Source: a virus
Direction: 5' to 3' (one strand)
Virus record (IMG/VR): IMGVR_UViG_3300042946_000581
Span: 34,691 to 98,690 of that record
DNA: 64,000 nucleotides
The notes under the pieces: generated by a model
What the model saw: the letters and a program-made list of their open reading frames with translations, nothing else
What the model was told of the DNA's origin: nothing
The model's database searches: none
Shown: in pieces, positions 1 through 64,000 of the stretch
Layout: each line of letters opens with the position of its first letter
Position numbering within the stretch: the first letter of the stretch is position 1
Translations under genes and position numbers: made by a program

Positions 1-1
1 A

Positions 2-118
2 AAAAAGAAATATACTAATTTGGATTTTAATAAAAGTGAATCTGAGTTAACCAAAGAATTGGGATTTTCCAAAATATGGGATTGTGGATTATTTAAATAT
101 AAGATTAATTTTTTTTAA
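2..118 (+). CDS. 3' end of a gene cut by the window edge
   Basis: An open frame enters from the left edge and closes with TAA at 116-118, giving the last 38 residues of a protein (contains SKIWDCGLFKYKI). The W-D-C-G-x-x-K-Y ending resembles C-termini seen in several phage hypothetical proteins, but I cannot assign a function from so short a piece. It lies 33 bases before the next gene on the same strand, with a TATTTAT box in between, so the next gene probably starts its own transcript. Confidence 0.5.
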   Translation, partial: KKKYTNLDFNKSESELTKELGFSKIWDCGLFKYKINFF

Positions 119-127
119 TAATTATGA

Positions 128-134
128 TATTTAT
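128..134 (+). promoter_or_regulatory. Putative late promoter box TATTTAT
   Basis: TATTTAT followed by AAAATAAAA, 17 bases before the ATG at 152. It matches the box found before many other genes in this window (see the finding on late promoters). Function is inferred from recurrence and position only. Confidence 0.45.
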
Positions 135-151
135 AAAATAAAAGATTACTT

Positions 152-1318
152 ATGAGGTCTAACAATGATATAAGAATTAGAGCTATTTCCTACAATTTAA
201 AATATTTTTTTACAAATAAAGGTATTGTACAAATAGATAATAGGTTAAATGAAAACATTATTAAATATAATGCCAGTAATTTAAGTTATGGGATTAATAT
301 GTTGAGAGAAAATATGCAAGTTAAATTTAATTTGGGTTTAATTTCAATGGAAGATTATTTGTTTTCATCAAGAAAGTTTTTATACGAAATGATGAATAAA
401 ATAAATTCAAAAAATGGAACTAGTATATTAACAGAATGGGAAAGAAAATATAGTTCAGATACAAGAATTATTACTGAAAATTTTAATCCTAAAGATATAG
501 TTAAAAGTTATAATTTAGGTTGGTATGGTGTTGAGACATTGTACCAAGAAAGAATTAATAATTTAATTATTAAAGAAGACATATTGGGTAATATATGGGG
601 TGGTATTAAATCTTTTGCTGAATGGGGTTGGAATAACATTAAAGACACAATTACTAAGGCAATGACGTGTACTTCAGGTCAGGGGGCTATTGAATGTTTT
701 ATGGAAGGGTTAAGAACTGTTGCAACGTCATTATTGGGTGTTGGTGTGTTAACTGGTGTGTCATTTATTTCTCCGATAGGACAAATTCCAAATCTTATTA
801 TATTTGGGGCTTTATTAATTTATGATATATGGAAAATGATGACAGGTAAAGAATATAAAGTCGTTGATATTGTTGTTGATATTGTTTCATTATTAACACC
901 ATTAATCGCCAAAGGATTGGGGTCATTACTTAAAGGTGTTTCTAATTTTGTTGGTTTGGGTAAATTGGCGGCAACTAGTGGGGGTGTTTTGAGTAAATTC
1001 CTTCCAACTTTGATGAAAGGATTAGGTAGTTTATCTGGTATTATTAGTAAAGTTGTAAGTTTTTTTTCCATCAAATTGGGTATAAAATGGATTGCGGATA
1101 TGTCAAGTACAACAACACAAGGTTTGGAAAAAATTACTGATGAAGTACAAGAAGGAATAGATTCTGAAAAAGAAAAATTAAAAGGTAGTGACGATTTAGG
1201 TGACTTAGATGATATGGACGATTTAGACGATTTGGAGGATGAAAATATTGATGGTTTTGGTGATGAGGAAGAAGATATTGATGGTGATTTAAATATGCCT
1301 AATGATAAACCAATGTAG
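152..1318 (+). CDS. Hydrophobic virion/internal protein with acidic tail
   Basis: 388 aa, no family recognised. Residues 1-140 are mixed helical. Residues about 186-230 contain two long hydrophobic stretches (around LLGVGVLTGVSFIS and LIIFGALLIYDIW) and 238-310 are glycine-rich amphipathic (repeated GLGSLL/GLGKL), which suggests membrane insertion or pore formation. The last 45 residues are almost entirely Asp/Glu. Sites of the form [LI]-x-E occur at about residues 95, 109 and 142 (LTE, ITE, IKE), the type cut by T4-like prohead proteases. It heads a same-strand group of proteins with capsid-targeting-like N-termini. It could be an ejected membrane-active head protein; that is inference. Confidence 0.7.
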   Translation: MRSNNDIRIRAISYNLKYFFTNKGIVQIDNRLNENIIKYNASNLSYGINMLRENMQVKFNLGLISMEDYLFSSRKFLYEMMNKINSKNGTSILTEWERKYSSDTRIITENFNPKDIVKSYNLGWYGVETLYQERINNLIIKEDILGNIWGGIKSFAEWGWNNIKDTITKAMTCTSGQGAIECFMEGLRTVATSLLGVGVLTGVSFISPIGQIPNLIIFGALLIYDIWKMMTGKEYKVVDIVVDIVSLLTPLIAKGLGSLLKGVSNFVGLGKLAATSGGVLSKFLPTLMKGLGSLSGIISKVVSFFSIKLGIKWIADMSSTTTQGLEKITDEVQEGIDSEKEKLKGSDDLGDLDDMDDLDDLEDENIDGFGDEEEDIDGDLNMPNDKPM

Positions 1319-1363
1319 TCAAAAAAAAAATAAAATAACCTATAATTTTTAAAGAAATTAACA

Positions 1364-1370
1364 TATTTAT
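1364..1370 (+). promoter_or_regulatory. Putative late promoter box TATTTAT
   Basis: TATTTAT followed by ATTAAAAC, 15 bases before the ATG at 1386; same box and spacing as at the other proposed late promoters. Confidence 0.5.
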
Positions 1371-1385
1371 ATTAAAACAATTATT

Positions 1386-2789
1386 ATGAAAAAACTATAT
1401 TTTTTAAACGAAGAAGAAAAACAAAGAATCTTAAAATTACATAAAAGCCGTCAAGTTGGTAAATTTTGGTTAAATGAACAAGCTTTAGATAATCCAGATG
1501 AAACTATGGAAACGGGATTACCTAGAGGTACTTGGACAAAAGAGCAAGCTTCAATGTTTGATTTGGTTATTAATAATTATAAAAAGATGAGTGCTGGAGA
1601 AAGAGATAGATTCATAAATGGTATAAAAAGTTTTTGTGCTGACAATGTTTTTGGTAGTCCAACTATGAGTACTACCGCTTTAAAAGCTAATGGTAAGGCT
1701 TTTGAAATTTTGATGAAAAGAAACGCATACACAATTGCTATTTTTAGTGGAGGTAGAGGGTTTGCCAATCCTAAAGAATTAGTCCCTTATTTTCAAGAAT
1801 TAAAGAATATACCAAATTTTTGTTGGTCTGTAAAAAACATTACAGATTTAAGGGGGGAAGAAACTATTATAGATATCGCTGATGAGATTTTTAATGAAAC
1901 AGATTTTGTTGCTAATTTTATAAACCCAGTAAAAGCATTAGCCATAGCAACAAAAATTGCTACATATGATACTGAAGAAGGTGAAAAAATTAAAGCTAAA
2001 GGAGGTGTTGATGATGCGGAATGGGAAAAAACGCAATTAGAGTTTTATAAAACATATCCTTGTTTGGCGGATGTTGCTGTTGCAAGTAAAGCTAAAAATG
2101 CTATAGTAGTTCAAAACCCAAGTGAACACGAACAAATCATTGACCAATCTCAAAGAAAACGAACAAATATTACTGACAAGACAACTTTTATGTCGGATGG
2201 TACTTATATTACATATACTGATGCCAAGGCTAATGCTTTAAGTGGAAAATTTCAATGTTCACGTGATGGAGAATTAACACTATTGTATCCCGGTAAAGTT
2301 GGCATGGGTAGTGAAGGTGGTATATATTCTAAATGGCCTTGTTTAGGACAATCTAGAAAAGATGGAACTCCATATACTGAAATTGACTCTAGTGATAATA
2401 ATCAAGCAATTATGGCGGATGAGGAAAGAAAGACACATCCAATATTTAGTGGTTACCCAGAAGGTGATATCTACTTTAGTATTGATGGGACTTTCTTAAC
2501 TGAAAATGATTTTAATAATGACCTTGATAAATCAGGTAGATTTAAATGTAAATCAAAAGGTAGAATTTTTGCGGCACCATTTAAAGGTGTATCAACAGAA
2601 CCAATCAAACCTAATCCAATTGTAACAACAACCAATAGAGGAGGTAGTAAAACTGCAGGTGGTATGGGAACAGTTTCAGCATCTCCATCATACATTAGTG
2701 AAATATTAAAATGTGCTAAGATTGGAGGTTCTACTTTAGACCAAAACGCATTAAATCAGTTATATGATTACATAAAAAATAATAAATAA
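1386..2789 (+). CDS. Putative capsid-targeted internal protein (467 aa)
   Basis: The N-terminus carries NEEEKQRILKLH and then FWLNE-Q at residues 28-32. This parallels the start of the gene at 2807 (SESEKSRILNLH then FLFE-Q) and fits a T4-type targeting peptide cut after L-x-E. The mature part has no recognised family; it holds two Cys-containing modules around residues 280-320 and 360-395 (FQCSRDGEL, FKCKSKGRI) that resemble parts of the protein at 3131-4144. The C-terminus, after a Gly/Ser/Thr linker, is a short helical segment ending LNQLYDYIKNNK, similar to INLLYTAIENA in the 3131 protein. So the two are probably paralogues. Function unknown. Confidence 0.75.
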   Translation: MKKLYFLNEEEKQRILKLHKSRQVGKFWLNEQALDNPDETMETGLPRGTWTKEQASMFDLVINNYKKMSAGERDRFINGIKSFCADNVFGSPTMSTTALKANGKAFEILMKRNAYTIAIFSGGRGFANPKELVPYFQELKNIPNFCWSVKNITDLRGEETIIDIADEIFNETDFVANFINPVKALAIATKIATYDTEEGEKIKAKGGVDDAEWEKTQLEFYKTYPCLADVAVASKAKNAIVVQNPSEHEQIIDQSQRKRTNITDKTTFMSDGTYITYTDAKANALSGKFQCSRDGELTLLYPGKVGMGSEGGIYSKWPCLGQSRKDGTPYTEIDSSDNNQAIMADEERKTHPIFSGYPEGDIYFSIDGTFLTENDFNNDLDKSGRFKCKSKGRIFAAPFKGVSTEPIKPNPIVTTTNRGGSKTAGGMGTVSASPSYISEILKCAKIGGSTLDQNALNQLYDYIKNNK

Positions 2790-2806
2790 TAATCAAACAA
2801 AGAAAT

Positions 2807-3121
2807 ATGAGACTATTAATAAGTGAAAGTGAAAAAAGTAGAATTTTAAATTTACATAGACCAAAATTCTTATTTGAGCAATCAACAAATATAACTATTA
2901 GTGATTTACAATCATTGATTGGCGTAAGTATAGATAACAATCTAGGACCTCAAACCGCAAATAAATTATTAGAAGTATTAAAAAGTATTCCTGGTAATGG
3001 TTGTAGTGCTAATTTTGTTCCTCCAACAGGAGGAGGAGGTAGTGGGACAATTAAACCAATTGGGACTAATACGGGCGGTAGTTCTAACTTTATAAAAAGC
3101 CCAACTAATTACGAAAAATAA
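2807..3121 (+). CDS. Small capsid-targeted protein, peptidoglycan-binding-like
   Basis: 104 aa. Residues 1-25 form a predicted targeting peptide (SESEKSRILNLH, ending FLFE-Q at 21-25). The following segment DLQSLIGVSIDNNLGPQTAN resembles the core of PG_binding_1 domains (LQ..LG...D..xGPxT), which bind cell-wall peptidoglycan. The tail is a low-complexity Gly/Thr/Ser linker. It sits 17 bases after the 1386 gene in the same operon. The binding assignment is by motif resemblance only. Confidence 0.65.
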   Translation: MRLLISESEKSRILNLHRPKFLFEQSTNITISDLQSLIGVSIDNNLGPQTANKLLEVLKSIPGNGCSANFVPPTGGGGSGTIKPIGTNTGGSSNFIKSPTNYEK

Positions 3122-3130
3122 ATTTTAATT

Positions 3131-4144
3131 ATGAATAGAAGTTATAGTAAAATAAGGAACATTAATAGTGTTAATTATTTATTGGAACAAAAATATCTTG
3201 AGGATAAACGAAATACTGATAGAGGTGTTTTGGTTGAACAACAACCTGAAGAAGATAATTGGTTTAATAATATGAATAGTTCTTATTTTGACAGATCAGC
3301 AAATAAGGATTATAGTAAATTTCCTTGTGTCTCATCATTAAAAATTGCTAAAGGTAATCGATTAAGATTTGACGCAAATTATTACTATTTCCCAAATGGG
3401 AACTATGCAACTATTGCTGATGTTAACAAATATTCTCAAGATTATGCTAATAATCCAAACACAACACTAAATTATGCTGGTACATATAGTTGTAAAGAAA
3501 CTATAAATGATATCACAAATCAAAAAACATCTTCAATACAAAGGTCAGAAAATCCAAAAAAAGAATTAGCTAGTTCAACAGAAACTATGGCAGCTGCAGC
3601 AGAAAGACAAAGAAAAGAACTAGGGTATGGAGAGGGTAAAGGTGATGAAGGTAATTGGAAAAATACAAGATGTGCTTTAACTATGGGAACTACATCTAAG
3701 ACACCTACAACTAGTCCAAATTACCCAGGTAAAGAACATATTTATTATGATGTAAAAGATGCTGACTTATCAATATTCAATGGATACCTTGAGGATGATG
3801 ATGTTCATGAGGTATATTTATTTAATACTGGAGTGTTTTATGTGGGGTCAACACCATATCCTAAGTACCAACGAGGACCAAGTGATGAAAATAAATTTTA
3901 TAAGTATACTTGTGTTGGTGGTAAAGTAAAACCAACAAAAGAAATTATTGGTATTGAGGGTAGTCAAGATAGAAATAGTACTCAGTCCACAACTAGTGGA
4001 GGTGGTTTTGGTACAGTATATCCTAATGTGTTCACACCAAATGTTGTTAGTACTATCAGAACAAAAATCGGTTCGGGTGAAACTTCACCAACTTTAACAC
4101 AAACAGACATAAATTTATTGTATACCGCAATAGAAAACGCTTAA
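3131..4144 (+). CDS. Putative capsid-targeted internal protein (337 aa)
   Basis: 337 aa, 9 bases after the preceding gene. The N-terminus ends in YLLE-Q at residues 16-20, and a second site, VLVE-Q, lies at 33-37; both fit [LI]-x-E prohead cleavage. The rest is rich in Asn, Ser, Tyr and Thr, with modules around FPCVSSLKIAKGNRLRFD and KFYKYTCVGGKVKPTK that resemble repeats in the 1386 protein. A Gly/Ser/Thr linker precedes a helical C-terminus. No enzyme motif seen. Probably a paralogue of the 1386 product. Confidence 0.7.
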   Translation: MNRSYSKIRNINSVNYLLEQKYLEDKRNTDRGVLVEQQPEEDNWFNNMNSSYFDRSANKDYSKFPCVSSLKIAKGNRLRFDANYYYFPNGNYATIADVNKYSQDYANNPNTTLNYAGTYSCKETINDITNQKTSSIQRSENPKKELASSTETMAAAAERQRKELGYGEGKGDEGNWKNTRCALTMGTTSKTPTTSPNYPGKEHIYYDVKDADLSIFNGYLEDDDVHEVYLFNTGVFYVGSTPYPKYQRGPSDENKFYKYTCVGGKVKPTKEIIGIEGSQDRNSTQSTTSGGGFGTVYPNVFTPNVVSTIRTKIGSGETSPTLTQTDINLLYTAIENA

Positions 4145-4156
4145 TAAAAAATAATT

Positions 4157-4630
4157 ATGAAACAAAATATGATGATATTATCTGAACGTGAAATACAAAA
4201 ATTGGTTAAACAAATATTGTTAAAAGAACAATCAGGTGCTAATAGGACTATTACTGATATACAAAATTTATTAATACGTAAAGGACGTAGAGAAGTTGGT
4301 ACTAGTGATGGAAAAGCTGGTCTAAATACATTAACAGCAATTAATAATGCTCTAAATTTAGGTCTTAATCTTTATAGACCACAAGCGGCTAAACAAAATA
4401 CACAAACAAATGTTCAACAAAATATCATGAAAAGTCCAAGTGCTGTAGATTTTGAAAAAATTAATCCCGCATCGAAAGATGGTAATTTACAGGGTGTTAC
4501 TACGAATCAAGGGACTGAAATAACTCCGGCTAAACAAAATGATTATGCCGCTAATAATTTGACAGGTAAAAAAGAATATGTCGCACCTACTTTAACTGAT
4601 CAAAGTAAAATAGTGGGTTTAACTGATTAA
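4157..4630 (+). CDS. Capsid-targeted protein, peptidoglycan-binding-like
   Basis: 157 aa. The N-terminus ILSEREIQKLVKQILLKE-Q (residues 7-25) is one of the clearest targeting-peptide matches here. The next segment, ITDIQNLLIRKG followed by GTSDGKAGLNTLTAI, looks like a PG_binding_1 repeat. The remainder is Gln/Asn/Thr-rich and probably disordered. Last gene of the + strand group, followed directly by a strong hairpin terminator. Confidence 0.7.
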   Translation: MKQNMMILSEREIQKLVKQILLKEQSGANRTITDIQNLLIRKGRREVGTSDGKAGLNTLTAINNALNLGLNLYRPQAAKQNTQTNVQQNIMKSPSAVDFEKINPASKDGNLQGVTTNQGTEITPAKQNDYAANNLTGKKEYVAPTLTDQSKIVGLTD

Positions 4631-4636
4631 AATATA

Positions 4637-4661
4637 GGTGAAGTTAATCTTCACCTTTTTT
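4637..4661 (+). terminator. Rho-independent terminator
   Basis: GGTGAAG, loop TTAAT, CTTCACC, then six T. A perfect 7-bp stem directly after the + strand group 152-4630. The stop codon of the convergent gene on the other strand lies in its loop. Confidence 0.85.
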
Positions 4662-4868
4662 ATTTTCCGATAATATTCTAATACTTTTTGATATTATTTC
4701 AGATTCCCCAAGTGAGTACATTCCATTATGATAGGCATACTTAACCGCTTGTACGATTAAGAATATTGCTTGTTCTCTATCCATCACATCAATTAATGTT
4801 TGTAGATGGTTTTCTGTTAATAGAGGTACTGAATTAAATAATTTACCGTAAATTTTTTCTTGTTCCAT
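4644..4868 (-). CDS. Conserved small phage protein, function unknown
   Basis: 74 aa, acidic and helical, with SVPLLTENHLQTLIDVMDRE and a middle part rich in Ala/Val/Tyr (FLIVQAVKYAY). No enzymatic motif. It is convergent with the 152-4630 group and divergent from the gene at 4898, with only 29 bases between the two starts. It looks like a real gene because it fills the gap, uses phage-like codons and ends exactly in the terminator loop. Confidence 0.65.
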   Translation of the reverse strand: MEQEKIYGKLFNSVPLLTENHLQTLIDVMDREQAIFLIVQAVKYAYHNGMYSLGESEIISKSIRILSENKKGED

Positions 4869-4871
4869 AGA

Positions 4872-4884
4872 TATTTATATTTAT
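4872..4884 (+). promoter_or_regulatory. Two overlapping late promoter boxes
   Basis: TATTTATATTTAT contains two overlapping TATTTAT copies, 13 and 19 bases before the ATG at 4898. Confidence 0.45.
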
Positions 4885-4897
4885 AATTTCATTTGTA

Positions 4898-5788
4898 ATG
4901 ATAGATAAAATAAAAAATATAGTCAAAAAAATATTAACCGAGGCAACAAGTGAATCAGGTTCAAGAGGTTCATTTATCGCTCCTCTAAGAATGGGGAAGA
5001 GAATATTTAAAAAATCGGAATTAGGTCCATATAGTGAATCTGTATCAAAGTATTATAGTCAAGAATTGGCAACTGATAGTTATGATGGTAAGATGTCAAC
5101 ATCCAAGAAGGACATCAAAAAAATTGAATCTAAGGCAAAAAAGGCTTCAATCTATGCCAAGAATCATCCAATACAAAATGATGACGATGGGGAGGTAATT
5201 AACCCCTATCCAAAGGGTAAATCAAAAAAAATAAATGAAGCGACATTTGGATATGGTGGGGAATATAACGCACCACTTGAGATTGGAATGAAAAAATGGA
5301 AGAATCCTGAATTACAACCATTTTCAGATTTTGTTGATACTGAAGCAAATATAAATAAAGTTAAGTCAACAACCAAAAACAATATAAGAAGAACTGTTGG
5401 AATGTGGGAGAAAGGGAAGGATGGTAGTTATAAAATTGATAAACATTATGTCCATACGGTTAATGAGTGGGATTATGAAGAAGCCCCAATATTAACTGAA
5501 GATTTGGCAGTATGGTTTGGAACAAAGAAAAAACCCAAGGGGTCATCACAACCAAAAGGACCTTGGGTTAATATTTGTAGAAAGGTAGATGGTAAACACC
5601 CACCTTGTGGAAGGAGTGAGGCTGATACCAAGAGTTATCCTAAATGTAGGGCGGCTGGTGTTGCTGGTAAGATGTCAGATTCTGAGAAGAAATCGGCTTG
5701 TGCTCAGAAACGTAGAGCTGAAAAGAAAGACCCCAAAATTGGAACTGGTAACAAACCGACTATGACTTCTTATAAACCTAAGAAATAA
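4898..5788 (+). CDS. Multi-site cleaved capsid protein with DUF5872-like end
   Basis: 296 aa. N-terminus MIDKIKNIVKKILTE-A is a textbook-length targeting peptide with L-T-E at 13-15. Two further sites split the protein: KINE-A at 111-115 and ILTE-D at 198-202. The first two segments are diverged copies of each other (IAPLRMGKRIFKKSELGPYS at 27-46 versus NAPLEIGMKKWKNPELQPFS at 124-143). The third segment is basic and Cys-containing (GPWVNICR, PPCGRSEA, YPKCRAA), similar to DUF5872-type modules of other phage proteins. It may be a polyprotein giving small basic, DNA-associated internal peptides; that role is inference. It ends one base before the convergent gene's stop. Confidence 0.75.
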   Translation: MIDKIKNIVKKILTEATSESGSRGSFIAPLRMGKRIFKKSELGPYSESVSKYYSQELATDSYDGKMSTSKKDIKKIESKAKKASIYAKNHPIQNDDDGEVINPYPKGKSKKINEATFGYGGEYNAPLEIGMKKWKNPELQPFSDFVDTEANINKVKSTTKNNIRRTVGMWEKGKDGSYKIDKHYVHTVNEWDYEEAPILTEDLAVWFGTKKKPKGSSQPKGPWVNICRKVDGKHPPCGRSEADTKSYPKCRAAGVAGKMSDSEKKSACAQKRRAEKKDPKIGTGNKPTMTSYKPKK

Positions 5789-6202
5789 TTATTGTCTTAT
5801 TTTATTAAGTATTACGTCCAAGGAGTGAACAATTTGTGACATAATTTCATCCTCATCTTTTTGACGTATTGTTTCAACTTTTTCATCATACATTTTAGTG
5901 AACCTATCATAATTTCTATCACTTATAATAATATCATGATGATGAACGTGATTTGTTATACTCAATAATTTCCCATCCAATATTAAAAATAACCCCAAAG
6001 TTTTATTTATGATATATCTCTTTTTGCTTAAGAAAGTAAGTCTAAAATGAGAATCTGGATGTAGAATCAATAGTCGTGCAATTGACATACATTTTTTTTG
6101 AGTCTCGGAGACTTTGTCATAATCTGGGTTATTCATTTTTCTATTGAAAAGAACCCATTTAACGTAACTACGTTTTAAAAACCTTTTTATAAATTTTTTC
6201 AT
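5789..6202 (-). CDS. Hypothetical phage protein (137 aa)
   Basis: Basic N-terminus (KKFIKRFLKRSYVKWVLF), then a helical body with a His-rich stretch NHVHHHDIII near residues 84-93 and a coiled-coil-like C-terminus. No family recognised. It abuts the stop codon of the + strand gene at 4898-5788 without a spacer. The His cluster could bind metal, but nothing else supports that. Confidence 0.6.
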   Translation of the reverse strand: MKKFIKRFLKRSYVKWVLFNRKMNNPDYDKVSETQKKCMSIARLLILHPDSHFRLTFLSKKRYIINKTLGLFLILDGKLLSITNHVHHHDIIISDRNYDRFTKMYDEKVETIRQKDEDEIMSQIVHSLDVILNKIRQ

Positions 6203-6253
6203 AAGATGTTATTTTTTGATTCATCACAAATATAAAAAGGTTTTCTTATTAAA

Positions 6254-6283
6254 ACAAAAAAAGGTAGAAAAATATTTCTACCT
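6254..6283 (-). terminator. Rho-independent terminator of the baseplate operon
   Basis: On the minus strand AGGTAGAAA, loop TATT, TTTCTACCT, followed by TTTTTTTG. A 9-bp perfect stem just past the stop of the 6308 gene, the last gene of the minus-strand run. The stem could also end + strand transcripts weakly (CTTT follows). Confidence 0.8.
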
Positions 6284-6307
6284 CTTTAAATATAAAAAAA
6301 ATAGTAA

Positions 6308-6778
6308 TTAACAATAAGGTGGTGAACATTTCTTTTTACCATCTAACCCAGGTTTTGTTCCTTTACAAACTTGAACTCCGTAACCATTACTATAAGCACT
6401 GGGGTAGACTTTAAATTTGGCTTTGGCTGCAGCTTTTCCTCTAGCACATAGTTTTGTTCCAGTTTTCTTTTTTCCTTCATTCATAACCATATTTCCTTCT
6501 TCATCATAGAATTCATCCGCATATTGAGTTTCGTTCATAAGGAAGTCAAATACTTGGTCTAGGTTTTCTTTTGCTGTTGCGATATGGTCATCAGCCCAAT
6601 CGTGACCACCTTGAAGTATTTTTTCTACTTGCATTGGGTCTAATTCTAATAACAATTGTGCTTGTCTTATCATTTGTTCAAGATTACTAAAAAACATATA
6701 GTTTTGTACTTTTCCATAATCTTTTTCGTTAACTATTTTTTTAACTAGATTGTTAAGTTGTGATTCTGTGATTCTCAT
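6308..6778 (-). CDS. Capsid-targeted basic Cys protein
   Basis: 156 aa. Starts RITESQLNNLVKKIVNE-K (residues 2-19), the same ITESQ signature as the metalloprotease at 59513. Residues 20-100 are acidic and helical; a second M-N-E-G junction near residue 104 precedes a basic Cys module (KLCARGKAAAKAKFKVYPSA, then VQVCKG and a CSPPYC end). That Cys/Lys module recurs in phage proteins, but I know no proven role. A likely design is propeptide, acidic core segment, basic DNA-binding-like mature peptide. First cleavage has V rather than L/I at -3, so it is weaker. Confidence 0.7.
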   Translation of the reverse strand: MRITESQLNNLVKKIVNEKDYGKVQNYMFFSNLEQMIRQAQLLLELDPMQVEKILQGGHDWADDHIATAKENLDQVFDFLMNETQYADEFYDEEGNMVMNEGKKKTGTKLCARGKAAAKAKFKVYPSAYSNGYGVQVCKGTKPGLDGKKKCSPPYC

Positions 6779-6783
6779 ATAAT

Positions 6784-8583
6784 TTAATTGTTTAAACCAT
6801 TAGGACCACCTAATGTTATTGCGTTTAGTTGTACTACTGCTTGACCACTACCATTAGTCCAAGTTGGATGTGGTGGGTGAATTATTGTTGCGGTATATCC
6901 AGTACCATCCCAACAAACACTACAAATTGTTGCTTCTGTTCCTGCTGAAATAGTTGGTAATGGTGTTGGTGGGGCTGGTCTTGGATTGAATATTGTGCAA
7001 ATATTACAATTTAAATATTGTTGACTAACGGATAATAAATTACCAATTGGTGTTAATGGACAAACATCAACAATTGTTCTACAAAGTCCATTTGAGTCTA
7101 AGAAACAATCTGAATAAGAACCATTGAAACCTCCATAATTTGTTGTTTGAGTCCAAGCGGTATATGTTAAATCAACAACTTCTGATTCTAGGGTAAAACA
7201 ATCTAGTGTTCTAATACCAATTGTTGTGTTGTAACAATCTTCACAAGTATTGAAATTTGTATTGGTGTGAAAATAAATGTTGGAACTAACTAATCCCGTG
7301 ACATCTTGAATTAATGTTGCACATAGGAAATTTGTTTCACCCCATAATGTTTGAACAGTATCTCCAGTTGTAAACGTCCCATCGGTTGTTGTTATATAAA
7401 TAATAGTACCCAAATTACATATTTCCGCTTCCCAAACAAAATAACTTGGGTCTGATGTTAAACAATCTGTTTTAGTTAATAAACTATAGAAAGTATCGTA
7501 AAAAGTACTTGCCGTAATCGTATTTAATGTTACCGCAAATTCATCATAACTTGGGTGATAAAATGCTGTGTTCCCACTGATATATTCATATGATAATATT
7601 TCACCAACTTTAACAAGAGGGTCTGAACATAACGCGTATTCATAAAAAACACCATGACATTCCACACAGGCTTGACAATCTGGTTGGGGTTCAAAGTCTA
7701 AAAATAATGTTTGAGTTACCGCACTTGTAGTTGCACTAATAACTTCATAACATCCCCCACCTAATTGTAAATTAGATACTGCCCCATTTTGAAATAATTG
7801 AGAACCCCAAACAACTTCTTGTATGTCTGAATTTACACAATTTTCTATTATAAACTTTTCATTTTTAACGTCCAAGCAAACATCACATATTGTATCTTCA
7901 GGAAATAAACTTACAAACGTGTGTGTTGGTATTATTGATGGTGATACGCCCACTATGTTACCACAAAATTCATCAGTACCATTAGTATATGAAATTAATC
8001 GGTTAGTAAGATTGGATGGGAGTTGTACGGTATCAAATGTTGTAGGTTCAGTACATCTTTCTACGATATAAATTAATGGACTATTACTTACACAATCTTC
8101 ACACGAGGTAAATGCCGATACACTTAATACAGTGTTGGAAATTAAATTGTCTGTTTGTAGTATTTTATATTCCTCTTGGGTGAGTAATCCTATTTCTCCT
8201 TCAAAACAGCCAATAATAGGATTACCATCAAGGATGGAATCAATAAAATAAGTTCCTCTATTAACAAAATATGAAAAAAATGCTGGGGTAAAGGCACTTA
8301 CATCAAAGTAAATACGACCTTCTCCGCCACAACTAAAAAAACTAAAAATACCGTAATTATTATTGTAACAATCATAACAAGTCGCGTATTCCGTTTGTAA
8401 CAATGAGTTTGATCCTAGTTCATCAGTTAAACTTGTTATTTCAACACAACCTGTAAATTCTTCTTTGAAGAGGCCATTACTTTCCGTATACCAAATCTCA
8501 CCAATGTTAACTACATTACCATTAAAATTTAATCCGTAGGTATTACCTGTAATAAAACAATCAATAGCATTTATTGTCGCCAT
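6784..8583 (-). CDS. Cys-rich repeat tail/fibre protein (599 aa)
   Basis: About nine repeats of roughly 55-65 residues, each bearing a C-x2-C pair (CYDC, CEDC, CDVC, CQAC, CEDC, CNIC), with beta-rich spacers that begin with a Cys and aromatic residues. A Pro-rich linker (RPAPPTPLP) precedes a C-terminal module of about 55 residues with ICSVCWDG, HPPHPTWTNG and VVQLNAITLGG. That module is repeated as the complete product of the next gene upstream (8590-8772). Context among baseplate genes suggests a tail spike or fibre. The paired Cys could bind metal or form disulfides. No catalytic motif. Confidence 0.75.
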   Translation of the reverse strand: MATINAIDCFITGNTYGLNFNGNVVNIGEIWYTESNGLFKEEFTGCVEITSLTDELGSNSLLQTEYATCYDCYNNNYGIFSFFSCGGEGRIYFDVSAFTPAFFSYFVNRGTYFIDSILDGNPIIGCFEGEIGLLTQEEYKILQTDNLISNTVLSVSAFTSCEDCVSNSPLIYIVERCTEPTTFDTVQLPSNLTNRLISYTNGTDEFCGNIVGVSPSIIPTHTFVSLFPEDTICDVCLDVKNEKFIIENCVNSDIQEVVWGSQLFQNGAVSNLQLGGGCYEVISATTSAVTQTLFLDFEPQPDCQACVECHGVFYEYALCSDPLVKVGEILSYEYISGNTAFYHPSYDEFAVTLNTITASTFYDTFYSLLTKTDCLTSDPSYFVWEAEICNLGTIIYITTTDGTFTTGDTVQTLWGETNFLCATLIQDVTGLVSSNIYFHTNTNFNTCEDCYNTTIGIRTLDCFTLESEVVDLTYTAWTQTTNYGGFNGSYSDCFLDSNGLCRTIVDVCPLTPIGNLLSVSQQYLNCNICTIFNPRPAPPTPLPTISAGTEATICSVCWDGTGYTATIIHPPHPTWTNGSGQAVVQLNAITLGGPNGLNN

Positions 8584-8589
8584 TTTTTT

Positions 8590-8772
8590 TTAAGAATTTA
8601 AACCATTTATTCCGCCCAATGTTACGGCATTTAATTGGATGACAACATTATTTTGTCCATCAGTCCAAATTGGATGAGGGGGAATTATTTCTTGTGTTGA
8701 CCCACTACAAATTTCACATATGATAACTTCAGTGTTGGCACTAGTACCTGTTGGATAAAAATAATCTGCCAT
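8590..8772 (-). CDS. 60-aa stand-alone copy of a fibre C-terminal module
   Basis: The whole 60-aa protein aligns with the last 55 residues of the 599-aa neighbour: ICEICSGS / ICSVCWDG, IPPHPIWTDG / HPPHPTWTNG, VIQLNAVTLGGINGLNS / VVQLNAITLGGPNGLNN. A TATTTAT box lies 12 bases upstream, so it can start its own transcript. A trimerisation cap, chaperone or extra fibre subunit are all possible. The duplication is seen directly; its role is not. Confidence 0.75.
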   Translation of the reverse strand: MADYFYPTGTSANTEVIICEICSGSTQEIIPPHPIWTDGQNNVVIQLNAVTLGGINGLNS

Positions 8773-8784
8773 AATTTTTTATTT

Positions 8785-8791
8785 ATAAATA
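8785..8791 (-). promoter_or_regulatory. Putative late promoter box TATTTAT
   Basis: ATAAATA on the + strand, TATTTAT on the minus, 12 bases before the start of the 60-aa gene at 8772. Confidence 0.5.
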
Positions 8792-8799
8792 TTAACTTA

Positions 8800-10263
8800 T
8801 TATTTATAGTTCACAATTTGGAACTTTATTTGTCTTTTATAGGTATTAACTTCCCCACTACTTTCAACTTTAATATCAACATAATATTCATTTGGAATTT
8901 TATCTCTTGTATCAAAGATAAAATAGTATTCATTTGGAGTTCTATTAATTTGAGTCCAATCTTGAACTTGGACTTCGGTTTGACCTTCTCTTACATATAC
9001 ACGATAATAAGCACTTACTTTTGGTAATAATCTATTTGTTGTATAAGCTTGTTTAATAATAACCCCAACTTTTCTTATATCGGTATTAAATATTTTTTCA
9101 TCTTGTTTAATTCCATAATAATCAAATCCATATATTTTGGGGTTTTGAGAATTTGTACCAATTTGAATAGAATTCTTCATTGGTTGTAATGTAAAATCAT
9201 TTGTGATTGGATTAATTGGAAAACCATTAATACTTAGGTTATACCATTTATCTGAGAATGTACAAGGTGTTTTATACCCCATAAGTGGTGGAATTGTCAC
9301 CTCATATACCCCTTGAGTTCTTTGACAGCCAGTTAAACCTGTTAATCCAGGTATTGGGTTACCGGAATTGTCAATGATATTAATTAATGGAAGAAAATCT
9401 AAATTGAGTGGATTACCATCTTCATAAAGATAAAGATATAATTTATTAACTTTACCTAGGGTAAATAAATTTCTATCATCTTCTATTAAATCATTATAAG
9501 ATGTATCCAAATGTGGTTCATAGAACGTTTGAGTATGTCTTGTAAAGAATTGAACTTCATATGTGTCAGTTAAACCTGAGAACAATTCAAGTTGGGGTTT
9601 GTAAGCTATAACCCAACCTGTAACGCCAGATATTGTATTGTTTAATATACCATTTATTTCATTGGTCATATCAAATTCAATATTCTCATCACCGAACTCA
9701 AAATGTTGTTCTGCCACCAATGTTAATGCTGAGAATGGGACAGGAGATAAATTTCTATTGTTATAGATACCATTTTCTTCCCATACACCAATGGTTGTTG
9801 TTTCAAACCAATTTGAAGGTCTTGTTGAATAATTTCTATCCGTTATTACATATTGATATTGTAAATCTGCGAAATCATAACCAACACCTTCGTCCCAAAT
9901 TTGTGGTAAACTTGGGTCAAAATTAATTGGAGGAATTCTTAATAATAATAAATCAAATGATGTTGCTCTTAATCTTCCTTGTGATGTGAATGTGTTTAAT
10001 AATTCAATATCAAAGTTAGAGGTATTTGTCATTCTCAACGTATGTTTCATTGTTGAACAAGTTGTTGATATAACGCCATTTGTTAGTTTGGCTATAAGAG
10101 AATCCAAATCTAAATCAAAAATGAATCTACTGTAACCTATTGGATATTGTGATATTGCTGTAGTTCCAAAAAATAGTTCTGTTACTGGGTTTCTGCCAGT
10201 ATTGGTATAACTATTGTATATTAATGTATTATTTCTACTGAAATATGATTTGTGGATTGACAT
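8800..10263 (-). CDS. Tail/baseplate structural protein (487 aa)
   Basis: 487 aa, beta-rich, no Cys clusters and no enzyme motif. The N-terminal half has many aromatic/Asn-rich strands (SRNNTLIYNSYTNTGRNP); the C-terminal 130 residues look like an Ig-like strand domain ending YKRQIKFQIVNYK. It lies directly downstream of the hub OB-fold gene in the same direction, with its own TATTTAT box, so a baseplate or proximal tail-fibre part is the best guess. I do not recognise the family. Confidence 0.65.
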   Translation of the reverse strand: MSIHKSYFSRNNTLIYNSYTNTGRNPVTELFFGTTAISQYPIGYSRFIFDLDLDSLIAKLTNGVISTTCSTMKHTLRMTNTSNFDIELLNTFTSQGRLRATSFDLLLLRIPPINFDPSLPQIWDEGVGYDFADLQYQYVITDRNYSTRPSNWFETTTIGVWEENGIYNNRNLSPVPFSALTLVAEQHFEFGDENIEFDMTNEINGILNNTISGVTGWVIAYKPQLELFSGLTDTYEVQFFTRHTQTFYEPHLDTSYNDLIEDDRNLFTLGKVNKLYLYLYEDGNPLNLDFLPLINIIDNSGNPIPGLTGLTGCQRTQGVYEVTIPPLMGYKTPCTFSDKWYNLSINGFPINPITNDFTLQPMKNSIQIGTNSQNPKIYGFDYYGIKQDEKIFNTDIRKVGVIIKQAYTTNRLLPKVSAYYRVYVREGQTEVQVQDWTQINRTPNEYYFIFDTRDKIPNEYYVDIKVESSGEVNTYKRQIKFQIVNYK

Positions 10264-10278
10264 TTATATTCTTTATAC

Positions 10279-10285
10279 ATAAATA
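10279..10285 (-). promoter_or_regulatory. Putative late promoter box TATTTAT
   Basis: TATTTATGTATAAAG on the minus strand, 15 bases before the start at 10263. It overlaps the last coding bases around the stop of the upstream gene. Confidence 0.5.
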
Positions 10286-11863
10286 TCAATTAATTCTAAT
10301 ATTTTGATTTAGGATTAAACTTTCAGCATTATTCAATAAAGTTTCAATATCTTCAAGTCTTTGTCCATTCCCACTTGCACGTTTAGCTGGTTTAATAATT
10401 GCAATTGGATGAACGTGTCCTTCCAAGAAGGCATACATCTTTCTTAGTAGTTCAATAATTACTTCACCTCTAACGGTTGAATACGTTAGGTTTTGTAAGG
10501 ATGTTTCACCCCTAACGAAGGAATTCTGTGGTATACCATAGATAGTGTCTTGTAAGTCAATTTTTTGTTTTGAACTAGTTGCATCTTGGGATAATAAATA
10601 AATCTTTTGTGCTCCCATAACACCATAACTTATTGGTTCGGATTTAAATGAAGTTGGGAATACTGTATCTGTTACTACATCATATTGAGTACCATATATT
10701 GGTCTTTCTCCATTTCTACCTGATACTAGAAAATAACCACTTTCTTTTGACCCGTAATCTAAAAGAATTTTAGAACTAAATTTTAAAAAATTTGTGGTTT
10801 CGGTATTTAATGTTGTTGATGTAAAACTATTACCTAATTCGTATGTTAATTGTGATGGAGTAACAACAAATGGAAACGAGTTTTGGAAGGCTGTTTGATT
10901 TGGGGAAGAATAACCACTATAAGTTAGAAACCCTTCAAACACACCTTTGATAAATGTGTTGATGATATAAACAGTTTCATCAAAAGTTTTTCCCGCTATA
11001 TCAATTTTAGCATCAGTTGGTTTTAAGGTTGTACCAATGTTTAAATTTAATATTGTCTGAGGATTAAAATTTGATGTATCAAATCTTAAGTCTTCCTTGT
11101 TGTATGAATATAATTGGACAAATCCGTTAAATACATTTTGTGTATTTTCAAGATTATCAATATGCCAAACAACAACCTTTTCAATTGATTTAATAACCTC
11201 CTTTAATGAGGTTGTTTTTTGTGGTGATTCTTTGGTTTCTTGAATTGGGAAATAAGATAATTGTAAGAATGCTCTGTTATTATTTGGTATTGGTAATTTA
11301 CTATATTTTAATTCTGGTGTTTTTCCAGCACGTAACAATACTTCATTTTCTTTCAATATTAAATCAGCCGTACCTCTACCTAAAATACCAACATCTTGTG
11401 GTTTTGGGAATATACCTTCAACACTACCCCCACTTGAAGACAGATACGATCCATCAGGGTTACGAAGAGCTAAACCTTGTGAAATTCTAGTTCCGGTTGC
11501 CAAGAATTTTTTAGCTCCTTGGAAATTCTCAAATGGACTTAATAATGGGCTTGAGAATGGTCCTTGAATATAGAATTGATTTATTCTTTTATATTCTTTG
11601 TTCATATAGATTATATGAACATATTCATTAATTTGAGGCACTTGACTAACAAAAAATGGTAATAATGGTAAAAAAACAATTGGGTCTTTAGTAGTCCATT
11701 TCATTTTTTCTTCATCCCAATCATTAATTGCTCCAATAATTGCCGTATAATCATCTGTTTCAGGAATAACACGAAGTCTTCCTAACATCATTGGGTCATT
11801 ATTATCTAATACTCTACCCGCAAATATTATTTGATGTTCATTTTGTTTAGTTATTTCACTCAT
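10286..11863 (-). CDS. Baseplate central hub/spike protein, gp5-like OB fold
   Basis: 525 aa. Residues 12-34 (FAGRVLDNNDPMMLGRLRVI) match the start of T4 gp5-type hub proteins, whose N-terminal OB fold begins with FVGVVEDRMDPLKLGRVRV. This domain sits at the tail tip and connects the hub to the spike. Residues 40-120 continue the OB fold (PIVFLPLLPFFVSQVPQINE). No lysozyme domain is visible, so unlike T4 gp5 the wall-degrading activity must come from elsewhere. The C-terminus ends with a helical segment after GHVHPI. It overlaps the 70-aa gene upstream by 4 bases. Confidence 0.75.
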   Translation of the reverse strand: MSEITKQNEHQIIFAGRVLDNNDPMMLGRLRVIPETDDYTAIIGAINDWDEEKMKWTTKDPIVFLPLLPFFVSQVPQINEYVHIIYMNKEYKRINQFYIQGPFSSPLLSPFENFQGAKKFLATGTRISQGLALRNPDGSYLSSSGGSVEGIFPKPQDVGILGRGTADLILKENEVLLRAGKTPELKYSKLPIPNNNRAFLQLSYFPIQETKESPQKTTSLKEVIKSIEKVVVWHIDNLENTQNVFNGFVQLYSYNKEDLRFDTSNFNPQTILNLNIGTTLKPTDAKIDIAGKTFDETVYIINTFIKGVFEGFLTYSGYSSPNQTAFQNSFPFVVTPSQLTYELGNSFTSTTLNTETTNFLKFSSKILLDYGSKESGYFLVSGRNGERPIYGTQYDVVTDTVFPTSFKSEPISYGVMGAQKIYLLSQDATSSKQKIDLQDTIYGIPQNSFVRGETSLQNLTYSTVRGEVIIELLRKMYAFLEGHVHPIAIIKPAKRASGNGQRLEDIETLLNNAESLILNQNIRIN

Positions 11864-12072
11864 TTGTTAACTCTACTTTCGTATTCTTTTAAGATTGTGT
11901 TATATGTCAATTCCAACTTATCTAAGTGTTCTGTTAATTTGATAAGAGTTTCTTTAGTGAATTTAAAATCTTCTTGGATAAAATCCATAGCAAATGTTAA
12001 ATCTCTATTTGGTGAAGATTTGTAATCTTTAATTATTTTTAGTGCTTTTTCAGCTTGTTCTTTTTTATCCAT
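11860..12072 (-). CDS. Small coiled-coil protein (70 aa)
   Basis: 70 aa, almost entirely charged helix with heptad-like Leu spacing (LIKLTEHLDKLELTYNTIL). It overlaps the hub gene by 4 bases (ATGA type) and starts 4 bases after the 706-aa gene's stop, so translational coupling in the baseplate operon is likely. A small assembly factor or linker is possible. Function unknown. Confidence 0.6.
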   Translation of the reverse strand: MDKKEQAEKALKIIKDYKSSPNRDLTFAMDFIQEDFKFTKETLIKLTEHLDKLELTYNTILKEYESRVNK

Positions 12073-12076
12073 ATTT

Positions 12077-14197
12077 TTAAAGACCTAAACCAAATGCTAC
12101 ATTTGGAACAGTTAATCCAGCAGGTGTTACTGCTGTAGGTTTTAATGCAACCGAAACTTTACGATTTGTATTTTCTCTTTCAGTACCTTTTATGTTACCA
12201 AAAACTGATAGCACTGTTAAATTTGGTGAACCATCTGGCATTGGTCCTGTTGGGATTCCTAATTTCTGCATCTCCTCAATAGTATTAATAAATGCTCTTG
12301 ACTCAGAAAATCCATCCAAAAACTCAGAAGCAAATAATAATGGGAGTGGAATTTGATTTATTGCACCAGCTAAAGCACCTAAAACTCCACCTGAACTACC
12401 ATTTGAGTTTTCTTCATCTTCATCACTACCATCACTTTTGGTTGTACTACCATCACGATTACCTTCTTTTTTACTAATACCATCAATGAAATTAGTTGTA
12501 GCATCTGTGGCGGTTTCAATACCTTTGGTTACTGCTTTTGCGGTTTTGCTTAACCCTTTTGCCACACCTGGAAATTCTAGTGTTAAACTAATTATTTTTA
12601 ATAGTTCATCCACAACATTTTTACATTTTCTCCAATCGGTTATTAATTGTCCAACCAATAATAAAATTTGAATTAGTTTTAGAATTATTACATTCGTTTT
12701 TCTTTTCTTTTCATCTTCAATATCTTGTATAGTTGAGTCAATCAATTTTAATAAATCCTTTTTAATCTTATTATATAATGTTTCAATGAATTGAGCCCCA
12801 ACTCTTGAAATCAAATTAACCATAAATTTTTTGAATTTTTTTGTAAATTCAATAAGATTATCATTAAGATTAATATCTTGTTGCCCTAATGATAATAACA
12901 TCGTATAAAAAGGTAATAAAACTTTTGGACTTAATAATGAGAAAACAACTCCTTGTCCCATTAATTTAATAAAGTTTGCGTCAACGGCCGCAACAATATT
13001 ACCCCCAGGTATATTAATATTCCAGTTTGGATTATTAGTTACAGATTGGGTTATTTGACTAGCAGCATTAACTTGGTCTTCATCAGGAACAAATCTTAAA
13101 GCATCCAATGCACCTACAATACTATCGACATCAACTGGTAATTCTACATTACCACAATCAACATATTGTACTACACCTTTTTTAATATTACTAATTCTGA
13201 TTTCAATGTTTCTTAAATCAATTGCACTAAATTCAAAAAAAGAATCATCAATTGGGTCATCTTGAGGCACTTTTGCGACACCACTAACATCAATTTCTTT
13301 TCTATTGTCAAAACAAATCCCTAATATTCTTAGTAATAAAATTTGGAATTTAGAATTAACTTCAAGTTGATTAGAACCAGTATTTAATCCAATATCTAAA
13401 GCACCTGTTAATATATTCATTATGTTTGCTATAATATTATTGAATTCAACAACTCTAATTGATTTATAATAATCAAGTAAAAATTGTACAACAGTTGTTG
13501 CGTTAGCAAATCTTGGGGCTAATGTTATTTTAAACCAAGGCCCACCAATTGGGTTTGTTGGGTTTGTTTCGGTATATTCAATATCAAATAAATCTTGTCC
13601 TGATTGACCCTTGTATAATTGTCCTCCAGCTGTAAATGAATATGGCGTATTTGGTGTTTGTGTTAACGCATATAATTGTCTATTCATTGAAAACGGATTG
13701 TCCTGAATAACAATTGGGTTTTTTTCATACAAAAATTTACCAATATCATCATTGGGGTCTATTTTTAATAAACCCAATAAATCCAATGCTGCTACTTTTA
13801 TATAAATTACTTGTCCTGGTTGATATCTTTGTTGTTGGTCGCAACCAATGGCTTTGACTGTCTCGTCAAATAATATTTCCGAAAGAATTGGTTCAATTTT
13901 TTTTATTACCTTTAAAAGTAATTTCTTAATAAATCCAATAGTACCTTTTTCGTTATTATTTGATAAAGTTGCAACACCTAATAATCTATCAAGTTGACCT
14001 TGTGTATCTTTTTCAAATTTTTTTACTTTACCTTTTAACTCAGATAATTTATTTGATGTTGATTCTTTTAAATCATCAAAACTTTCCCCAACACTTTTTG
14101 TTACACTATTGTATTCTTTCTTAAGTTCGTTATATGATTGTGTTGCGGAAACTTTATCTCTGAGTTGTTTATAATCTGATTTTAAATCTAAACCCAT
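12077..14197 (-). CDS. Large tail/baseplate structural protein (706 aa)
   Basis: 706 aa. Residues 1-70 are a coiled coil. Residues 80-120 are amphipathic (FIKKLLLKVIKKIEPILSEI). The middle holds a beta-rich region with QQQRYQPGQVIYIKVAALDL. Two hydrophobic helices lie near VVFSLLSPKVLLPFYTMLL and VIILKLIQILLLVGQLI, and a Ser/Asp/Asn/Gly-rich linker precedes a C-terminus ending VPNVAFGLGL. The coiled coil and hydrophobic helices could fit a short tape-measure or hub component, but length and order do not match any family I can name. It directly precedes the hub genes. Confidence 0.6.
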   Translation of the reverse strand: MGLDLKSDYKQLRDKVSATQSYNELKKEYNSVTKSVGESFDDLKESTSNKLSELKGKVKKFEKDTQGQLDRLLGVATLSNNNEKGTIGFIKKLLLKVIKKIEPILSEILFDETVKAIGCDQQQRYQPGQVIYIKVAALDLLGLLKIDPNDDIGKFLYEKNPIVIQDNPFSMNRQLYALTQTPNTPYSFTAGGQLYKGQSGQDLFDIEYTETNPTNPIGGPWFKITLAPRFANATTVVQFLLDYYKSIRVVEFNNIIANIMNILTGALDIGLNTGSNQLEVNSKFQILLLRILGICFDNRKEIDVSGVAKVPQDDPIDDSFFEFSAIDLRNIEIRISNIKKGVVQYVDCGNVELPVDVDSIVGALDALRFVPDEDQVNAASQITQSVTNNPNWNINIPGGNIVAAVDANFIKLMGQGVVFSLLSPKVLLPFYTMLLSLGQQDINLNDNLIEFTKKFKKFMVNLISRVGAQFIETLYNKIKKDLLKLIDSTIQDIEDEKKRKTNVIILKLIQILLLVGQLITDWRKCKNVVDELLKIISLTLEFPGVAKGLSKTAKAVTKGIETATDATTNFIDGISKKEGNRDGSTTKSDGSDEDEENSNGSSGGVLGALAGAINQIPLPLLFASEFLDGFSESRAFINTIEEMQKLGIPTGPMPDGSPNLTVLSVFGNIKGTERENTNRKVSVALKPTAVTPAGLTVPNVAFGLGL

Positions 14198-14571
14198 TAT
14201 TTTTTCATTTTGTATTGGTTGTCTGACTTAGTAATATCTCTCTCCATTAAATCTTTAATAATATCATCATCCATATTAATATCTGAAATAGAAAATGATT
14301 CTTTCGTAGAGTTTGTTTTTTCCCAAATTGAAGCTTGTAATTTAGAAAGAGATAATTTTTTTTCAACACAATCATTGATTATTTTTTGTTGTTTTTCAAT
14401 AACAGGCCCTATAAGAGTCATATCTTCAGGTTCTTTCATCATTGTCAACATTTTGTTTTGAATACGCATTGCGGTATTTCTCTGTTCTACAAGTTCATTG
14501 TAGATTTCCTGCATTAAGGATAAAATAGATTCCTTAGATAAATTAATTTCTTTTTTTAAAGGTCTTGCCAT
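14197..14571 (-). CDS. Helical hypothetical protein (124 aa)
   Basis: 124 aa, highly charged helices with Met-rich stretch MRIQNKMLTMMKEPEDM. Its stop overlaps the start of the 706-aa gene by one base, so it is in the same transcript. A TATTTAC sequence lies about 11 bases upstream, a one-base variant of the late box. No family recognised; a structural adaptor or assembly chaperone is possible. Confidence 0.6.
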   Translation of the reverse strand: MARPLKKEINLSKESILSLMQEIYNELVEQRNTAMRIQNKMLTMMKEPEDMTLIGPVIEKQQKIINDCVEKKLSLSKLQASIWEKTNSTKESFSISDINMDDDIIKDLMERDITKSDNQYKMKK

Positions 14572-14583
14572 AATAGTAAATAT

Positions 14584-15336
14584 TTATCTAACCATTTTTT
14601 CAATCATATTAACATATAAAAATTTGAACTTTTTAAGTGATGAACGAATTTCTTTCGTACTCAAATTTGTCATTTCTCTTAATGATAATAAGATGATATT
14701 TTTATTGAATTTATTATTTGATGTACTAATAAATATTTTATCATAGTTTTCAAATATTTCATATAGAGCTTCACCTAATTTAATTTCATTTTCATTAAGC
14801 GTATTCTGCTTGAACACCTCATCCAATTCTTTTAAAAATCTTTTAATAACATCATCCGCTTCTATGGATTCATTGTCAATACTGTATGAAAGGTTTTCAT
14901 CGTTTTCCAAATCAGATGAAATATCTTCATATGATACCTTTCTATTTGTTTCTTTTTGGTCTTTTTGAATCTGACCCATTAAATAATGTTTGCATATTGT
15001 TCCAAAATAGGAATATGCTTTCTTTTCTTTTGATGGTTTAAATTTATCAATTTTTGTCATCAAAAAGGAGTGGGTGTCATGGTGAATTTCTTCAAATTCA
15101 ACGTCTTTACGATATAGTTTGTAAGTCCTTATAATTGAGGAAATCATTTTATCTATTGGATGTCTTAAAAAATCATTATAGATTTTGTTTTTTTCCTCAA
15201 AAGAATCGGCAATTAAAAAATCTCTAACTGCCAATTCTTGTATTTCACCAAAATAAATTTTATCTTTCTTGGGTTTTCTCCCCTTCTTTTTTGACTCTAA
15301 ACTTGTATCATCGGACAAATTTTTTTCATCTGTCAT
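14584..15336 (-). CDS. Late-transcription sigma factor, gp55-like
   Basis: 250 aa. A basic N-terminus (KKKGRKPKKDK) is followed by residues 60-133 that resemble sigma region 2 as found in T4 gp55: FLMTKIDKFKPSK, then AYSYFGTICKHYLMGQIQKD and basic QKETNRK, comparable to the [20 protein letters not shown] block of gp55. An acidic linker and a helical C-terminal domain (SLREMTNLSTKEIRSSLKKF), resembling a region-4 or helix-turn-helix module, follow. Such factors direct host RNA polymerase to late promoters. It would be the natural partner of the TATTTAT boxes listed here; that link is inference. Confidence 0.7.
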   Translation of the reverse strand: MTDEKNLSDDTSLESKKKGRKPKKDKIYFGEIQELAVRDFLIADSFEEKNKIYNDFLRHPIDKMISSIIRTYKLYRKDVEFEEIHHDTHSFLMTKIDKFKPSKEKKAYSYFGTICKHYLMGQIQKDQKETNRKVSYEDISSDLENDENLSYSIDNESIEADDVIKRFLKELDEVFKQNTLNENEIKLGEALYEIFENYDKIFISTSNNKFNKNIILLSLREMTNLSTKEIRSSLKKFKFLYVNMIEKMVR

Positions 15337-15344
15337 TAGATTTT

Positions 15345-16139
15345 TTAAGATTGGTATTTTATTGCTCTATCTACAAGGAAAAAAGATTCTTTTTTGGCTG
15401 AGTCAATCCAAAATTGGATTTCTTCTTTACTAAGAACTTCATCCCCATTTTTATAATCCCAAAAGATAGAACCTTGTCTGAGATTGGTATGTTTATATCC
15501 AATTCTTGGAATGGTCATAATATTCACAGAATTATGTGTTAGACGTAAAAATAATTCATAACCAAATGTGAGTTTAAACGAAGGTTTAAGTAGTCCAAAA
15601 TCAACAAATGATGACCTTTTAATGACCATACCAGACATTTGGAAATTCTGATAACTCAAAAGTGTTTCATTGGTTAATATACCTATTTCACTAGAAATAT
15701 TTACAGCAAATGTTGCCTCATTGGTAAATCCAGCAAATTGTCCATTCTCAGTTACATCAACAACAATTGGTAAGAAACAATTGGTGTCTTTATAGATTTT
15801 AGAATATTTGTCAACATTCTTAAACCAAATTTTAGAATACTCATCATCAAATTCAAAAATTGATATCCATTTTGATTTTGCAATTCTTGCTCCGTGATTT
15901 ACTTGTTCAGCAAAACCAGGTTTTTTAGTCCACACTTCTCTAGTCACATTGATTCCACTAAAATCGTATGTATCTAAAAATTCAACCAATTTCGTTTCAT
16001 CGGTATGAACAAGAATTAATTCATTAATCTCAACTTCTTGGGTTTTGATTGATGTTATTGCTTTGTTAAAATAATCCTCAAACCAAGGGTGTGATGAAGA
16101 TTTAAGTGGTAGTATTACTGATAAATCAAATTTTTCCAT
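15345..16139 (-). CDS. Glycosyltransferase family 2
   Basis: 264 aa from the ATG at 16139, which follows the upstream gene's stop (16141) immediately; a longer frame reaching 16211 would overlap it by 71 bases. GT2 features: MEKFDLSVILPLKSSSHPWF start, FNKAITSIKTQEVEINELIL, a nucleotide-binding region with WISIFEFDDEYS (D-D at the DxD position), and a C-terminal acceptor region with FGYELFLRLT. Transfers a sugar from a nucleotide-sugar donor; substrate unknown. First of the long glycan gene block. Confidence 0.8.
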   Translation of the reverse strand: MEKFDLSVILPLKSSSHPWFEDYFNKAITSIKTQEVEINELILVHTDETKLVEFLDTYDFSGINVTREVWTKKPGFAEQVNHGARIAKSKWISIFEFDDEYSKIWFKNVDKYSKIYKDTNCFLPIVVDVTENGQFAGFTNEATFAVNISSEIGILTNETLLSYQNFQMSGMVIKRSSFVDFGLLKPSFKLTFGYELFLRLTHNSVNIMTIPRIGYKHTNLRQGSIFWDYKNGDEVLSKEEIQFWIDSAKKESFFLVDRAIKYQS

Positions 16140-16140
16140 A

Positions 16141-17199
16141 TTATTCAACGGTTTGTAATTTATTATATTGTTCCTCAAAGGATTTAAGTCTAACGTCCAA
16201 ATATCCTTCAAATTTATTTAATACATTGTCTTTGAATGTTTCAGATGTTGGTAAATTTTCAACAACCTTTTTCATCTCATTTAACAAAGTATCACTAATA
16301 TTATCTTCTAACCAATTTTGTAAGAAATCGGCAACATAGTCAGATAAATCATTTTTATTACTAATCCATATTCCATTATCCTCAGACATCCATTGTGGAA
16401 TCATTCTTGGTCCAATACCTAAACAAGGTACACCACATTTCATTGATTCTAATGGGAATGTACCATATGCACTTGTTTCATCAATCCAAACCGACATAAA
16501 TGATTTCTGTAAAACATTTGCAAATTCTTTTTCACTAATTGCTCTCATATCTTTAAATGTAATCCATCTATATTGGGGGAATTTAAGATAAAAATTCTTA
16601 ATCATATTTAAGGCTTCACGTTGTTCTCTGGCGTGAATTGCGATAATTGGATTTGCAGGGTATTCTGATGGTTTAAAATCATCTGAGATATATGGTTCAA
16701 TAACGTCAATTGATATATTTTTCATTATATTTGAAATATATTCCTTTTGTTGTTCTGAAGTTGTAATACATTTCATAAATCCAAGTTGTGCCCAAGATTG
16801 ACCTGGTTGTAAAGTTTCCAATATGTGGTCATACGCTTGAGATAAAACAATTTTACCACAAGGTAAATTACTGATTTGACTCATTACAAAACCATATAGT
16901 TCTGGGATAATAATGAAATCTTCTGGAGCAACTTGTAGTTTTTGGCCATCAATTGATTGATGTTGGAGTTCCATATATTTTGAATCCAACCAATTTGATA
17001 CGCCAACATAATCATTCTTCTCGTGTAACATAACAACATTATATCCACCCTCAGATAGAACATATGCCATACGATAAATGTAGGCAACGGATGCTTTTGC
17101 GTTACCTTTGGTGTCTTGAATTAAGAAATAGATAACTGATTTTTTACTTTTTAAATTTTCTATTGATTTTTCAATCTTTAAAATTTGTTCTGGTGTCAT
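16141..17199 (-). CDS. GT-B fold glycosyltransferase
   Basis: 352 aa. The N-terminal Rossmann half contains AYIYRMAYVLSEGGYNVVML. The C-terminal half has the donor-binding signature SAYGTFPLESMKCGVPCLGI (E-x2-x-C-G-x-P), typical of GT4/GT1-like enzymes, then IWISNKNDLSDYVADFL. Cytoplasmic, soluble. It stands immediately upstream of a GT2 gene, so the two probably act on the same glycan. Confidence 0.8.
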   Translation of the reverse strand: MTPEQILKIEKSIENLKSKKSVIYFLIQDTKGNAKASVAYIYRMAYVLSEGGYNVVMLHEKNDYVGVSNWLDSKYMELQHQSIDGQKLQVAPEDFIIIPELYGFVMSQISNLPCGKIVLSQAYDHILETLQPGQSWAQLGFMKCITTSEQQKEYISNIMKNISIDVIEPYISDDFKPSEYPANPIIAIHAREQREALNMIKNFYLKFPQYRWITFKDMRAISEKEFANVLQKSFMSVWIDETSAYGTFPLESMKCGVPCLGIGPRMIPQWMSEDNGIWISNKNDLSDYVADFLQNWLEDNISDTLLNEMKKVVENLPTSETFKDNVLNKFEGYLDVRLKSFEEQYNKLQTVE

Positions 17200-17200
17200 A

Positions 17201-17470
17201 TTATATTTTGTTTATTAATTTTTTATATAGTAATGAATTGAAGGCTAATCTAAATGGCATTGATAATTCAGTACTTTTCATACCTAACGCTTCATCAGCT
17301 TCTTCATTTTCAACAATAAGTGTTTCTGTCATCATTTTAACCATTTCATATTTAACAACACTTATATGATTCTGTGGTATACCGGTATAGTTAGTTGGGG
17401 GTTCTACATTGATATATTTTTCAATTGCATCAATATCAAAGTAATAATTTTCACCTAATATTTTTAACAT
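17201..17470 (-). CDS. Hypothetical protein (89 aa)
   Basis: 89 aa, with YFDIDAIEKYINVE followed by an acidic helix (LIVENEEADEALGM). No motif recognised. Its start overlaps the HAD-like gene by 7 bases and its stop is one base before the downstream glycosyltransferase start, so it is part of one translation-coupled operon. Confidence 0.6.
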   Translation of the reverse strand: MLKILGENYYFDIDAIEKYINVEPPTNYTGIPQNHISVVKYEMVKMMTETLIVENEEADEALGMKSTELSMPFRLAFNSLLYKKLINKI

Positions 17471-18114
17471 TCTGTTATTTGTTTTAAAATTCCTTTTAAA
17501 TCTTTAATTGAATTAATGGAATAATCTTTGTTTATATCCTTATTATATTCTGTTTCAAACTTTATCAAAATTTTTTCCTTTGGATGATTTAATAATAAGT
17601 TAGGGTTTGCCGTAAGTAAAACATCAAATTCATTCCATATTGAATTTATTGTGAAATTTGAATAAAAAATTACTTTCTCCAATTCACAACCAAACTTGGA
17701 TAAAAAGAAAAGTGTTGCGGGTTTTGATTTTCCAATTTCATCTGATAATATCATAAAATCCCATTGTTTCCTATTCTTAACATAAATGTCATTTAAGTCA
17801 TTAAATGTTGTCATTTCAGTTGATGGTGCATGTCCAAACAACTCCATACAATATTCTTCATACATAAATGAATAATATTCTTCCTCACTTTGAAAGGCAA
17901 AATGATTTTGTAAATCTAAAGTCGTTACTAGTGATAATATCTTATATTCGAATGGCTCAGATATTACTTCCAATTCAGTATTGCCTGATAAGTCAATTGT
18001 ATAGGTTTGGGATGGTATATCTTGATAACTCTCTATTAAATGTTTTTCATATAAATGTGTGAATTTACCAATGGTGTCTCTTAATACACCATTTACATCA
18101 ATAGCAATTCTCAT
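17464..18114 (-). CDS. HAD-like hydrolase/phosphatase
   Basis: 216 aa. Starts MRIAIDVNGVLRDT: HAD motif I is normally DxDGxxxD, and here the second Asp is Asn (D6-V-N8), as in some atypical or inactive members. Motif II is plausible at MILSDEIG, with Lys in GKSKPATLFFL and an acidic region FDVLLTANPN. HAD phosphatases act on small phosphorylated molecules, for example sugar phosphates or nucleotides. The Asn substitution leaves catalysis uncertain. Overlaps PhoH upstream by 4 bases. Confidence 0.65.
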   Translation of the reverse strand: MRIAIDVNGVLRDTIGKFTHLYEKHLIESYQDIPSQTYTIDLSGNTELEVISEPFEYKILSLVTTLDLQNHFAFQSEEEYYSFMYEEYCMELFGHAPSTEMTTFNDLNDIYVKNRKQWDFMILSDEIGKSKPATLFFLSKFGCELEKVIFYSNFTINSIWNEFDVLLTANPNLLLNHPKEKILIKFETEYNKDINKDYSINSIKDLKGILKQITEC

Positions 18115-18836
18115 TCTTCGTATCTTTTTAATATTTTTCCGATTAATGGATTTCTAACCACATCTTTATTATCAAATTCAAAAACTCCAACATCATCCAA
18201 ACCTTTGAACTTCTTGATTGCGTCATATAATCCTGAGTGTGTCTTATCTTTGTATCTGTCGGTTTGTTCTAAGTCACCACTGATAAAAAATTTACTATTG
18301 AATCCAATCCTTGTCAAGAGTAATTTCATTTGATTAGGAGTCGAATTTTGAGCTTCCTCAAATATAAGAATGGAGTTATCAATGTTCATACCTCTCATAT
18401 AAGCCAAAGCGAAAACTTCAATAGCGTCAATGTCTTTTAATTTTTCTCTATTTTCTTTACCAATGATTTTATTCATTAAGTAATATGAGGGGAATATATA
18501 GGGGTCTAGTTTTTCTTCAACATTACCAGGTAGAGCACCTAATTTTTCTTCAGCTTCAACAGCAGGTCTAACAATAATAATTTTTTCGTAAGGTGTAGTT
18601 GGGTCTGATAAAATATCTAATGCGGCTTTCATCGCAATATATGATTTGCCAACACCAGCAGGGCCTGAACAAATTGTTATTTGATTTTTTTTCAACAAAT
18701 CATAATATAATTTTTGATTGTCAGATAAGAACTTTTCTTTGGATTTCTTTTTGATTATTTCACAAATAATTTCCTTTTTTGTTTTTTTTGTTTCCTCACT
18801 ATTCTGAGGTTGTACTGGTTTTTTTCTTGTTGCCAT
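18111..18836 (-). CDS. phoH: PhoH-like ATPase
   Basis: 241 aa. Walker A GPAGVGKS at residues 58-65, Walker B IFEEAQN at 158-164, and the PhoH signature FISGDLEQTD at 184-193, in a single ATPase domain preceded by a basic 35-residue tail. PhoH is frequent in phages; its proposed roles (RNA metabolism, phosphate stress) are unproven. A TATATTTG sequence lies 28 bases upstream on the minus strand, matching the Bacteroidetes -7 element, but I do not see a -33 TTTG at correct spacing. Confidence 0.9.
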   Translation of the reverse strand: MATRKKPVQPQNSEETKKTKKEIICEIIKKKSKEKFLSDNQKLYYDLLKKNQITICSGPAGVGKSYIAMKAALDILSDPTTPYEKIIIVRPAVEAEEKLGALPGNVEEKLDPYIFPSYYLMNKIIGKENREKLKDIDAIEVFALAYMRGMNIDNSILIFEEAQNSTPNQMKLLLTRIGFNSKFFISGDLEQTDRYKDKTHSGLYDAIKKFKGLDDVGVFEFDNKDVVRNPLIGKILKRYEE

Positions 18837-18890
18837 TTAATTTATATTTTTATAAAAATTAATCAAATATAAAAAAAATCAAGAGTTACT

Positions 18891-19748
18891 TTATGTTTGA
18901 AGTTCTTTAATGAAATCACTTATTCTTTTTTCGTAAGTGTGATTATTTTTACTTTTTAAGTAACCATTGTTACTAATCAAATTTCTTTCAGTTTCATTTT
19001 CTAAATAAAACTTGATTTTATCTATCAAATCGTCTTTAGTTTCATAAACGACAATATCTTGATTAATATTGAATAATAATTCCAATCCTTCTGTATAATT
19101 TGTCACCAATAAAGTTTTACAACCTGTTGTTTCAAATGTCCTATAATTTATATCATTCGATATATTACGATTGAAATGAATTTTGTATGAGTTTATAGTT
19201 CTAACCATATCCTCACCAATAACAAAAATATCTTTTTTTATATTAAAAATATTTAGATAATTTATCCATTCACCTCTATTATTAATATTACCACAAAAAC
19301 CAACATCAATATTTTTCTCAATCTCCATCGGAGTTATTAATGTATCATCATAACAATTAGGAAACCACAAGGTATTACCACAATAGTCTTTAAAGTTAGG
19401 TAAATAAGATTTAGTTGAGTTTAATAGAAAATCTGGTTTTATTTGTTTCACCAAATTAATATGTTGGTCTAACACACAATGAGAATCTATTGACCAAAAT
19501 ATTTTTATTTTTTTACTATTTTTAATCTTGTCCAATGGTAACCAAGTGGGGGTATAATTTTCTAATAAAAAAATAACGTCAGCCCAACTCTCTAACAAAT
19601 TGAAATCATCATTAAAATTATGATGACCCAAACCCCACACAATACATTCAAATCCGTTTTTTTCAAATGATCTTTTTAATGAAAAACATTCTCTATAATT
19701 TCTATTTTTTTCGTGTCTTCCGTTTTCTTGTATTATTAATAATTTCAT
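18891..19748 (-). CDS. Glycosyltransferase, CgeB/GT4-like
   Basis: 285 aa. Starts MKLLIIQENGRHEKNRNYRE; SWADVIFLLENYTP and KIKIFWSIDSHCVL form the N-terminal Rossmann part; NIDVGFCGNINNRGEWINYL is a typical interdomain donor-site start, and FETTGCKTLLVTNYTEGLEL corresponds to the conserved C-terminal motif of CgeB-like spore-type glycosyltransferases. Soluble enzyme; donor and acceptor unknown. The TATAAATA-like sequence at its start lies inside the operon and may be chance. Confidence 0.75.
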   Translation of the reverse strand: MKLLIIQENGRHEKNRNYRECFSLKRSFEKNGFECIVWGLGHHNFNDDFNLLESWADVIFLLENYTPTWLPLDKIKNSKKIKIFWSIDSHCVLDQHINLVKQIKPDFLLNSTKSYLPNFKDYCGNTLWFPNCYDDTLITPMEIEKNIDVGFCGNINNRGEWINYLNIFNIKKDIFVIGEDMVRTINSYKIHFNRNISNDINYRTFETTGCKTLLVTNYTEGLELLFNINQDIVVYETKDDLIDKIKFYLENETERNLISNNGYLKSKNNHTYEKRISDFIKELQT

Positions 19749-19753
19749 ATATA

Positions 19754-20314
19754 TTATTTATATAGGTAAATAGTAAAATCATTAGGTAGATAATCATGTC
19801 TAATGATAAATTTATTAGTGAGTTTTTTAATTAAAGGCATAATTTCATGTATTTTTACAAATTTCATATCTTCATCTTTTTTACCATTTGATAAATCTGA
19901 AAGAAAATTTATCGCAACTCCTTTGTTCGATAGACCCCACATTTGTTCAATTGTAATAAATGTTTGTTTTTTCCAATTTTTTTTGAAACAAAAAACACCA
20001 GAACTAATTATCCAATCAAAATTTTTATTAATTTCTGAAATATCCATACAATCAAATTTTTTTGGGTACTTAGATTTAGCAATTTCTATTACATTTTCAC
20101 GTATGTCTATCCCATAATAATTTTCAATCCTTACTGATATGTCCCCAAATCCACAACCCACATCTAATACTGAATCATCACTTTTGTATCCAATATCTAA
20201 CAAAATATCAAATCTAGTTTCTTGCGATTTGCAACTACTCCAACCCAATGAAATTAAATTATTTTCATTACCAAATTTTTCATTATATATTTTATTTATG
20301 TAGTTTCTATACAT
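19754..20314 (-). CDS. SAM-dependent methyltransferase
   Basis: 186 aa. Class I methyltransferase motif I VLDVGCGFGD (residues about 40-49), motif II YGIDIRENVIEIAK, and motif IV region NFDWIISSGVFCF. The start overlaps the upstream gene by 8 bases. Set in a glycosyltransferase block, it probably methylates a sugar or sugar-nucleotide, although small-molecule targets cannot be told from sequence. Confidence 0.8.
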   Translation of the reverse strand: MYRNYINKIYNEKFGNENNLISLGWSSCKSQETRFDILLDIGYKSDDSVLDVGCGFGDISVRIENYYGIDIRENVIEIAKSKYPKKFDCMDISEINKNFDWIISSGVFCFKKNWKKQTFITIEQMWGLSNKGVAINFLSDLSNGKKDEDMKFVKIHEIMPLIKKLTNKFIIRHDYLPNDFTIYLYK

Positions 20315-21131
20315 TGATTAAAATTTCATTTTGTGATATATTCTCATTATCAAAAATAAATTTGACAATAGGTTCAATTTTTTTATAATTTTCTACAAAA
20401 GGTCTTAGGAAATTACAAATAACATAGTCATTATTTTTTAGTTTGTATTCGTCAATTTTCCACCACGATCTATCTATCCAATCTTTTTTTATATCAACAT
20501 TTCTTTCTATTTCACAGATATTATTGCCACTTGGTGAATAAGTATTTATTAATACTCTCATTAAAGATTCGTCCGAAAATTCATAATTTTTACCAAAAAA
20601 ATTATTTACGGATTCTTTTTTGTCAAAAACATTAATATCAATCCAACTTTTAAACAATTCTTCATAATTCAAATTGTTTGGATTAAGTAACTTTTTAAAA
20701 ATATAAGATTCAGCAGTTAAGTTGCTAGTTGGAAACTTTCCTTCATCTTTAGTACCTTTATAAACTTCAGAACCAACCCTTAATAACTCATTTTTTTTTC
20801 TAAAAGATAAAATCCGATTAATAAAATTAGTTTGTAATGGAATTGTGTCAATATCTTCAATCATACAAACATCATTATCAAATTGTCCAGCTAAAATATA
20901 TCTATACATTTTCGCTTGGTTTGCCGTTGGAATATTTTTTTGTATCGGAAACAAATATACTTCCCCCCATTTTTTTAAATTTAAAACTAATGGATCATTT
21001 TCATCACGATCGCTTACAAATGCCAAACAAGCTTTTTTATTTGGAAAAAATTTTTTCCATGATGTTGCGACTATTGGCCAAAAATCTTTGAAATGCGATT
21101 CATCCGAACTTACAATTACTCTATCAAACAT
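20307..21131 (-). CDS. Putative GT-A glycosyltransferase
   Basis: 274 aa. Begins MFDRVIVSSDESHFKDFWPI, then FPNKKACLAFVSD and KMYRYILAGQFDNDVCMIED-IDTIPL, where D-I-D at the end of a hydrophobic strand is a DxD-type metal/nucleotide site. The overall order matches GT-A transferases of the kind found elsewhere in the window (43883). A cluster of aromatic residues near DWIDRSWWKIDEYKL could bind the acceptor. No close family named. Overlaps both neighbours by 8 bases. Confidence 0.6.
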   Translation of the reverse strand: MFDRVIVSSDESHFKDFWPIVATSWKKFFPNKKACLAFVSDRDENDPLVLNLKKWGEVYLFPIQKNIPTANQAKMYRYILAGQFDNDVCMIEDIDTIPLQTNFINRILSFRKKNELLRVGSEVYKGTKDEGKFPTSNLTAESYIFKKLLNPNNLNYEELFKSWIDINVFDKKESVNNFFGKNYEFSDESLMRVLINTYSPSGNNICEIERNVDIKKDWIDRSWWKIDEYKLKNNDYVICNFLRPFVENYKKIEPIVKFIFDNENISQNEILINV

Positions 21132-21696
21132 TATTTTTTTCTTTTAAAATTTCTAAAATTGATTTTTTAATCATAAAGTTTTCATCTTGAAAGATTACTT
21201 TTATTCCTTTTTCTTTGAATTTATTCAAGTCCAAATAATTTCTACCTGATATTCCTGAAAGATATGTATCTGCTTTGTAATGTAAACAAATATCAACTAT
21301 CCTATCAGTTGAGGTTAATTTTGTTGGATAGTCTAATAAAATCTCAGTTTTTATGTCTAAAATACCACATATTCTTTCAATAATTTTTGTATTTGATTCT
21401 ACTAAATTATCTTTTATTAAATCATCAAATTGACTTAGTACATCCGAATAGTTACTTAGATTACTTTTTATTCTATTCCAATCTTTTATTGGATTGATAT
21501 ATTTCTTTGTTGTGATAGGTTCTAATCCACTATTAACAGAAAGTGTATACCATTTATCATTAAAGTTAAAACGGTTTTGTAGATTGTTTTTTTGAAACTG
21601 AGCATTGTTTAAAAAAACAAATTTATCAGATGATTCAATTTTTTGAAAAAAAGGATACCAAGGAAAAAAATTAGGTTGATGTATAGTGATTATCAT
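21124..21696 (-). CDS. WbqC-like family protein
   Basis: 190 aa. The N-terminus ITIHQPNFFPWYPFFQKIES is diagnostic of the WbqC family (H-Q-P-x-Y/F-x-P-W-x-x-F), followed by VFLNNAQFQKNNLQNR. The C-terminal part has DICLHYKADTYLSGISGRNY and a conserved acidic end. WbqC proteins belong to O-antigen loci and are thought to modify or transfer amino sugars, though the reaction is not settled. Its place among glycosyltransferases agrees. Confidence 0.85.
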   Translation of the reverse strand: MIITIHQPNFFPWYPFFQKIESSDKFVFLNNAQFQKNNLQNRFNFNDKWYTLSVNSGLEPITTKKYINPIKDWNRIKSNLSNYSDVLSQFDDLIKDNLVESNTKIIERICGILDIKTEILLDYPTKLTSTDRIVDICLHYKADTYLSGISGRNYLDLNKFKEKGIKVIFQDENFMIKKSILEILKEKNNV

Positions 21697-22622
21697 AAAT
21701 TTGATTCTTCTAATTCATTAAAAAATTGTAAGTATGAATGAACTAAGTTTTTTAAATCAGTTTTTTCTCTTACTAAATTAATTTGTTCTAAAATATCATT
21801 CCATTTATTTGTTCCAAACCAACTTCTAGCCAACTCATATTTATTTTGAACATCTGATATATCATCACTTACATAAAGTGGATAATCTTCTAAAATTTCA
21901 ACATTAGATTTATCTCTCGATAATATTATTGCTGATTCGGTTGCAGAGGCTGCTGCAAATTTCATTCCAGGTTTAAAATAAAACTCAACACTATTTGAAA
22001 TTCTATGACTAAAATGACAATTACATTTTCTCATATTAGAGAATATGTTGGATTTATTTTCAACAAAATCATTTATAGGATTGTAAGTAAAATCTAAAAG
22101 TAACCAGTCAGGTTTTTGAGATTTCAAAAATATATTATCATATTCAGCTCCTAAATATTTAACATAAAAGTTACTATCCTTTGGTGAGGTAACGGAGTTA
22201 AATCTTATATCATAATGTTGTGGTATAACAGCCGATAGTTTATTAATCCAATCTTTAAAATAAATTTTAGTATAATTATTTGTAAACAAAACACCATCAA
22301 TATTTTTGTATATTAAAAATTCTTCATTTTTTCTACTATAATTATCAATAAAAGCTAATTTATCAATTGGTTCTACTACAATGATATTTTTTTGATTGTG
22401 TAACCTATCTATATCATTTTTTGTCAAATTAAATAAATCCGTAACCAATCCCATAAAAATGATTATACTATTATGTATATCAAAAATTTTATTTTTTTCT
22501 CCTTTTCTTAATTCTAAGAATTTAGACTTTCTATATTTAGAAATTTCATTTGATCTATGAATTCCATTTAATATGACACTACCAGATGATACTGAATCCC
22601 CCACAATTATAATTTCTTTCAT
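21693..22622 (-). CDS. GT-B-like glycosyltransferase of unknown family
   Basis: Start chosen at the ATG at 22622 (MKEIIIVGDSVSSGSVILNG), 5 bases after the upstream stop, rather than 24 bases further upstream inside that gene; 309 aa. Rossmann-like N-terminus, then NIDGVLFTNNYTKIYFKDW and a C-terminal half with KFAAASATESAIILSRDKSN and VLEDYPLYVSDDISDVQNKY, the arrangement of GT-B donor domains (state change of conserved Glu/Ala loop, then a strand-helix tail). Function in glycan assembly is inferred. Confidence 0.6.
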   Translation of the reverse strand: MKEIIIVGDSVSSGSVILNGIHRSNEISKYRKSKFLELRKGEKNKIFDIHNSIIIFMGLVTDLFNLTKNDIDRLHNQKNIIVVEPIDKLAFIDNYSRKNEEFLIYKNIDGVLFTNNYTKIYFKDWINKLSAVIPQHYDIRFNSVTSPKDSNFYVKYLGAEYDNIFLKSQKPDWLLLDFTYNPINDFVENKSNIFSNMRKCNCHFSHRISNSVEFYFKPGMKFAAASATESAIILSRDKSNVEILEDYPLYVSDDISDVQNKYELARSWFGTNKWNDILEQINLVREKTDLKNLVHSYLQFFNELEESNL

Positions 22623-22627
22623 AAAAA

Positions 22628-23221
22628 CTATTTTTTTATTCCCCAAAAATACAAATCATGATGATTTGTCTCAATTTCAAATTCATAAGATGAAAAAATA
22701 CCATCAACATCTATACAAGATCTTATATCTTCTTCTGTTACATTTCTATAATAATCAGAATCCCAATCTTCTCTAAATACATTTGGCATAGTAATCCAAT
22801 TATCTGAAGAATTACCTTGTAATGTTAATCGTTTCTCTCTATCTATTTTATCTTGCGTTCTTGTTCCATGAACTGGTCTACCAGTTGTTGCACAAGTAAA
22901 TATAAAATAACCACCCGATTTTAACATCCTTACCGAATTTTGAATACTTTCTTTATAAAACGGATTATGCTCCCAACACTCACAAGATATTATAGTGTCA
23001 AATGATTCATCAGGAGCATCATATTCATTTGCAGGACAAACAACATCAACTCCTTTTCCTGGCCCTATATCCAGTCCTATAAAATCACAATTATCAAACC
23101 ACGGTTCTTCATTTCCATTAACATCAAATGACCCAATGTCTAATACTTTACAGTTTGTAAATGCTGATGGATATTTTAATTTTAATTTATCTAAGTATGC
23201 TTTTTGTTCTTTATGTGCCAT
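22628..23221 (-). CDS. SAM-dependent methyltransferase (Methyltransf_11 type)
   Basis: 197 aa. Motif I VLDIGSFDVNGNEEPW, GLDIGPGKGVDVVCPA, DTIISCECWEHNPFY and SVRMLKSGGYFIFTCATTGR are the ordered class I methyltransferase motifs. Residues 100-170 continue with a GRPVHGTRTQDK substrate-side loop. Probably modifies a sugar or surface glycan precursor given the neighbours. Confidence 0.85.
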   Translation of the reverse strand: MAHKEQKAYLDKLKLKYPSAFTNCKVLDIGSFDVNGNEEPWFDNCDFIGLDIGPGKGVDVVCPANEYDAPDESFDTIISCECWEHNPFYKESIQNSVRMLKSGGYFIFTCATTGRPVHGTRTQDKIDREKRLTLQGNSSDNWITMPNVFREDWDSDYYRNVTEEDIRSCIDVDGIFSSYEFEIETNHHDLYFWGIKK

Positions 23222-23222
23222 C

Positions 23223-23894
23223 TTATATTTTTATTTTTTTTATTATGTTAAAAGCTTCAGCTACTTTTAAACCACACTCAAAACCTCTATAATTAGCATG
23301 TGACCTTATTCCAACTTCACCTAGCTTATCTCTTTTAGTTGTTGTATATTGAAGAAGATAATTATCTTTAAATATCTTTATTTTCTCTTCTATTGTATCT
23401 TCTATGTCTTCATATAAATTGGGCTGAAATTTACTTGATGGATCTGACCATGTTGAAGTAGGTATTTCATATGAAATTATCTCTAAGATAAGTCCAACTC
23501 CTGTTGGTCTTACCGCTGAAATACAAGCATTATAAACATCTTTATGTTCTTGATGATAAGAAGGTTCTGGTATGTAAATTACATTTGGTTGGTATGTTCT
23601 AATTAAATCGTCTAACCATCTAACAATTTTATATTGTGGTATTTCTTCTAATCTTGTACCATTAGTTTCAAACTTAGATGGTTCTTCGGTTGAAATAAAT
23701 TCGGCGACTTTTTTAAATTCCATCCATTGTTCTTCTTCAGTTATTGTTCTATTTAAATGGTGTAAAAATCTGTCAGAACATGACATAACAACTACTTTTA
23801 TAGTGTCACCATTTTTTTTTCTTTTCAATAATGTGCCACCAACTCCGAAAAGTTCATCATCAGTATGTGGCGAAATAACTAAAACTTTTGACAT
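23223..23894 (-). CDS. PIG-L/LmbE-family deacetylase
   Basis: 223 aa. Metal-binding motif SPHTDDE at residues 8-14 (family consensus PHPDDE) and the second histidine motif in EPSYHQEHKDVYNA. The family removes N-acetyl groups from GlcNAc-type sugars in glycolipid and glycan synthesis, zinc dependent. Placed between a methyltransferase and glycosyltransferases; a coherent function would be making an amino-sugar acceptor. Confidence 0.85.
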   Translation of the reverse strand: MSKVLVISPHTDDELFGVGGTLLKRKKNGDTIKVVVMSCSDRFLHHLNRTITEEEQWMEFKKVAEFISTEEPSKFETNGTRLEEIPQYKIVRWLDDLIRTYQPNVIYIPEPSYHQEHKDVYNACISAVRPTGVGLILEIISYEIPTSTWSDPSSKFQPNLYEDIEDTIEEKIKIFKDNYLLQYTTTKRDKLGEVGIRSHANYRGFECGLKVAEAFNIIKKIKI

Positions 23895-23896
23895 AA

Positions 23897-24556
23897 TTAA
23901 ATTAATTTTGAATGTTTTTCATATAATATTTTATCATTTTCATCAAATGCTTGTCCGACAAATCTTCCTTTATTTCTGTTTGTTGGAAATTGTTTTTTAT
24001 CTGAATTAAAATTAAAAAATTCATCGTGAATTAAAGAATTATCTTTAACTAATGGGTAAATTTTTTCTCTTAAGAAGTTTTGGTCAACTTGCCAAAAACT
24101 ACCTTTAATATATTCATCTATTAATTTTATCATTTGCGGTAGTACTCCTTTTTTCGAACCCCACATACCACCTAAAATAGCTGTATTATGATAAGGATGG
24201 TCTCTCATTATATGAAAACCTTTATCAGAATTTAACCATTCGTCAACCGCAAGTTTTTCTCTTTCAGAGAGTCTTGAATCGCAATCTCTAGATATCATAA
24301 CATCCACATCTTCTTCTGAAGCCGGATAAAATCTCCAAAACATACCTGTCCAATCCCCATCAACATCCATCTCAACTACTTCAACATGTGAAAATTGTTT
24401 AAGTTGTTCAATAACTTTATAATCAGTGCTTTTACCAATATAAAATCTACAAATCCAACCTGAATAAATTATTGGAGATAATTCAGCATTACGTATTGCC
24501 CCAATTGTATATATTGGGTTATTACCCCATAAAGAAAAACTTATTATTTTTTTCAT
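23897..24556 (-). CDS. Glycosyltransferase-like protein
   Basis: 219 aa. Starts KKIISFSLWGNNPIYTIGAI; VDVMISRDCDSRLSEREKLA places a D-x-D in the usual GT-A position, and FHIMRDHPYHNTAILGGMWG and HDEFF-like end residues fit the acceptor side. This type is common in phage and Bacteroidetes surface glycan clusters. Overlaps the downstream gene of the same block (24553) by 4 bases. Confidence 0.7.
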   Translation of the reverse strand: MKKIISFSLWGNNPIYTIGAIRNAELSPIIYSGWICRFYIGKSTDYKVIEQLKQFSHVEVVEMDVDGDWTGMFWRFYPASEEDVDVMISRDCDSRLSEREKLAVDEWLNSDKGFHIMRDHPYHNTAILGGMWGSKKGVLPQMIKLIDEYIKGSFWQVDQNFLREKIYPLVKDNSLIHDEFFNFNSDKKQFPTNRNKGRFVGQAFDENDKILYEKHSKLI

Positions 24557-25212
24557 AGTTCAAAATTTATTTTTTCTCTTCTCTGAAAAACCATTCTGTC
24601 TTCTCTATTATGAGTTGAATTCAAAGAGTGTATAATATCTCTACCACCATAACCCCAATCAGGATGTTGGTGATGGATAATTACTTTATCTATAAAAATT
24701 TGTTTTTTCAATAAATTACCAACTGTCATAAATTCATTATCAGCCCAAAGTGATTTATAGTCAGGATGATAGATATATCCAAATCTTTCGTAATATTTTT
24801 TACCTAAAATACATAGAGTATTTAAATCTTTTCTATTTCCATCATTGAACCAAAGTATTCCATCTGTGTCAGGATAATTAATGGTCATATTGAATCTTAT
24901 TTGTTCGTCATATCCTTTTTCAATAGGAATCATATCATCAGAGGCAAGTAGAATAATATCCCAATCACCTAATTCAATGTCACGATTAACTGCATGTATT
25001 TTATTATTACTTTTACCAAAAACAAATCTAAGATTTTCATATGATTTTAATTTATCAATGACTTCTTGGTTATTCATTGAGTCATCATCATAATCTAACG
25101 TTATCAAAAACTCAATTTTTGATAAATCTGTTGCAAAGTCATAATACTTTTGAAGTACTTCAAAAAATTTATCTTTTCTGTTTCTTGTTGGGAATTTTAT
25201 TAAAATTTTCAT
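24553..25212 (-). CDS. Glycosyltransferase family 2-like
   Basis: 219 aa. MKILIKFPTRNRKDKFFEVL opens a GT-A domain; FLITLDYDDDSMNNQEVIDK and IILLASDDMIPIEKGYDEQI give the nucleotide-sugar region with D-D-x motif. C-terminus has the acceptor segment DYKSLWADNEFMTVG and WGYGGRDIIHSL. Soluble. Substrate unknown. Confidence 0.75.
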   Translation of the reverse strand: MKILIKFPTRNRKDKFFEVLQKYYDFATDLSKIEFLITLDYDDDSMNNQEVIDKLKSYENLRFVFGKSNNKIHAVNRDIELGDWDIILLASDDMIPIEKGYDEQIRFNMTINYPDTDGILWFNDGNRKDLNTLCILGKKYYERFGYIYHPDYKSLWADNEFMTVGNLLKKQIFIDKVIIHHQHPDWGYGGRDIIHSLNSTHNREDRMVFQRREKINFEL

Positions 25213-25215
25213 ATT

Positions 25216-25782
25216 TTAATGTCTAACATTATACATTACTTCAGGAGTAATTACAAATTTATTTGATTGTTTTTTCAATTCCATCAGAAAATCAAAATCT
25301 TCTCCATCTCTGTTTTGAGAAAAAAACAACTCCTTAAAAATAGTTTTTTTGTAACAAAAAGAAATACCAACTGTTGCAAATTTTAATTCATTTAAATGAA
25401 ATGGAGGTAAAACTAAACCATTTTCATATGTCATTCTCCAAACGACAAAATCATTATTACTATACTTTTCAAAAAGTGTTTTCACATAATCTTTATTGAT
25501 GGTATCGTCATCATCCAAGAAACCAATCCATTTAGTATCAACTAATTTTATACCTTCATTTCTAACCAATCCAGATTGTCCATTTTTAGGACCTACTAAT
25601 CCTGTCTTATCAATCTTAATTGTTTTGACTCTATTATCATCAAATGATTCACCATCAACACCATCATAAACAACTATGGCTTTCCAATTTGGTACAGATT
25701 GTTGTATCAAAGATTGTATAGTTCTTTTAAGTGTTGGTCTATTTAATGATGGTATTATAAATGTTATATTATTCTCAATCAT
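25216..25782 (-). CDS. Glycosyltransferase family 2
   Basis: 188 aa. Classical GT2: FIIPSLNRPTLKRTIQSLIQ at the start, VYDGVDGESFDDNR, IGFLDDDDTINKDYVKTL (D-D-D-D includes the DxD metal site), SFCYKKTIFKELFF and RDGEDFDFLMELKKQ with the catalytic-type ED. Short for the family (about 230-300 aa usual) but all landmarks are present. Confidence 0.85.
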   Translation of the reverse strand: MIENNITFIIPSLNRPTLKRTIQSLIQQSVPNWKAIVVYDGVDGESFDDNRVKTIKIDKTGLVGPKNGQSGLVRNEGIKLVDTKWIGFLDDDDTINKDYVKTLFEKYSNNDFVVWRMTYENGLVLPPFHLNELKFATVGISFCYKKTIFKELFFSQNRDGEDFDFLMELKKQSNKFVITPEVMYNVRH

Positions 25783-25783
25783 A

Positions 25784-27295
25784 TTATTGTGTAAATAAAA
25801 TTTTATCTTTTAATTTCATTAAATTTTTCTTAACAAATGGCGTTAAAGTTTGATTAAAGTCATATTCAATCACTTTCATATTACCCTCAACATATCTAGT
25901 TTTACTTTCATAATGATATGCACTATGTGTTCCTACATTATAATTTTCAAAACCAACAAGTAATAATTTTAGATTTAATTCAACATCTTCAAAACAATCA
26001 ATATATTCCTCGTTAAACATTCCAATTTGTTTGAATGTATTTGTATTAATCATCATCAGTCCTCCTGTATTACCAATAACATTTGTAATATCTTTGTTAA
26101 AGTTATAATACGAACCTTTGTTTTTATTATCAGCAATAAGTGATTTATTTGATAATTTTAAATAAACTAAAATCCCATCGTGTTGAATTGTATTGTCTTC
26201 ATAATGTAGTCTACAACCAACTGTTCCTACTTTAGGTTTAGTCTTAAATACATTTAACATACCTAATACTACATCTGAGTTTAATTTTATATCATTATTA
26301 CAAAACAAAATATATTGATGGTTTTTGGTTAAATGATTTTTAACCACATCATTATTTATCTTTGCAAAATTATAATAATTATATTTGATTAATTTTATAT
26401 TATCTACACTATTAACCAACTCTTCAATTATATTAATTTCTTCTTCACTTGAACCCGTATCTGCAATAAAAATATCAAATAACATAGGATTACAATGTTC
26501 ATAAAAAGAATCAATACATTGAATTAATAATTCTATATTACCTTTTGTTGGTATAATTACCCCAACTTTACCTTTCAATTTAACATCTTTAATTTTGACT
26601 TCAGGAGTATAAATTGATGTTGGTTTTAAATCCAATGGTAATACATCTTTATATTTTTCAACAAACTTAATTTTACTATCAAAGAATTCTTGATTAGGTT
26701 GTCCTACAGATTCGTGAGTTATTTCAAATGAAGATGTAACCCCAATTTTAATTCCATCCAAATAGTTTGGAACACAAAATCCGTGGTCATAAAAATGGAA
26801 CTTACCAATTGTTTCATCAAATTTATGTTTAATCTTTGTCTTGTCAAAAGATATAAATAACCCATCAATAGTAACAACAGGAATTATAAATGGAAGCTTT
26901 GGTGAATAGTTATTAATCCACTTCTTTTGACCACTAGGATGATGCCAAACTTGTCCAACCATAGTTTGATTCATCCTCTCCCAATAAACCCCTGATTTGG
27001 GAAAATAACAAGAACCAGCCTTCCCAATTACCCCAAATTCGGAGTAATTGGAATAATCCTCCAATAATTTTTTACCCCAATCTTTTTCAAGTTTAATATC
27101 GTTATGACAACAAACAATGATATCATATATTGATTCAGTTATCCCACTATTGTAAACTTCGGCCAAAGAATATTGATTATTGTTTTGATATTCCAATATC
27201 TGAACGTCATTAAAACCCACACTATCTAATAGGTGAGTCTTAAATTTTTCATTATATTCTTTGTCCTTATGTGTTGAGTAAATTATTGTTATCAT
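25784..27295 (-). CDS. Two-domain glycosyltransferase (GT2 fold twice)
   Basis: 503 aa. The N-terminal about 215 residues form one GT-A-like unit (ITIIYSTHKDKEYNEKFKTH, IIVCCHNDIKLEKDWGKKLL). The second begins KVGVIIPTKGNIELLIQCID, followed by FIADTGSSEEEINIIEE, FCNNDIKLNSDVVLGML, GGLMMINTNTFKQIGMFNEE and FEDVELNLKLLL, a full GT2 set with the ED acceptor-side motif. Such fused enzymes make successive glycosidic bonds. Overlaps the next gene by 29 bases. Confidence 0.85.
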   Translation of the reverse strand: MITIIYSTHKDKEYNEKFKTHLLDSVGFNDVQILEYQNNNQYSLAEVYNSGITESIYDIIVCCHNDIKLEKDWGKKLLEDYSNYSEFGVIGKAGSCYFPKSGVYWERMNQTMVGQVWHHPSGQKKWINNYSPKLPFIIPVVTIDGLFISFDKTKIKHKFDETIGKFHFYDHGFCVPNYLDGIKIGVTSSFEITHESVGQPNQEFFDSKIKFVEKYKDVLPLDLKPTSIYTPEVKIKDVKLKGKVGVIIPTKGNIELLIQCIDSFYEHCNPMLFDIFIADTGSSEEEINIIEELVNSVDNIKLIKYNYYNFAKINNDVVKNHLTKNHQYILFCNNDIKLNSDVVLGMLNVFKTKPKVGTVGCRLHYEDNTIQHDGILVYLKLSNKSLIADNKNKGSYYNFNKDITNVIGNTGGLMMINTNTFKQIGMFNEEYIDCFEDVELNLKLLLVGFENYNVGTHSAYHYESKTRYVEGNMKVIEYDFNQTLTPFVKKNLMKLKDKILFTQ

Positions 27296-28007
27296 TATAC
27301 ATAAAATTAAGTGCTGTTAAATCTTCAATCTCATTAAAATTGTGTGAGATGTGATGTTTAATATCAAGTGTTTGTTTTGAATTTGCTCTACCTCTATTAA
27401 TTTTTTCATTAAACTCTTCAATTGTTTTTGAGAAATAATGATTAAGTTGAGCAATATCAATTGACGCATTTTTATTAAATGGTCCTTCATTTTTTAATTT
27501 GTTAGTATCATACCATTTAGAATTAATACAATGTGGATTTATAAAATGAGAAGTATGATTAAGTTTTGTTATTGTTTTTATATGTTGATTTATTGAATTT
27601 TGTCTTTTAGTAAATCTTTGTAACAAAGAATAATTATTATTAACAACTTCAGTTAATCCATTATCACCAAATAATACCCAATTAATACCTAACGTTGGAT
27701 AATCTTTATAATCGAGTAAAAAATCTTTAATATTTTTATGTTTTTTTAAAACTAAAAACTCATCAACATCAAAAAAAGCAGCCCAATCATATTCAGATTT
27801 ATACTTAGACAAGAATTCATTATAACACTCAACTTGTCTGTGTTTACCATTATATGGTTTTTTTATTATTTTTTCGTTTTCATATTTACAAGTCCAGTCA
27901 TTTTCAAAAATGTATATTTTATCAAAACCTAATTTTAAATGATATTCTACCCATTCCTTTATATAATAGTCTTCATTTTTGGCTATACAAACTAAACAAA
28001 CTCTCAT
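27267..28007 (-). CDS. Glycosyltransferase family 92/Glyco_tranf_2_4
   Basis: 246 aa. CLVCIAKNEDYYIKEWVEYH followed by LGFDKIYIFENDW and AAFFDVDEFLVLKKH is the signature of GT92-type transferases (K-N-E start, D-V-D-E metal site). NWVLFGDNGLTEV and HFINPHCI complete the domain. Reads as a complete single-domain enzyme. Confidence 0.85.
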   Translation of the reverse strand: MRVCLVCIAKNEDYYIKEWVEYHLKLGFDKIYIFENDWTCKYENEKIIKKPYNGKHRQVECYNEFLSKYKSEYDWAAFFDVDEFLVLKKHKNIKDFLLDYKDYPTLGINWVLFGDNGLTEVVNNNYSLLQRFTKRQNSINQHIKTITKLNHTSHFINPHCINSKWYDTNKLKNEGPFNKNASIDIAQLNHYFSKTIEEFNEKINRGRANSKQTLDIKHHISHNFNEIEDLTALNFMYNDNNNLLNT

Positions 28008-28564
28008 TTTTTTAAAATTGCAATATTGATTAATCCATCTTGGAAATCACTTTTAGTGACTTCATAATTTTTATTTTCTAAAAACTCGTGTAGATATTTA
28101 TTTTCTCCGTGAACAAATTCGTAATATATTGTATCAATTTTTATATTATCAAAATCAATACTTTTTATTATTTTATGGTCATAACTTTCAGCATCAACAA
28201 ATAAAATATCTAAATGATTAATTGAATATTTTTTAAATATATCACTTATAGTCATACATTTCACATTTAACTCAATAATGTTAGTTTGAACTTTATGTTT
28301 TAAAATGTGATTTTTATCAATTGATGATAATCTATGATATTTTTCAGATGTATAAAAAGTAATTGTTTTTTCATCAGGATTATCAGTTATAGCAATATTC
28401 TCAATAATGAAATTAAATTTTTGATAACATTTTTTAATACTTTCATTACAAAAATGTAATGGTTCAATAAATAAAAGAAATTCTATATTATTTGGTGGTA
28501 TCACGTTTAAAATATCTGTAAGATTATCAAACCCCTTATTTGTACCAATTTGAATTATTTTCAT
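28004..28564 (-). CDS. FkbM-family methyltransferase
   Basis: 186 aa. IGTNKGFDNLTDIL at motif I, LLFIEPLHFCNES, NIAITDNPDEKTITFYTSEK and DILFVDAESYDHKIIKSIDF match the FkbM domain order (S-x-K-I, D-x-E-G-x-D type). FkbM enzymes O-methylate sugars or polyketides; sugar methylation fits. Overlaps dUTPase by 4 bases. Confidence 0.85.
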   Translation of the reverse strand: MKIIQIGTNKGFDNLTDILNVIPPNNIEFLLFIEPLHFCNESIKKCYQKFNFIIENIAITDNPDEKTITFYTSEKYHRLSSIDKNHILKHKVQTNIIELNVKCMTISDIFKKYSINHLDILFVDAESYDHKIIKSIDFDNIKIDTIYYEFVHGENKYLHEFLENKNYEVTKSDFQDGLINIAILKK

Positions 28565-29163
28565 ATTCCAGTCGAGCCAAAACCTTTATCCGCTCTGTCA
28601 GTTTTATTTATTTCTTTTTTATTTACCAAATTAACCCACTTTCCATTAACCACAGAAGTTAATACAGCTTGAGCAATCTTCATTCCTTTATTAACCACAA
28701 ATTCGTGATTATTAACATTGAATAGAATAACCTTAACTTCGCCAGTATAACTATTATCAACAGTACCTGGAGAGTTCAATACCATAAGACCTTGTTTTAA
28801 TGCCAAACCACTCTTTGACCTAACTTGAATTTCAAAACCATCTTGGATTTCAAATGCTAATCCTGTTGAAATTAATGCTCTACCAAATGGGGGTAGGACA
28901 ACTTCTTCTGTTGAGTACAAATCAAACCCTGAATCACCATCATAATTATAAGATGGGTCAACTGCTTCAGGATTTAATTTAACGTAACCTAAATCCAATT
29001 TGGTTGTATGATTTAACATATCATTCTCAAGTTCTTCAAGGTTCAATCCAAACTCTTCATATAATTTATTATAATCAATTTCTTCCCCATTCTCATTAGC
29101 TTCAAGTAAGTGTTGTAATTTTATCGCAAATTCACCAATGTTTTCTAAATTGTCTAAACTCAT
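28561..29163 (-). CDS. dut: dUTP diphosphatase
   Basis: 200 aa. All five motifs of trimeric dUTPase are visible: DSGFDL (77-82), RSKSGL (115-120), GTVDNSYTGEVK (133-144) with catalytic Asp, GMKIAQ (160-165) and RADKGFGSTG (190-199). It hydrolyses dUTP to dUMP, keeping uracil out of phage DNA and feeding dTTP synthesis. A helical extension of about 58 residues precedes the catalytic core and is absent from typical 150-aa enzymes. It is wedged in the glycan block, with 4-base overlaps on both sides. Confidence 0.95.
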   Translation of the reverse strand: MSLDNLENIGEFAIKLQHLLEANENGEEIDYNKLYEEFGLNLEELENDMLNHTTKLDLGYVKLNPEAVDPSYNYDGDSGFDLYSTEEVVLPPFGRALISTGLAFEIQDGFEIQVRSKSGLALKQGLMVLNSPGTVDNSYTGEVKVILFNVNNHEFVVNKGMKIAQAVLTSVVNGKWVNLVNKKEINKTDRADKGFGSTGI

Positions 29164-29870
29164 TTTAATTCTTTTAATTTTTTAATTATTTCTATTAATA
29201 CATTTACATCTTTTTCACAATATTCTTTTATCCCTTCCAAGTTTTGTTTTTCCCAATATTCATTATGAACATTCTGACCAATTACTTCACCATTCTTTGG
29301 TGTCTCAACTCCAATATTTGAACACAACAAATCCAAAGAACCAATAGATGTATATGCCCCATATTGCCAAATTTCTTTGGTATCAATGGCTTTTATTTCC
29401 CAAGGTTTGGTATCATATGAAGGTAATATTGATGGTGGCATTAAACCATTAATAATCATTCGTTTTGCCAACATTGGAATGTCAAAATTTTTAAGATTAT
29501 GACCACACAGCCAAAAATCAAGTTTCCCACATTTAATTAATAATTTTTGAACATCTAACAAAAGTTTATGTTCGTCATTACCATAAAATGTTTGTTTTCT
29601 AACTGACCCATCATCTAGTACAAATGCAAAACTTATACAGATAATTTTAGCAAACTCAGGTATAAGTCCAGTTCTTGTACTAAAGACAATATTTTTTTGG
29701 TCAATTTCAATGTTAGAATCTTCAGGAAATCTTTTAAGAAACCAATCAAAATATTTATCAAATTGGTCAGCAACAGATGGGTTTAATGTTGAACATACAT
29801 CATAGTTTGGACAACACCCAACGGTTTCAATGTCCATAAAAAGAATCTTGGTTATTGGTTGTTTAATCAT
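29160..29870 (-). CDS. DnaQ-like 3'-5' exonuclease
   Basis: 236 aa. Exo I ILFMDIETVG (D-x-E at about residues 12-14), Exo II region CGHNLKNFDIPMLAKRM (N-x-x-x-F-D) and Exo III YCEKDVNVLIEIIK (Y-x-x-x-D). This is the RNase H-fold DEDDy pattern of PolB-like and proofreading exonucleases. Because the DNA polymerase at 56338 has its own exonuclease motifs, this one is likely for repair, recombination or RNA/DNA processing. Confidence 0.85.
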   Translation of the reverse strand: MIKQPITKILFMDIETVGCCPNYDVCSTLNPSVADQFDKYFDWFLKRFPEDSNIEIDQKNIVFSTRTGLIPEFAKIICISFAFVLDDGSVRKQTFYGNDEHKLLLDVQKLLIKCGKLDFWLCGHNLKNFDIPMLAKRMIINGLMPPSILPSYDTKPWEIKAIDTKEIWQYGAYTSIGSLDLLCSNIGVETPKNGEVIGQNVHNEYWEKQNLEGIKEYCEKDVNVLIEIIKKLKELK

Positions 29871-29874
29871 AATT

Positions 29875-31089
29875 TTATTTTATTAATGATTTGTAAAAAG
29901 AAGCTCTTGTTTTTGTAACATTTCTTAAATCGTACTTGTCTTTAACACTCTCATACAATCTTTCCCCAAGGTCGGTAATTAAATTGGGATTATGAACTAA
30001 AGTCTTAATATATTTCGCCCAATCACTATGATTTCTATTCTCGTGAACTAATAGAGCATTACCATCTCCAAAAATACCATTTTTCATTGTGTGATTCAAG
30101 TCAATTGTATAAGGACCAACTTCAGAAGCAATTAAAGCTTTTTTATAAAACCCAGCCTCAATAACTTTCAATTGAGACTTTACCCTATTAAAGATATGAT
30201 TTTTAATTGGTGCCATTGAAATATCAAACTTGGAATAATTTGTTGCATAAGTATTAATGTGTTTTGTCCAAACACGTCTATAAGGTAATGTTGTTGGATT
30301 TGGATATTCTTCATCTTTAAATTGATTTAAAAAGTTTTTATAGCCTTCGTCAATAATTGAATATTTGTTTGTGAAAATTTCTTCATATCTAACCCATACA
30401 GTTTCTTCAGGTTTAATAGGTCTTTGTTTTCTTTCACCAGTTGTTTGATTTATTTCAGTCACCGAACCTCTAGTATCAAAACCACACAATACATATTGAA
30501 CTTTATCTTTCAAATTTGCATTTTTACCAACAAATCCCTCCAATAGTTTTAAGTCGTGAAGATGTGAAGAACCACCTAACCATCCAACTCTAACTCTCTC
30601 AGATTCTTCTGTTGGTTGATTAAATTGTGACTCAGTAGGATTAATCGCATTAGGTAATATCACAACATTCCTATTCAGTTTTCTTATTTCATCTGCAAAG
30701 ATATTTGTTGTTGTTGTAACATAACTTGCGACTTTTAAGTTCGCCATAATCTTCTCGTGTATCTTATCTTGAACAATCAATGAATGTATTGGGTGTTCTT
30801 TTCCAGGTAGCCAATAATCATCCAAATCTACAATAACAACAATACCAAGTGATTTTAAAAAATTAATTAATGTTGGTGTTTGTTCATAAGTGTGTCCAAT
30901 ATTTCTATGAATATGAACAATTTGATATTGTTTCCAATAATTAACATTATTAATCTGTGGTTGATAATCTATATCCACATGAAAGTCATCTGGATACATA
31001 TTTTGTAACATAACATGGGGATCTACAGAACGAAATTTTCCTACACCGGTTGTGTCACTTGGGAGTACAAGTACTTTTATTTTTGACAT
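29875..31089 (-). CDS. GT-B fold glycosyltransferase (404 aa)
   Basis: 404 aa. N-terminal half: GVGKFRSVDPHVMLQNMYP, VHIHRNIGHTYEQ, VVIVDLDDYWLPGKEHPIHS; linker VVILPNAINPTE; C-terminal donor half: VRVGWLGGSSHLHDLKLLEG, FDISMAPIKNHIFNRVKSQL, IEAGFYKKALIASEVGPY. The order and motifs fit GT4-like enzymes with the R/K and E-x7-E loop. Topmost gene of the block; a strong terminator for the opposite direction of travel is not seen upstream, but a minus-strand terminator lies at 31164-31197, so this gene starts a new transcript. Confidence 0.8.
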   Translation of the reverse strand: MSKIKVLVLPSDTTGVGKFRSVDPHVMLQNMYPDDFHVDIDYQPQINNVNYWKQYQIVHIHRNIGHTYEQTPTLINFLKSLGIVVIVDLDDYWLPGKEHPIHSLIVQDKIHEKIMANLKVASYVTTTTNIFADEIRKLNRNVVILPNAINPTESQFNQPTEESERVRVGWLGGSSHLHDLKLLEGFVGKNANLKDKVQYVLCGFDTRGSVTEINQTTGERKQRPIKPEETVWVRYEEIFTNKYSIIDEGYKNFLNQFKDEEYPNPTTLPYRRVWTKHINTYATNYSKFDISMAPIKNHIFNRVKSQLKVIEAGFYKKALIASEVGPYTIDLNHTMKNGIFGDGNALLVHENRNHSDWAKYIKTLVHNPNLITDLGERLYESVKDKYDLRNVTKTRASFYKSLIK

Positions 31090-31163
31090 ATTTTATATTA
31101 TTTATCCCAAATTATAACCATAACTTTTTATTAATTCAATAGAATTGGAATAAAAAAACGAAA

Positions 31164-31197
31164 CCCCACACTTTGAATTTCTTCAGGGAATGTGGGG
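31164..31197 (-). terminator. Rho-independent terminator
   Basis: On the minus strand CCCCACA at the 5' arm, 20-base loop, TGTGGGG, then TTTCGTTTTTTT. It lies in the 133-base gap between the stop at 31223 and the glycosyltransferase start at 31089, so it separates the 33833-31223 run from the glycan block. Confidence 0.7.
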
Positions 31198-31222
31198 AAT
31201 AAGAATTTTAAATTTATAAAAT

Positions 31223-31831
31223 CTATTTGACTTTTTTGATACGAGTTACTTTACCTTCAAATATATGACTACCTACTCTAAATTGAAAGACATCATTTGA
31301 TTTACTTGTACTTTCAACTAATAAGCCATTTTCACCTAATACTTCTTCAATTGTTTCTCTAATCATATCTTTCAATGTATTCTTATCAACATTTAAACTA
31401 GTATTTTGAGGTGTTGTATATTCTTTAATTGGTTGTTTTTGTTTTTGGAATGGGTCAACATTATTAGCAACATCATTTTTCATTAACCTTGATGCTTTTT
31501 CAATTAAATCATTACTTAATACAGAAGAACCACCCATACTACTTGGTTGTGCAATTGGGTGTTCAATCATTAGACGTTTAATTTCATCAGGTAATTTTGA
31601 TGACATTATTCTATCTTTAGAATTAGTAAATTGTTGTGGTTGTTGAGCTACAGATGATTCCATCATAATATTTTGGGGAATATTATAACTTGCTTGTGGC
31701 GCTTGAAATTCTTGTAGTTGTGGTGTTGTTGGGTAGCTTTCATTGGCTTGTCCTCTTGGAGTGTTATTGTGAACATCCATTATTTTTTTGGAAATCATTA
31801 ATTTCCTCATTAAATCTTCTTCTGTTGGCAT
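31223..31831 (-). CDS. Assembly-type protein with Gln/Pro-rich middle
   Basis: 202 aa. Residues 1-22 helical, 23-145 Gln/Pro/Ser/Asn-rich (disordered), then a compact C-terminal domain NTLKDMIRETIEEVLGENGL and STSKSNDVFQFRVGSHIFEG ending in basic KKVK. The junction LLVE-S at residues 170-174 has L-x-E and splits the helix from the terminal beta module. I recognise this C-terminal pattern as frequent in large T4-like phages, but no function is established. A scaffold or core protein would fit. Confidence 0.65.
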   Translation of the reverse strand: MPTEEDLMRKLMISKKIMDVHNNTPRGQANESYPTTPQLQEFQAPQASYNIPQNIMMESSVAQQPQQFTNSKDRIMSSKLPDEIKRLMIEHPIAQPSSMGGSSVLSNDLIEKASRLMKNDVANNVDPFQKQKQPIKEYTTPQNTSLNVDKNTLKDMIRETIEEVLGENGLLVESTSKSNDVFQFRVGSHIFEGKVTRIKKVK

Positions 31832-31834
31832 ATT

Positions 31835-32224
31835 TTATATTATATCAAATTTTGCGTTTATTATTACTCTATCCATACTTTTATCACCATTTGGATTATA
31901 GTTTGGTCTAGGTGTTTCAAATTTCTCTCCACTTGGTTTTAAGGATAATATTTTATCTAACCTAAACAATCTCCAACTTGGGAGAGGTCTTTTACCAATA
32001 TAATCTCTATGAGATGAACCTTCAATATCCCAAGCTCTTAAAACTGGATTACCCGCTTTACTATAACCAAAACAAACTGGTTCTATTTCACGCAATCCAC
32101 GACCTCCAGGTTCATCACCATTATAGTAAATGATAATTTTATTTTTCTTTTTGATGGCATCAATGACACTATCAATTGACGCCATTTCTAAGATAAGAGA
32201 TTTAGTAATGTTGTAAAGTTTCAT
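31835..32224 (-). CDS. WYL-like domain protein
   Basis: 129 aa. N-terminus MKLYNITKSLILE-M (I-L-E at 11-13) resembles the targeting peptides described here. Then IIIYYNGDEPGGRGLREIEP with CFGYSKAGNPVLRAWDIEGS and LPSWRLFRLDKILSLKPSG is the core of a WYL-type SH3-like beta fold (strand, R-x-I-x-P, then R-L-D-K-I). WYL domains bind nucleic acid or small ligands in regulators. Here it has no DNA-binding partner domain. Stop and start overlap the next gene by one base. Confidence 0.65.
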   Translation of the reverse strand: MKLYNITKSLILEMASIDSVIDAIKKKNKIIIYYNGDEPGGRGLREIEPVCFGYSKAGNPVLRAWDIEGSSHRDYIGKRPLPSWRLFRLDKILSLKPSGEKFETPRPNYNPNGDKSMDRVIINAKFDII

Positions 32225-32517
32225 TACGCACTTGGTGTTGTATAAGGTTTGTCTGGTTGATATTCATTGATAACTTTTTGAGTACGTCTTTCAACAATAT
32301 CTTGTATTGCCCCGGCCGCTTGGTTATAAACGTCCAAAAAATCTCCAGTTCCTTTACCTTGTTGGTCACCATCAGCAATTGCGTTAGGGTTTACGGAAGA
32401 ATATTCAAATGTTTTCCCATAATCATTTTTAGGTAAAAGTTTTCTTCTTTCAATATCGGCAATTGAAGATAGGTCATTACTTGGTTGTTCAAAATTTAAT
32501 GGTTCTGTTACTGGCAT
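32224..32517 (-). CDS. Hypothetical protein (97 aa)
   Basis: 97 aa, acidic, Pro/Asp/Asn-rich with an amphipathic helix FLDVYNQAAGAIQDIVERR near the end. No family recognised. One-base overlaps/spacing to both neighbours indicate the same operon. Confidence 0.55.
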   Translation of the reverse strand: MPVTEPLNFEQPSNDLSSIADIERRKLLPKNDYGKTFEYSSVNPNAIADGDQQGKGTGDFLDVYNQAAGAIQDIVERRTQKVINEYQPDKPYTTPSA

Positions 32518-32518
32518 A

Positions 32519-32992
32519 TTAAATTATTGTTTTAATTATTTCATTTATTCTTTTTAGACTTTCGGTTACTTCTAAATTATATGTCGCCAATGTATTTTTA
32601 TGTTGTTGGCTTGGCCTATTATCATAACTTAAGTTTTGATTTTTTTGATGGGTTTGAATATATTGATTTGGGAGAACAGTGGATTTAATATCTTTTGACA
32701 TATCAACATTGTCCCTCATTGATGTTAATGTATTATTAACCCAAGTTTTAACATAGTCCGCTCCATTCAATATAAAAGGCATATCAGTTTTATCTCCAGT
32801 GTAATTATCAAAGAAGTTTTTCATTCTTTTTAATTGTTGATAAGTCACAAATCCAGAATCTCTTAATTCTTTATTTCTTCTATATCCTTCAGTTTTATCG
32901 TTGGCGTTGGGGATAGAATCATTGCATTGTTTTAAATAAAAAACAATTTGTTCAGGTAACTCAATTTTATCTCCGTACAAATCCTTATTCAT
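32519..32992 (-). CDS. Hypothetical helical protein (157 aa)
   Basis: 157 aa, charged and helical throughout; contains IVFYLKQCNDSIPNANDKTE and NKELRDSGFVTYQQLKRMKN. No catalytic motif. Overlaps the next gene (32985) by 8 bases. Its neighbours on both sides carry propeptide-like N-termini, so it could belong to the head/core assembly set. Confidence 0.55.
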   Translation of the reverse strand: MNKDLYGDKIELPEQIVFYLKQCNDSIPNANDKTEGYRRNKELRDSGFVTYQQLKRMKNFFDNYTGDKTDMPFILNGADYVKTWVNNTLTSMRDNVDMSKDIKSTVLPNQYIQTHQKNQNLSYDNRPSQQHKNTLATYNLEVTESLKRINEIIKTII

Positions 32993-33833
32993 TTTTCTTT
33001 AAAATATTAATTAATTTATTAATACTTATTCCTTCTTTCTTTGCTAAATTTTTTATTGCTTCTAAGTTCTTGTTTATAATTTTACTCAATCCACTAGCAT
33101 CACTATCTTTTTCCATAATATCGTGATTATTGCCTTTTTTAGTTAAAATGTCCTCAACCATTTTAATCATTTTTTGTTTTCTAATTTCATCTAATTTTTC
33201 TTTTTCTACTAGTCTTTGTTTTAGAACTTTTTTCCCATCTTTTGACCTATGAACTTTTTGTCCCATTAATTTTCCTAATTGTTTAGTTCTATTTAATCTT
33301 TCTTCAGGGTCATCAATTCCTAATTTTTTTAAGGTTTTCATTGTGTTATTGAAGTCCATAAATTCAGTATCATCGTAAGCAAAAGCATCTTTCATATTGA
33401 TTTCATTTACATTGTCGTTCTCTTCATTTTCACCATAAAGTCTACGTCCACCACCATACGCAAATGTAAGTCCTGGTACTCTGGTACTATCAATTGTTTG
33501 ATCCATTGTTTTCTTTGGATGCGTCCACATATTATATATTGGTGTTTTTGACGTTAAAAATGTACCATCAGAGTCAACATATTCATCAAGTTCAACTGAG
33601 TCTAAATCTTTCTCAATTTCTTTTTTTGATGCTTTGTTTTTTAAATTAATATGTTTACCAATTATATTTTTTATTTTGGTGTAACTTTTTTTATTAAATT
33701 TTCTTTTCCCCTCATTTTTCTTTGATTCTGATATTGTACCATAAACAGAATAACTTAACACAAAGTCATTCCCATTACTCTCCAAAAGAAAATAACAATA
33801 ATCATTAAAGTATTCTTTTTTATAATTGTTCAT
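32985..33833 (-). CDS. Capsid-targeted basic protein (282 aa)
   Basis: 282 aa. N-terminus ends DYCYFLLE-S (L-L-E at 16-18), a likely prohead cleavage site. A second junction is possible near VNEINMKDAF. Very rich in Lys and Asp; residues 60-160 contain DPEERLNRTKQLGKLMGQ and the C-terminal 80 residues are long helices (KLDEIRKQKMIKMVEDILTK). This charge pattern is common in internal head or scaffold proteins, but no family is recognised. Its own late box lies 15 bases upstream. Confidence 0.65.
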   Translation of the reverse strand: MNNYKKEYFNDYCYFLLESNGNDFVLSYSVYGTISESKKNEGKRKFNKKSYTKIKNIIGKHINLKNKASKKEIEKDLDSVELDEYVDSDGTFLTSKTPIYNMWTHPKKTMDQTIDSTRVPGLTFAYGGGRRLYGENEENDNVNEINMKDAFAYDDTEFMDFNNTMKTLKKLGIDDPEERLNRTKQLGKLMGQKVHRSKDGKKVLKQRLVEKEKLDEIRKQKMIKMVEDILTKKGNNHDIMEKDSDASGLSKIINKNLEAIKNLAKKEGISINKLINILKKNE

Positions 33834-33848
33834 TAATAATTTTTCTTA

Positions 33849-33855
33849 ATAAATA
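33849..33855 (-). promoter_or_regulatory. Putative late promoter box TATTTAT
   Basis: TATTTAT on the minus strand, 15 bases before the start at 33833. It is back to back with the + strand box at 33869, making a divergent promoter pair in a 54-base gap. Confidence 0.5.
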
Positions 33856-33868
33856 CTTCGGTTTAGAG

Positions 33869-33875
33869 TATTTAT
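33869..33875 (+). promoter_or_regulatory. Putative late promoter box TATTTAT
   Basis: TATTTATCATAAAAAAA, 12 bases before the ATG at 33888, opposite the minus-strand box at 33849. Confidence 0.5.
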
Positions 33876-33887
33876 CATAAAAAAAGA

Positions 33888-36086
33888 ATGTCCTATCAAA
33901 ATATAAGACAATTTGTACCAAGAAATGATTTTCCAATATTATCATTGGAAATATTCGATATGTCATTGACTTCAGATGAAATTGATTTCAATCAAGAGGT
34001 TGTGTTTTCCCCATATTTAATTGCTCAAACGTATGGTAATAAGTTACCATTTTACTTTGATATCAATAATAATGAGTCGGTTCAAAATTTGAATTTAACC
34101 TATAAAAACTATAATAGGAATAATATTTTTGTGTCTCAAAATTATTATAATCCAAAAGAATTGGATTTAACTTGTTTTTCATCATCAACATCTTGTGACA
34201 TAGGTTTAACAGGAATTGATAATGGATTGGTTACTGGTATGACAGGACAAACAATTTTATTTACAAATGGATTGTTACCAACCTTATTAAAATTTGACAG
34301 ATTAAGTTTTGATAGACGATTGAAATTATTTCAAGTTACGGGTAATACGACAACACAAAGTAGATTTTCAGGGTTTAATAAAACCGTTTTATATGAAGTT
34401 GTAAGTAAGACTAGTCCTTTTGAAGGTAGATATCACGAACTATATGGTGGATTTTACCAAGGGTTCTATAAGTTATTTGGATATGATTATGAAATTTTCC
34501 CTGAAAGGATGAATAAAGGTTGGTCAGTTGAAATGGTTTTAAAACCAAGATTGATTAATGAATACAACCCAAATAGTGGGGAGACTACCTTAAATCAAAT
34601 CTATCCCAATAATAAAAATATGTTCTTTTACATTGGTACTAGAGCGGAGAATAAATTTTATCATTACGCTGATGGTAGTCCAAATTGTTTTACTGGTTAT
34701 ACTAGAATTACATCAGGATTGACTGGGTTATCAACTTGTGCTTGTTGTGATGAAAACATTAAAAGTAGATGTATCTTTGTATATCCACCACGTTCAGTAA
34801 ATGGTATACACGACCCACATCTTAATTATGGTTGTAATAAGTGTGGAGGTAATAAAGAAACACAGATAACTTGTGGTTGTGGTTGCAATGATTTACCTTG
34901 TCAGAATTGTGGTTGGGAATGTAAAACACATACTTGTGGTACAATAATTCCATTAACTCCAACCCCAACACCTACTCCATCACCAACTCTAGTTTGTGAC
35001 CCATTCCCACCTCAAACTACTTGTACACCAACTTGCACGAATTGTAATGATTGTACAAGTTGTGATGATTGTGCGACAAGTGGGTTTACATCAATTGAAG
35101 ATACTTGTGAGAAGAATCCATTATTGGATACGATGAGTAATGCTTTGGGTATCAAATTATGTGGTGACCCTAAAAATCCTGGTATTGGTATTAGATTTTT
35201 AAAATTTACTGGTGGTTGTGAAATGACCGGAACTTGTACGACAAGGATGACTTATGAGACAGGTTATACGATAACTGAAATATGCACACCACCAATTTAT
35301 CCTGATTGTGAAAAAATAAATCCAGCTTGGTTAGAAGAAGAGCATTGGTTTCAAGTTAATATTGTTTGGGAACGATATGAATTTTTTAAAGATTGTGATT
35401 TATCTTTTAAAGGTGGATTGGGTGAAATAACTGAAAGAAAATATTTGGAATCTTTGGCGAATAATACAACATCGTTGATTGCCCCACCATATACAAGAGA
35501 CAAAGTTGGTTTACAAGTTGATATTATCAATTTGAATGAGATATGGTTACAAGAAGAGAAATATAGAAAGGGTAGATTAAAGATTTATATCAATGGTAAA
35601 ATATTTTATACGATTGAAGATTTTGAAGAGATTATACCTAGAGGATTAAACACTGATAAAGAAAAACAAGTTGGTGTTCCTTTTAATATTTCTTGGGGTG
35701 GTGGTACTCAAGGGTTAAGAGAAAATTTAACCTTTACTGATATGTTAGGAACTGGTTATACTCAAGACCCAGAATGTTTCCCAACTAATGATTTGAGTGG
35801 CACTACTTTAAGTGGATTAAATACAAACATATTAATCGAACAAAATTTTGCTGGAACATTTGAGGGTGGTATATCTCAATTTAGAATGTATGTTGAACCA
35901 TTAACAGCACCAGAGGTTAAACATAATTTTATTTTATTAAAAAATACATTTAGGATGTTTAATCCTGATTGTCCTGATTGTACAACAATACCTTGTGAAG
36001 TTAATGACTTCCAATTTGTTATTGTTGACCATACAACAACCACAACAACATTTAACCCAACAACAACCACAACAACATTTCTTTAA
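33888..36086 (+). CDS. Large Cys-rich tail/adhesin protein (732 aa)
   Basis: 732 aa. A beta-rich N-terminal half with no motif; residues about 280-350 hold many Cys pairs (CACCDENIKSRC, CNKCGGNKETQITCGCGCND, CQNCGWECK), which look like small metal- or disulfide-stabilised knuckles. A Pro/Thr linker (LTPTPTPTPSPT) and a second Cys cluster follow (CTNCNDCTSCDDC). Residues 470-690 form a laminin G/concanavalin-like beta domain with KGRLKIYINGKIFYTIEDFE, and the end is a Thr-rich tail. A host-binding fibre or adhesin is likely. Confidence 0.7.
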   Translation: MSYQNIRQFVPRNDFPILSLEIFDMSLTSDEIDFNQEVVFSPYLIAQTYGNKLPFYFDINNNESVQNLNLTYKNYNRNNIFVSQNYYNPKELDLTCFSSSTSCDIGLTGIDNGLVTGMTGQTILFTNGLLPTLLKFDRLSFDRRLKLFQVTGNTTTQSRFSGFNKTVLYEVVSKTSPFEGRYHELYGGFYQGFYKLFGYDYEIFPERMNKGWSVEMVLKPRLINEYNPNSGETTLNQIYPNNKNMFFYIGTRAENKFYHYADGSPNCFTGYTRITSGLTGLSTCACCDENIKSRCIFVYPPRSVNGIHDPHLNYGCNKCGGNKETQITCGCGCNDLPCQNCGWECKTHTCGTIIPLTPTPTPTPSPTLVCDPFPPQTTCTPTCTNCNDCTSCDDCATSGFTSIEDTCEKNPLLDTMSNALGIKLCGDPKNPGIGIRFLKFTGGCEMTGTCTTRMTYETGYTITEICTPPIYPDCEKINPAWLEEEHWFQVNIVWERYEFFKDCDLSFKGGLGEITERKYLESLANNTTSLIAPPYTRDKVGLQVDIINLNEIWLQEEKYRKGRLKIYINGKIFYTIEDFEEIIPRGLNTDKEKQVGVPFNISWGGGTQGLRENLTFTDMLGTGYTQDPECFPTNDLSGTTLSGLNTNILIEQNFAGTFEGGISQFRMYVEPLTAPEVKHNFILLKNTFRMFNPDCPDCTTIPCEVNDFQFVIVDHTTTTTTFNPTTTTTTFL

Positions 36087-36102
36087 TAAAAAAATCAAAT
36101 GA

Positions 36103-36116
36103 TATAATTATAGGAT
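36103..36116 (+). promoter_or_regulatory. Possible promoter-like TATAATTATAGGAT
   Basis: TATAATTATAGGATAG in the 45-base gap before the 36132 gene resembles TATACTTATAAGGACA before the DNA polymerase and TATACTTTTAAGGTAA at 40855. A shared phage promoter is possible, but no -35 element is evident here. Confidence 0.25.
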
Positions 36117-36131
36117 AGTAATTAATGATAA

Positions 36132-36938
36132 ATGAGTCAAACAATAATAATAAGTAGTATCAATTATGATGGCGAATTAGCTAGTGTTATATTCACACCA
36201 CAAGGTAGTGAAAGTGTAATTAATTTGGGAAATGTTACATTACCTTTTACATTCCAAGCGGGGTTATTAACACCCCCTCAAGATGTTTATGGTACTTATA
36301 CAATATTAGTTGAGAATGGTAATTGTCCAAACATATTAAATGTTCCAAGACCAACTCCAACTCCAACCCCAACTATTACACCAACAAGAACGGTTACCCC
36401 AACTCCTACAGTTACACCAACACCTACTTCAACGTTAGACCCTTGTAGAATTACTCAAACACCTACAAATACTCCAAGTAATACACCAACAAGGACTCCA
36501 ACAAGAACTCCTACGGCAACACCAACAAGTACTTGTCCAGGTCCTTCACCTACAAATACTCCGACACCAACAACAACTCCAACCCCAACACCTTCAAGAA
36601 CTCCTGAAGAGTCTAAGATTTATTGGGGTAAATTTAGTGGAGGAACTATAACAAGCGGTGACACAAATTTATTATCAAGTGGTTATACTTCTAATCCAAC
36701 AAATACTTATAGAAGTATTCCGAGTGGTTTCGCTTATGGTTATATTCTAATACCAACTGGTTTAACACAACCATCAGAATTTAGAAATAGTAATGTAGGT
36801 TGTTCAGGTAGTAATATACCATTTAACAATATAGGTACGATAATCATAGTTGACGCTAACGGATTTAGCATAACATATAACATTTACAGGACTTTCTTCC
36901 AAATCACTGATGGTTTTGATGTATGGTTATGTAGTTAA
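36132..36938 (+). CDS. Pro/Thr-repeat adhesin (268 aa)
   Basis: 268 aa. An N-terminal beta domain ([36 protein letters not shown]), then about 95 residues of TPT/NTPT repeats interrupted by two Cys ([15 protein letters not shown]), then a C-terminal beta domain with one Cys pair. The repeat block is low in sequence complexity and could be an extended, O-glycosylated stalk; glycosylation is inference. Confidence 0.7.
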
Positions 36939-36950
36939 AATAAAATAATA

Positions 36951-39026
36951 ATGGGTTCTTTTAGTTTATCAGGTGGTGTTGAAGTTTTTGGTTTTATTTC
37001 TCCAAGTAATACCACAGACCAATATCCAGTTATTGACCCCTTATATGGTATTGATGGTTTAAGAAACGTTAATACTTTAAGTGACTTAAATTTAATTCCA
37101 ACACTTAGAAGAAGGGCTGGTATGCTTGTGGGGGTGAGTGGTGGAACTACTTTTTATAAATTAAATTTACCCCCTTGGAATAGTACACTATCGGATTGGA
37201 GTATATTCAATTCTGGAGGAGGTATTAGTGGTGATTATTTACCATTATCAGGTGGCACTGTTACTGGTGCTACAATTTTTACTAATGGTGTTACGGCTAA
37301 TACTATTTCTGCTTCAACATATCTTAATTTACCTATTGATGTATTTGTTACTGGGGGAACTTATGATAATGCAACTGGCACTGCAACATTTACAAATAAT
37401 ACTGGTGGAACATTTAATGTCAGTGGTTTATTCACAGGGGCCACAGATGTTTATGTAACTGGTGGAACTTATAATGATAACACTTTTACATTTACAAATG
37501 TAACTGGTGGAACATTTTCTGTCTCATTTAATTCTGTAAGTGGATTAACAATTAATGGAGATTTAAATGTTACTGGAAGTACAATTGTGGATGGATTAAC
37601 TGCAACAACTATATCGGCAACAACATATCAAAATCTACCTATTGACCCTGATACATATATCACCGCATTCACATATAATAACAATTTATTAACGATTGAT
37701 GATAATTCAGGGAATACATTTAATGTAATAATTAATGATTTCACTGGGTTAACAATTAATGGTGATTTAAATGTTATGGGTAATACAATAGTTGATGGTA
37801 TTAGTGCGAACACAATATCAGCAACAACATACCAAAATCTACCTATTGATGTATTTGTAACTGGTGGTACATTTAGTGGTGGAGTAATAACTCTTATCAA
37901 TAATACTGGTGGTACATTTAGTGTATCAGGTATATCATCATTTGATACATTTGTTACAGGATTTTCTTATTCAGATAATACATTCACAATATCTCAGAAT
38001 AGTGGTACAACTTTTAGTGCGACAATTGATAGTGTCACTGGATTAACGGTTAATGGAAATTTGGACGTAATAGGTACTACAAGTAGTGGAACTATATCAG
38101 CAACAACATACCAAAACTTACCTACGGATATTAGAGTCACAGGTGGTACATATAGTAATGGAACTGCAACATTTACAAATAATACTGGTGGAACGTTTAA
38201 TGTGGTTGGACTTTACACAGGAGGTACTGATGTTTTTGTAACTGGTGCTACGTATTCTAATAATACTTTCACATATACAAATAACACAGGTGGTACTTTT
38301 TCGACATCATTTAACACATTAACTGGATTAACCATCAATGGTAATTTATCTGTAACAGGAACGACATCGTCAGGTACTATATCCGCAACAACTTACCAAA
38401 ATTTACCAACAGATATTCGTGTAACTGGTGGAACATATAGTAATGGTTCTGTAACATTTACAAACAATATAGGTGGAACTTTTTCTGTAACGGGATTTGT
38501 GACTGGTGATACATTTACAACAGGATTTTCATATAGTAATAATACATTTACAATTAATAGAAATAATGGACAAGCCAATTTAACTGCTACAATAAATAGT
38601 GTTACGGGTTTAACATCAACTGGAACTATATCATCATCAGTATTATCCGCAGCAACTTATCAAAATTCACCTATTGAAATTCAAGCGGCCTGTTCTGATG
38701 AAACAACCGCAATAACCGCAGGTGTAGGTAAAGTAACTTTTAGAGCACCTTGTGCATTTACATTAACTAATGTTAGAGCATCTCTAACAACTGCTCAAAC
38801 ATCTGGAAATATATTTACAATAGATATTAATTTGGGCGGTACGTCAGTTTTATCAACTAAATTGACAATAGATAATACAGAAAGAACTTCAGTTACTGCT
38901 GTTACTCCACCAATAATAAGTACTTCAACAATAACTGATGATGGTGAAATAAGTGTGGATGTAGACCAAATTGGTGATGGGACTGCCAAAGGACTAAAAA
39001 TTACAATGATAGGAACAAGAGTATGA
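36951..39026 (+). CDS. Repeat tail fibre with jelly-roll tip (691 aa)
   Basis: 691 aa. The N-terminal 75 residues include GSFSLSGGVEVFGFISPSNT; then five repeats of about 70-100 residues, each built around TTYQNLPTDIRVTGGTYSN, FTNNTGGTFNV and LTINGNLSVTGTT, a beta-structured trimeric-fibre pattern. The last 115 residues (QAACSDETTAITAGVGKVTF to LKITMIGTRV) are a module seen at the tips of many phage tail proteins and likely to be the receptor-binding or capping domain. The next gene starts inside its stop (ATGA). Confidence 0.8.
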   Translation: MGSFSLSGGVEVFGFISPSNTTDQYPVIDPLYGIDGLRNVNTLSDLNLIPTLRRRAGMLVGVSGGTTFYKLNLPPWNSTLSDWSIFNSGGGISGDYLPLSGGTVTGATIFTNGVTANTISASTYLNLPIDVFVTGGTYDNATGTATFTNNTGGTFNVSGLFTGATDVYVTGGTYNDNTFTFTNVTGGTFSVSFNSVSGLTINGDLNVTGSTIVDGLTATTISATTYQNLPIDPDTYITAFTYNNNLLTIDDNSGNTFNVIINDFTGLTINGDLNVMGNTIVDGISANTISATTYQNLPIDVFVTGGTFSGGVITLINNTGGTFSVSGISSFDTFVTGFSYSDNTFTISQNSGTTFSATIDSVTGLTVNGNLDVIGTTSSGTISATTYQNLPTDIRVTGGTYSNGTATFTNNTGGTFNVVGLYTGGTDVFVTGATYSNNTFTYTNNTGGTFSTSFNTLTGLTINGNLSVTGTTSSGTISATTYQNLPTDIRVTGGTYSNGSVTFTNNIGGTFSVTGFVTGDTFTTGFSYSNNTFTINRNNGQANLTATINSVTGLTSTGTISSSVLSAATYQNSPIEIQAACSDETTAITAGVGKVTFRAPCAFTLTNVRASLTTAQTSGNIFTIDINLGGTSVLSTKLTIDNTERTSVTAVTPPIISTSTITDDGEISVDVDQIGDGTAKGLKITMIGTRV

Positions 39027-40612
39027 TAATAAATCCTTATGTTTTTTCAATTCCTTATGACCCAAACGCCCAAGCGTTTATTACAGCTGCGGGTATAACA
39101 GATATAACGCAACAAAATGCTATAAACACTTTAGTTGTAAATTTAAAAGTTGCTAATATTTGGAATAAATTCAAGGCAATTTATCCGATGATTGGGGGGA
39201 CATCCACAACTCACAAATTTAATTTAATAAATCCAGCTGATTCGGATGCTGCATTTAGGTTATTATTTAGTGGTGGTTGGACACATTCATCAACAGGTGC
39301 AAAACCTAATGGTAGTAATGCAAAAGCTGATACATTTTTAACACCAAGTATTACATTAACACAAAATAGTTCTCACTTATCTTATTATTCAAGAACACAA
39401 AGTAATGGAACGGAAGTAGAAATAGGTTCATCAACCGGTGTAAACGCATCCGATAATAAAATTATTGTTGAAATTAGAACTGCTGGAGTTACATATTATA
39501 ATATAAATTCAACATCAACATATATTACACATTTGGATAGTGATTCAAGAGCTTTTTATGTTGGTAATAGAACCGCTTCAAATGTAATCAATGGGTGGCG
39601 TAATGGATCAAAACTTGCCATTGGAACAGTGTTATCGACACCACCATCCACAAGAACCATAAATATAGGATGTTTTAATTCACAACCGGCTGGTGCATTT
39701 TTTTCGACTAAAGAATGTGCATTTGCTTCTATTGGAGATGGATTAACAGATACTGAAGTTTTAGTGTTTAATCAAATAGTTGAAGGCTATCAATATACAT
39801 TAGGAAGAAATGTTAATCCAGTAAATGCAAACTATTATAATACAGCATATAACAATGAAACAAATGCTTTCTTGTATGTTTCACAGATAACAGATAACAC
39901 TCAAAAAAATGCTGTTAATACACTTGTAAATGATTTAAAAATAGCAGGGATATGGACTAAAACGAAAGCAGCGTACCCAATGATTGGTGGAACATCATCA
40001 ACACATAAATGGAATCTTGTTAATCCTCAAGATACTGATGCAGCGTTTAGATTGACGTTTAATGGTGGATGGACTCATAGTAGCACTGGAGCTACTCCTA
40101 ATGGCACTAACGCCTTTGCAAATACTTTTTTAGTACCAAGTTCGACTATTACATTAAATTCAATGAGTTTATCCTATTATTCAAGGACAAATACAACACC
40201 TGCAAATAATTCAATAAATATGGGTTCTTGGGTTGGTGCAGGTTTCCACTATACTTTATTATCTATAAGAAGCATTTTATCTTCTACAACAACTTACGGT
40301 ATGTTACAAACATCTGGCACATTTGCTCAATTTTTAGATCCAAATTCTTTAGGTTTGTATACTGTAACAAGAACTGCAAATAATTTAACAAAAATTTTCA
40401 AGAATGGTATTTTAAATGCAACTAATAGTGAATTAAGTACAGCAAATTCATCTAATTCTATTTATTTAGGAGCAGCTAATGGTAATACTTTAAATTATTC
40501 AAATCGAGAATGCGCTTTTGCATTAATTACTGATGGATTAACAGATGCCGAAGCTGGTAATTTATACACTGCAATACAAAATTTCAACACAACTTTAGGA
40601 AGACAAGTTTAA
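39023..40612 (+). CDS. Fibre protein with internal tandem duplication (529 aa)
   Basis: 529 aa. Two near-identical halves of about 260 residues: KAIYPMIGGTSTTHKFNLIN versus KAAYPMIGGTSSTHKWNLVN, SGGWTHSSTGAKPNG versus NGGWTHSSTGATPNG, HLSYYSRT versus SLSYYSRT, and ECAFASIGDGLTD versus ECAFALITDGLTD. Each half has the strand pattern of a concanavalin/LamG-like carbohydrate-binding domain. It overlaps the fibre gene upstream by 4 bases, so probably the two are assembled together as the distal receptor-binding part. Confidence 0.75.
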   Translation: MIINPYVFSIPYDPNAQAFITAAGITDITQQNAINTLVVNLKVANIWNKFKAIYPMIGGTSTTHKFNLINPADSDAAFRLLFSGGWTHSSTGAKPNGSNAKADTFLTPSITLTQNSSHLSYYSRTQSNGTEVEIGSSTGVNASDNKIIVEIRTAGVTYYNINSTSTYITHLDSDSRAFYVGNRTASNVINGWRNGSKLAIGTVLSTPPSTRTINIGCFNSQPAGAFFSTKECAFASIGDGLTDTEVLVFNQIVEGYQYTLGRNVNPVNANYYNTAYNNETNAFLYVSQITDNTQKNAVNTLVNDLKIAGIWTKTKAAYPMIGGTSSTHKWNLVNPQDTDAAFRLTFNGGWTHSSTGATPNGTNAFANTFLVPSSTITLNSMSLSYYSRTNTTPANNSINMGSWVGAGFHYTLLSIRSILSSTTTYGMLQTSGTFAQFLDPNSLGLYTVTRTANNLTKIFKNGILNATNSELSTANSSNSIYLGAANGNTLNYSNRECAFALITDGLTDAEAGNLYTAIQNFNTTLGRQV

Positions 40613-40625
40613 AATAATTAAAAAT

Positions 40626-40838
40626 ATGGAAGTAGGACTTTTAACAATTACAGAAAAAGATAACTTGATAGGGCAACAATATGCTCCAGATAGTTATTTT
40701 AACCCCATCCAAGACATAAATGATGATTGGATAATAAGTTTAGAAGAAATAAATCAATGTGTAAATCCTAAATTTTTGTGGATAAAATTATTACCTCTAA
40801 TTGAATATATACCAAAACCAATAGAACCATTACATTAA
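40626..40838 (+). CDS. Small protein with EF-hand-like loop (70 aa)
   Basis: 70 aa. DINDDWIISLEE has calcium ligands at positions 1, 3, 5, 9 and 12 of an EF-hand/dockerin-type loop (D-x-N-x-D-x-I-x-S-x-x-E). Followed by a Cys and hydrophobic helix (FLWIKLLPLIEYIP). It sits directly after a fibre gene and could be a fibre chaperone or calcium-dependent attachment protein. Only one loop is present, so calcium binding is uncertain. Confidence 0.6.
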   Translation: MEVGLLTITEKDNLIGQQYAPDSYFNPIQDINDDWIISLEEINQCVNPKFLWIKLLPLIEYIPKPIEPLH

Positions 40839-40852
40839 TGATACTTTATTTT

Positions 40853-40870
40853 ATTATACTTTTAAGGTAA
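40853..40870 (+). promoter_or_regulatory. Possible promoter-like ATTATACTTTTAAGGTAA
   Basis: Shares ATTATACTT-T/A-TAAGG with the sequence before the DNA polymerase (56265). It lies in the 89-base gap before the gene at 40928. No matching -35 sequence is visible. Confidence 0.25.
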
Positions 40871-40915
40871 TTATGACACATGTAAAATAATTTACTAATA
40901 ATAATTTGTTGGTAA

Positions 40916-40922
40916 TATTTAT
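40916..40922 (+). promoter_or_regulatory. Putative late promoter box TATTTAT
   Basis: TATTTATGACATATG; the box is only 5 bases before the ATG at 40928, shorter than the usual 12-16, so the message would be nearly leaderless if this box is used. Confidence 0.35.
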
Positions 40923-40927
40923 GACAT

Positions 40928-41743
40928 ATGCCACACCAAATATCAATATCTGCAGTTACAGGAACACCACCATATTCAATCACAATTTGTGATACCACAT
41001 TAGTTTATTGTTATTTAATAACGGGTTCAACTACTATTCCACCCACATTTACTTTTGATGTACCACCACCATTAGATGTTGCGGATAGTGTTATTGTTAA
41101 AGTTACAGATAGTAATGGATGTCAATTATTTTATCCTTATTCTTGTCCAATAATACCTTGTGATTGTATAACATTGTCAGCAACAACTGAAATCAGTGGT
41201 ATGCCTTTTACTATGACATTATATCCAAATGGTGTAGTCAATGGTAAAAATTCTTACTTTGGAATTGAACCTAACTCAATTGCTGAGATAAATTTATCTT
41301 ATAATTCTATATTAGGTATTTGGCAAATGTCATATAGAGATTATGGATTTATTAGTGACTTGAACATATCTAATAATTGTCCAAATGGTAGTACTTGGGT
41401 AAATAATTATGGTGGTTTTGTAGTGTATTCGACATTAGGTACGATTTGTGTTACACCAACACCCACTCCAACTCCTACACCAACAGGAACTTGTAGATGT
41501 ATTCAAGTTACAAATACGGGAACAACAACTGGAACATTTTATTATACTCAATGTGATGGAACAATAACAAGTGTATTACCAATCAATTCTGGAACAACAT
41601 TATATTATTGTGGTACTAATCCAATTGGGTTAACTGAATGTGACATTTATATTGGTAATAATTGTGTTAGTAATAGTTGTGTAAGTATTACACCAACACC
41701 ATCAGTGACACCAACAATTACTCCTTCACCAAGTAGTCCATAA
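40928..41743 (+). CDS. Pro/Thr-linker adhesin (271 aa)
   Basis: 271 aa. N-terminal Ig-like repeat PPYSITICDTTLVYCY and VIVKVTDSNGCQLFY (PKD/HYR-like, common in Bacteroidetes surface proteins), then a central beta domain, a [13 protein letters not shown] linker, a Cys-bearing beta module (CRCIQVTNTG, YYTQCDGTI, CDIYIGNNC), and a TPTPSVTPTITPSPS tail. Structural, probably exposed on the virion. No enzyme motif. Confidence 0.7.
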   Translation: MPHQISISAVTGTPPYSITICDTTLVYCYLITGSTTIPPTFTFDVPPPLDVADSVIVKVTDSNGCQLFYPYSCPIIPCDCITLSATTEISGMPFTMTLYPNGVVNGKNSYFGIEPNSIAEINLSYNSILGIWQMSYRDYGFISDLNISNNCPNGSTWVNNYGGFVVYSTLGTICVTPTPTPTPTPTGTCRCIQVTNTGTTTGTFYYTQCDGTITSVLPINSGTTLYYCGTNPIGLTECDIYIGNNCVSNSCVSITPTPSVTPTITPSPSSP

Positions 41744-41801
41744 ATTTATATTTAATATATCCTTTTATTTTGATTTTTTTATTTTTAAAATAAAAATAAG
41801 A

Positions 41802-43052
41802 ATGTCAACAATATTTGTACAAATAGCCTCATTCAGAGACCCCCAACTTAATCCCACATTAGAAGATTTAATATCCAAAGCAAAATACCCTAAAAAACTT
41901 AGAATTGGTATTTGTAATCAATATAATGAAAATGATGAATTTAATCTTGACCATTATAGAAAGGATAAAAGATTTAGAATCATTGATGTAAAAGATATTG
42001 ATTCACCAGGTGTTTGTTGGGCAAGAAACCAAGTTCAACAATTATATTCAGGAGAAACATACACATTACAAATTGATTCCCATATGAGGTTTGAACAAGA
42101 TTGGGATAAAACTTTAATTGATATGATTAAAGACCTCCAATCAAAAGGATACCCAAAACCTTTATTAACTGGATATGTTTCATCATTTGACCCTGACAAT
42201 GACCCACAAGGAAGAGTTACAGAACCTTGGAGAATGACATTTGATAGATTTATTCCTGAAGGTGCTGTATTCTTTTTACCTGAAGTTATTCCAAATTGGA
42301 AAGATTTAACTGAACCAATTCCTGCGAGATTTTACTCAGCTCATTTCTGTTTTACATTAGGTGAATTTAGTAATGAAGTTCAACACGACCCTGAGTATTA
42401 TTTCCACGGAGAAGAAATATCTGTTGGGGTTAGAGCATTCACCCACGGATATGATTTATTTCATCCACACCAAGTTATTATTTGGCACGAGTACACAAGG
42501 AAGGGAAGGACTAAGCAATGGGATGTGGACAAAGAGTGGTTTAAGAAAAATGACAAATCACATTCAAGGAATAGAAGATTATTCTCAATGGATGGTGAAG
42601 TATTTGACCCTATTGAATTTGGTAAATACGGATTTGGTACTGAGAGAACTTTAGAGGATTATGAGAAATACGCTGGTATAAAGTTTAATAGAAGGGGTGT
42701 GCAGAAATATACAACAGATAAAAACTATCCCCCCAATCCATATAACTTTGAAACTGAGGAAGAATACTTAAATAGTTTTGCTAGTGTATTCAAACATTGT
42801 ATTGATGTTCATTTTGGTCAAGTTCCTGAAAAGGATTATGATTTTTGGGTTGTCGCATTTCACGATAATAAAGATGAAACAATGTTTAGACAAGATGCTG
42901 ACATCAATGAAATTAATAGAGTTATGCAAGACCCTGATGGTTATTGCAAAATATGGAGGGAATTTAATACCATAACAAAACCATCTTATTGGGTTGTGTG
43001 GCCGCACTCAAAATCAAAAGGATGGTGTGATAGAATAACTGGAAATTTGTAA
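41802..43052 (+). CDS. GlcNAc-transferase family glycosyltransferase
   Basis: 416 aa. IFVQIASFRDPQLNPTLEDL at the start, GVCWARNQVQQLYSGETYTL, LQIDSHMRFEQDWDKTLIDM (D-x-H-x-R), and FYSAHFCFTLGEFS with FHGEEISVGVRAFTHGYDLF are the hallmarks of the PF11397 (UDP-GlcNAc:polypeptide GlcNAcT-like) family. Members transfer GlcNAc to hydroxyl amino acids in proteins such as Skp1. First gene of a four-transferase run on the + strand, so protein glycosylation is plausible. Confidence 0.85.
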   Translation: MSTIFVQIASFRDPQLNPTLEDLISKAKYPKKLRIGICNQYNENDEFNLDHYRKDKRFRIIDVKDIDSPGVCWARNQVQQLYSGETYTLQIDSHMRFEQDWDKTLIDMIKDLQSKGYPKPLLTGYVSSFDPDNDPQGRVTEPWRMTFDRFIPEGAVFFLPEVIPNWKDLTEPIPARFYSAHFCFTLGEFSNEVQHDPEYYFHGEEISVGVRAFTHGYDLFHPHQVIIWHEYTRKGRTKQWDVDKEWFKKNDKSHSRNRRLFSMDGEVFDPIEFGKYGFGTERTLEDYEKYAGIKFNRRGVQKYTTDKNYPPNPYNFETEEEYLNSFASVFKHCIDVHFGQVPEKDYDFWVVAFHDNKDETMFRQDADINEINRVMQDPDGYCKIWREFNTITKPSYWVVWPHSKSKGWCDRITGNL

Positions 43053-43056
43053 AATT

Positions 43057-43890
43057 ATGAAAATTGTTACAGCAATATATGAATTAGTATATGAAGGTTC
43101 AAGAGGTGGAGGCGTATATAAATCATTCCCCCTATTAACCGAAACTATGCGAAATATAATTTTTGAAGATTTTGAGTATGTAATATACACAAATAAAGAC
43201 ACCTATCAGAAGTATAATTTAAACAACTATTTTAATAAACCTAACATTGAAATAAAATTTGTTGAATTAAATTCAGAGTATTATTTGAATAAGATTGAAC
43301 CAATAAGGCAAAAAGTTTTTAACTCGCAAGAAATTTATGATAGAATATACACGGTTAAAAATTATTTAGAGGTAATATTAAATAAATTACAATTTATATT
43401 AAATGAGACCAATGATAATGAAAATGTGATTTGGATTGATTCTGGTTTATTTGGTACAAGTTGTCATGATAGATGGAGAGATTATATGGTTAAAATAGCA
43501 CATACTAAAACATTTTTAATTAAATTAAATGAATGTGTGGATAAGTATAATTTTATTTGTATAAGGGGGAATCAAATTAATATTAATTATGAATTAAAAC
43601 AAGATATATTAGAATTATTTGGTGTTGATTTAAAAATTATTCCTGGTGGTATTTTTGGAGGTAAATCTGAATATATCAAACAAATTATTGGAAATTATAA
43701 AGAGGTTTTTAACACATTCTTAGAATGTAAAAATAAATTAATTAGTGAACAAGAAGTTTTATCAGTATTAACATCAAAAACAAATACTAAATTTTTTGAA
43801 ATAAACGATTGGTTAGATTTTCAAAGAGGTATTTTGGAAATTATGGATTTATTAACCGATAAATATAAAACTGATAGTTGTTATGAATAG
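43057..43890 (+). CDS. HtrL/YibB-like glycosyltransferase
   Basis: 277 aa. KIVTAIYELVYEGSRGGGVY at the start, FEYVIYTNKDTYQKY, NVIWIDSGLFGTSCHDRW (D-S-G at the metal site) and IPGGIFGGKSEYIKQI followed by a glutamate-rich helix with SEQEVLSVL fit the HtrL_YibB family. Same signature as the N-terminal half of 44599. Overlaps 43883 by 8 bases. Confidence 0.75.
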   Translation: MKIVTAIYELVYEGSRGGGVYKSFPLLTETMRNIIFEDFEYVIYTNKDTYQKYNLNNYFNKPNIEIKFVELNSEYYLNKIEPIRQKVFNSQEIYDRIYTVKNYLEVILNKLQFILNETNDNENVIWIDSGLFGTSCHDRWRDYMVKIAHTKTFLIKLNECVDKYNFICIRGNQININYELKQDILELFGVDLKIIPGGIFGGKSEYIKQIIGNYKEVFNTFLECKNKLISEQEVLSVLTSKTNTKFFEINDWLDFQRGILEIMDLLTDKYKTDSCYE

Positions 43891-44599
43891 TCAAAGTTAT
43901 TGTTTTGCCACATTTTGTTTTGGTGAAAGATATAGAATACAAACCAATAGATTAATTGAAAATTTAGAAAAAATTAATAATAACACATTATTATTTGTAA
44001 TAACAGATGATGAGACTCAGATAAAAAAATTACCTTGGGTTATAGTAAAAAATATTAATTTTTACGATTCAACCTATTTGAAGTATGCCACAAACTATTT
44101 TGACTTTGATTTTTCAGTAAAAAGATTTGTACTTAGGTTGGCATCAGAAAACAATTTCTATAATATTGTTTTATTAGACACAGATAATTTAGTTGGTGGT
44201 AATTATTCAGAATCAAGAATTATAGAAAGTTTTAGAAAAAATTCTATTTTAGGTCCTGTAATTTACGAATATCAAAAAGAAATTTTATCTAATTCTATGT
44301 TAGGTAGAAGATTCAATCATTATGAAAAAATTTTTGACGTTCATTTAAATAAAAAAGATTTGTGGATGCCTGAGGATTGTATTCAATTTATTAGTATTGA
44401 AAAGAATAATTTTGAAAATTTTTTAAATACTTGGGATGAATGTATTAAAATAAAATATAGAGATAACCTACCTAATATTCCTGCTGGTAACATTGATGAA
44501 ATGTGTTTTTCCGCGTTAAAAAATGGAATTAATGTTGGGGGTAATTCAGATAAATCTGTAAATATTTTTACAGCACAGCACGATTTATGGTATAGATAA
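43883..44599 (+). CDS. GT-A-like glycosyltransferase (238 aa)
   Basis: 238 aa. YCFATFCFGERYRIQTNRLI starts a GT-A fold; TLLFVITDDETQIKKLPWVI and NIVLLDTDNLVGGNYSESRI give the D-x-D site, followed by an acceptor segment with EDCIQFISIEKNNFENFLNT. No precise family. Its start lies inside the HtrL-like gene and its stop overlaps the next start by one base, so all four transferases are co-expressed. Confidence 0.65.
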   Translation: MNSQSYCFATFCFGERYRIQTNRLIENLEKINNNTLLFVITDDETQIKKLPWVIVKNINFYDSTYLKYATNYFDFDFSVKRFVLRLASENNFYNIVLLDTDNLVGGNYSESRIIESFRKNSILGPVIYEYQKEILSNSMLGRRFNHYEKIFDVHLNKKDLWMPEDCIQFISIEKNNFENFLNTWDECIKIKYRDNLPNIPAGNIDEMCFSALKNGINVGGNSDKSVNIFTAQHDLWYR

Positions 44600-46266
44600 T
44601 GATAACATTAGTAACAGGATTATGGAATATAGGTAGAGATAAACTTCAAGAGGGTTGGTCAAGGTCTTATCAACACTACTTGGATAAGTTCTCCCAATTA
44701 TTAGAAGTTGATTGTAATTTAATTATTTTTGGTGATAGTGAATTACAACAATTCGTTAATGATAGAAGAAATAATAACAATACCCAATTCATATTAAGAA
44801 ACTTGGATTGGTTTACCAATAATGAATTTTATCCAAAAATACAAGAAATCAGACAGAAACCTGAATGGTATAATCAAGTTGGTTGGTTAAAAGATTCAAC
44901 CCAAGCAAAACTTGAAATGTATAATCCATTGGTTATGTCAAAAGTGTTTTTACTACACGATGCAAAACTTTTGGATAAATTCAATTCGGAGTATATGTTT
45001 TGGATTGATGCTGGTTTAACAAATACAATCCATCCAGGTTATTTCACCCACGATAAAGTATTAGATAAATTACCAAAATCTTTAGGTGATTTTAATTTTG
45101 TTTGTTTTCCCTATGAAACAACAACTGAAATACACGGATTCACTATTTCTGAGATGAATAGATTAACCAATTCAAATGTTAATAAAGTTGCAAGAGGTGG
45201 ATTCTTTGGTGGTAAGAAAGAAGTTATATCTGAAATAAACTCAATATATTATCAATTATTATCAGATACATTGAATAGGGGATATATGGGGACTGAGGAA
45301 AGTATATTCACTTTGATGGTTTATCTTTATCCAAATCTAATAACTTATTTTGATATTGAACCAAATGGATTGATGGGTAAATTTTTTGAGGATATAAAGG
45401 AGAATAGATTACAACCCAAGAAAGAAAAAAAATTCTTACAAGTTCAAAGCAATACATCAATAGATAAAGTTGGATTGTATGTTATAACATTTAATTCCCC
45501 AAAACAATTTGAAACTTTAATCCAATCAATGTTGGAGTATGATGTTGACTTTATAAACAAACCTAAAAAGTTTTTACTAGACAATTCAACGGATTTAACA
45601 ACAACACCAAGATATAAAGAGTTATGTGAACAATATGGTTTTGAACATATTAAAAAAGATAACCTTGGTATAATGGGTGGTCGAATTTTTATAGCAGAAC
45701 ACTTTAATGATACTGACTTAGACCTGTATTTTTTCTTAGAGGATGATATGTTTTTCTATCCAAAAAATGAAACTTGTAAAAATGGGTTTAATAGATATGT
45801 TAAAAATTTATATAAGAAAAGTTTGGAGATTATTCAAAAAGAAAACTTTGATTTCCTCAAATTTAACTTCACAGAATTTTATGGTGATAATAACACACAA
45901 TGGGCTTGGTATAATGTCCCACAAGATTTCAGACAAAAACATTGGCCTAATAATACAAAACTTCCACAGATGGGATTAGACCCCAATTCACCAAAAACTG
46001 AGTTTAAACACATTAAAACTCATAAGGGTATTCCATATATAAGTGGAGAAATATATTTGTGTAATTGGCCAATTATTATGAATAAGGAGGGGAATTATAA
46101 ATGTTATTTGGAAACAAAATGGGCACATCCATTCGAACAAACCCTCATGTCTTATTGTTATCAAGAAACAATTAAAGGTAGAATAAATCCTGGATTGTTA
46201 TTATTAACCCCAACTGAACATAATAGATTTGACCATTACGATGGTAAGCTTAGAAAAGAAAATTAA
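44599..46266 (+). CDS. Bifunctional glycosyltransferase (HtrL-like + GT2-like)
   Basis: 555 aa. Residues 1-270 are HtrL/YibB-like: TLVTGLWNIGRDKLQEGWSR, FGDSELQQFV, MFWIDAGLTNTIHPGYFTHD, RGGFFGGKKEVISEI. Residues 285-555 form a second transferase: KVGLYVITFNSPKQFETLIQ, MGGRIFIAEHFNDT-DLDLYFFLEDDMFF (E-D-D) and a C-terminal acceptor region with KWAHPFEQTLMSYC. Two catalytic units joined in one chain, as also seen at 25784. Ends 5 bases before a bidirectional terminator. Confidence 0.75.
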   Translation: MITLVTGLWNIGRDKLQEGWSRSYQHYLDKFSQLLEVDCNLIIFGDSELQQFVNDRRNNNNTQFILRNLDWFTNNEFYPKIQEIRQKPEWYNQVGWLKDSTQAKLEMYNPLVMSKVFLLHDAKLLDKFNSEYMFWIDAGLTNTIHPGYFTHDKVLDKLPKSLGDFNFVCFPYETTTEIHGFTISEMNRLTNSNVNKVARGGFFGGKKEVISEINSIYYQLLSDTLNRGYMGTEESIFTLMVYLYPNLITYFDIEPNGLMGKFFEDIKENRLQPKKEKKFLQVQSNTSIDKVGLYVITFNSPKQFETLIQSMLEYDVDFINKPKKFLLDNSTDLTTTPRYKELCEQYGFEHIKKDNLGIMGGRIFIAEHFNDTDLDLYFFLEDDMFFYPKNETCKNGFNRYVKNLYKKSLEIIQKENFDFLKFNFTEFYGDNNTQWAWYNVPQDFRQKHWPNNTKLPQMGLDPNSPKTEFKHIKTHKGIPYISGEIYLCNWPIIMNKEGNYKCYLETKWAHPFEQTLMSYCYQETIKGRINPGLLLLTPTEHNRFDHYDGKLRKEN

Positions 46267-46294
46267 AAAAGGGTGATTTCTCACCCTTTTTTTT
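46265..46294 (+). terminator. Bidirectional terminator
   Basis: GGGTGA, loop TTTC, TCACCC with AAAAAA before and TTTTTTTT after, between the convergent genes ending at 46266 and 46293. It fits a rho-independent terminator on both strands. Confidence 0.85.
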
Positions 46295-47507
46295 ATTTCT
46301 TAATAAATCTATGTGTTTTTATTTCTTGTTCAGTTTCAATTGAGATTACATAAACGCCACTAGGTAAATCGGTAATATCTATTTTCTCCAAATTTGATTT
46401 GATATTATTTTTACTGAATATTTGTTTTCCAATATTATCAATAATCTTTATGCTATAAATTGAATTATCAATAATATGTTTTTGAATTACAAGTTCGTTA
46501 TTGGAAGGTGTAAATGAGAAATTATTATCATTTTTGATTTCAACAACAGAAATATTAGAATATGATGTATGACCACCTTCAACCCATTTTAATCTGTAAT
46601 ATGTATATCCATTTGATGTTGGGGTTTTATCATTAAAGTCAAAAAAAGATTGGTCTGAATTTGTAACATTAACAAATCCAATTGAATCAAATTCAATTCC
46701 ATCTAATGATTTTTCAATAACAAATCCATCAATATATTCATCAAGAATAACATTCCAAAATAAATAAACATCTTTGTTACTCTTTCTGTATTCGGTATTA
46801 AAATATAATAACTCAAGGGGGAATATTGTACAATCATATATTTCCTCAAGAAGAACATTATCAATCCACCATTCTTCACCAGCAGAATTAACTCTACAAA
46901 GTATGTCTACAGCTATTTGAGTCGCACCTGGGGGTATGGTTAATTGTACTACAGAAAATCCATCACCAGTTGTTGTTCTGTTACCACCAGCGGTTGGTGT
47001 ATAAAAAGTTGCTAAACCATTTGCGGTTTTACTTGCAACACCTAAAGTGTTATAATCCCAAAAAGCATTACTGAATCCACGAATACGTATTTCACCAAAA
47101 TATGTGACTCCTCCATTGGTGCTAAGTTGAACTTCAACGAAATCAGTATTGTCAACACCTCTTGTTGTTGCTGCAGGACTTGAGAACACATATGAAGCCA
47201 ATCTAAAAGAGAATCTATGTGTAGAGGTTGGGTTAAGCCCTATAATATTTGGCATAACATACCAATCTTGTTCTACACCTGAAGTTCCATTACCAGCACC
47301 AAATATAACAGCACTTAGGTTTGGGGAAACCGAAGCATTATTAAAAAATCCTGTGTTTGTTGTTGTTGTGTTAGGAGGAGTTCTCCACCAATCGCCAGAC
47401 CAATTAAAGGTCTCCATATTATCAAATGCTATTGTGTCAATACAAGTTTGACTTTTAGCTAAAAAACTTGTTAGAGTTATAATTAATGTAATTAATACTT
47501 TTTTCAT
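46293..47507 (-). CDS. Secreted T9SS cargo with Por secretion tail
   Basis: 404 aa. A signal peptide (KKVLITLIITLTSFLAKSQ) is followed by a MAM/choice-of-anchor-type beta sandwich (residues 25-225: DWYVMPNIIGLNPTSTHRFS, WWIDNVLLEEIYDC). Then a region with LLYFNTEYRKSNKDVYLFWN and FVIEKSLDGIEFDSIGFVN, the fibronectin-like module that precedes sorting tails, and a C-terminal type A tail: VIQKHIIDNSIYSIKIIDNI, GKQIFSKNNIKS, ITDLPSGVYVISIETEQ. Type A tails direct export through PorSS/T9SS to the outer surface, a system confined to Bacteroidetes. A virus encoding such a cargo is unusual; it may be captured from the host. Confidence 0.85.
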   Translation of the reverse strand: MKKVLITLIITLTSFLAKSQTCIDTIAFDNMETFNWSGDWWRTPPNTTTTNTGFFNNASVSPNLSAVIFGAGNGTSGVEQDWYVMPNIIGLNPTSTHRFSFRLASYVFSSPAATTRGVDNTDFVEVQLSTNGGVTYFGEIRIRGFSNAFWDYNTLGVASKTANGLATFYTPTAGGNRTTTGDGFSVVQLTIPPGATQIAVDILCRVNSAGEEWWIDNVLLEEIYDCTIFPLELLYFNTEYRKSNKDVYLFWNVILDEYIDGFVIEKSLDGIEFDSIGFVNVTNSDQSFFDFNDKTPTSNGYTYYRLKWVEGGHTSYSNISVVEIKNDNNFSFTPSNNELVIQKHIIDNSIYSIKIIDNIGKQIFSKNNIKSNLEKIDITDLPSGVYVISIETEQEIKTHRFIKK

Positions 47508-47566
47508 TTTTATTTTTTTTATTTAATTAAGATTTATTGTCTATTATAGTAAAATAATATGTCAAT

Positions 47567-47573
47567 ATAAATA
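47567..47573 (-). promoter_or_regulatory. Possible late box upstream of the T9SS gene
   Basis: TATTTATATTGACATATT on the minus strand, about 60 bases before the T9SS gene's start at 47507. The spacing is much larger than usual, so a longer leader would be required. Low confidence. Confidence 0.25.
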
Positions 47574-47620
47574 TGGTTATAATGTTTAAGAAAAAAAAAT
47601 AAAAAAAAATACCCAAACTC

Positions 47621-47651
47621 TTTGGATATTTATAAAGAACTCCTATCTTTG
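47621..47651 (+). promoter_or_regulatory. Bacteroidetes-type promoter of the ncRNA
   Basis: TTTG at 47621-47624, 19 bases, TATCTTTG at 47644-47651. This matches the known Bacteroidetes consensus (-33 TTTG, 19-21 bp, -7 TAnnTTTG) exactly. Transcription would start near 47657, going right. Confidence 0.75.
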
Positions 47652-47656
47652 TAGGA

Positions 47657-47850
47657 CAATAAATGGTTGATGACTTACCAATAAAAGTTATGGTGGTGAA
47701 AAACCATCGGTAGTTGAAAAGGATGGGAAACTTGAATACATCGAAAGATGGTGACTACAGGTTCTCTTACAAGTGCCTAGTAAGCGTAACGACTATACGA
47801 GAGTTAGTTAATAAAAAGGATGACAATATTTGTTTATCCTTTTTTTATTT
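47657..47850 (+). ncRNA. Structured small RNA, about 190 nt, unknown family
   Basis: No gene covers this gap, its GC content is visibly higher than the surroundings, and complementary arms fill it. Visible helices: TGGT/ACCA (47664-67/77-80), ATGGT/ACCAT (47690-94/703-707), GTAGT/ACTAC (47710-14/54-58) enclosing CATC-GAAA-GATG with a GNRA tetraloop (47739-50). Then follows a gapless three-way junction: GTTCT/AGAGT (47761-65/800-804, two G-U pairs), CTTAC/GTAAG (47766-70/80-84) and CGTA/TACG (47785-88/96-99). The GNRA loop supports + strand reading. The promoter above and terminator below agree. It is not tmRNA, RNase P, 6S or a known ribozyme by motif, and I do not recognise it. Confidence 0.8.
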
Positions 47851-48428
47851 TCATAGAGTTTAATTTTAGAACAATTATAATTTTGACTATATAAACGTTC
47901 TCCTTTAATCTGTGTTAATAATTTAATATTAAATAAACCTTTATTTAACTTTTCAATACTTAGTACAATACTATAAGTGGTTATGTCACCATTTGGTAGA
48001 ATTGCATTATGATTTATAAGTTCCATACAAGGTCTTGGTTTTTTTTCCCAATTTATATTTTTTATATATGGATAAATTATTGTATCCATATTTTTTTCAA
48101 TTAAATCTAAACCCTCAAATAATTCAGGGTCTTCAATAGATTCATTGTTCTTGTATTCATCTTCCATCTTACGATTTAATCTCTGAAGCCAATGTTTGGT
48201 TGGTTCAATAAGAATATTATAATTACCCACTTTAAGAGAATCACCAGCATTGTACATTCTTTTAATTTTGTTTTTAATCAAGGCTACATCCTCACTATAT
48301 ATTGGGGCTTTGGCAACACCCTCGTTGATAGGGAATAAATGTTTAATTTCATCAAAATCATAAGCAATAACTTCAATATAGTTATTATTAATTTCTTCTC
48401 TTAATATTTTTTTTATCAAATTTCTCAT
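47808..48428 (-). CDS. Capsid-targeted protein of unknown function (206 aa)
   Basis: 206 aa. N-terminus MRNLIKKILRE-E is a compact targeting peptide (L-R-E at 9-11). The rest contains FDEIKHLFPINEG and a basic region PTKHWLQRLNRKMEDEYKNN, then beta strands (ITTYSIVLSIEKLNKGLFNI). I do not recognise a family; a packaged toxin or nuclease is possible but there is no catalytic motif to point at. Its last codons overlap the ncRNA's terminator on the opposite strand. Confidence 0.65.
   Translation of the reverse strand: MRNLIKKILREEINNNYIEVIAYDFDEIKHLFPINEGVAKAPIYSEDVALIKNKIKRMYNAGDSLKVGNYNILIEPTKHWLQRLNRKMEDEYKNNESIEDPELFEGLDLIEKNMDTIIYPYIKNINWEKKPRPCMELINHNAILPNGDITTYSIVLSIEKLNKGLFNIKLLTQIKGERLYSQNYNCSKIKLYENKKRINKYCHPFY
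47813..47847 (+). terminator. Rho-independent terminator of the ncRNA
   Basis: AAAAAGGAT (47813-47821), 14-base loop, ATCCTTTTT (47836-47844) running into TTT. It lies partly in the 3' coding end of the minus-strand gene 47808-48428. Confidence 0.75.
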
Positions 48429-48434
48429 ATGAAT

Positions 48435-48441
48435 ATAAATA
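48435..48441 (-). promoter_or_regulatory. Putative late promoter box TATTTAT
   Basis: TATTTATATTCAT on the minus strand, 6 bases before the start at 48428, divergent to the + strand box at 48455. Confidence 0.4.
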
Positions 48442-48454
48442 CTAATTAAATGAC

Positions 48455-48461
48455 TATTTAT
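48455..48461 (+). promoter_or_regulatory. Putative late promoter box TATTTAT
   Basis: CTATTTATATATAAAAACTGG, 13 bases before the ATG at 48475. Confidence 0.5.
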
Positions 48462-48474
48462 ATATAAAAACTGG

Positions 48475-51132
48475 ATGGAATTTTTTATAAAGAAGAACGC
48501 AACGTTACCTCTTCTTAAATTACAAGTGGTTAAGAATGGTAGATTGGACTATAACAACTTTATGAGTTTGATAGAGCAATCTGCTTTATTTTTTTCTATG
48601 GTTGATATAGAAACTGGAGTTGAGAAGATTGTTTCAAGACCTGCAGGATTTGTCGAGAAGACAAATGTTGACCCAAATGCTGAAAAGGAATATTATTTAT
48701 ATTACCAATTCCAAAATAGAGATACGAATAGAGTTGGTAGATATGAAGGACAATTTATGTTAAGAAGTTCTGATGGTGTTTTAATATTACCAATTAGAGA
48801 AAAATTATATATAAATGTTCAAGAATCTTATATTGCTGATGATTTGGAATATGATTCTTGTTACATATCTGAATTTCCTTGTTGTGTTAATGGACCCACA
48901 ACAGCTATCACAATAAATTTAAATATAGTAAGTGTTGTAACCGTAAGTTCAGTAAAGGTTGATTATATTGTAACATCTTCTGATATATTAACAGACACAC
49001 TAACATTAAATTTTACAAATACTTTAGGACAATTAGTTGGAACTGGATTAACAATTTCAATTGGTATTACAATAAATGCTGGTTCAAACATTGGGTTTGG
49101 TGAGGTTATATTACCTGACGATTACTATAATTTGGATGGAACTTCAACATTCAGTAATATTTCGGTTGTTTATCCAATTGCTTACAATTTTGTGGAATCA
49201 TTTAATACAATATTTCCTCCACAGCCAACACCAACACCATCACCAGTACAACAAATAATTGACGCAATTTTAACTGATGAAACTGATGTGTATGTTGAAG
49301 TTGGTAGTGATGAATATTTGAGTTATGTTGACCCAACTCTTGAATATCTTGTAAACGTTTATATTGCAAGTGGTTCGGTTATAACAACATTTACAATAAC
49401 TTCTAATATACCTATAAATGAAGTTGTTTCAATACCATTATCTCTTAATTTGGGATTAATTGGTGGTGGAAGTGTAAACATTTCGGCAACGGTTATTATT
49501 CCTGTGAATCAAACATCAGGTCAAACTATTACTAACAATTCTTCTTTGAATTTTTATAGTTTGAATCAAACTGGTGAATTGTTCATTGATTCTCCAAGTA
49601 TTGATTTTCCAATTAATTTCTTGGCAAATCAAATACAATTTGAACAACCACCAACTCCGACACCTACACCTACAATAACTCCAACGATTACACCTACATC
49701 GTCTGAGACACCAACACCAACACCTACAGAAACTCTGACACCAACACCTACATCGTCTGAGACACCAACTCCGACACCAACGATTACGCCTACATCGTCA
49801 GAGACACCAACTCCGACACCTACGCAGACTCCTACACCTACTCCAAGTCCAGTACCAAATCCGTTCATATCAATATGGAGAACAACAACTCCAAATGAAA
49901 CAATTAACTTACCATATAATCCTAGTGGTAATTATAGCGGAACTATTGATTGGGGTGATGGGAATATCATACCTAATACTTACACTAACAGAAGTCATAC
50001 CTATGTAACATCTGGTGATTATATCGTAACAATAGATTATGGAATTATTGATGGTTTTAGTTTTGGGAATGACTTCTCTTCGGCATCAAAACTTATTGAG
50101 GTAAATAGATGGGGTTGTTTAGGGATTGGAAATAGTGTTTATGGTTATTTCAGTAATTGTAGTAATTTAATTTTAACTGGTGTTACTGACACATTGAATT
50201 TAGCTGGGGTTACAAATCTTTCAAGTATGTTTAATAGTTGTGTTAGTTTAACAACAGTAAATAATATGGATTCTTGGGATGTATCTAACGTGACAAGTAT
50301 GACGGGAATGTTTCAAAACGCAACATTATTCAATCAAGATATTAATAGTTGGGATGTATCTAATGTAACAAATGTGGTTAGTATGTTTAAAGGAGCTTCC
50401 TCTTTTAATCAACCATTGAATAGTTGGGATATTTCTTCAGTTGGGTCTTTGGGAACTTACGAAGGTGGGATGTTTCAAGATGCAACATCATTTAATCAAG
50501 ATATTAATGGATGGGATGTTTCAAATGTTACTGATATATCATTTATGTTTAAAGGAGCAAGTTCATTTAACCAACCATTAAGTGGATGGAATGTTTCAAG
50601 TGTTACTACTATGATTGCGATGTTCTCAAATGCAACATCATTTAATCAAAATATTAACAATTGGAATGTGTCTGGAGTTACTAATATGGTGAGCATATTC
50701 AATAACGCAACATCATTTAATCAACCATTAAATAGTTGGGTTGTTTCTAATGTAACTATTATGAATGGAATGTTTGGGGGTGCAACCTCATTTAACCAAC
50801 CATTAAGTGGGTGGAATGTTTCTAATGTTACTAGTATGTTTGCTATGTTTACAGCATCCGTGTTTAATCAAGATATTAGTAATTGGGATGTTTCTAGTGT
50901 AATTAGTATGCAAAATATGTTTTCTTCAACACCTACATTTAATCAAGACATTAGTGGTTGGGATGTTGTTAATGTAACTAATATGGCTTTTATGTTCCAA
51001 TTCGCATCATCTTTCAATCAAGATTTAAGTTCTTGGTGTGTTACAAATATACCTTCATTACCAACTAACTTTGATTTAAACGCAACATCTTGGGTATTAC
51101 CAAAACCAATTTGGGGAACTTGTCCACCATAA
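48475..51132 (+). CDS. BppU-like/adhesin protein with DUF285 repeats (885 aa)
   Basis: 885 aa. Residues 1-140: an Ig-like N-terminal domain with LPLLKLQVVKNGRLDYN and a C-C pair (YISEFPCCVN), like baseplate upper-protein starts. Residues 140-390: beta domains with long Thr/Ile strands. Residues 385-460: TPTPT repeats with interspersed SSETPTPT. Then a PKD-like segment (TIDWGDGNIIPNTYTNRSHT) and about eleven 25-residue repeats of the BspA/DUF285 type (WDVSNVTNV-SMFKGASSFNQ). These repeats form elongated leucine-rich-like rods in bacterial surface adhesins. It looks acquired from bacteria and used as a host-binding device. Confidence 0.85.
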   Translation: MEFFIKKNATLPLLKLQVVKNGRLDYNNFMSLIEQSALFFSMVDIETGVEKIVSRPAGFVEKTNVDPNAEKEYYLYYQFQNRDTNRVGRYEGQFMLRSSDGVLILPIREKLYINVQESYIADDLEYDSCYISEFPCCVNGPTTAITINLNIVSVVTVSSVKVDYIVTSSDILTDTLTLNFTNTLGQLVGTGLTISIGITINAGSNIGFGEVILPDDYYNLDGTSTFSNISVVYPIAYNFVESFNTIFPPQPTPTPSPVQQIIDAILTDETDVYVEVGSDEYLSYVDPTLEYLVNVYIASGSVITTFTITSNIPINEVVSIPLSLNLGLIGGGSVNISATVIIPVNQTSGQTITNNSSLNFYSLNQTGELFIDSPSIDFPINFLANQIQFEQPPTPTPTPTITPTITPTSSETPTPTPTETLTPTPTSSETPTPTPTITPTSSETPTPTPTQTPTPTPSPVPNPFISIWRTTTPNETINLPYNPSGNYSGTIDWGDGNIIPNTYTNRSHTYVTSGDYIVTIDYGIIDGFSFGNDFSSASKLIEVNRWGCLGIGNSVYGYFSNCSNLILTGVTDTLNLAGVTNLSSMFNSCVSLTTVNNMDSWDVSNVTSMTGMFQNATLFNQDINSWDVSNVTNVVSMFKGASSFNQPLNSWDISSVGSLGTYEGGMFQDATSFNQDINGWDVSNVTDISFMFKGASSFNQPLSGWNVSSVTTMIAMFSNATSFNQNINNWNVSGVTNMVSIFNNATSFNQPLNSWVVSNVTIMNGMFGGATSFNQPLSGWNVSNVTSMFAMFTASVFNQDISNWDVSSVISMQNMFSSTPTFNQDISGWDVVNVTNMAFMFQFASSFNQDLSSWCVTNIPSLPTNFDLNATSWVLPKPIWGTCPP
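49653..49860 (+). repeat. Pro/Thr low-complexity coding repeat
   Basis: About 70 codons of TPT with three copies of a TSSETPTPT unit. Short direct repeats are prone to slippage. The minus-strand reading of the same bases makes an artefactual Gly/Val frame. Confidence 0.7.
50269..51040 (+). repeat. 75-bp coding repeats (DUF285/BspA type)
   Basis: About eleven 25-residue units of the form W-[DN]-V-S-N-V-T-x-M-x-x-M-F-x-x-[AT]-[ST]-x-F-N-Q-[DP]-[IL]. The DNA repeats are similar but not identical, with NQDI and NQPL alternatives. One unit near 50450 is four residues longer. Confidence 0.85.
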
Positions 51133-51148
51133 TTTGAATAAATTAGAA

Positions 51149-51155
51149 TATTTAT
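51149..51155 (+). promoter_or_regulatory. Putative late promoter box TATTTAT
   Basis: TATTTATATATAAAAAAAC, 15 bases before the ATG at 51171. Confidence 0.5.
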
Positions 51156-51170
51156 ATATAAAAAAACAAA

Positions 51171-53852
51171 ATGGCAACTTTAACAGGAAAAACAATTGGT
51201 GAATTAGCACTACTAACAGGAATAACATCAGATACATTATTTGCTGTAGAACTTAGTGGTGCAACATATCATATACCTTATTCAGGATTATCAGTTGGTG
51301 GTGGTTCATATGAAGAAGTGACTTATGATGAGTTATATTCTATGTACACTGGTTCAACACTTGTACCTAGTAGATTTTACTTGATGACCGATTATCAAAC
51401 TTGTTATGACCAACCAAATTACGATGTAAATGGTTCTCCTATAACAACAGGTAACTATAAAACAGGAACAACAGAACCTATATTATTATTGGCAATATCA
51501 ACAATAGGGTTCTCACCTACAGTTTATTCAACACTATACCCACAAGATAAAATATCTTATGATATAAGTTGGAACCTAACAGAGGTAACATCAGGTCTTG
51601 CTAAAGGTAGAATCACTGAACGTATTGATAATAAAAATAATAGAGCCGACTATGATTTTAGAGCGGTACAATTTATTAGATATGTTGGATATTTTTCAGA
51701 ACAATACTATGCAGGTAAAATTAATTTGGATGATACAACAGGATTAGTTTCGTCAACACAAACAGGAACAACTTTTTTTACAACTGACTTTACTGTTGGT
51801 GATATTTTTGGAGTTTATACACCTAATAATGGATTAGGTAGTTTCCAATATTATGAAATTTCATCAATAGTTAGTGATGATGAAATATATGTCACAGGTA
51901 GAACTTTAACGAAAGTGAACGACACCTATTATTCTTCGGGACAGAGATTACCTGATTATATGAATCCACACCAATGTAATATAACTGGTACAACTAATGA
52001 TGAATTTGCGGAGTATTATACATTCAATGATGATGATAATTTTAACACATACTTGGGTGATAATGTTAATTACGATACTTTTATATTATCGAATAATGTT
52101 TTTCTCAACGGTTCATACAGAAATAACACATTCGGTGGGAATGTTGTAGGTAATACATTTGATGAAGATATGGACTCAAATATAGTTGGGCCATATTGTC
52201 AATATAATATTATAACAGATGAATTTGACAGAAATATTATAGGTTCATATTTTCAATACAACATTATTGATTGTGATATGGAATCAAATCAGATTGGTAA
52301 TTATTTCGAATTTAATATGCTCGGAGATTACGAGGGTCAGGATTTTGATTATAACCGAATAGGTTCATACTTCAATAGTAATTTTTTAACGCTTAATTAT
52401 GATTTTCAAAATAATAATATTGGAGATAGTTTTTATGGTAACATCATAGATAGTGATTTCCGAAACAATACTATTGTTGGTAACTTTAATCTAAACCTAT
52501 TCATTAATAACTACTTCAATGACAATATTGTAGGTAGTGATTTTCAATATAATATCATACCAACCTCTTTCTACTCAAATAATATAGGAGAGAATTTTGA
52601 TAGTAATACAATAACCCAAAATTTTTATAACAATGAAATTGGTCCCGGATTTAATAAAAATTCAATAAGTGGGGAAACATATAACAATAGAATCGGTGAA
52701 CAATTTGAAAACAATACAATATATGGTAATTTTAATGATAACCAAATTTTCAACGAATTTAAAGGTAATATAACGTATCAGGATTTTAATTATAATAGAT
52801 TAGATTGGGGATTTGGAGGAAATCAAATTAGTGGGAATTGTTTCGGTAATATCTTTGGTAGTTATATATCTAGTAATGACTTTTTGGGTGATGTTTACGA
52901 AAATACATTTAAAGGTAGCGTTTTCGGAAACACTATTGGTAATAATTTTGCCAATAACAATATTGGTGTTGGTTTTAGTAATAACACAATAGGTGAAAAT
53001 TTTGGTTACGGAGCCTTAGCACCACAAGGTAATACCATAGGTAATTATTTTATTGATAATACAATAGGTGAGTATTTCTATAACAATACAATTCCTGATA
53101 ATTTTCATGATAATATCGTAGGAGATTATTTCCAATGGAATGTTATTAACACTAATATAGATTATACTGATTTTACCATTAATTACGGAAATATTACAGG
53201 GTTTAGTTATACGGCAACAGGAACAGGGGCAACTGATAGTATATATACTAATTTAATTGGGACAACAAATGGTCACGGTGTTAGTGCGACATTTGACGTT
53301 GAGGTTTCAAGTGGAGCTGTAATTGGAGTTAGTGCATCAACCCCAACAACAGGATACAGATACCAAATAGGTGACACCATAACAATACTTGGAACTGATA
53401 TTGGAGGAACCACCCCTGAAGATAATATTGTTATTACTGTAATTGGTACAACATCAGGTTCTTTATTCTATCAACATTTCACAAAACAAATTTTCGAAAG
53501 GAGATTAGGTGACAAAAGAGTATCTTTTTATGATGAAAATGATGTATTAAATGTTGATTCAGTATATGAAATCTCAGGTTATATTCCAGTGTATAGTCAA
53601 TCTTTATCATTCCCTTTCAGTAGTGCGAGTTTTGAGTTTGAGTGTGATGGAAGTTATACCAATAATGGTGGAATAACCAATCAAAGTGCATCTACTATGA
53701 CTGAATTGGTGACAGTATTTAACAATAACTTTAGACAATTTGGATATTTCTTTGATAATAATGATGGAACAATTGGTTTGTATATAAACCCATCATTAAA
53801 ACAACAGTATTGCCCAAGTGGAACATACACCATTAATGTGTTTAACGATTAA
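51171..53852 (+). CDS. Asn-rich beta-helix tail fibre (893 aa)
   Basis: 893 aa. N-terminus ATLTGKTIGELALLTGITSD with VELSGATYHIPYSG is a typical attachment segment of fibre proteins. Residues about 100-300 contain beta strands and FYLMTDYQT. Residues about 305-660 are some 30 tandem units of about 11 residues of the pattern N-x-I-G-x-x-F-x-x-N (NIIGSYFQYN, NQIGNYFEFN, NTIGENFGYG), expected to form a long parallel beta helix. Residues 690-785 contain a module ending GDTITILGTDIGG, and the last 80 residues are a beta cap. The module and the cap recur in the 54756 protein. Host-binding fibre. Confidence 0.8.
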   Translation: MATLTGKTIGELALLTGITSDTLFAVELSGATYHIPYSGLSVGGGSYEEVTYDELYSMYTGSTLVPSRFYLMTDYQTCYDQPNYDVNGSPITTGNYKTGTTEPILLLAISTIGFSPTVYSTLYPQDKISYDISWNLTEVTSGLAKGRITERIDNKNNRADYDFRAVQFIRYVGYFSEQYYAGKINLDDTTGLVSSTQTGTTFFTTDFTVGDIFGVYTPNNGLGSFQYYEISSIVSDDEIYVTGRTLTKVNDTYYSSGQRLPDYMNPHQCNITGTTNDEFAEYYTFNDDDNFNTYLGDNVNYDTFILSNNVFLNGSYRNNTFGGNVVGNTFDEDMDSNIVGPYCQYNIITDEFDRNIIGSYFQYNIIDCDMESNQIGNYFEFNMLGDYEGQDFDYNRIGSYFNSNFLTLNYDFQNNNIGDSFYGNIIDSDFRNNTIVGNFNLNLFINNYFNDNIVGSDFQYNIIPTSFYSNNIGENFDSNTITQNFYNNEIGPGFNKNSISGETYNNRIGEQFENNTIYGNFNDNQIFNEFKGNITYQDFNYNRLDWGFGGNQISGNCFGNIFGSYISSNDFLGDVYENTFKGSVFGNTIGNNFANNNIGVGFSNNTIGENFGYGALAPQGNTIGNYFIDNTIGEYFYNNTIPDNFHDNIVGDYFQWNVINTNIDYTDFTINYGNITGFSYTATGTGATDSIYTNLIGTTNGHGVSATFDVEVSSGAVIGVSASTPTTGYRYQIGDTITILGTDIGGTTPEDNIVITVIGTTSGSLFYQHFTKQIFERRLGDKRVSFYDENDVLNVDSVYEISGYIPVYSQSLSFPFSSASFEFECDGSYTNNGGITNQSASTMTELVTVFNNNFRQFGYFFDNNDGTIGLYINPSLKQQYCPSGTYTINVFND
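52090..53155 (+). repeat. Asn-rich 11-residue coding repeats
   Basis: About 30 degenerate 33-bp units encode N-x-I-G-x-x-F-x-x-N steps of a beta helix; detected from the regular spacing of Asn, Ile/Gly and Phe in the frame. Confidence 0.8.
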
Positions 53853-53864
53853 AAAAATAAAAAT

Positions 53865-54125
53865 ATGAGAATTTGTATATTATGTGAAGAATCTAAAGTT
53901 TCACAAGTAAAAGAAAAATTAAAAAATGATAACATCTTGAAAATAGAATTATCACCAACTGGAGAATTGCCAGCAACTCATAAATTATGTGTTATGGCAG
54001 TTCCTGAAGAAAAGGCTAAACAACTTATGGATTCCGCAGAATTTACAATAATTGAAGCTATGAGTCCAAAAGAATTTTTGGAAAAACACAACTTGAAAAA
54101 AATTGGAAAGTTTGGGAAACTATAA
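53865..54125 (+). CDS. Hypothetical protein (86 aa)
   Basis: 86 aa. A ferredoxin-like strand-helix pattern (MRICILCEESKVSQVKEKL, HKLCVMAVPEEKAKQLMDS) with no known family. Short conserved-looking phage protein; it could be a fibre assembly or regulatory partner since it is placed between two paralogous fibre genes. Confidence 0.6.
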   Translation: MRICILCEESKVSQVKEKLKNDNILKIELSPTGELPATHKLCVMAVPEEKAKQLMDSAEFTIIEAMSPKEFLEKHNLKKIGKFGKL

Positions 54126-54732
54126 GATAATAAAAAATTTCATCACAAAGGATGAAGTTGACCAAATAGTAAATTGGTTAAGTTCGGTTAATCATAGTGG
54201 TAGTGATAGTAATCATCATCTAACTGAACTTGGTAAGTTATTAAATGGTAATTCTTATATGTTTGATATTTCAAACACACCACTAACTAATTATATCACA
54301 AAGTTTCAATCAATATCTGATGTATCCTACGATATATTACCTGATTTCATATATAACTTAGTAGATAAAATTTCAAAAGAATTCAGTTTCCCAAAAGATA
54401 ATATATTTCTTCAAGCTGTTGATATGAATAAAGGTGGAAAAATAAATCCACATTATGATACCTCAGTTAGTGGTTATATCAATTATAAATGTAATATAAG
54501 TGTTTTATCAGAAGACTATGAATTATTTCTTGATAAAGAATCAATTAAAATTCAAGCAACTGATTTATATGGTTTTGAAGCATCATTATACAAACATTGG
54601 ACAAATGAATTTAATTCAAGACGAGTTTTTTTAAGTTTTGGGTTTCTATTAAAATATGAAGATTTGGGTAGAAATATTAATGACCCTAGAGTTAGATTAA
54701 GTAGAAGAATCGAGAAATACTTTCAACAATAA
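54103..54732 (+). CDS. 2OG-Fe(II) oxygenase
   Basis: 209 aa from a TTG start at 54103 (or TTG at 54112), overlapping the upstream gene by 23 bases; there is no ATG in range, so a non-ATG start is required. The double-stranded beta helix has metal ligands H-x-D (HYD, residues 117-119) and a distal H165, with R173/R174 to hold 2-oxoglutarate. Such enzymes hydroxylate prolyl, lysyl or other residues, or nucleic acid bases. Proximity to Pro/Thr-rich fibres makes protein hydroxylation attractive, but nothing proves the substrate. Confidence 0.75.
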   Translation: MESLGNYKIIKNFITKDEVDQIVNWLSSVNHSGSDSNHHLTELGKLLNGNSYMFDISNTPLTNYITKFQSISDVSYDILPDFIYNLVDKISKEFSFPKDNIFLQAVDMNKGGKINPHYDTSVSGYINYKCNISVLSEDYELFLDKESIKIQATDLYGFEASLYKHWTNEFNSRRVFLSFGFLLKYEDLGRNINDPRVRLSRRIEKYFQQ

Positions 54733-54734
54733 AA

Positions 54735-54741
54735 TATTTAT
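54735..54741 (+). promoter_or_regulatory. Putative late promoter box TATTTAT
   Basis: TATTTATTAAAAAAAAAC, 14 bases before the ATG at 54756. Confidence 0.5.
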
Positions 54742-54755
54742 TAAAAAAAAACAAA

Positions 54756-55976
54756 ATGGCAACAAAATATATAGTAGATAACGTACCAAATCAAACCATA
54801 AATGGTGACGTAACAATAAATGGAAATTTAAGTGTCACTGGAGTTACAACTGGAAGTTTGGCCACATATAAAGCATTACTAACCCAATTGGGTGTTCAGA
54901 GTGGCACTGACTTAGGTGATTTTAATGATGGTTTAATTATAGGCGAAACCTATGAAATATTAAATTATCAGAGTGGTGATGATTTCAGTAATATTGCAAA
55001 TGCGTTGAGTGGGGTTGTTCTTACATATAGTTATAGTGGAACAGCGGTAACTGGGGTGACCAATACATATACTTCTGGTGGATTCACAAGTGGTGGAGGT
55101 TCTGGTATTGAGTTTGATATCGTAGTAAACAATGATGCTTATGAATCAGTCAACATCGTTACCATTGGTTATGGTTATGTAAGTGGTGATACAATAACGA
55201 TATTGGGCACTAATGTTGGGGGTGTTAGTCCAGATAACGACATAACAATAACAGTTGATAGTGCAACTACCGAGAATCCAAATGAAACAGGTTCTGTTTT
55301 TATCGCAATAGGAGAATTACCTACAAATTGGAATAATGGTTCTACTTTAGAATCTAGGGGTAATTTAGTTGTAAAAGTGTTAGAAAACAATTTGGGTTAT
55401 GATATTGAATGGGTCGAGGATTTTATGGGGGGAGGTATTTACATCGCTTTTAATTCAATTACAGGACCACTATATAATACTTTTAATAGAAGCACAACAT
55501 TTGTTTTAGGTGGAAATATTGCAATACCATTTTTTGGTCCTACCGCAATAGAAACTTTCGTATTACCCTATACTGTTAATGAAAAAGACGATACCATTCT
55601 TTTAGCGGTTTTTGATTTAAGTGTTCCTGAATCAGTCTCTAATAGTTTGTATTATTTTCCTATCGAGATTCAAATTCTACAAGATACAAACACAACACCA
55701 ATCGTAATAAGTGGAACTACAACATCATTTCCTTTCACAAATGTAAGTATTGAGTTTTACTGTGGTGATATGGTTATTCAATCGTTTTACACAAGTGGTG
55801 GTACTATTGTTAATGACATACCTGAAGTTGTTAACATATTGAATACAGATACCAACACAAGTTTTCTTGGTACGTTTTCTGATGATGGTGGAAACATAAT
55901 TTTAACTATGGCAACAAATCTTAAAAATCAATTCTGTACTAATAGTACATTAACATTTTATGTTTTCAATGACTAA
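54756..55976 (+). CDS. Fibre protein paralogous to the beta-helix fibre (406 aa)
   Basis: 406 aa. N-terminus PNQTINGDVTINGNLSVTG carries the NGDVTINGNL motif also found in the 36951 fibre. It lacks the Asn-rich helix but shares, in order, a domain ending YGYVSGDTITILGTNVGG (residues about 130-160) and a C-terminal cap (TTSFPFTNVSIEFYCG, FYVFND) with the 51171 fibre. Probably a shorter alternative fibre or an accessory tip. Confidence 0.75.
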   Translation: MATKYIVDNVPNQTINGDVTINGNLSVTGVTTGSLATYKALLTQLGVQSGTDLGDFNDGLIIGETYEILNYQSGDDFSNIANALSGVVLTYSYSGTAVTGVTNTYTSGGFTSGGGSGIEFDIVVNNDAYESVNIVTIGYGYVSGDTITILGTNVGGVSPDNDITITVDSATTENPNETGSVFIAIGELPTNWNNGSTLESRGNLVVKVLENNLGYDIEWVEDFMGGGIYIAFNSITGPLYNTFNRSTTFVLGGNIAIPFFGPTAIETFVLPYTVNEKDDTILLAVFDLSVPESVSNSLYYFPIEIQILQDTNTTPIVISGTTTSFPFTNVSIEFYCGDMVIQSFYTSGGTIVNDIPEVVNILNTDTNTSFLGTFSDDGGNIILTMATNLKNQFCTNSTLTFYVFND

Positions 55977-56000
55977 TAAAAAAATTAAAACAGAAAAAAA

Positions 56001-56240
56001 ATGATACAATACATTAAAAGAAAAAGTGATAATAAGTTTCTACAATCTTTAGAAAACGATGTTTGGGTTGATAACTCAAAAGAAGCTTATGAAATGACTC
56101 TTATAGAGTGTAAGAATATAAAAACTGAGTTGCTTAACACATATACTTCTGAAGAAATTACTGAAGTTGTTAATATGTTTAAGAACAAACCAATGTCGAG
56201 AGAAGAAAAAAAAGAACTTTTATCTTTACTTAAAAAATAA
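56001..56240 (+). CDS. Small helical protein (79 aa)
   Basis: 79 aa, charged and helical (LENDVWVDNSKEAYEMTL, PMSREEKKELLSLLKK). No family. Preceded by an A-rich leader and followed by the promoter-like region of the DNA polymerase. Confidence 0.6.
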   Translation: MIQYIKRKSDNKFLQSLENDVWVDNSKEAYEMTLIECKNIKTELLNTYTSEEITEVVNMFKNKPMSREEKKELLSLLKK

Positions 56241-56242
56241 AA

Positions 56243-56271
56243 TTGACGAATTAGAACGATATCATTATACT
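56243..56271 (+). promoter_or_regulatory. Sigma70-like promoter for DNA polymerase
   Basis: TTGACG, 17 bases, TATACT. The spacing and the two hexamers match a classical -35/-10 promoter, unusual for Bacteroidetes hosts but common in phages. A longer shared motif (TATACTTATAAGG) overlaps the -10. Confidence 0.45.
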
Positions 56272-56288
56272 TATAAGGACAAGGTAAA

Positions 56289-56309
56289 TGTCATCACTTT
56301 AGTATGACA
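56289..56309 (+). promoter_or_regulatory. Leader hairpin upstream of DNA polymerase
   Basis: TGTCAT, loop CACTTTAGT, ATGACA: a 6-bp stem in the untranslated leader, 28 bases before the ATG at 56338. T4 gp43 represses its own mRNA through a hairpin overlapping its ribosome-binding site. A similar control is possible, although this one is further upstream. Confidence 0.4.
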
Positions 56310-56337
56310 GCTAATACACCATCTAAAATTAAGTATA

Positions 56338-59136
56338 ATGATATCACAAGAACAAATTGAAATGTTCCTTAATGGGAACGACCCCGAACAATTTATCGTA
56401 GCTGTAGAATACGATTACGCAACAGATTCCGTTTTTAAAATCAAAGAAATTCCTGGTAAAGGAAAAGAAATAAGAAAAGACACATTCACAGCCTTTGCTT
56501 GGGTTGGTGATTTACACGGTCTTAATTTCTATAAGTCATCCAAAGGTCTTCAAAAAGAAGCGATGACAAAACACGGAATATTAATAGAAAAATTACAAAC
56601 TGGCGACAATGAAAGATTGGAGAATGGACTTAAATTTATGGTTAAGTCCCTTAAAGGTTATAGAAACCTAATCCAATTCTTTAAAGAAGGTGGTGTTGAC
56701 CCTTGGGGTGAAAAAACCAAGGATTTAATATTAGTTCTACCCCCAGTTGAACAATACCTAATTCAAAAAGAAAAAAGATTATTTAAAGGTTATGAAGAAT
56801 ACAATGATGTAACAAGATTTGGATTCGACTTAGAAACTACTTCTTTAGAACCTAAAGATGGTAGAATCTTTATGATTGGAATAAAAACAAATAAAGGATT
56901 ACAAAAAGTAATTGAATGTTCAAATGAAGACCAAGAACGAGCTGGTTTAGTAGAATTCTTTAGACTAATTGATGAAATTAAACCAAGTATTATTGGTGGA
57001 TATAATTCATTCAACTTTGACTGGTATTGGATTATGGAAAGATGTAAAGCTCTACATTTGGATATTAAAAAGATTTGTAAAACTCTACATCCTGAATATA
57101 AATTTAAACAATCTAATGGGATGTTAAAGTTGGCCAACGAAGTTGAATCCTTTAATCAAGTTAGTATGTGGGGATACAATATTATAGATGTCCTACACTC
57201 AGTTAGACGAGCTCAAGCAATCAATTCAAGTATCAAATCAGCTGGTCTTAAATATATTACCCAATATATCAATACTGAAGCCAAAGACCGAGTTTATATT
57301 AACCATATAGATATTGCACCATTCTATTCAAAGAAAGAAGAGTATTGGTTGAATATTGAGAATGGCAAATATAGAAAAGTGGGTGTTGACCCCAAGATTG
57401 ATTCCATTTGTGAAAAACACGATAAAGTGTATATCAAAACAACTGGTGACAATCTTGTTGAGAGATATTTGGATGATGACTTGGAAGAAACCCTTAAAGT
57501 GGATGAAGAATTTAATCAAGGTACATTTATGTTGGCCTCAATGATTCCAACCACTTATGAGAGGGTTTCAACCATGGGAACGGCAACGATTTGGAAAATG
57601 TTGATGTTGGCTTGGTCTTATAAATACAAATTGGCAATTCCACAAAAAGAACAAAAGAAAGATTTTGTTGGGGGGTTATCAAGATTGTTTAAAGTTGGTT
57701 ATTCAAAGAATGTGTTAAAGCTTGACTTTTCTTCTCTATATCCATCAATACAATTGGTTCATGATGTATTCCCAACTTGTGATATAATGGGGGCAATGAA
57801 AGGTAAGTTAGGTTATTTTAGAAATGCCCGTATTAACTATAAGAACTTGGCGGCAGAGTGGTATGAAAAAGATAAGAAAAAATCTCTCTCTTATGATAGA
57901 AAACAACTCCCTATAAAGATTTTTATAAACTCGCTATTTGGTGCATTATCAGCTCCACAAGTATTTCCTTGGGGCGATATGTTTATGGGTGAACAGATTA
58001 CTTGCACTGGAAGACAATATCTTCGTCAGATGTCAAAGTTCTTTATTAAGAAGGGTTATACCCCACTTGTATGTGATACGGATGGTCAGAACTTCTCATT
58101 ACCTGAAGGTGGTGTTGATGACAGAGTTTATATAGGTAAAGGTCTTAATTGGAAAGTTAAGAAAGATAAAGAATATCGAGGTTATGATGCTGATGTTGCG
58201 GAGTTTAATGATATATTTATGAGGGGAGCAATGGCCCTTGATTGCGATGGTACTTGGAAATCTTGTATTAACTTGGCAAGGAAGAATTATGCCACAATGG
58301 AACATAATGGTAAAGTTAAACTTACAGGTAATTCAATCAAATCCAAAAAACTTCCATTATATATTGAGGATTTCTTGGATAAAGCTATCAAACTTTTATT
58401 AGAGGGTGAAGGTCAACAATTTGTTGAGTGGTATTATGAATACCTTACAAAGATATATAATAAAGAAATTCCACTCCTTAAAATTGCACAAAGAGCAAAA
58501 GTAAAATTAAGTATCAAAGATTATATTGATAGGTCAAAACAAACAACTAAATCAGGTGGTGCTATGTCTAGAATGGCTCATATGGAATTGGTAATTAAAC
58601 ACAATCTAAAAGTTAATCTTGGTGAAGTAATTTATTATGTTAATAATGGAACTAAAGCAAGTCACGGAGATGTACAAAAAGTAAACAAACCAAAAAAAGG
58701 ATGGAGTGAAGAACAATTAAAAACTTATTTCCAAAATACTAAAATTAATCCAGACCAAATTGATTCTGTTATTCAACTTAATTGTTATATGTTAAATTCA
58801 AACGACATTGAAAACAATCCTAATATGACTGGTGAATATAATGTCGCCAGAGCTATTACAACATTTAATAATCGTATTGAGCCTTTGTTAATTGTATTCA
58901 AACAAGATATTAGAGATAACTTAATTGTTGATAATCCTGAGAAAAGAACTTTCTTTACAAGTCAACAATGTGAATTAATTAATGGTGTTCCATTTGAAGA
59001 AAAAGACCAAGATAGAATCCAAGAAGACTTATTAGATTTAGAACCAAAGGAATTAGAGTATTGGGAAAAGAGAGGAATTGACCCCAACTATATCTATGAC
59101 TTGGCTGAAGAAGGATGGGAAAGATATATTGATTAA
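56338..59136 (+). CDS. Family B DNA polymerase (T4 gp43-like)
   Basis: 932 aa (T4 gp43 is 898). Proofreading exonuclease motifs: FDLETT at 163-168 and GGYNSFNFDW at 220-229. Polymerase motif A KLDFSSLYPS at 461-470, motif B region with K522, N531-S532 and F534-G535, motif C VCDTDG at 578-583 (the usual Y before D-T-D is replaced by C). Residues 640-670 contain the thumb-like RKNYATMEHNGKVKLTGNSI, conserved in T4-type enzymes. It has its own promoter-like region and leader hairpin. Replicates the phage genome. Confidence 0.95.
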   Translation: MISQEQIEMFLNGNDPEQFIVAVEYDYATDSVFKIKEIPGKGKEIRKDTFTAFAWVGDLHGLNFYKSSKGLQKEAMTKHGILIEKLQTGDNERLENGLKFMVKSLKGYRNLIQFFKEGGVDPWGEKTKDLILVLPPVEQYLIQKEKRLFKGYEEYNDVTRFGFDLETTSLEPKDGRIFMIGIKTNKGLQKVIECSNEDQERAGLVEFFRLIDEIKPSIIGGYNSFNFDWYWIMERCKALHLDIKKICKTLHPEYKFKQSNGMLKLANEVESFNQVSMWGYNIIDVLHSVRRAQAINSSIKSAGLKYITQYINTEAKDRVYINHIDIAPFYSKKEEYWLNIENGKYRKVGVDPKIDSICEKHDKVYIKTTGDNLVERYLDDDLEETLKVDEEFNQGTFMLASMIPTTYERVSTMGTATIWKMLMLAWSYKYKLAIPQKEQKKDFVGGLSRLFKVGYSKNVLKLDFSSLYPSIQLVHDVFPTCDIMGAMKGKLGYFRNARINYKNLAAEWYEKDKKKSLSYDRKQLPIKIFINSLFGALSAPQVFPWGDMFMGEQITCTGRQYLRQMSKFFIKKGYTPLVCDTDGQNFSLPEGGVDDRVYIGKGLNWKVKKDKEYRGYDADVAEFNDIFMRGAMALDCDGTWKSCINLARKNYATMEHNGKVKLTGNSIKSKKLPLYIEDFLDKAIKLLLEGEGQQFVEWYYEYLTKIYNKEIPLLKIAQRAKVKLSIKDYIDRSKQTTKSGGAMSRMAHMELVIKHNLKVNLGEVIYYVNNGTKASHGDVQKVNKPKKGWSEEQLKTYFQNTKINPDQIDSVIQLNCYMLNSNDIENNPNMTGEYNVARAITTFNNRIEPLLIVFKQDIRDNLIVDNPEKRTFFTSQQCELINGVPFEEKDQDRIQEDLLDLEPKELEYWEKRGIDPNYIYDLAEEGWERYID

Positions 59137-59143
59137 AATAAAA

Positions 59144-59166
59144 AACCCCACTCAAAAGGTGGGGTT
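59144..59166 (+). terminator. Bidirectional terminator
   Basis: AACCCCAC, loop TCAAAAG, GTGGGGTT, between the convergent genes ending at 59136 and 59173. On the minus strand it continues into TTTTTTATTTT, on the + strand into TTAAATTTTTATTC. Confidence 0.8.
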
Positions 59167-59172
59167 AAATTT

Positions 59173-59511
59173 TTATTCTAATTTCATTCCATCTGAGGAG
59201 ATTATATACCAACCACCTTCAAGGTATTCAAGTTCAACACAAGCGCCATTATCAATTTCAATTTCATCGTATTGTTCGTCAATCAAAGAATATTTTGGAA
59301 TAATACTTGTTTTGGTTAAGACTTTAATTTTAACAGATTCTGTGGTATAACCATCTAAAGTAATTGTACATTTATCAACATCTTTAACAATTAAAAGATA
59401 TTCACCATTTGTTTCATAAGTTGGTGTATTGACAATCTTTTTAATTTTGGTGGATGGTGATTGACCATATCTTAATGTTTTGGTAACTTCACCTATTTTT
59501 TTCTTTTCCAT
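59173..59511 (-). CDS. Small beta-rich protein (112 aa)
   Basis: 112 aa. Strand pattern YETNGEYLLIVKDVDKCTIT, KIKVLTKTSIIPKYSL and CVELEYLEGGWYIISSDGMK. The ending G-G-W-Y-I-I-S-S-D-G-x-K is shared by small capsid fibre or decoration-type proteins, but I cannot name the family. Fits among head genes downstream of the metalloprotease and neck genes. Confidence 0.6.
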   Translation of the reverse strand: MEKKKIGEVTKTLRYGQSPSTKIKKIVNTPTYETNGEYLLIVKDVDKCTITLDGYTTESVKIKVLTKTSIIPKYSLIDEQYDEIEIDNGACVELEYLEGGWYIISSDGMKLE

Positions 59512-59512
59512 A

Positions 59513-60115
59513 TTATTTAGATTTTACCATATTATAGATATATTCGGCAGCTTTATCAATATTATCAACACCCTTTCTAGTTAGTTCTGTTCTAATTATG
59601 TGTAACATATATTTAAATCTAGAAGCCGAAGGATTGTTACCATAACCTTTAAGTGGTGGGTGTTTTGAATCTAGAAGTCCCTTTTGGTTTAATTCTCTAA
59701 CTTTTCTTACACCAAACTCATCGGCAACTGCCTCATATTTCGCCATTGCTTCAGCCGCATCATCCAAAGGAACTTCGTTTAAATAAAGACCCATCATTTT
59801 TTCAGCACCATATTTTTTAAATTGATATTGATGTGCTAATTCGTGGAAGATAATAAAAAGAGCTTGAGTGGGATTATATTTTTTAAAAATTTGAGGGTTA
59901 ATAACTAATTTGTTATGTAAAGCTAACCCATCAGGACCCGATAACATTTCAAGCGAAACTTTTTTACAATCAGTTTTTTCAAATATTGATTTCACTTCAT
60001 CAATTAGTTCATCACTTAATTTTAATTCGTTTTTTAAGGTTTCAAGAAATTCATCCAAACCTTCAGTAGCTTCTAAAAGAAGTTTATATTGTGATTCTGT
60101 TATTATAATTTTCAT
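59513..60115 (-). CDS. Capsid-targeted HExxH metalloprotease
   Basis: 200 aa. Residues 1-15 (IIITESQYKLLLE, L-L-E at 13-15 before A16) form a targeting peptide with the ITESQ signature. The catalytic core has HELAHQ at 91-96 and a third zinc ligand candidate E128 in YEAVADEFGVRK, the arrangement of ImmA/IrrE-like and M48-like gluzincins. A peptidase inside the capsid could be injected and cut host regulators, or act during assembly. One-base overlap with the neck gene upstream. Confidence 0.75.
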   Translation of the reverse strand: MKIIITESQYKLLLEATEGLDEFLETLKNELKLSDELIDEVKSIFEKTDCKKVSLEMLSGPDGLALHNKLVINPQIFKKYNPTQALFIIFHELAHQYQFKKYGAEKMMGLYLNEVPLDDAAEAMAKYEAVADEFGVRKVRELNQKGLLDSKHPPLKGYGNNPSASRFKYMLHIIRTELTRKGVDNIDKAAEYIYNMVKSK

Positions 60116-61236
60116 TATATTACATATATTTGTCTAGGCATAGCTTGGAATTTCTTTACCTTGTTTAAGTTTTCAGCAATTAACGCTTCTCTCTCCATAA
60201 CCTTTTCTGGTCTTAGTCTTGTTAATTTACCTTCAGCACCAGTTAATTCTTCAAGTAATTTTGTTTTTTCATCCTTACCTTCAGTTGCTAAAGATTGGTA
60301 ATCCATTGTGAGTTCACTATCTGGTGTTTTGATATTACCACTAAACTTACCTCTAACTTTGGATAAAGTTTCCTTGGCTGTGGCAAAGAACCATTTACGT
60401 ACCCAAATTTGAGCTGGATTATTTAAATCAGTCCAACCAATTTTATTAAGTGGAACATCTGATGGTAATTTGATTATATCAGGATTTTTTTTCAAACAAT
60501 CATCTCTATCAGGACCATCAACTTCATAATACCAATACCAAACTCTACCACCCATTAAAGACCTATTACCAAAGTCAAATTTACCTCCAGGTGTTTGCAT
60601 AAGATGTATAGCTTTTTTACCTTCAGGTAGGGCTGTGATACGATAAGTCAAATCACCAGCAATAATTCTTCTTTGGATGTTGACTTCTTGCATCCTTAAT
60701 AACATATCAAAGACAGGCGCCATAAAATATGAACCGGTATTACCCAATTGGGCGAATCCACCAGGTCCACCTACACCGGTACCACCAAAAGCCCCAAATG
60801 AAAAGGCATCAAAAAAAATGTTATTTATTGTGCTAGGTGTAAACCATAATAATTCATTTATTTCTCTACCAGCAGGTATTTCATATATTTGTTGATTATG
60901 TACAAGTTGTATATAATCTTTCTTCATTACATTATCACCACCAGCTTGTAGGCCAACTATTTTTGAATATGCGTAAGAATAACGTTCTTCAAAATCAAAA
61001 CTTTTGGTGATGAATGCTTTGGTTAATGATTCTGTGTCTAAGTTTAAACCATATAATGATGACCATTGAGATTCAATTAACCAATCTTGGATATATTGAG
61101 AATAATCTTCAATTGATAAAGCTAATAATGAATCCAATTGTTCGTCTTCCAATTCAATACTTCTAAGAGGCGCACCTAATAGATGTCTCAATCTTGTGTA
61201 TAGTTGGGTTCTTTCTGGTTCAGGAATTATTGACAT
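60115..61236 (-). CDS. Neck protein, T4 gp13-like
   Basis: 373 aa. Residues 11-55 (TRLRHLLGAPLRSIELEDEQ, LLALSIEDYSQYI) match the start of T4 gp13 (LRRLGAPIINVELTxDQIYD), which seals the portal after packaging and connects to the tail. The centre is beta-rich with a Gly-rich loop (GAFGGTGVGGPGGFA) and WYWYYEVDGPDRDDC; the C-terminus has a helical segment. Longer than T4 gp13 (309 aa). The TATTTAT box at 61252-61258 is 15 bases upstream. Confidence 0.75.
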   Translation of the reverse strand: MSIIPEPERTQLYTRLRHLLGAPLRSIELEDEQLDSLLALSIEDYSQYIQDWLIESQWSSLYGLNLDTESLTKAFITKSFDFEERYSYAYSKIVGLQAGGDNVMKKDYIQLVHNQQIYEIPAGREINELLWFTPSTINNIFFDAFSFGAFGGTGVGGPGGFAQLGNTGSYFMAPVFDMLLRMQEVNIQRRIIAGDLTYRITALPEGKKAIHLMQTPGGKFDFGNRSLMGGRVWYWYYEVDGPDRDDCLKKNPDIIKLPSDVPLNKIGWTDLNNPAQIWVRKWFFATAKETLSKVRGKFSGNIKTPDSELTMDYQSLATEGKDEKTKLLEELTGAEGKLTRLRPEKVMEREALIAENLNKVKKFQAMPRQIYVI

Positions 61237-61251
61237 AGTTAGTTTTTATCT

Positions 61252-61258
61252 ATAAATA
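61252..61258 (-). promoter_or_regulatory. Putative late promoter box TATTTAT
   Basis: TATTTATAGATAAAAAC on the minus strand, 15 bases before the start at 61236. Confidence 0.5.
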
Positions 61259-61263
61259 TCAAA

Positions 61264-63984
61264 TTAACTATAAAGTAGTTTATTTATTTTATTTTTATAA
61301 AACCTAATAGCTTCAGAAATATTTTCATCGTTTATTCCCAATTCTTTTAATTTGTTTTTATAATAAGACATTCTTTCTTGATAGAGTTTAATTAATTGGT
61401 CTTTATCTTTTTCTAACCTTGGGTTTGTCTTACCTTTTAATTGTGGAGTCATTAACTCTATATTAGTCATATTTGTTTTAAAAGGTTCTTCATAATAGTA
61501 AATGTATTTAGGTATATTTACATCACCTTCAAGATTATTTCTTTTATAATTAGAATTTGGTGTTGTTATTATTTTTGAAAAATCATTATCAAAAATGATA
61601 TATTCTTTATTTTCTTGATTAACATAAACTATTAAATCAACATTTTCTTCTTTATATTTTGTGTGTTCATGCCAAGATGCTACCCTATAATACTTACCCC
61701 TATCAGAATTAAAAAGTTTAACATACCCTTCTTTTATAGATTTTATTTGGAAATGTATTGGTTCTTCATTTTCAAATTTTAAAACAATGTCTTGTCCTTT
61801 TATGGTGTCCGCTTTTGAACCCCCACAATTAAAATTAATTTTATATTCAATATCTTGTTTATATTTATCTAAACCAAAGGCTAAATTAATCATATCTCTA
61901 CCATATTCTTCATTTTTTAAACCTTGTTCAAAGTTTTCAATAGAGACTTTTGCCAATCTATCAATCCATTTTCCATCATTTGAAAATAAATCAACTCTAT
62001 TGTCATCAATCCATTGACGTAATGATATGGAGTATTTTTTTATTTTATTTTCAGTTTTAAATTTTTCAGCTTCTTCTTTATATATTTTTTCTATTTCACT
62101 ATGGACATTACTATTCGCATCCCATCTATTTACTAATGACCAATTACCTTTTCCACCATATCTTTCTTCAGTGTAGTCACCTCCAATAATACCAATATTA
62201 GTTGGACCACATTCTGGTATATTTAAATCACCTTTACAACCATTAACCCAACCTTCAATTGGATTATTACTATCACATTTATTATAAACACTTTGAATTA
62301 TACTGCGCATAGTTCTAAAATTTGGAAAATCAGATTTAGCTTCATTTAATAATTCCCTTTTTGTTATAGATTCAGTTAAATTAATTTTTGATAGGTATAG
62401 TCTATCCGATTTAAATTTAATATTTTCAGATTTGAAAATATAAGAATATCTTTCTTTGGATTGTCCCCCATCATCTTTCACCTCAACATTTTTAAAATCA
62501 AAAAATACATAGTTTTTAATATTATCAATAAATGCAAATATATTAATATTATTAGGTGTATATTTATTTTTACTTTTGAAAACATATTTTACTTGACCAT
62601 CAATATTAGTTTCATATAAATCTCTTGTTGGTTTAACTTGAATATATTCTGAGATATCCTCCCTTGTTAATTTCATATCTTGACCTTTATATTTGTCTCT
62701 AACATCACCATCACAAAATCTAGTAATATTTGAGTTACCATATTCTTTATTCAAGATTTCAAGAGCCAAACTTTCACGAGATGAACCATAATCTAAAGTA
62801 CCCTTTTTAGTTTGGGGATTCATTATAAAATCAGCTAATTCACTAGTAAACATACCATCATCACTTAGTAATGTTTTTTTCAATTTAAAAAACCAACTAA
62901 TAAAATCTAATCCCTCCTTATTGTATTTTTCAAAATATTCTAATATTTTATCACTAACTTTGGTATTAGCATCAAACCAATTTATAACTGACCATTCACC
63001 AATTCCACCTCTTTGACTTACAGCATATTTACCACCTATTACACCATAGTTTGTTTCACAGTCATTAGTTTTAATTTTTCCAAAACAAGGTTCTGTTATG
63101 TGTGTGTCTTTATTATAGTCATTAATAATTTCAGGTGAACATTTTGGATATACTTTAGGTAACATCACATCAAATACCTTTGGATTAATTCTACCATTTT
63201 CCTTAATAAATTCAGTAACCTTACCAAAATCTTTTACTGGGTTGTATTTGAAATTTTTGTATGAACCTTCTTCAGTAATAACTTTATTAGATTTTATAGA
63301 TTCTTTTAATTTTGTTTTTAGTTTTGATAAATAAACATCATTAACAAATTCCCAATTCACAACATCCCAAAATCTTTTAATATATTCATCTCTCTTACTT
63401 TGATATTTCAAATAATAGGCGTGTTCCCACAAATCCAATCCCAATAAAGGATAACCACCATCAATGTCATTCATTTGGGGATTATCTTGATTTGGTGTTG
63501 TCATAATTTTTAATCTATTGTTTTTGGTTAATACCAACCAAGCCCAACCTGACCCAAATCTTCCAATAGATTCTTCTTCAAATTTTTTCTTAAATTCTTT
63601 GTAAGAACCAAATTCTTTATTTATTTTGGTTAATATTTCTCCTTTGATTGTTTGTTTATCAGGTGATAACATTTTCCAAAATAATGAATGGTTGTAAGCC
63701 CCACCACCATTATTTCTAATTACTTTTGGATATCTTGTAATTGATTTAATTATATCTTCCAATTCAACATTACCATAGTTCTTTTTTGATAAGGCATCGT
63801 TAAGTTTTTTAACATATCCTTTATAGTGTTTGTTGTAATGAACATTCATTGTTTTTACATCAATGAATCTGGTTAATGAGTCATAACCATAAGGTAATTT
63901 ATCAATACCAATCTTTTTGGCTTCAGTTATTAAACTTTCACCTAATAATATAGTTTCTTTTAATAGTTCTAATTTCTTTTCCAT
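61264..63984 (-). CDS. Polyprotein: targeting peptide, superoxide dismutase, two nuclease-like domains
   Basis: 906 aa. Residues 1-21 are a targeting peptide ending SLITE-A. Residues 22-238 are a complete Fe/Mn superoxide dismutase: LPYGYDSLTRFI at the start, ligands H49 (VHYNKHY), H99 (YNHSLFW), D184 and H188 (DLWEHAYY), and WDVVNWEFV near the end. At 236-239 lies ITE-E, at 546-549 LNE-A. Residues 239-548 and 549-906 are two copies of one domain: VIGGKYAVSQRGGIGEW / IIGGDYTEERYGGKGNW, INWFDAN / VNRWDAN, and KGQDMKLTREDISEYIQVK / KGQDIVLKFENEEPIHFQIK. The D...Q-x-K arrangement resembles PD-(D/E)XK nucleases with Q instead of E. SOD converts superoxide to hydrogen peroxide. Confidence 0.85.
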   Translation of the reverse strand: MEKKLELLKETILLGESLITEAKKIGIDKLPYGYDSLTRFIDVKTMNVHYNKHYKGYVKKLNDALSKKNYGNVELEDIIKSITRYPKVIRNNGGGAYNHSLFWKMLSPDKQTIKGEILTKINKEFGSYKEFKKKFEEESIGRFGSGWAWLVLTKNNRLKIMTTPNQDNPQMNDIDGGYPLLGLDLWEHAYYLKYQSKRDEYIKRFWDVVNWEFVNDVYLSKLKTKLKESIKSNKVITEEGSYKNFKYNPVKDFGKVTEFIKENGRINPKVFDVMLPKVYPKCSPEIINDYNKDTHITEPCFGKIKTNDCETNYGVIGGKYAVSQRGGIGEWSVINWFDANTKVSDKILEYFEKYNKEGLDFISWFFKLKKTLLSDDGMFTSELADFIMNPQTKKGTLDYGSSRESLALEILNKEYGNSNITRFCDGDVRDKYKGQDMKLTREDISEYIQVKPTRDLYETNIDGQVKYVFKSKNKYTPNNINIFAFIDNIKNYVFFDFKNVEVKDDGGQSKERYSYIFKSENIKFKSDRLYLSKINLTESITKRELLNEAKSDFPNFRTMRSIIQSVYNKCDSNNPIEGWVNGCKGDLNIPECGPTNIGIIGGDYTEERYGGKGNWSLVNRWDANSNVHSEIEKIYKEEAEKFKTENKIKKYSISLRQWIDDNRVDLFSNDGKWIDRLAKVSIENFEQGLKNEEYGRDMINLAFGLDKYKQDIEYKINFNCGGSKADTIKGQDIVLKFENEEPIHFQIKSIKEGYVKLFNSDRGKYYRVASWHEHTKYKEENVDLIVYVNQENKEYIIFDNDFSKIITTPNSNYKRNNLEGDVNIPKYIYYYEEPFKTNMTNIELMTPQLKGKTNPRLEKDKDQLIKLYQERMSYYKNKLKELGINDENISEAIRFYKNKINKLLYS

Positions 63985-63989
63985 AAAAT

Positions 63990-63996
63990 ATAAATA
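63990..63996 (-). promoter_or_regulatory. Putative late promoter box TATTTAT
   Basis: TATTTATATTTT on the minus strand, 5 bases before the start at 63984. A short leader, as for 48428. Confidence 0.35.
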
Positions 63997-64000
63997 TCTT

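Follow-up and report, generated by a model that had tools for sequence, protein, structure and literature searches.

One gene in a 64-kb stretch of viral DNA (the window, bases 34691-98690 of a 98.7-kb IMG/VR record) most probably encodes internal head proteins of the T4 type as one modular precursor, which would be cut by an S77 prohead protease so that a superoxide dismutase (SOD) and nucleases are packaged; cleavage, packaging, injection and the enzymatic activities are all inferred. The gene (window 61264-63984, minus strand) is a single open reading frame (ORF) of 906 aa with an ATG start, and the reading of its product as packaged and cleaved is strongly supported by sequence comparison, not by experiment.

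Leader, SOD domain and predicted cleavage sites

The Fe/Mn SOD occupies residues 22-228 or 22-238 (63271-63921, minus strand). Both Pfam SOD domains were matched within residues 27-216 (Sod_Fe_N, 5.9e-21; Sod_Fe_C, 5.7e-40), the top PDB sequence match was the S. aureus Mn/Fe SOD 5n56 (E = 1.6e-60), and the metal ligands H49, H99, D184 and H188 as well as the gateway residues H53/Y57 are present and essentially invariant across 127 relatives. An earlier reading of the DNA from its letters alone (the sequence-only reading) had claimed a complete Fe/Mn-SOD with four metal ligands, and the domain is indeed a complete Mn-type SOD, for which dismutase activity is inferred. The phage SODs form a single clade separate from cellular SODs (98/85).

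In front of the SOD lies a putative capsid-targeting propeptide, MEKKLELLKETILLGESLITE (residues 1-21; 63922-63984, minus strand), with the sites LKE10↓T and ITE21↓A, the arrow marking the predicted cut; this is the 21-residue N-terminal peptide ending in ITE-A that the sequence-only reading had described, and the ITE-E after the SOD and the LNE-A between the domain copies also stand where it placed them (ITE↓E239 and LNE↓A549). Each junction, however, carries two sites, which that reading had not reported: in addition to the leader pair, LKE228↓S (63301-63309) and ITE238↓E (63271-63279) follow the SOD with a spacing of 10 residues, and LTE538↓S (62371-62379) and LNE548↓A (62341-62349) separate the two C-terminal domains, all on the minus strand. 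LKE228↓S recurs at the same spot in most relatives, SOD-only proteins included. The SOD piece of about 217 aa proposed earlier keeps its site at ITE238↓E, although the product may be residues 22-228 instead of 22-238, because LKE228↓S is the first site of the post-SOD pair.

In an AlphaFold2 model of residues 215-906 (pLDDT 83.5), two folded domains were predicted, with low confidence at residues 215-247 and 537-550, where the predicted sites lie; burial of the sites inside folded domains, which would have refuted the proposal, is not what the model predicts, both inner sites being disordered. Seven of the 18 [LI]xE triplets in the protein lie in leader or disordered linker, which together make up 82 residues; this exceeds chance (P = 5e-4), and the comparison with relatives strengthens it considerably. 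The remaining 11 of the 18 are within folded regions, so a triplet by itself is not enough to mark a site; the motif is short, and no proteomics are available for this phage. An extra L/I-x-E pair was observed at positions 881 and 891, ten residues apart (residues 879-891; window 61312-61350, minus strand), at the C-terminal helical hairpin of the last domain, and is also found in single-domain relatives.

IMG/VR contains 243 relatives of the SOD part. An [I/L/V]-x-E stands immediately before the SOD core in 127/127 distinct viral SODs compared to 0/55 cellular SODs, with Glu at P1, I/L/V at P3 and L/F/I at P4 in all 127 proteins and P2 free, and [ILV]xE is kept in all of 37 leaders that are mutually <60% identical. 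Leader substitutions are distributed over the codon positions as 577/221/766, a bias which indicates that the leader is translated and evolves as coding sequence and on which an artefactual leader was rejected. Among non-redundant post-SOD linkers, at least one [LI]xE was found in 46/46 (27.9 expected from shuffles), 97 such triplets were counted in total (40 expected) at a density six times that inside the SOD, and two sites exactly 10 residues apart were present in 26/46 (0.57 expected; maximum 4 in 2000 shuffles). Cleavage-type sites are thus conserved at every module boundary, whereas the flanking sequence is not. A post-SOD site is present without any following cargo in L016, L024 and L030, and is missing in the SOD-only relatives L044 and L080. 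Genome-wide, [LI]xE is enriched in the N-terminal 45 residues of proteins (21-27 vs ~13.6 per 1000), which is not used as a main argument since the enrichment is modest and concentrated in a subset of proteins.

These linkers bear on whether the protein might be packaged unseparated, the fusion entering the head, shedding its leader only and acting as an SOD-tethered nuclease. Many relatives do retain the SOD-nuclease fusion and the linkers might be mere flexible tethers, but paired L/I-x-E sites at fixed spacing in otherwise divergent linkers, together with post-SOD sites that exist even where no cargo follows, fit processing and not tethering, and we regard an unseparated fusion as unlikely. 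It is very improbable that the gene is a cytosolic auxiliary gene whose SOD is made during infection and protects the cell, with leader and linkers incidental. Such a role could draw on the Met found at P1', right after the leader Glu, in 106/127 relatives, where an internal start could yield a leaderless SOD, and on plain leaderless SOD genes in other phages (e.g., MW462191 and Vibrio phage 2.275.O); against it, substitutions in the leader follow a coding pattern, the residue at this position is Ala instead of Met in the window protein, the same leader type is found on unrelated neighbours and free nucleases, and the gene is syntenic with a head-tail adaptor gene.

Nuclease-like domains and exchangeable cargo

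Homology between domain A (residues 239-548; 62341-63270, minus strand) and domain B (residues 549-906; 61267-62340, minus strand) was detected at 27% identity (E = 8e-15), in agreement with the two copies of a second domain noted earlier. Both carry an E…D…Q-x-K set (E404, D436 and Q449-x-K451 in A; E692, D732 and Q746-x-K748 in B) that is invariant in alignments of the A/B family (A1: E144, D184, Q198, K200; A4: E190, D222, Q235, K237). The best PDB matches of domain A in Foldseek were I-Ssp6803I (prob 1.00, E = 4.7e-3) and Hjc (prob 0.96-0.99), with TM on target of 0.43-0.51; I-Ssp6803I and the Hjc resolvases are PD-(D/E)XK enzymes, and the match of the predicted A/B structures to the PD-(D/E)XK core is remote but consistent. 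The claim of two nuclease-like domains is therefore supported by invariant residues and fold, which identify A and B as PD-(D/E)XK-like nucleases whose activity remains an inference. No significant match to A/B was found in Pfam, PHROGs, PADLOC profiles or PDB sequences, and none in INPHARED phages or 84,980 cellular genomes.

Two further modules, C and D, occur in relatives. Module C shares the E, D and Q-x-K residues and is homologous to A/B (hhalign 98.6%), while no homology was detectable between D and C modules; D has an invariant E...D...E-x-K set, with no PDB fold match found, a confident model (86.7) in which the site-bearing linker is disordered, and one match in BFVD, to an uncultured marine phage protein. 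By profile, the architectures are SOD alone, SOD-AB, SOD-C, SOD-D, SOD-AB-AB (the window protein) and SOD-AB-D, and the AB, C and D modules also occur as free-standing proteins. On a 62-tip SOD tree the architecture changes at least 19 times, and simple tandem duplication without exchange was rejected on the basis of these changes. The nearest SOD relative in this tree, L003, matches the window gene at 95.9% DNA identity as far as residue ~525; beyond that point D replaces B, a module switch at the A-B junction. MKIIITEEQYRILNEG and MKLIISESQYRKLIES are examples of the leaders with which free D and AB proteins start, and SOD-A-D fusions bear this free-nuclease leader type internally (e.g., KLKKIIITEEQKKLIEA in L003), so that the targeting leader and the inter-domain linker look like one reused signal.

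A constant SOD with variable cargo would also be expected if the SOD were mainly a structural or packaging carrier, its enzymatic activity being secondary or lost. We consider this quite unlikely, as neither the metal ligands nor the gateway residues vary and the free nucleases, having a leader of their own, need no SOD carrier.

Several relatives showed other arrangements. In L010 (6591-7616) and L009, another C-terminal module unlike B, C or D follows SOD-A and had no match in Pfam or PADLOC. In L057 (4917-6346) and L059, the SOD frame ends and the C nuclease goes on in an overlapping different frame, which could reflect a frameshift, decay or an assembly error. A 995-aa ORF from a likely Met in L191 (1096-4080, plus strand) comprises, from N to C terminus, a membrane-type domain, one with a zinc-protease-like HEIQH motif (weak Reprolysin_4 match) and a D nuclease, the two junctions being formed by near-identical linkers, KLEESKKLNIILTEDQYKKL and KLKESKLNIILTEDQYKKLNEM; judged from its sequence, this ORF represents another type of cargo polyprotein in which the predicted sites are paired in the same way.

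Head genes, neighbours and host

A T4 gp21-type prohead protease (Peptidase_S77, 82 bits, above the Pfam cut-off) is encoded outside the window on the same record (G000:C1:27735-28454), adjoining genes for a T4-type Gp23 major capsid protein (MCP) and Gp20 portal just beyond the window; a large terminase is also encoded beyond the window edge. The genome thus has the cognate protease required of a phage with capsid-targeting sequences and internal head proteins. T4 gp21, the founder of the S77 family, cleaves after L/I-X-E (PMC9026906). In the MCPs of 8/8 related records a LINE↓A near residue 61 is kept, which by analogy is the expected MCP maturation region, the propeptide of T4 gp23 being 65 residues. 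Of 20 related records searched for both genes, Peptidase_S77 was found in 4, the same 4 that alone bear an MCP; metagenomic records are incomplete, and this coincidence indicates that the remaining records are fragments without head genes. The S77 gene, the conserved boundary sites and the disordered linkers together lend support to the earlier inference of a packaged precursor cut by the prohead protease, in which cleavage, presence in the virion and injection are still inferred.

The next gene in the same direction (60115-61236, minus strand) encodes a head-tail adaptor (phrog_211, head-tail adaptor Ad2, E = 2.3e-9), which lies 13-58 bp downstream of the SOD gene on the same strand in every relative with enough sequence except the fragment L057. 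It is followed by a protein with a weak SprT-like match (59513-60115, minus strand) whose leader, MKIIITESQYKLLLEA, is as in the standalone nucleases, and which is probably further packaged cargo. About a dozen other proteins of the phage start with similar leaders, e.g., MKKIIKLTESDLIRLVKKVIKEE, MRITESQLNNLVKKIVNE and MKQNMMILSEREIQKLVKQILLKEQ; leader-bearing proteins were noted at window 1386-5788, 6308-6778, 31835-32224, 32985-33833, 47808-48428 and 59513-60115, and at L103:10783-11064 and L103:13819-14844. Their number suggests a large packaged proteome.

The source is a large T4-like phage, and its host appears to be a Bacteroidota-type bacterium: the product of a gene at window 46293-47507 (minus strand) carries a Por_Secre_tail domain (E = 3.4e-9), which serves sorting in type IX secretion and points to a Bacteroidota host, and this product is possibly secreted; by MCP, Flavobacterium phages are among the nearest cultured relatives. 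A long series of apparent glycosyltransferase, methyltransferase and deacetylase-like genes (window 15345-31089, minus strand), judged by eye, suggests glycan synthesis or modification.

Proposed route, known systems and significance

By analogy with T4 internal proteins, the leader of ~21 aa would bring the precursor into the prohead core, and during head maturation the phage's S77 protease would cut after L/I-x-E, removing the leader and releasing the short linkers that lie between the two sites of a pair. What stayed in the capsid would be the SOD in its mature, Mn-type form and two PD-(D/E)XK nucleases, all of which would probably enter the next cell together with the DNA. There, host, plasmid or rival DNA could be the target of the nucleases, and the SOD could remove superoxide early in infection; alternatively, it could protect the virion.

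The T4 capsid-targeting leader sends proteins, including nucleases fused to it in the laboratory, into the head, where it is cut by gp21, and ejection then carries the mature proteins into the host (PMC9026906); T-even phages carry diverse defence-related internal proteins (PMC3012670). The window protein resembles T4 IPI-III and Alt in its short leader ending in L/I-x-E, the S77 protease and the T4-type head genes (PMC9026906, PMC3012670), and the SOD family resembles the T4 and T-even internal proteins in that cargo varies behind a conserved targeting signal (PMC3012670). It differs from IPI-III and Alt in being one chain of several enzymes with internal paired cleavage sites, and in a cargo that consists of SOD and nucleases where T4 has anti-restriction proteins or an ADP-ribosyltransferase. 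Engineered T4 fusions of the targeting sequence or IPIII to EcoRI or staphylococcal nuclease place a nuclease in the head through a cleavable leader, as proposed here (PMC9026906), but these are laboratory constructs, whereas the SOD-polyprotein family is natural and widespread. The ejection proteins of phiKZ and SPN3US are likewise processed inner-head proteins with several sites per propeptide, but their protease motif is S/A-x-E and their propeptides are much longer (PMC5694885). SOD in the virions of eukaryotic giant viruses is likewise a packaged enzyme against redox stress, although the example of Megavirus is a Cu,Zn-SOD of unrelated fold and not part of a polyprotein (PMC9405923).

A cultured hint for packaged SOD comes from the Pseudomonas jumbo phage PA5oct, whose genome encodes an S77 protease. 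Its SOD-like protein EST35_0261 (L342:974-1522), annotated 'hypothetical, ESI-MS/MS', resembles the window protein in its Fe/Mn-SOD domain and a possible (S)IAE↓A leader, MNDSIKKYISIAE↓A, and differs in being very divergent (25%), single-domain and without nuclease cargo. The ESI-MS/MS annotation does not itself state 'virion'; a structural proteomics analysis of PA5oct exists (PMC6950013). In open-licence literature we found no relevant paper on phage-encoded SOD in virions or on phage head polyproteins.

It is likely that a T4-like phage lineage has a self-dissecting capsid polyprotein in which a constant SOD and one or two exchangeable nucleases are released at paired sites and injected, a natural modular delivery system whose paired linker also joins other domains (L191). 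We know of no SOD among the phiKZ and SPN3US ejection proteins, of no earlier natural case of a phage head polyprotein cut into several enzymes, and of none in which an Fe/Mn-SOD is packaged with nucleases by a T4-type route; if true, the finding would be the first known of both of the latter. It adds nuclease families unseen in the searched phage records or cellular genomes, offers paired L/I-x-E linkers as a sequence signature for finding phage-delivered effectors, and raises the testable questions of what a newly arrived phage would need SOD for and how packaged nucleases spare its own DNA.
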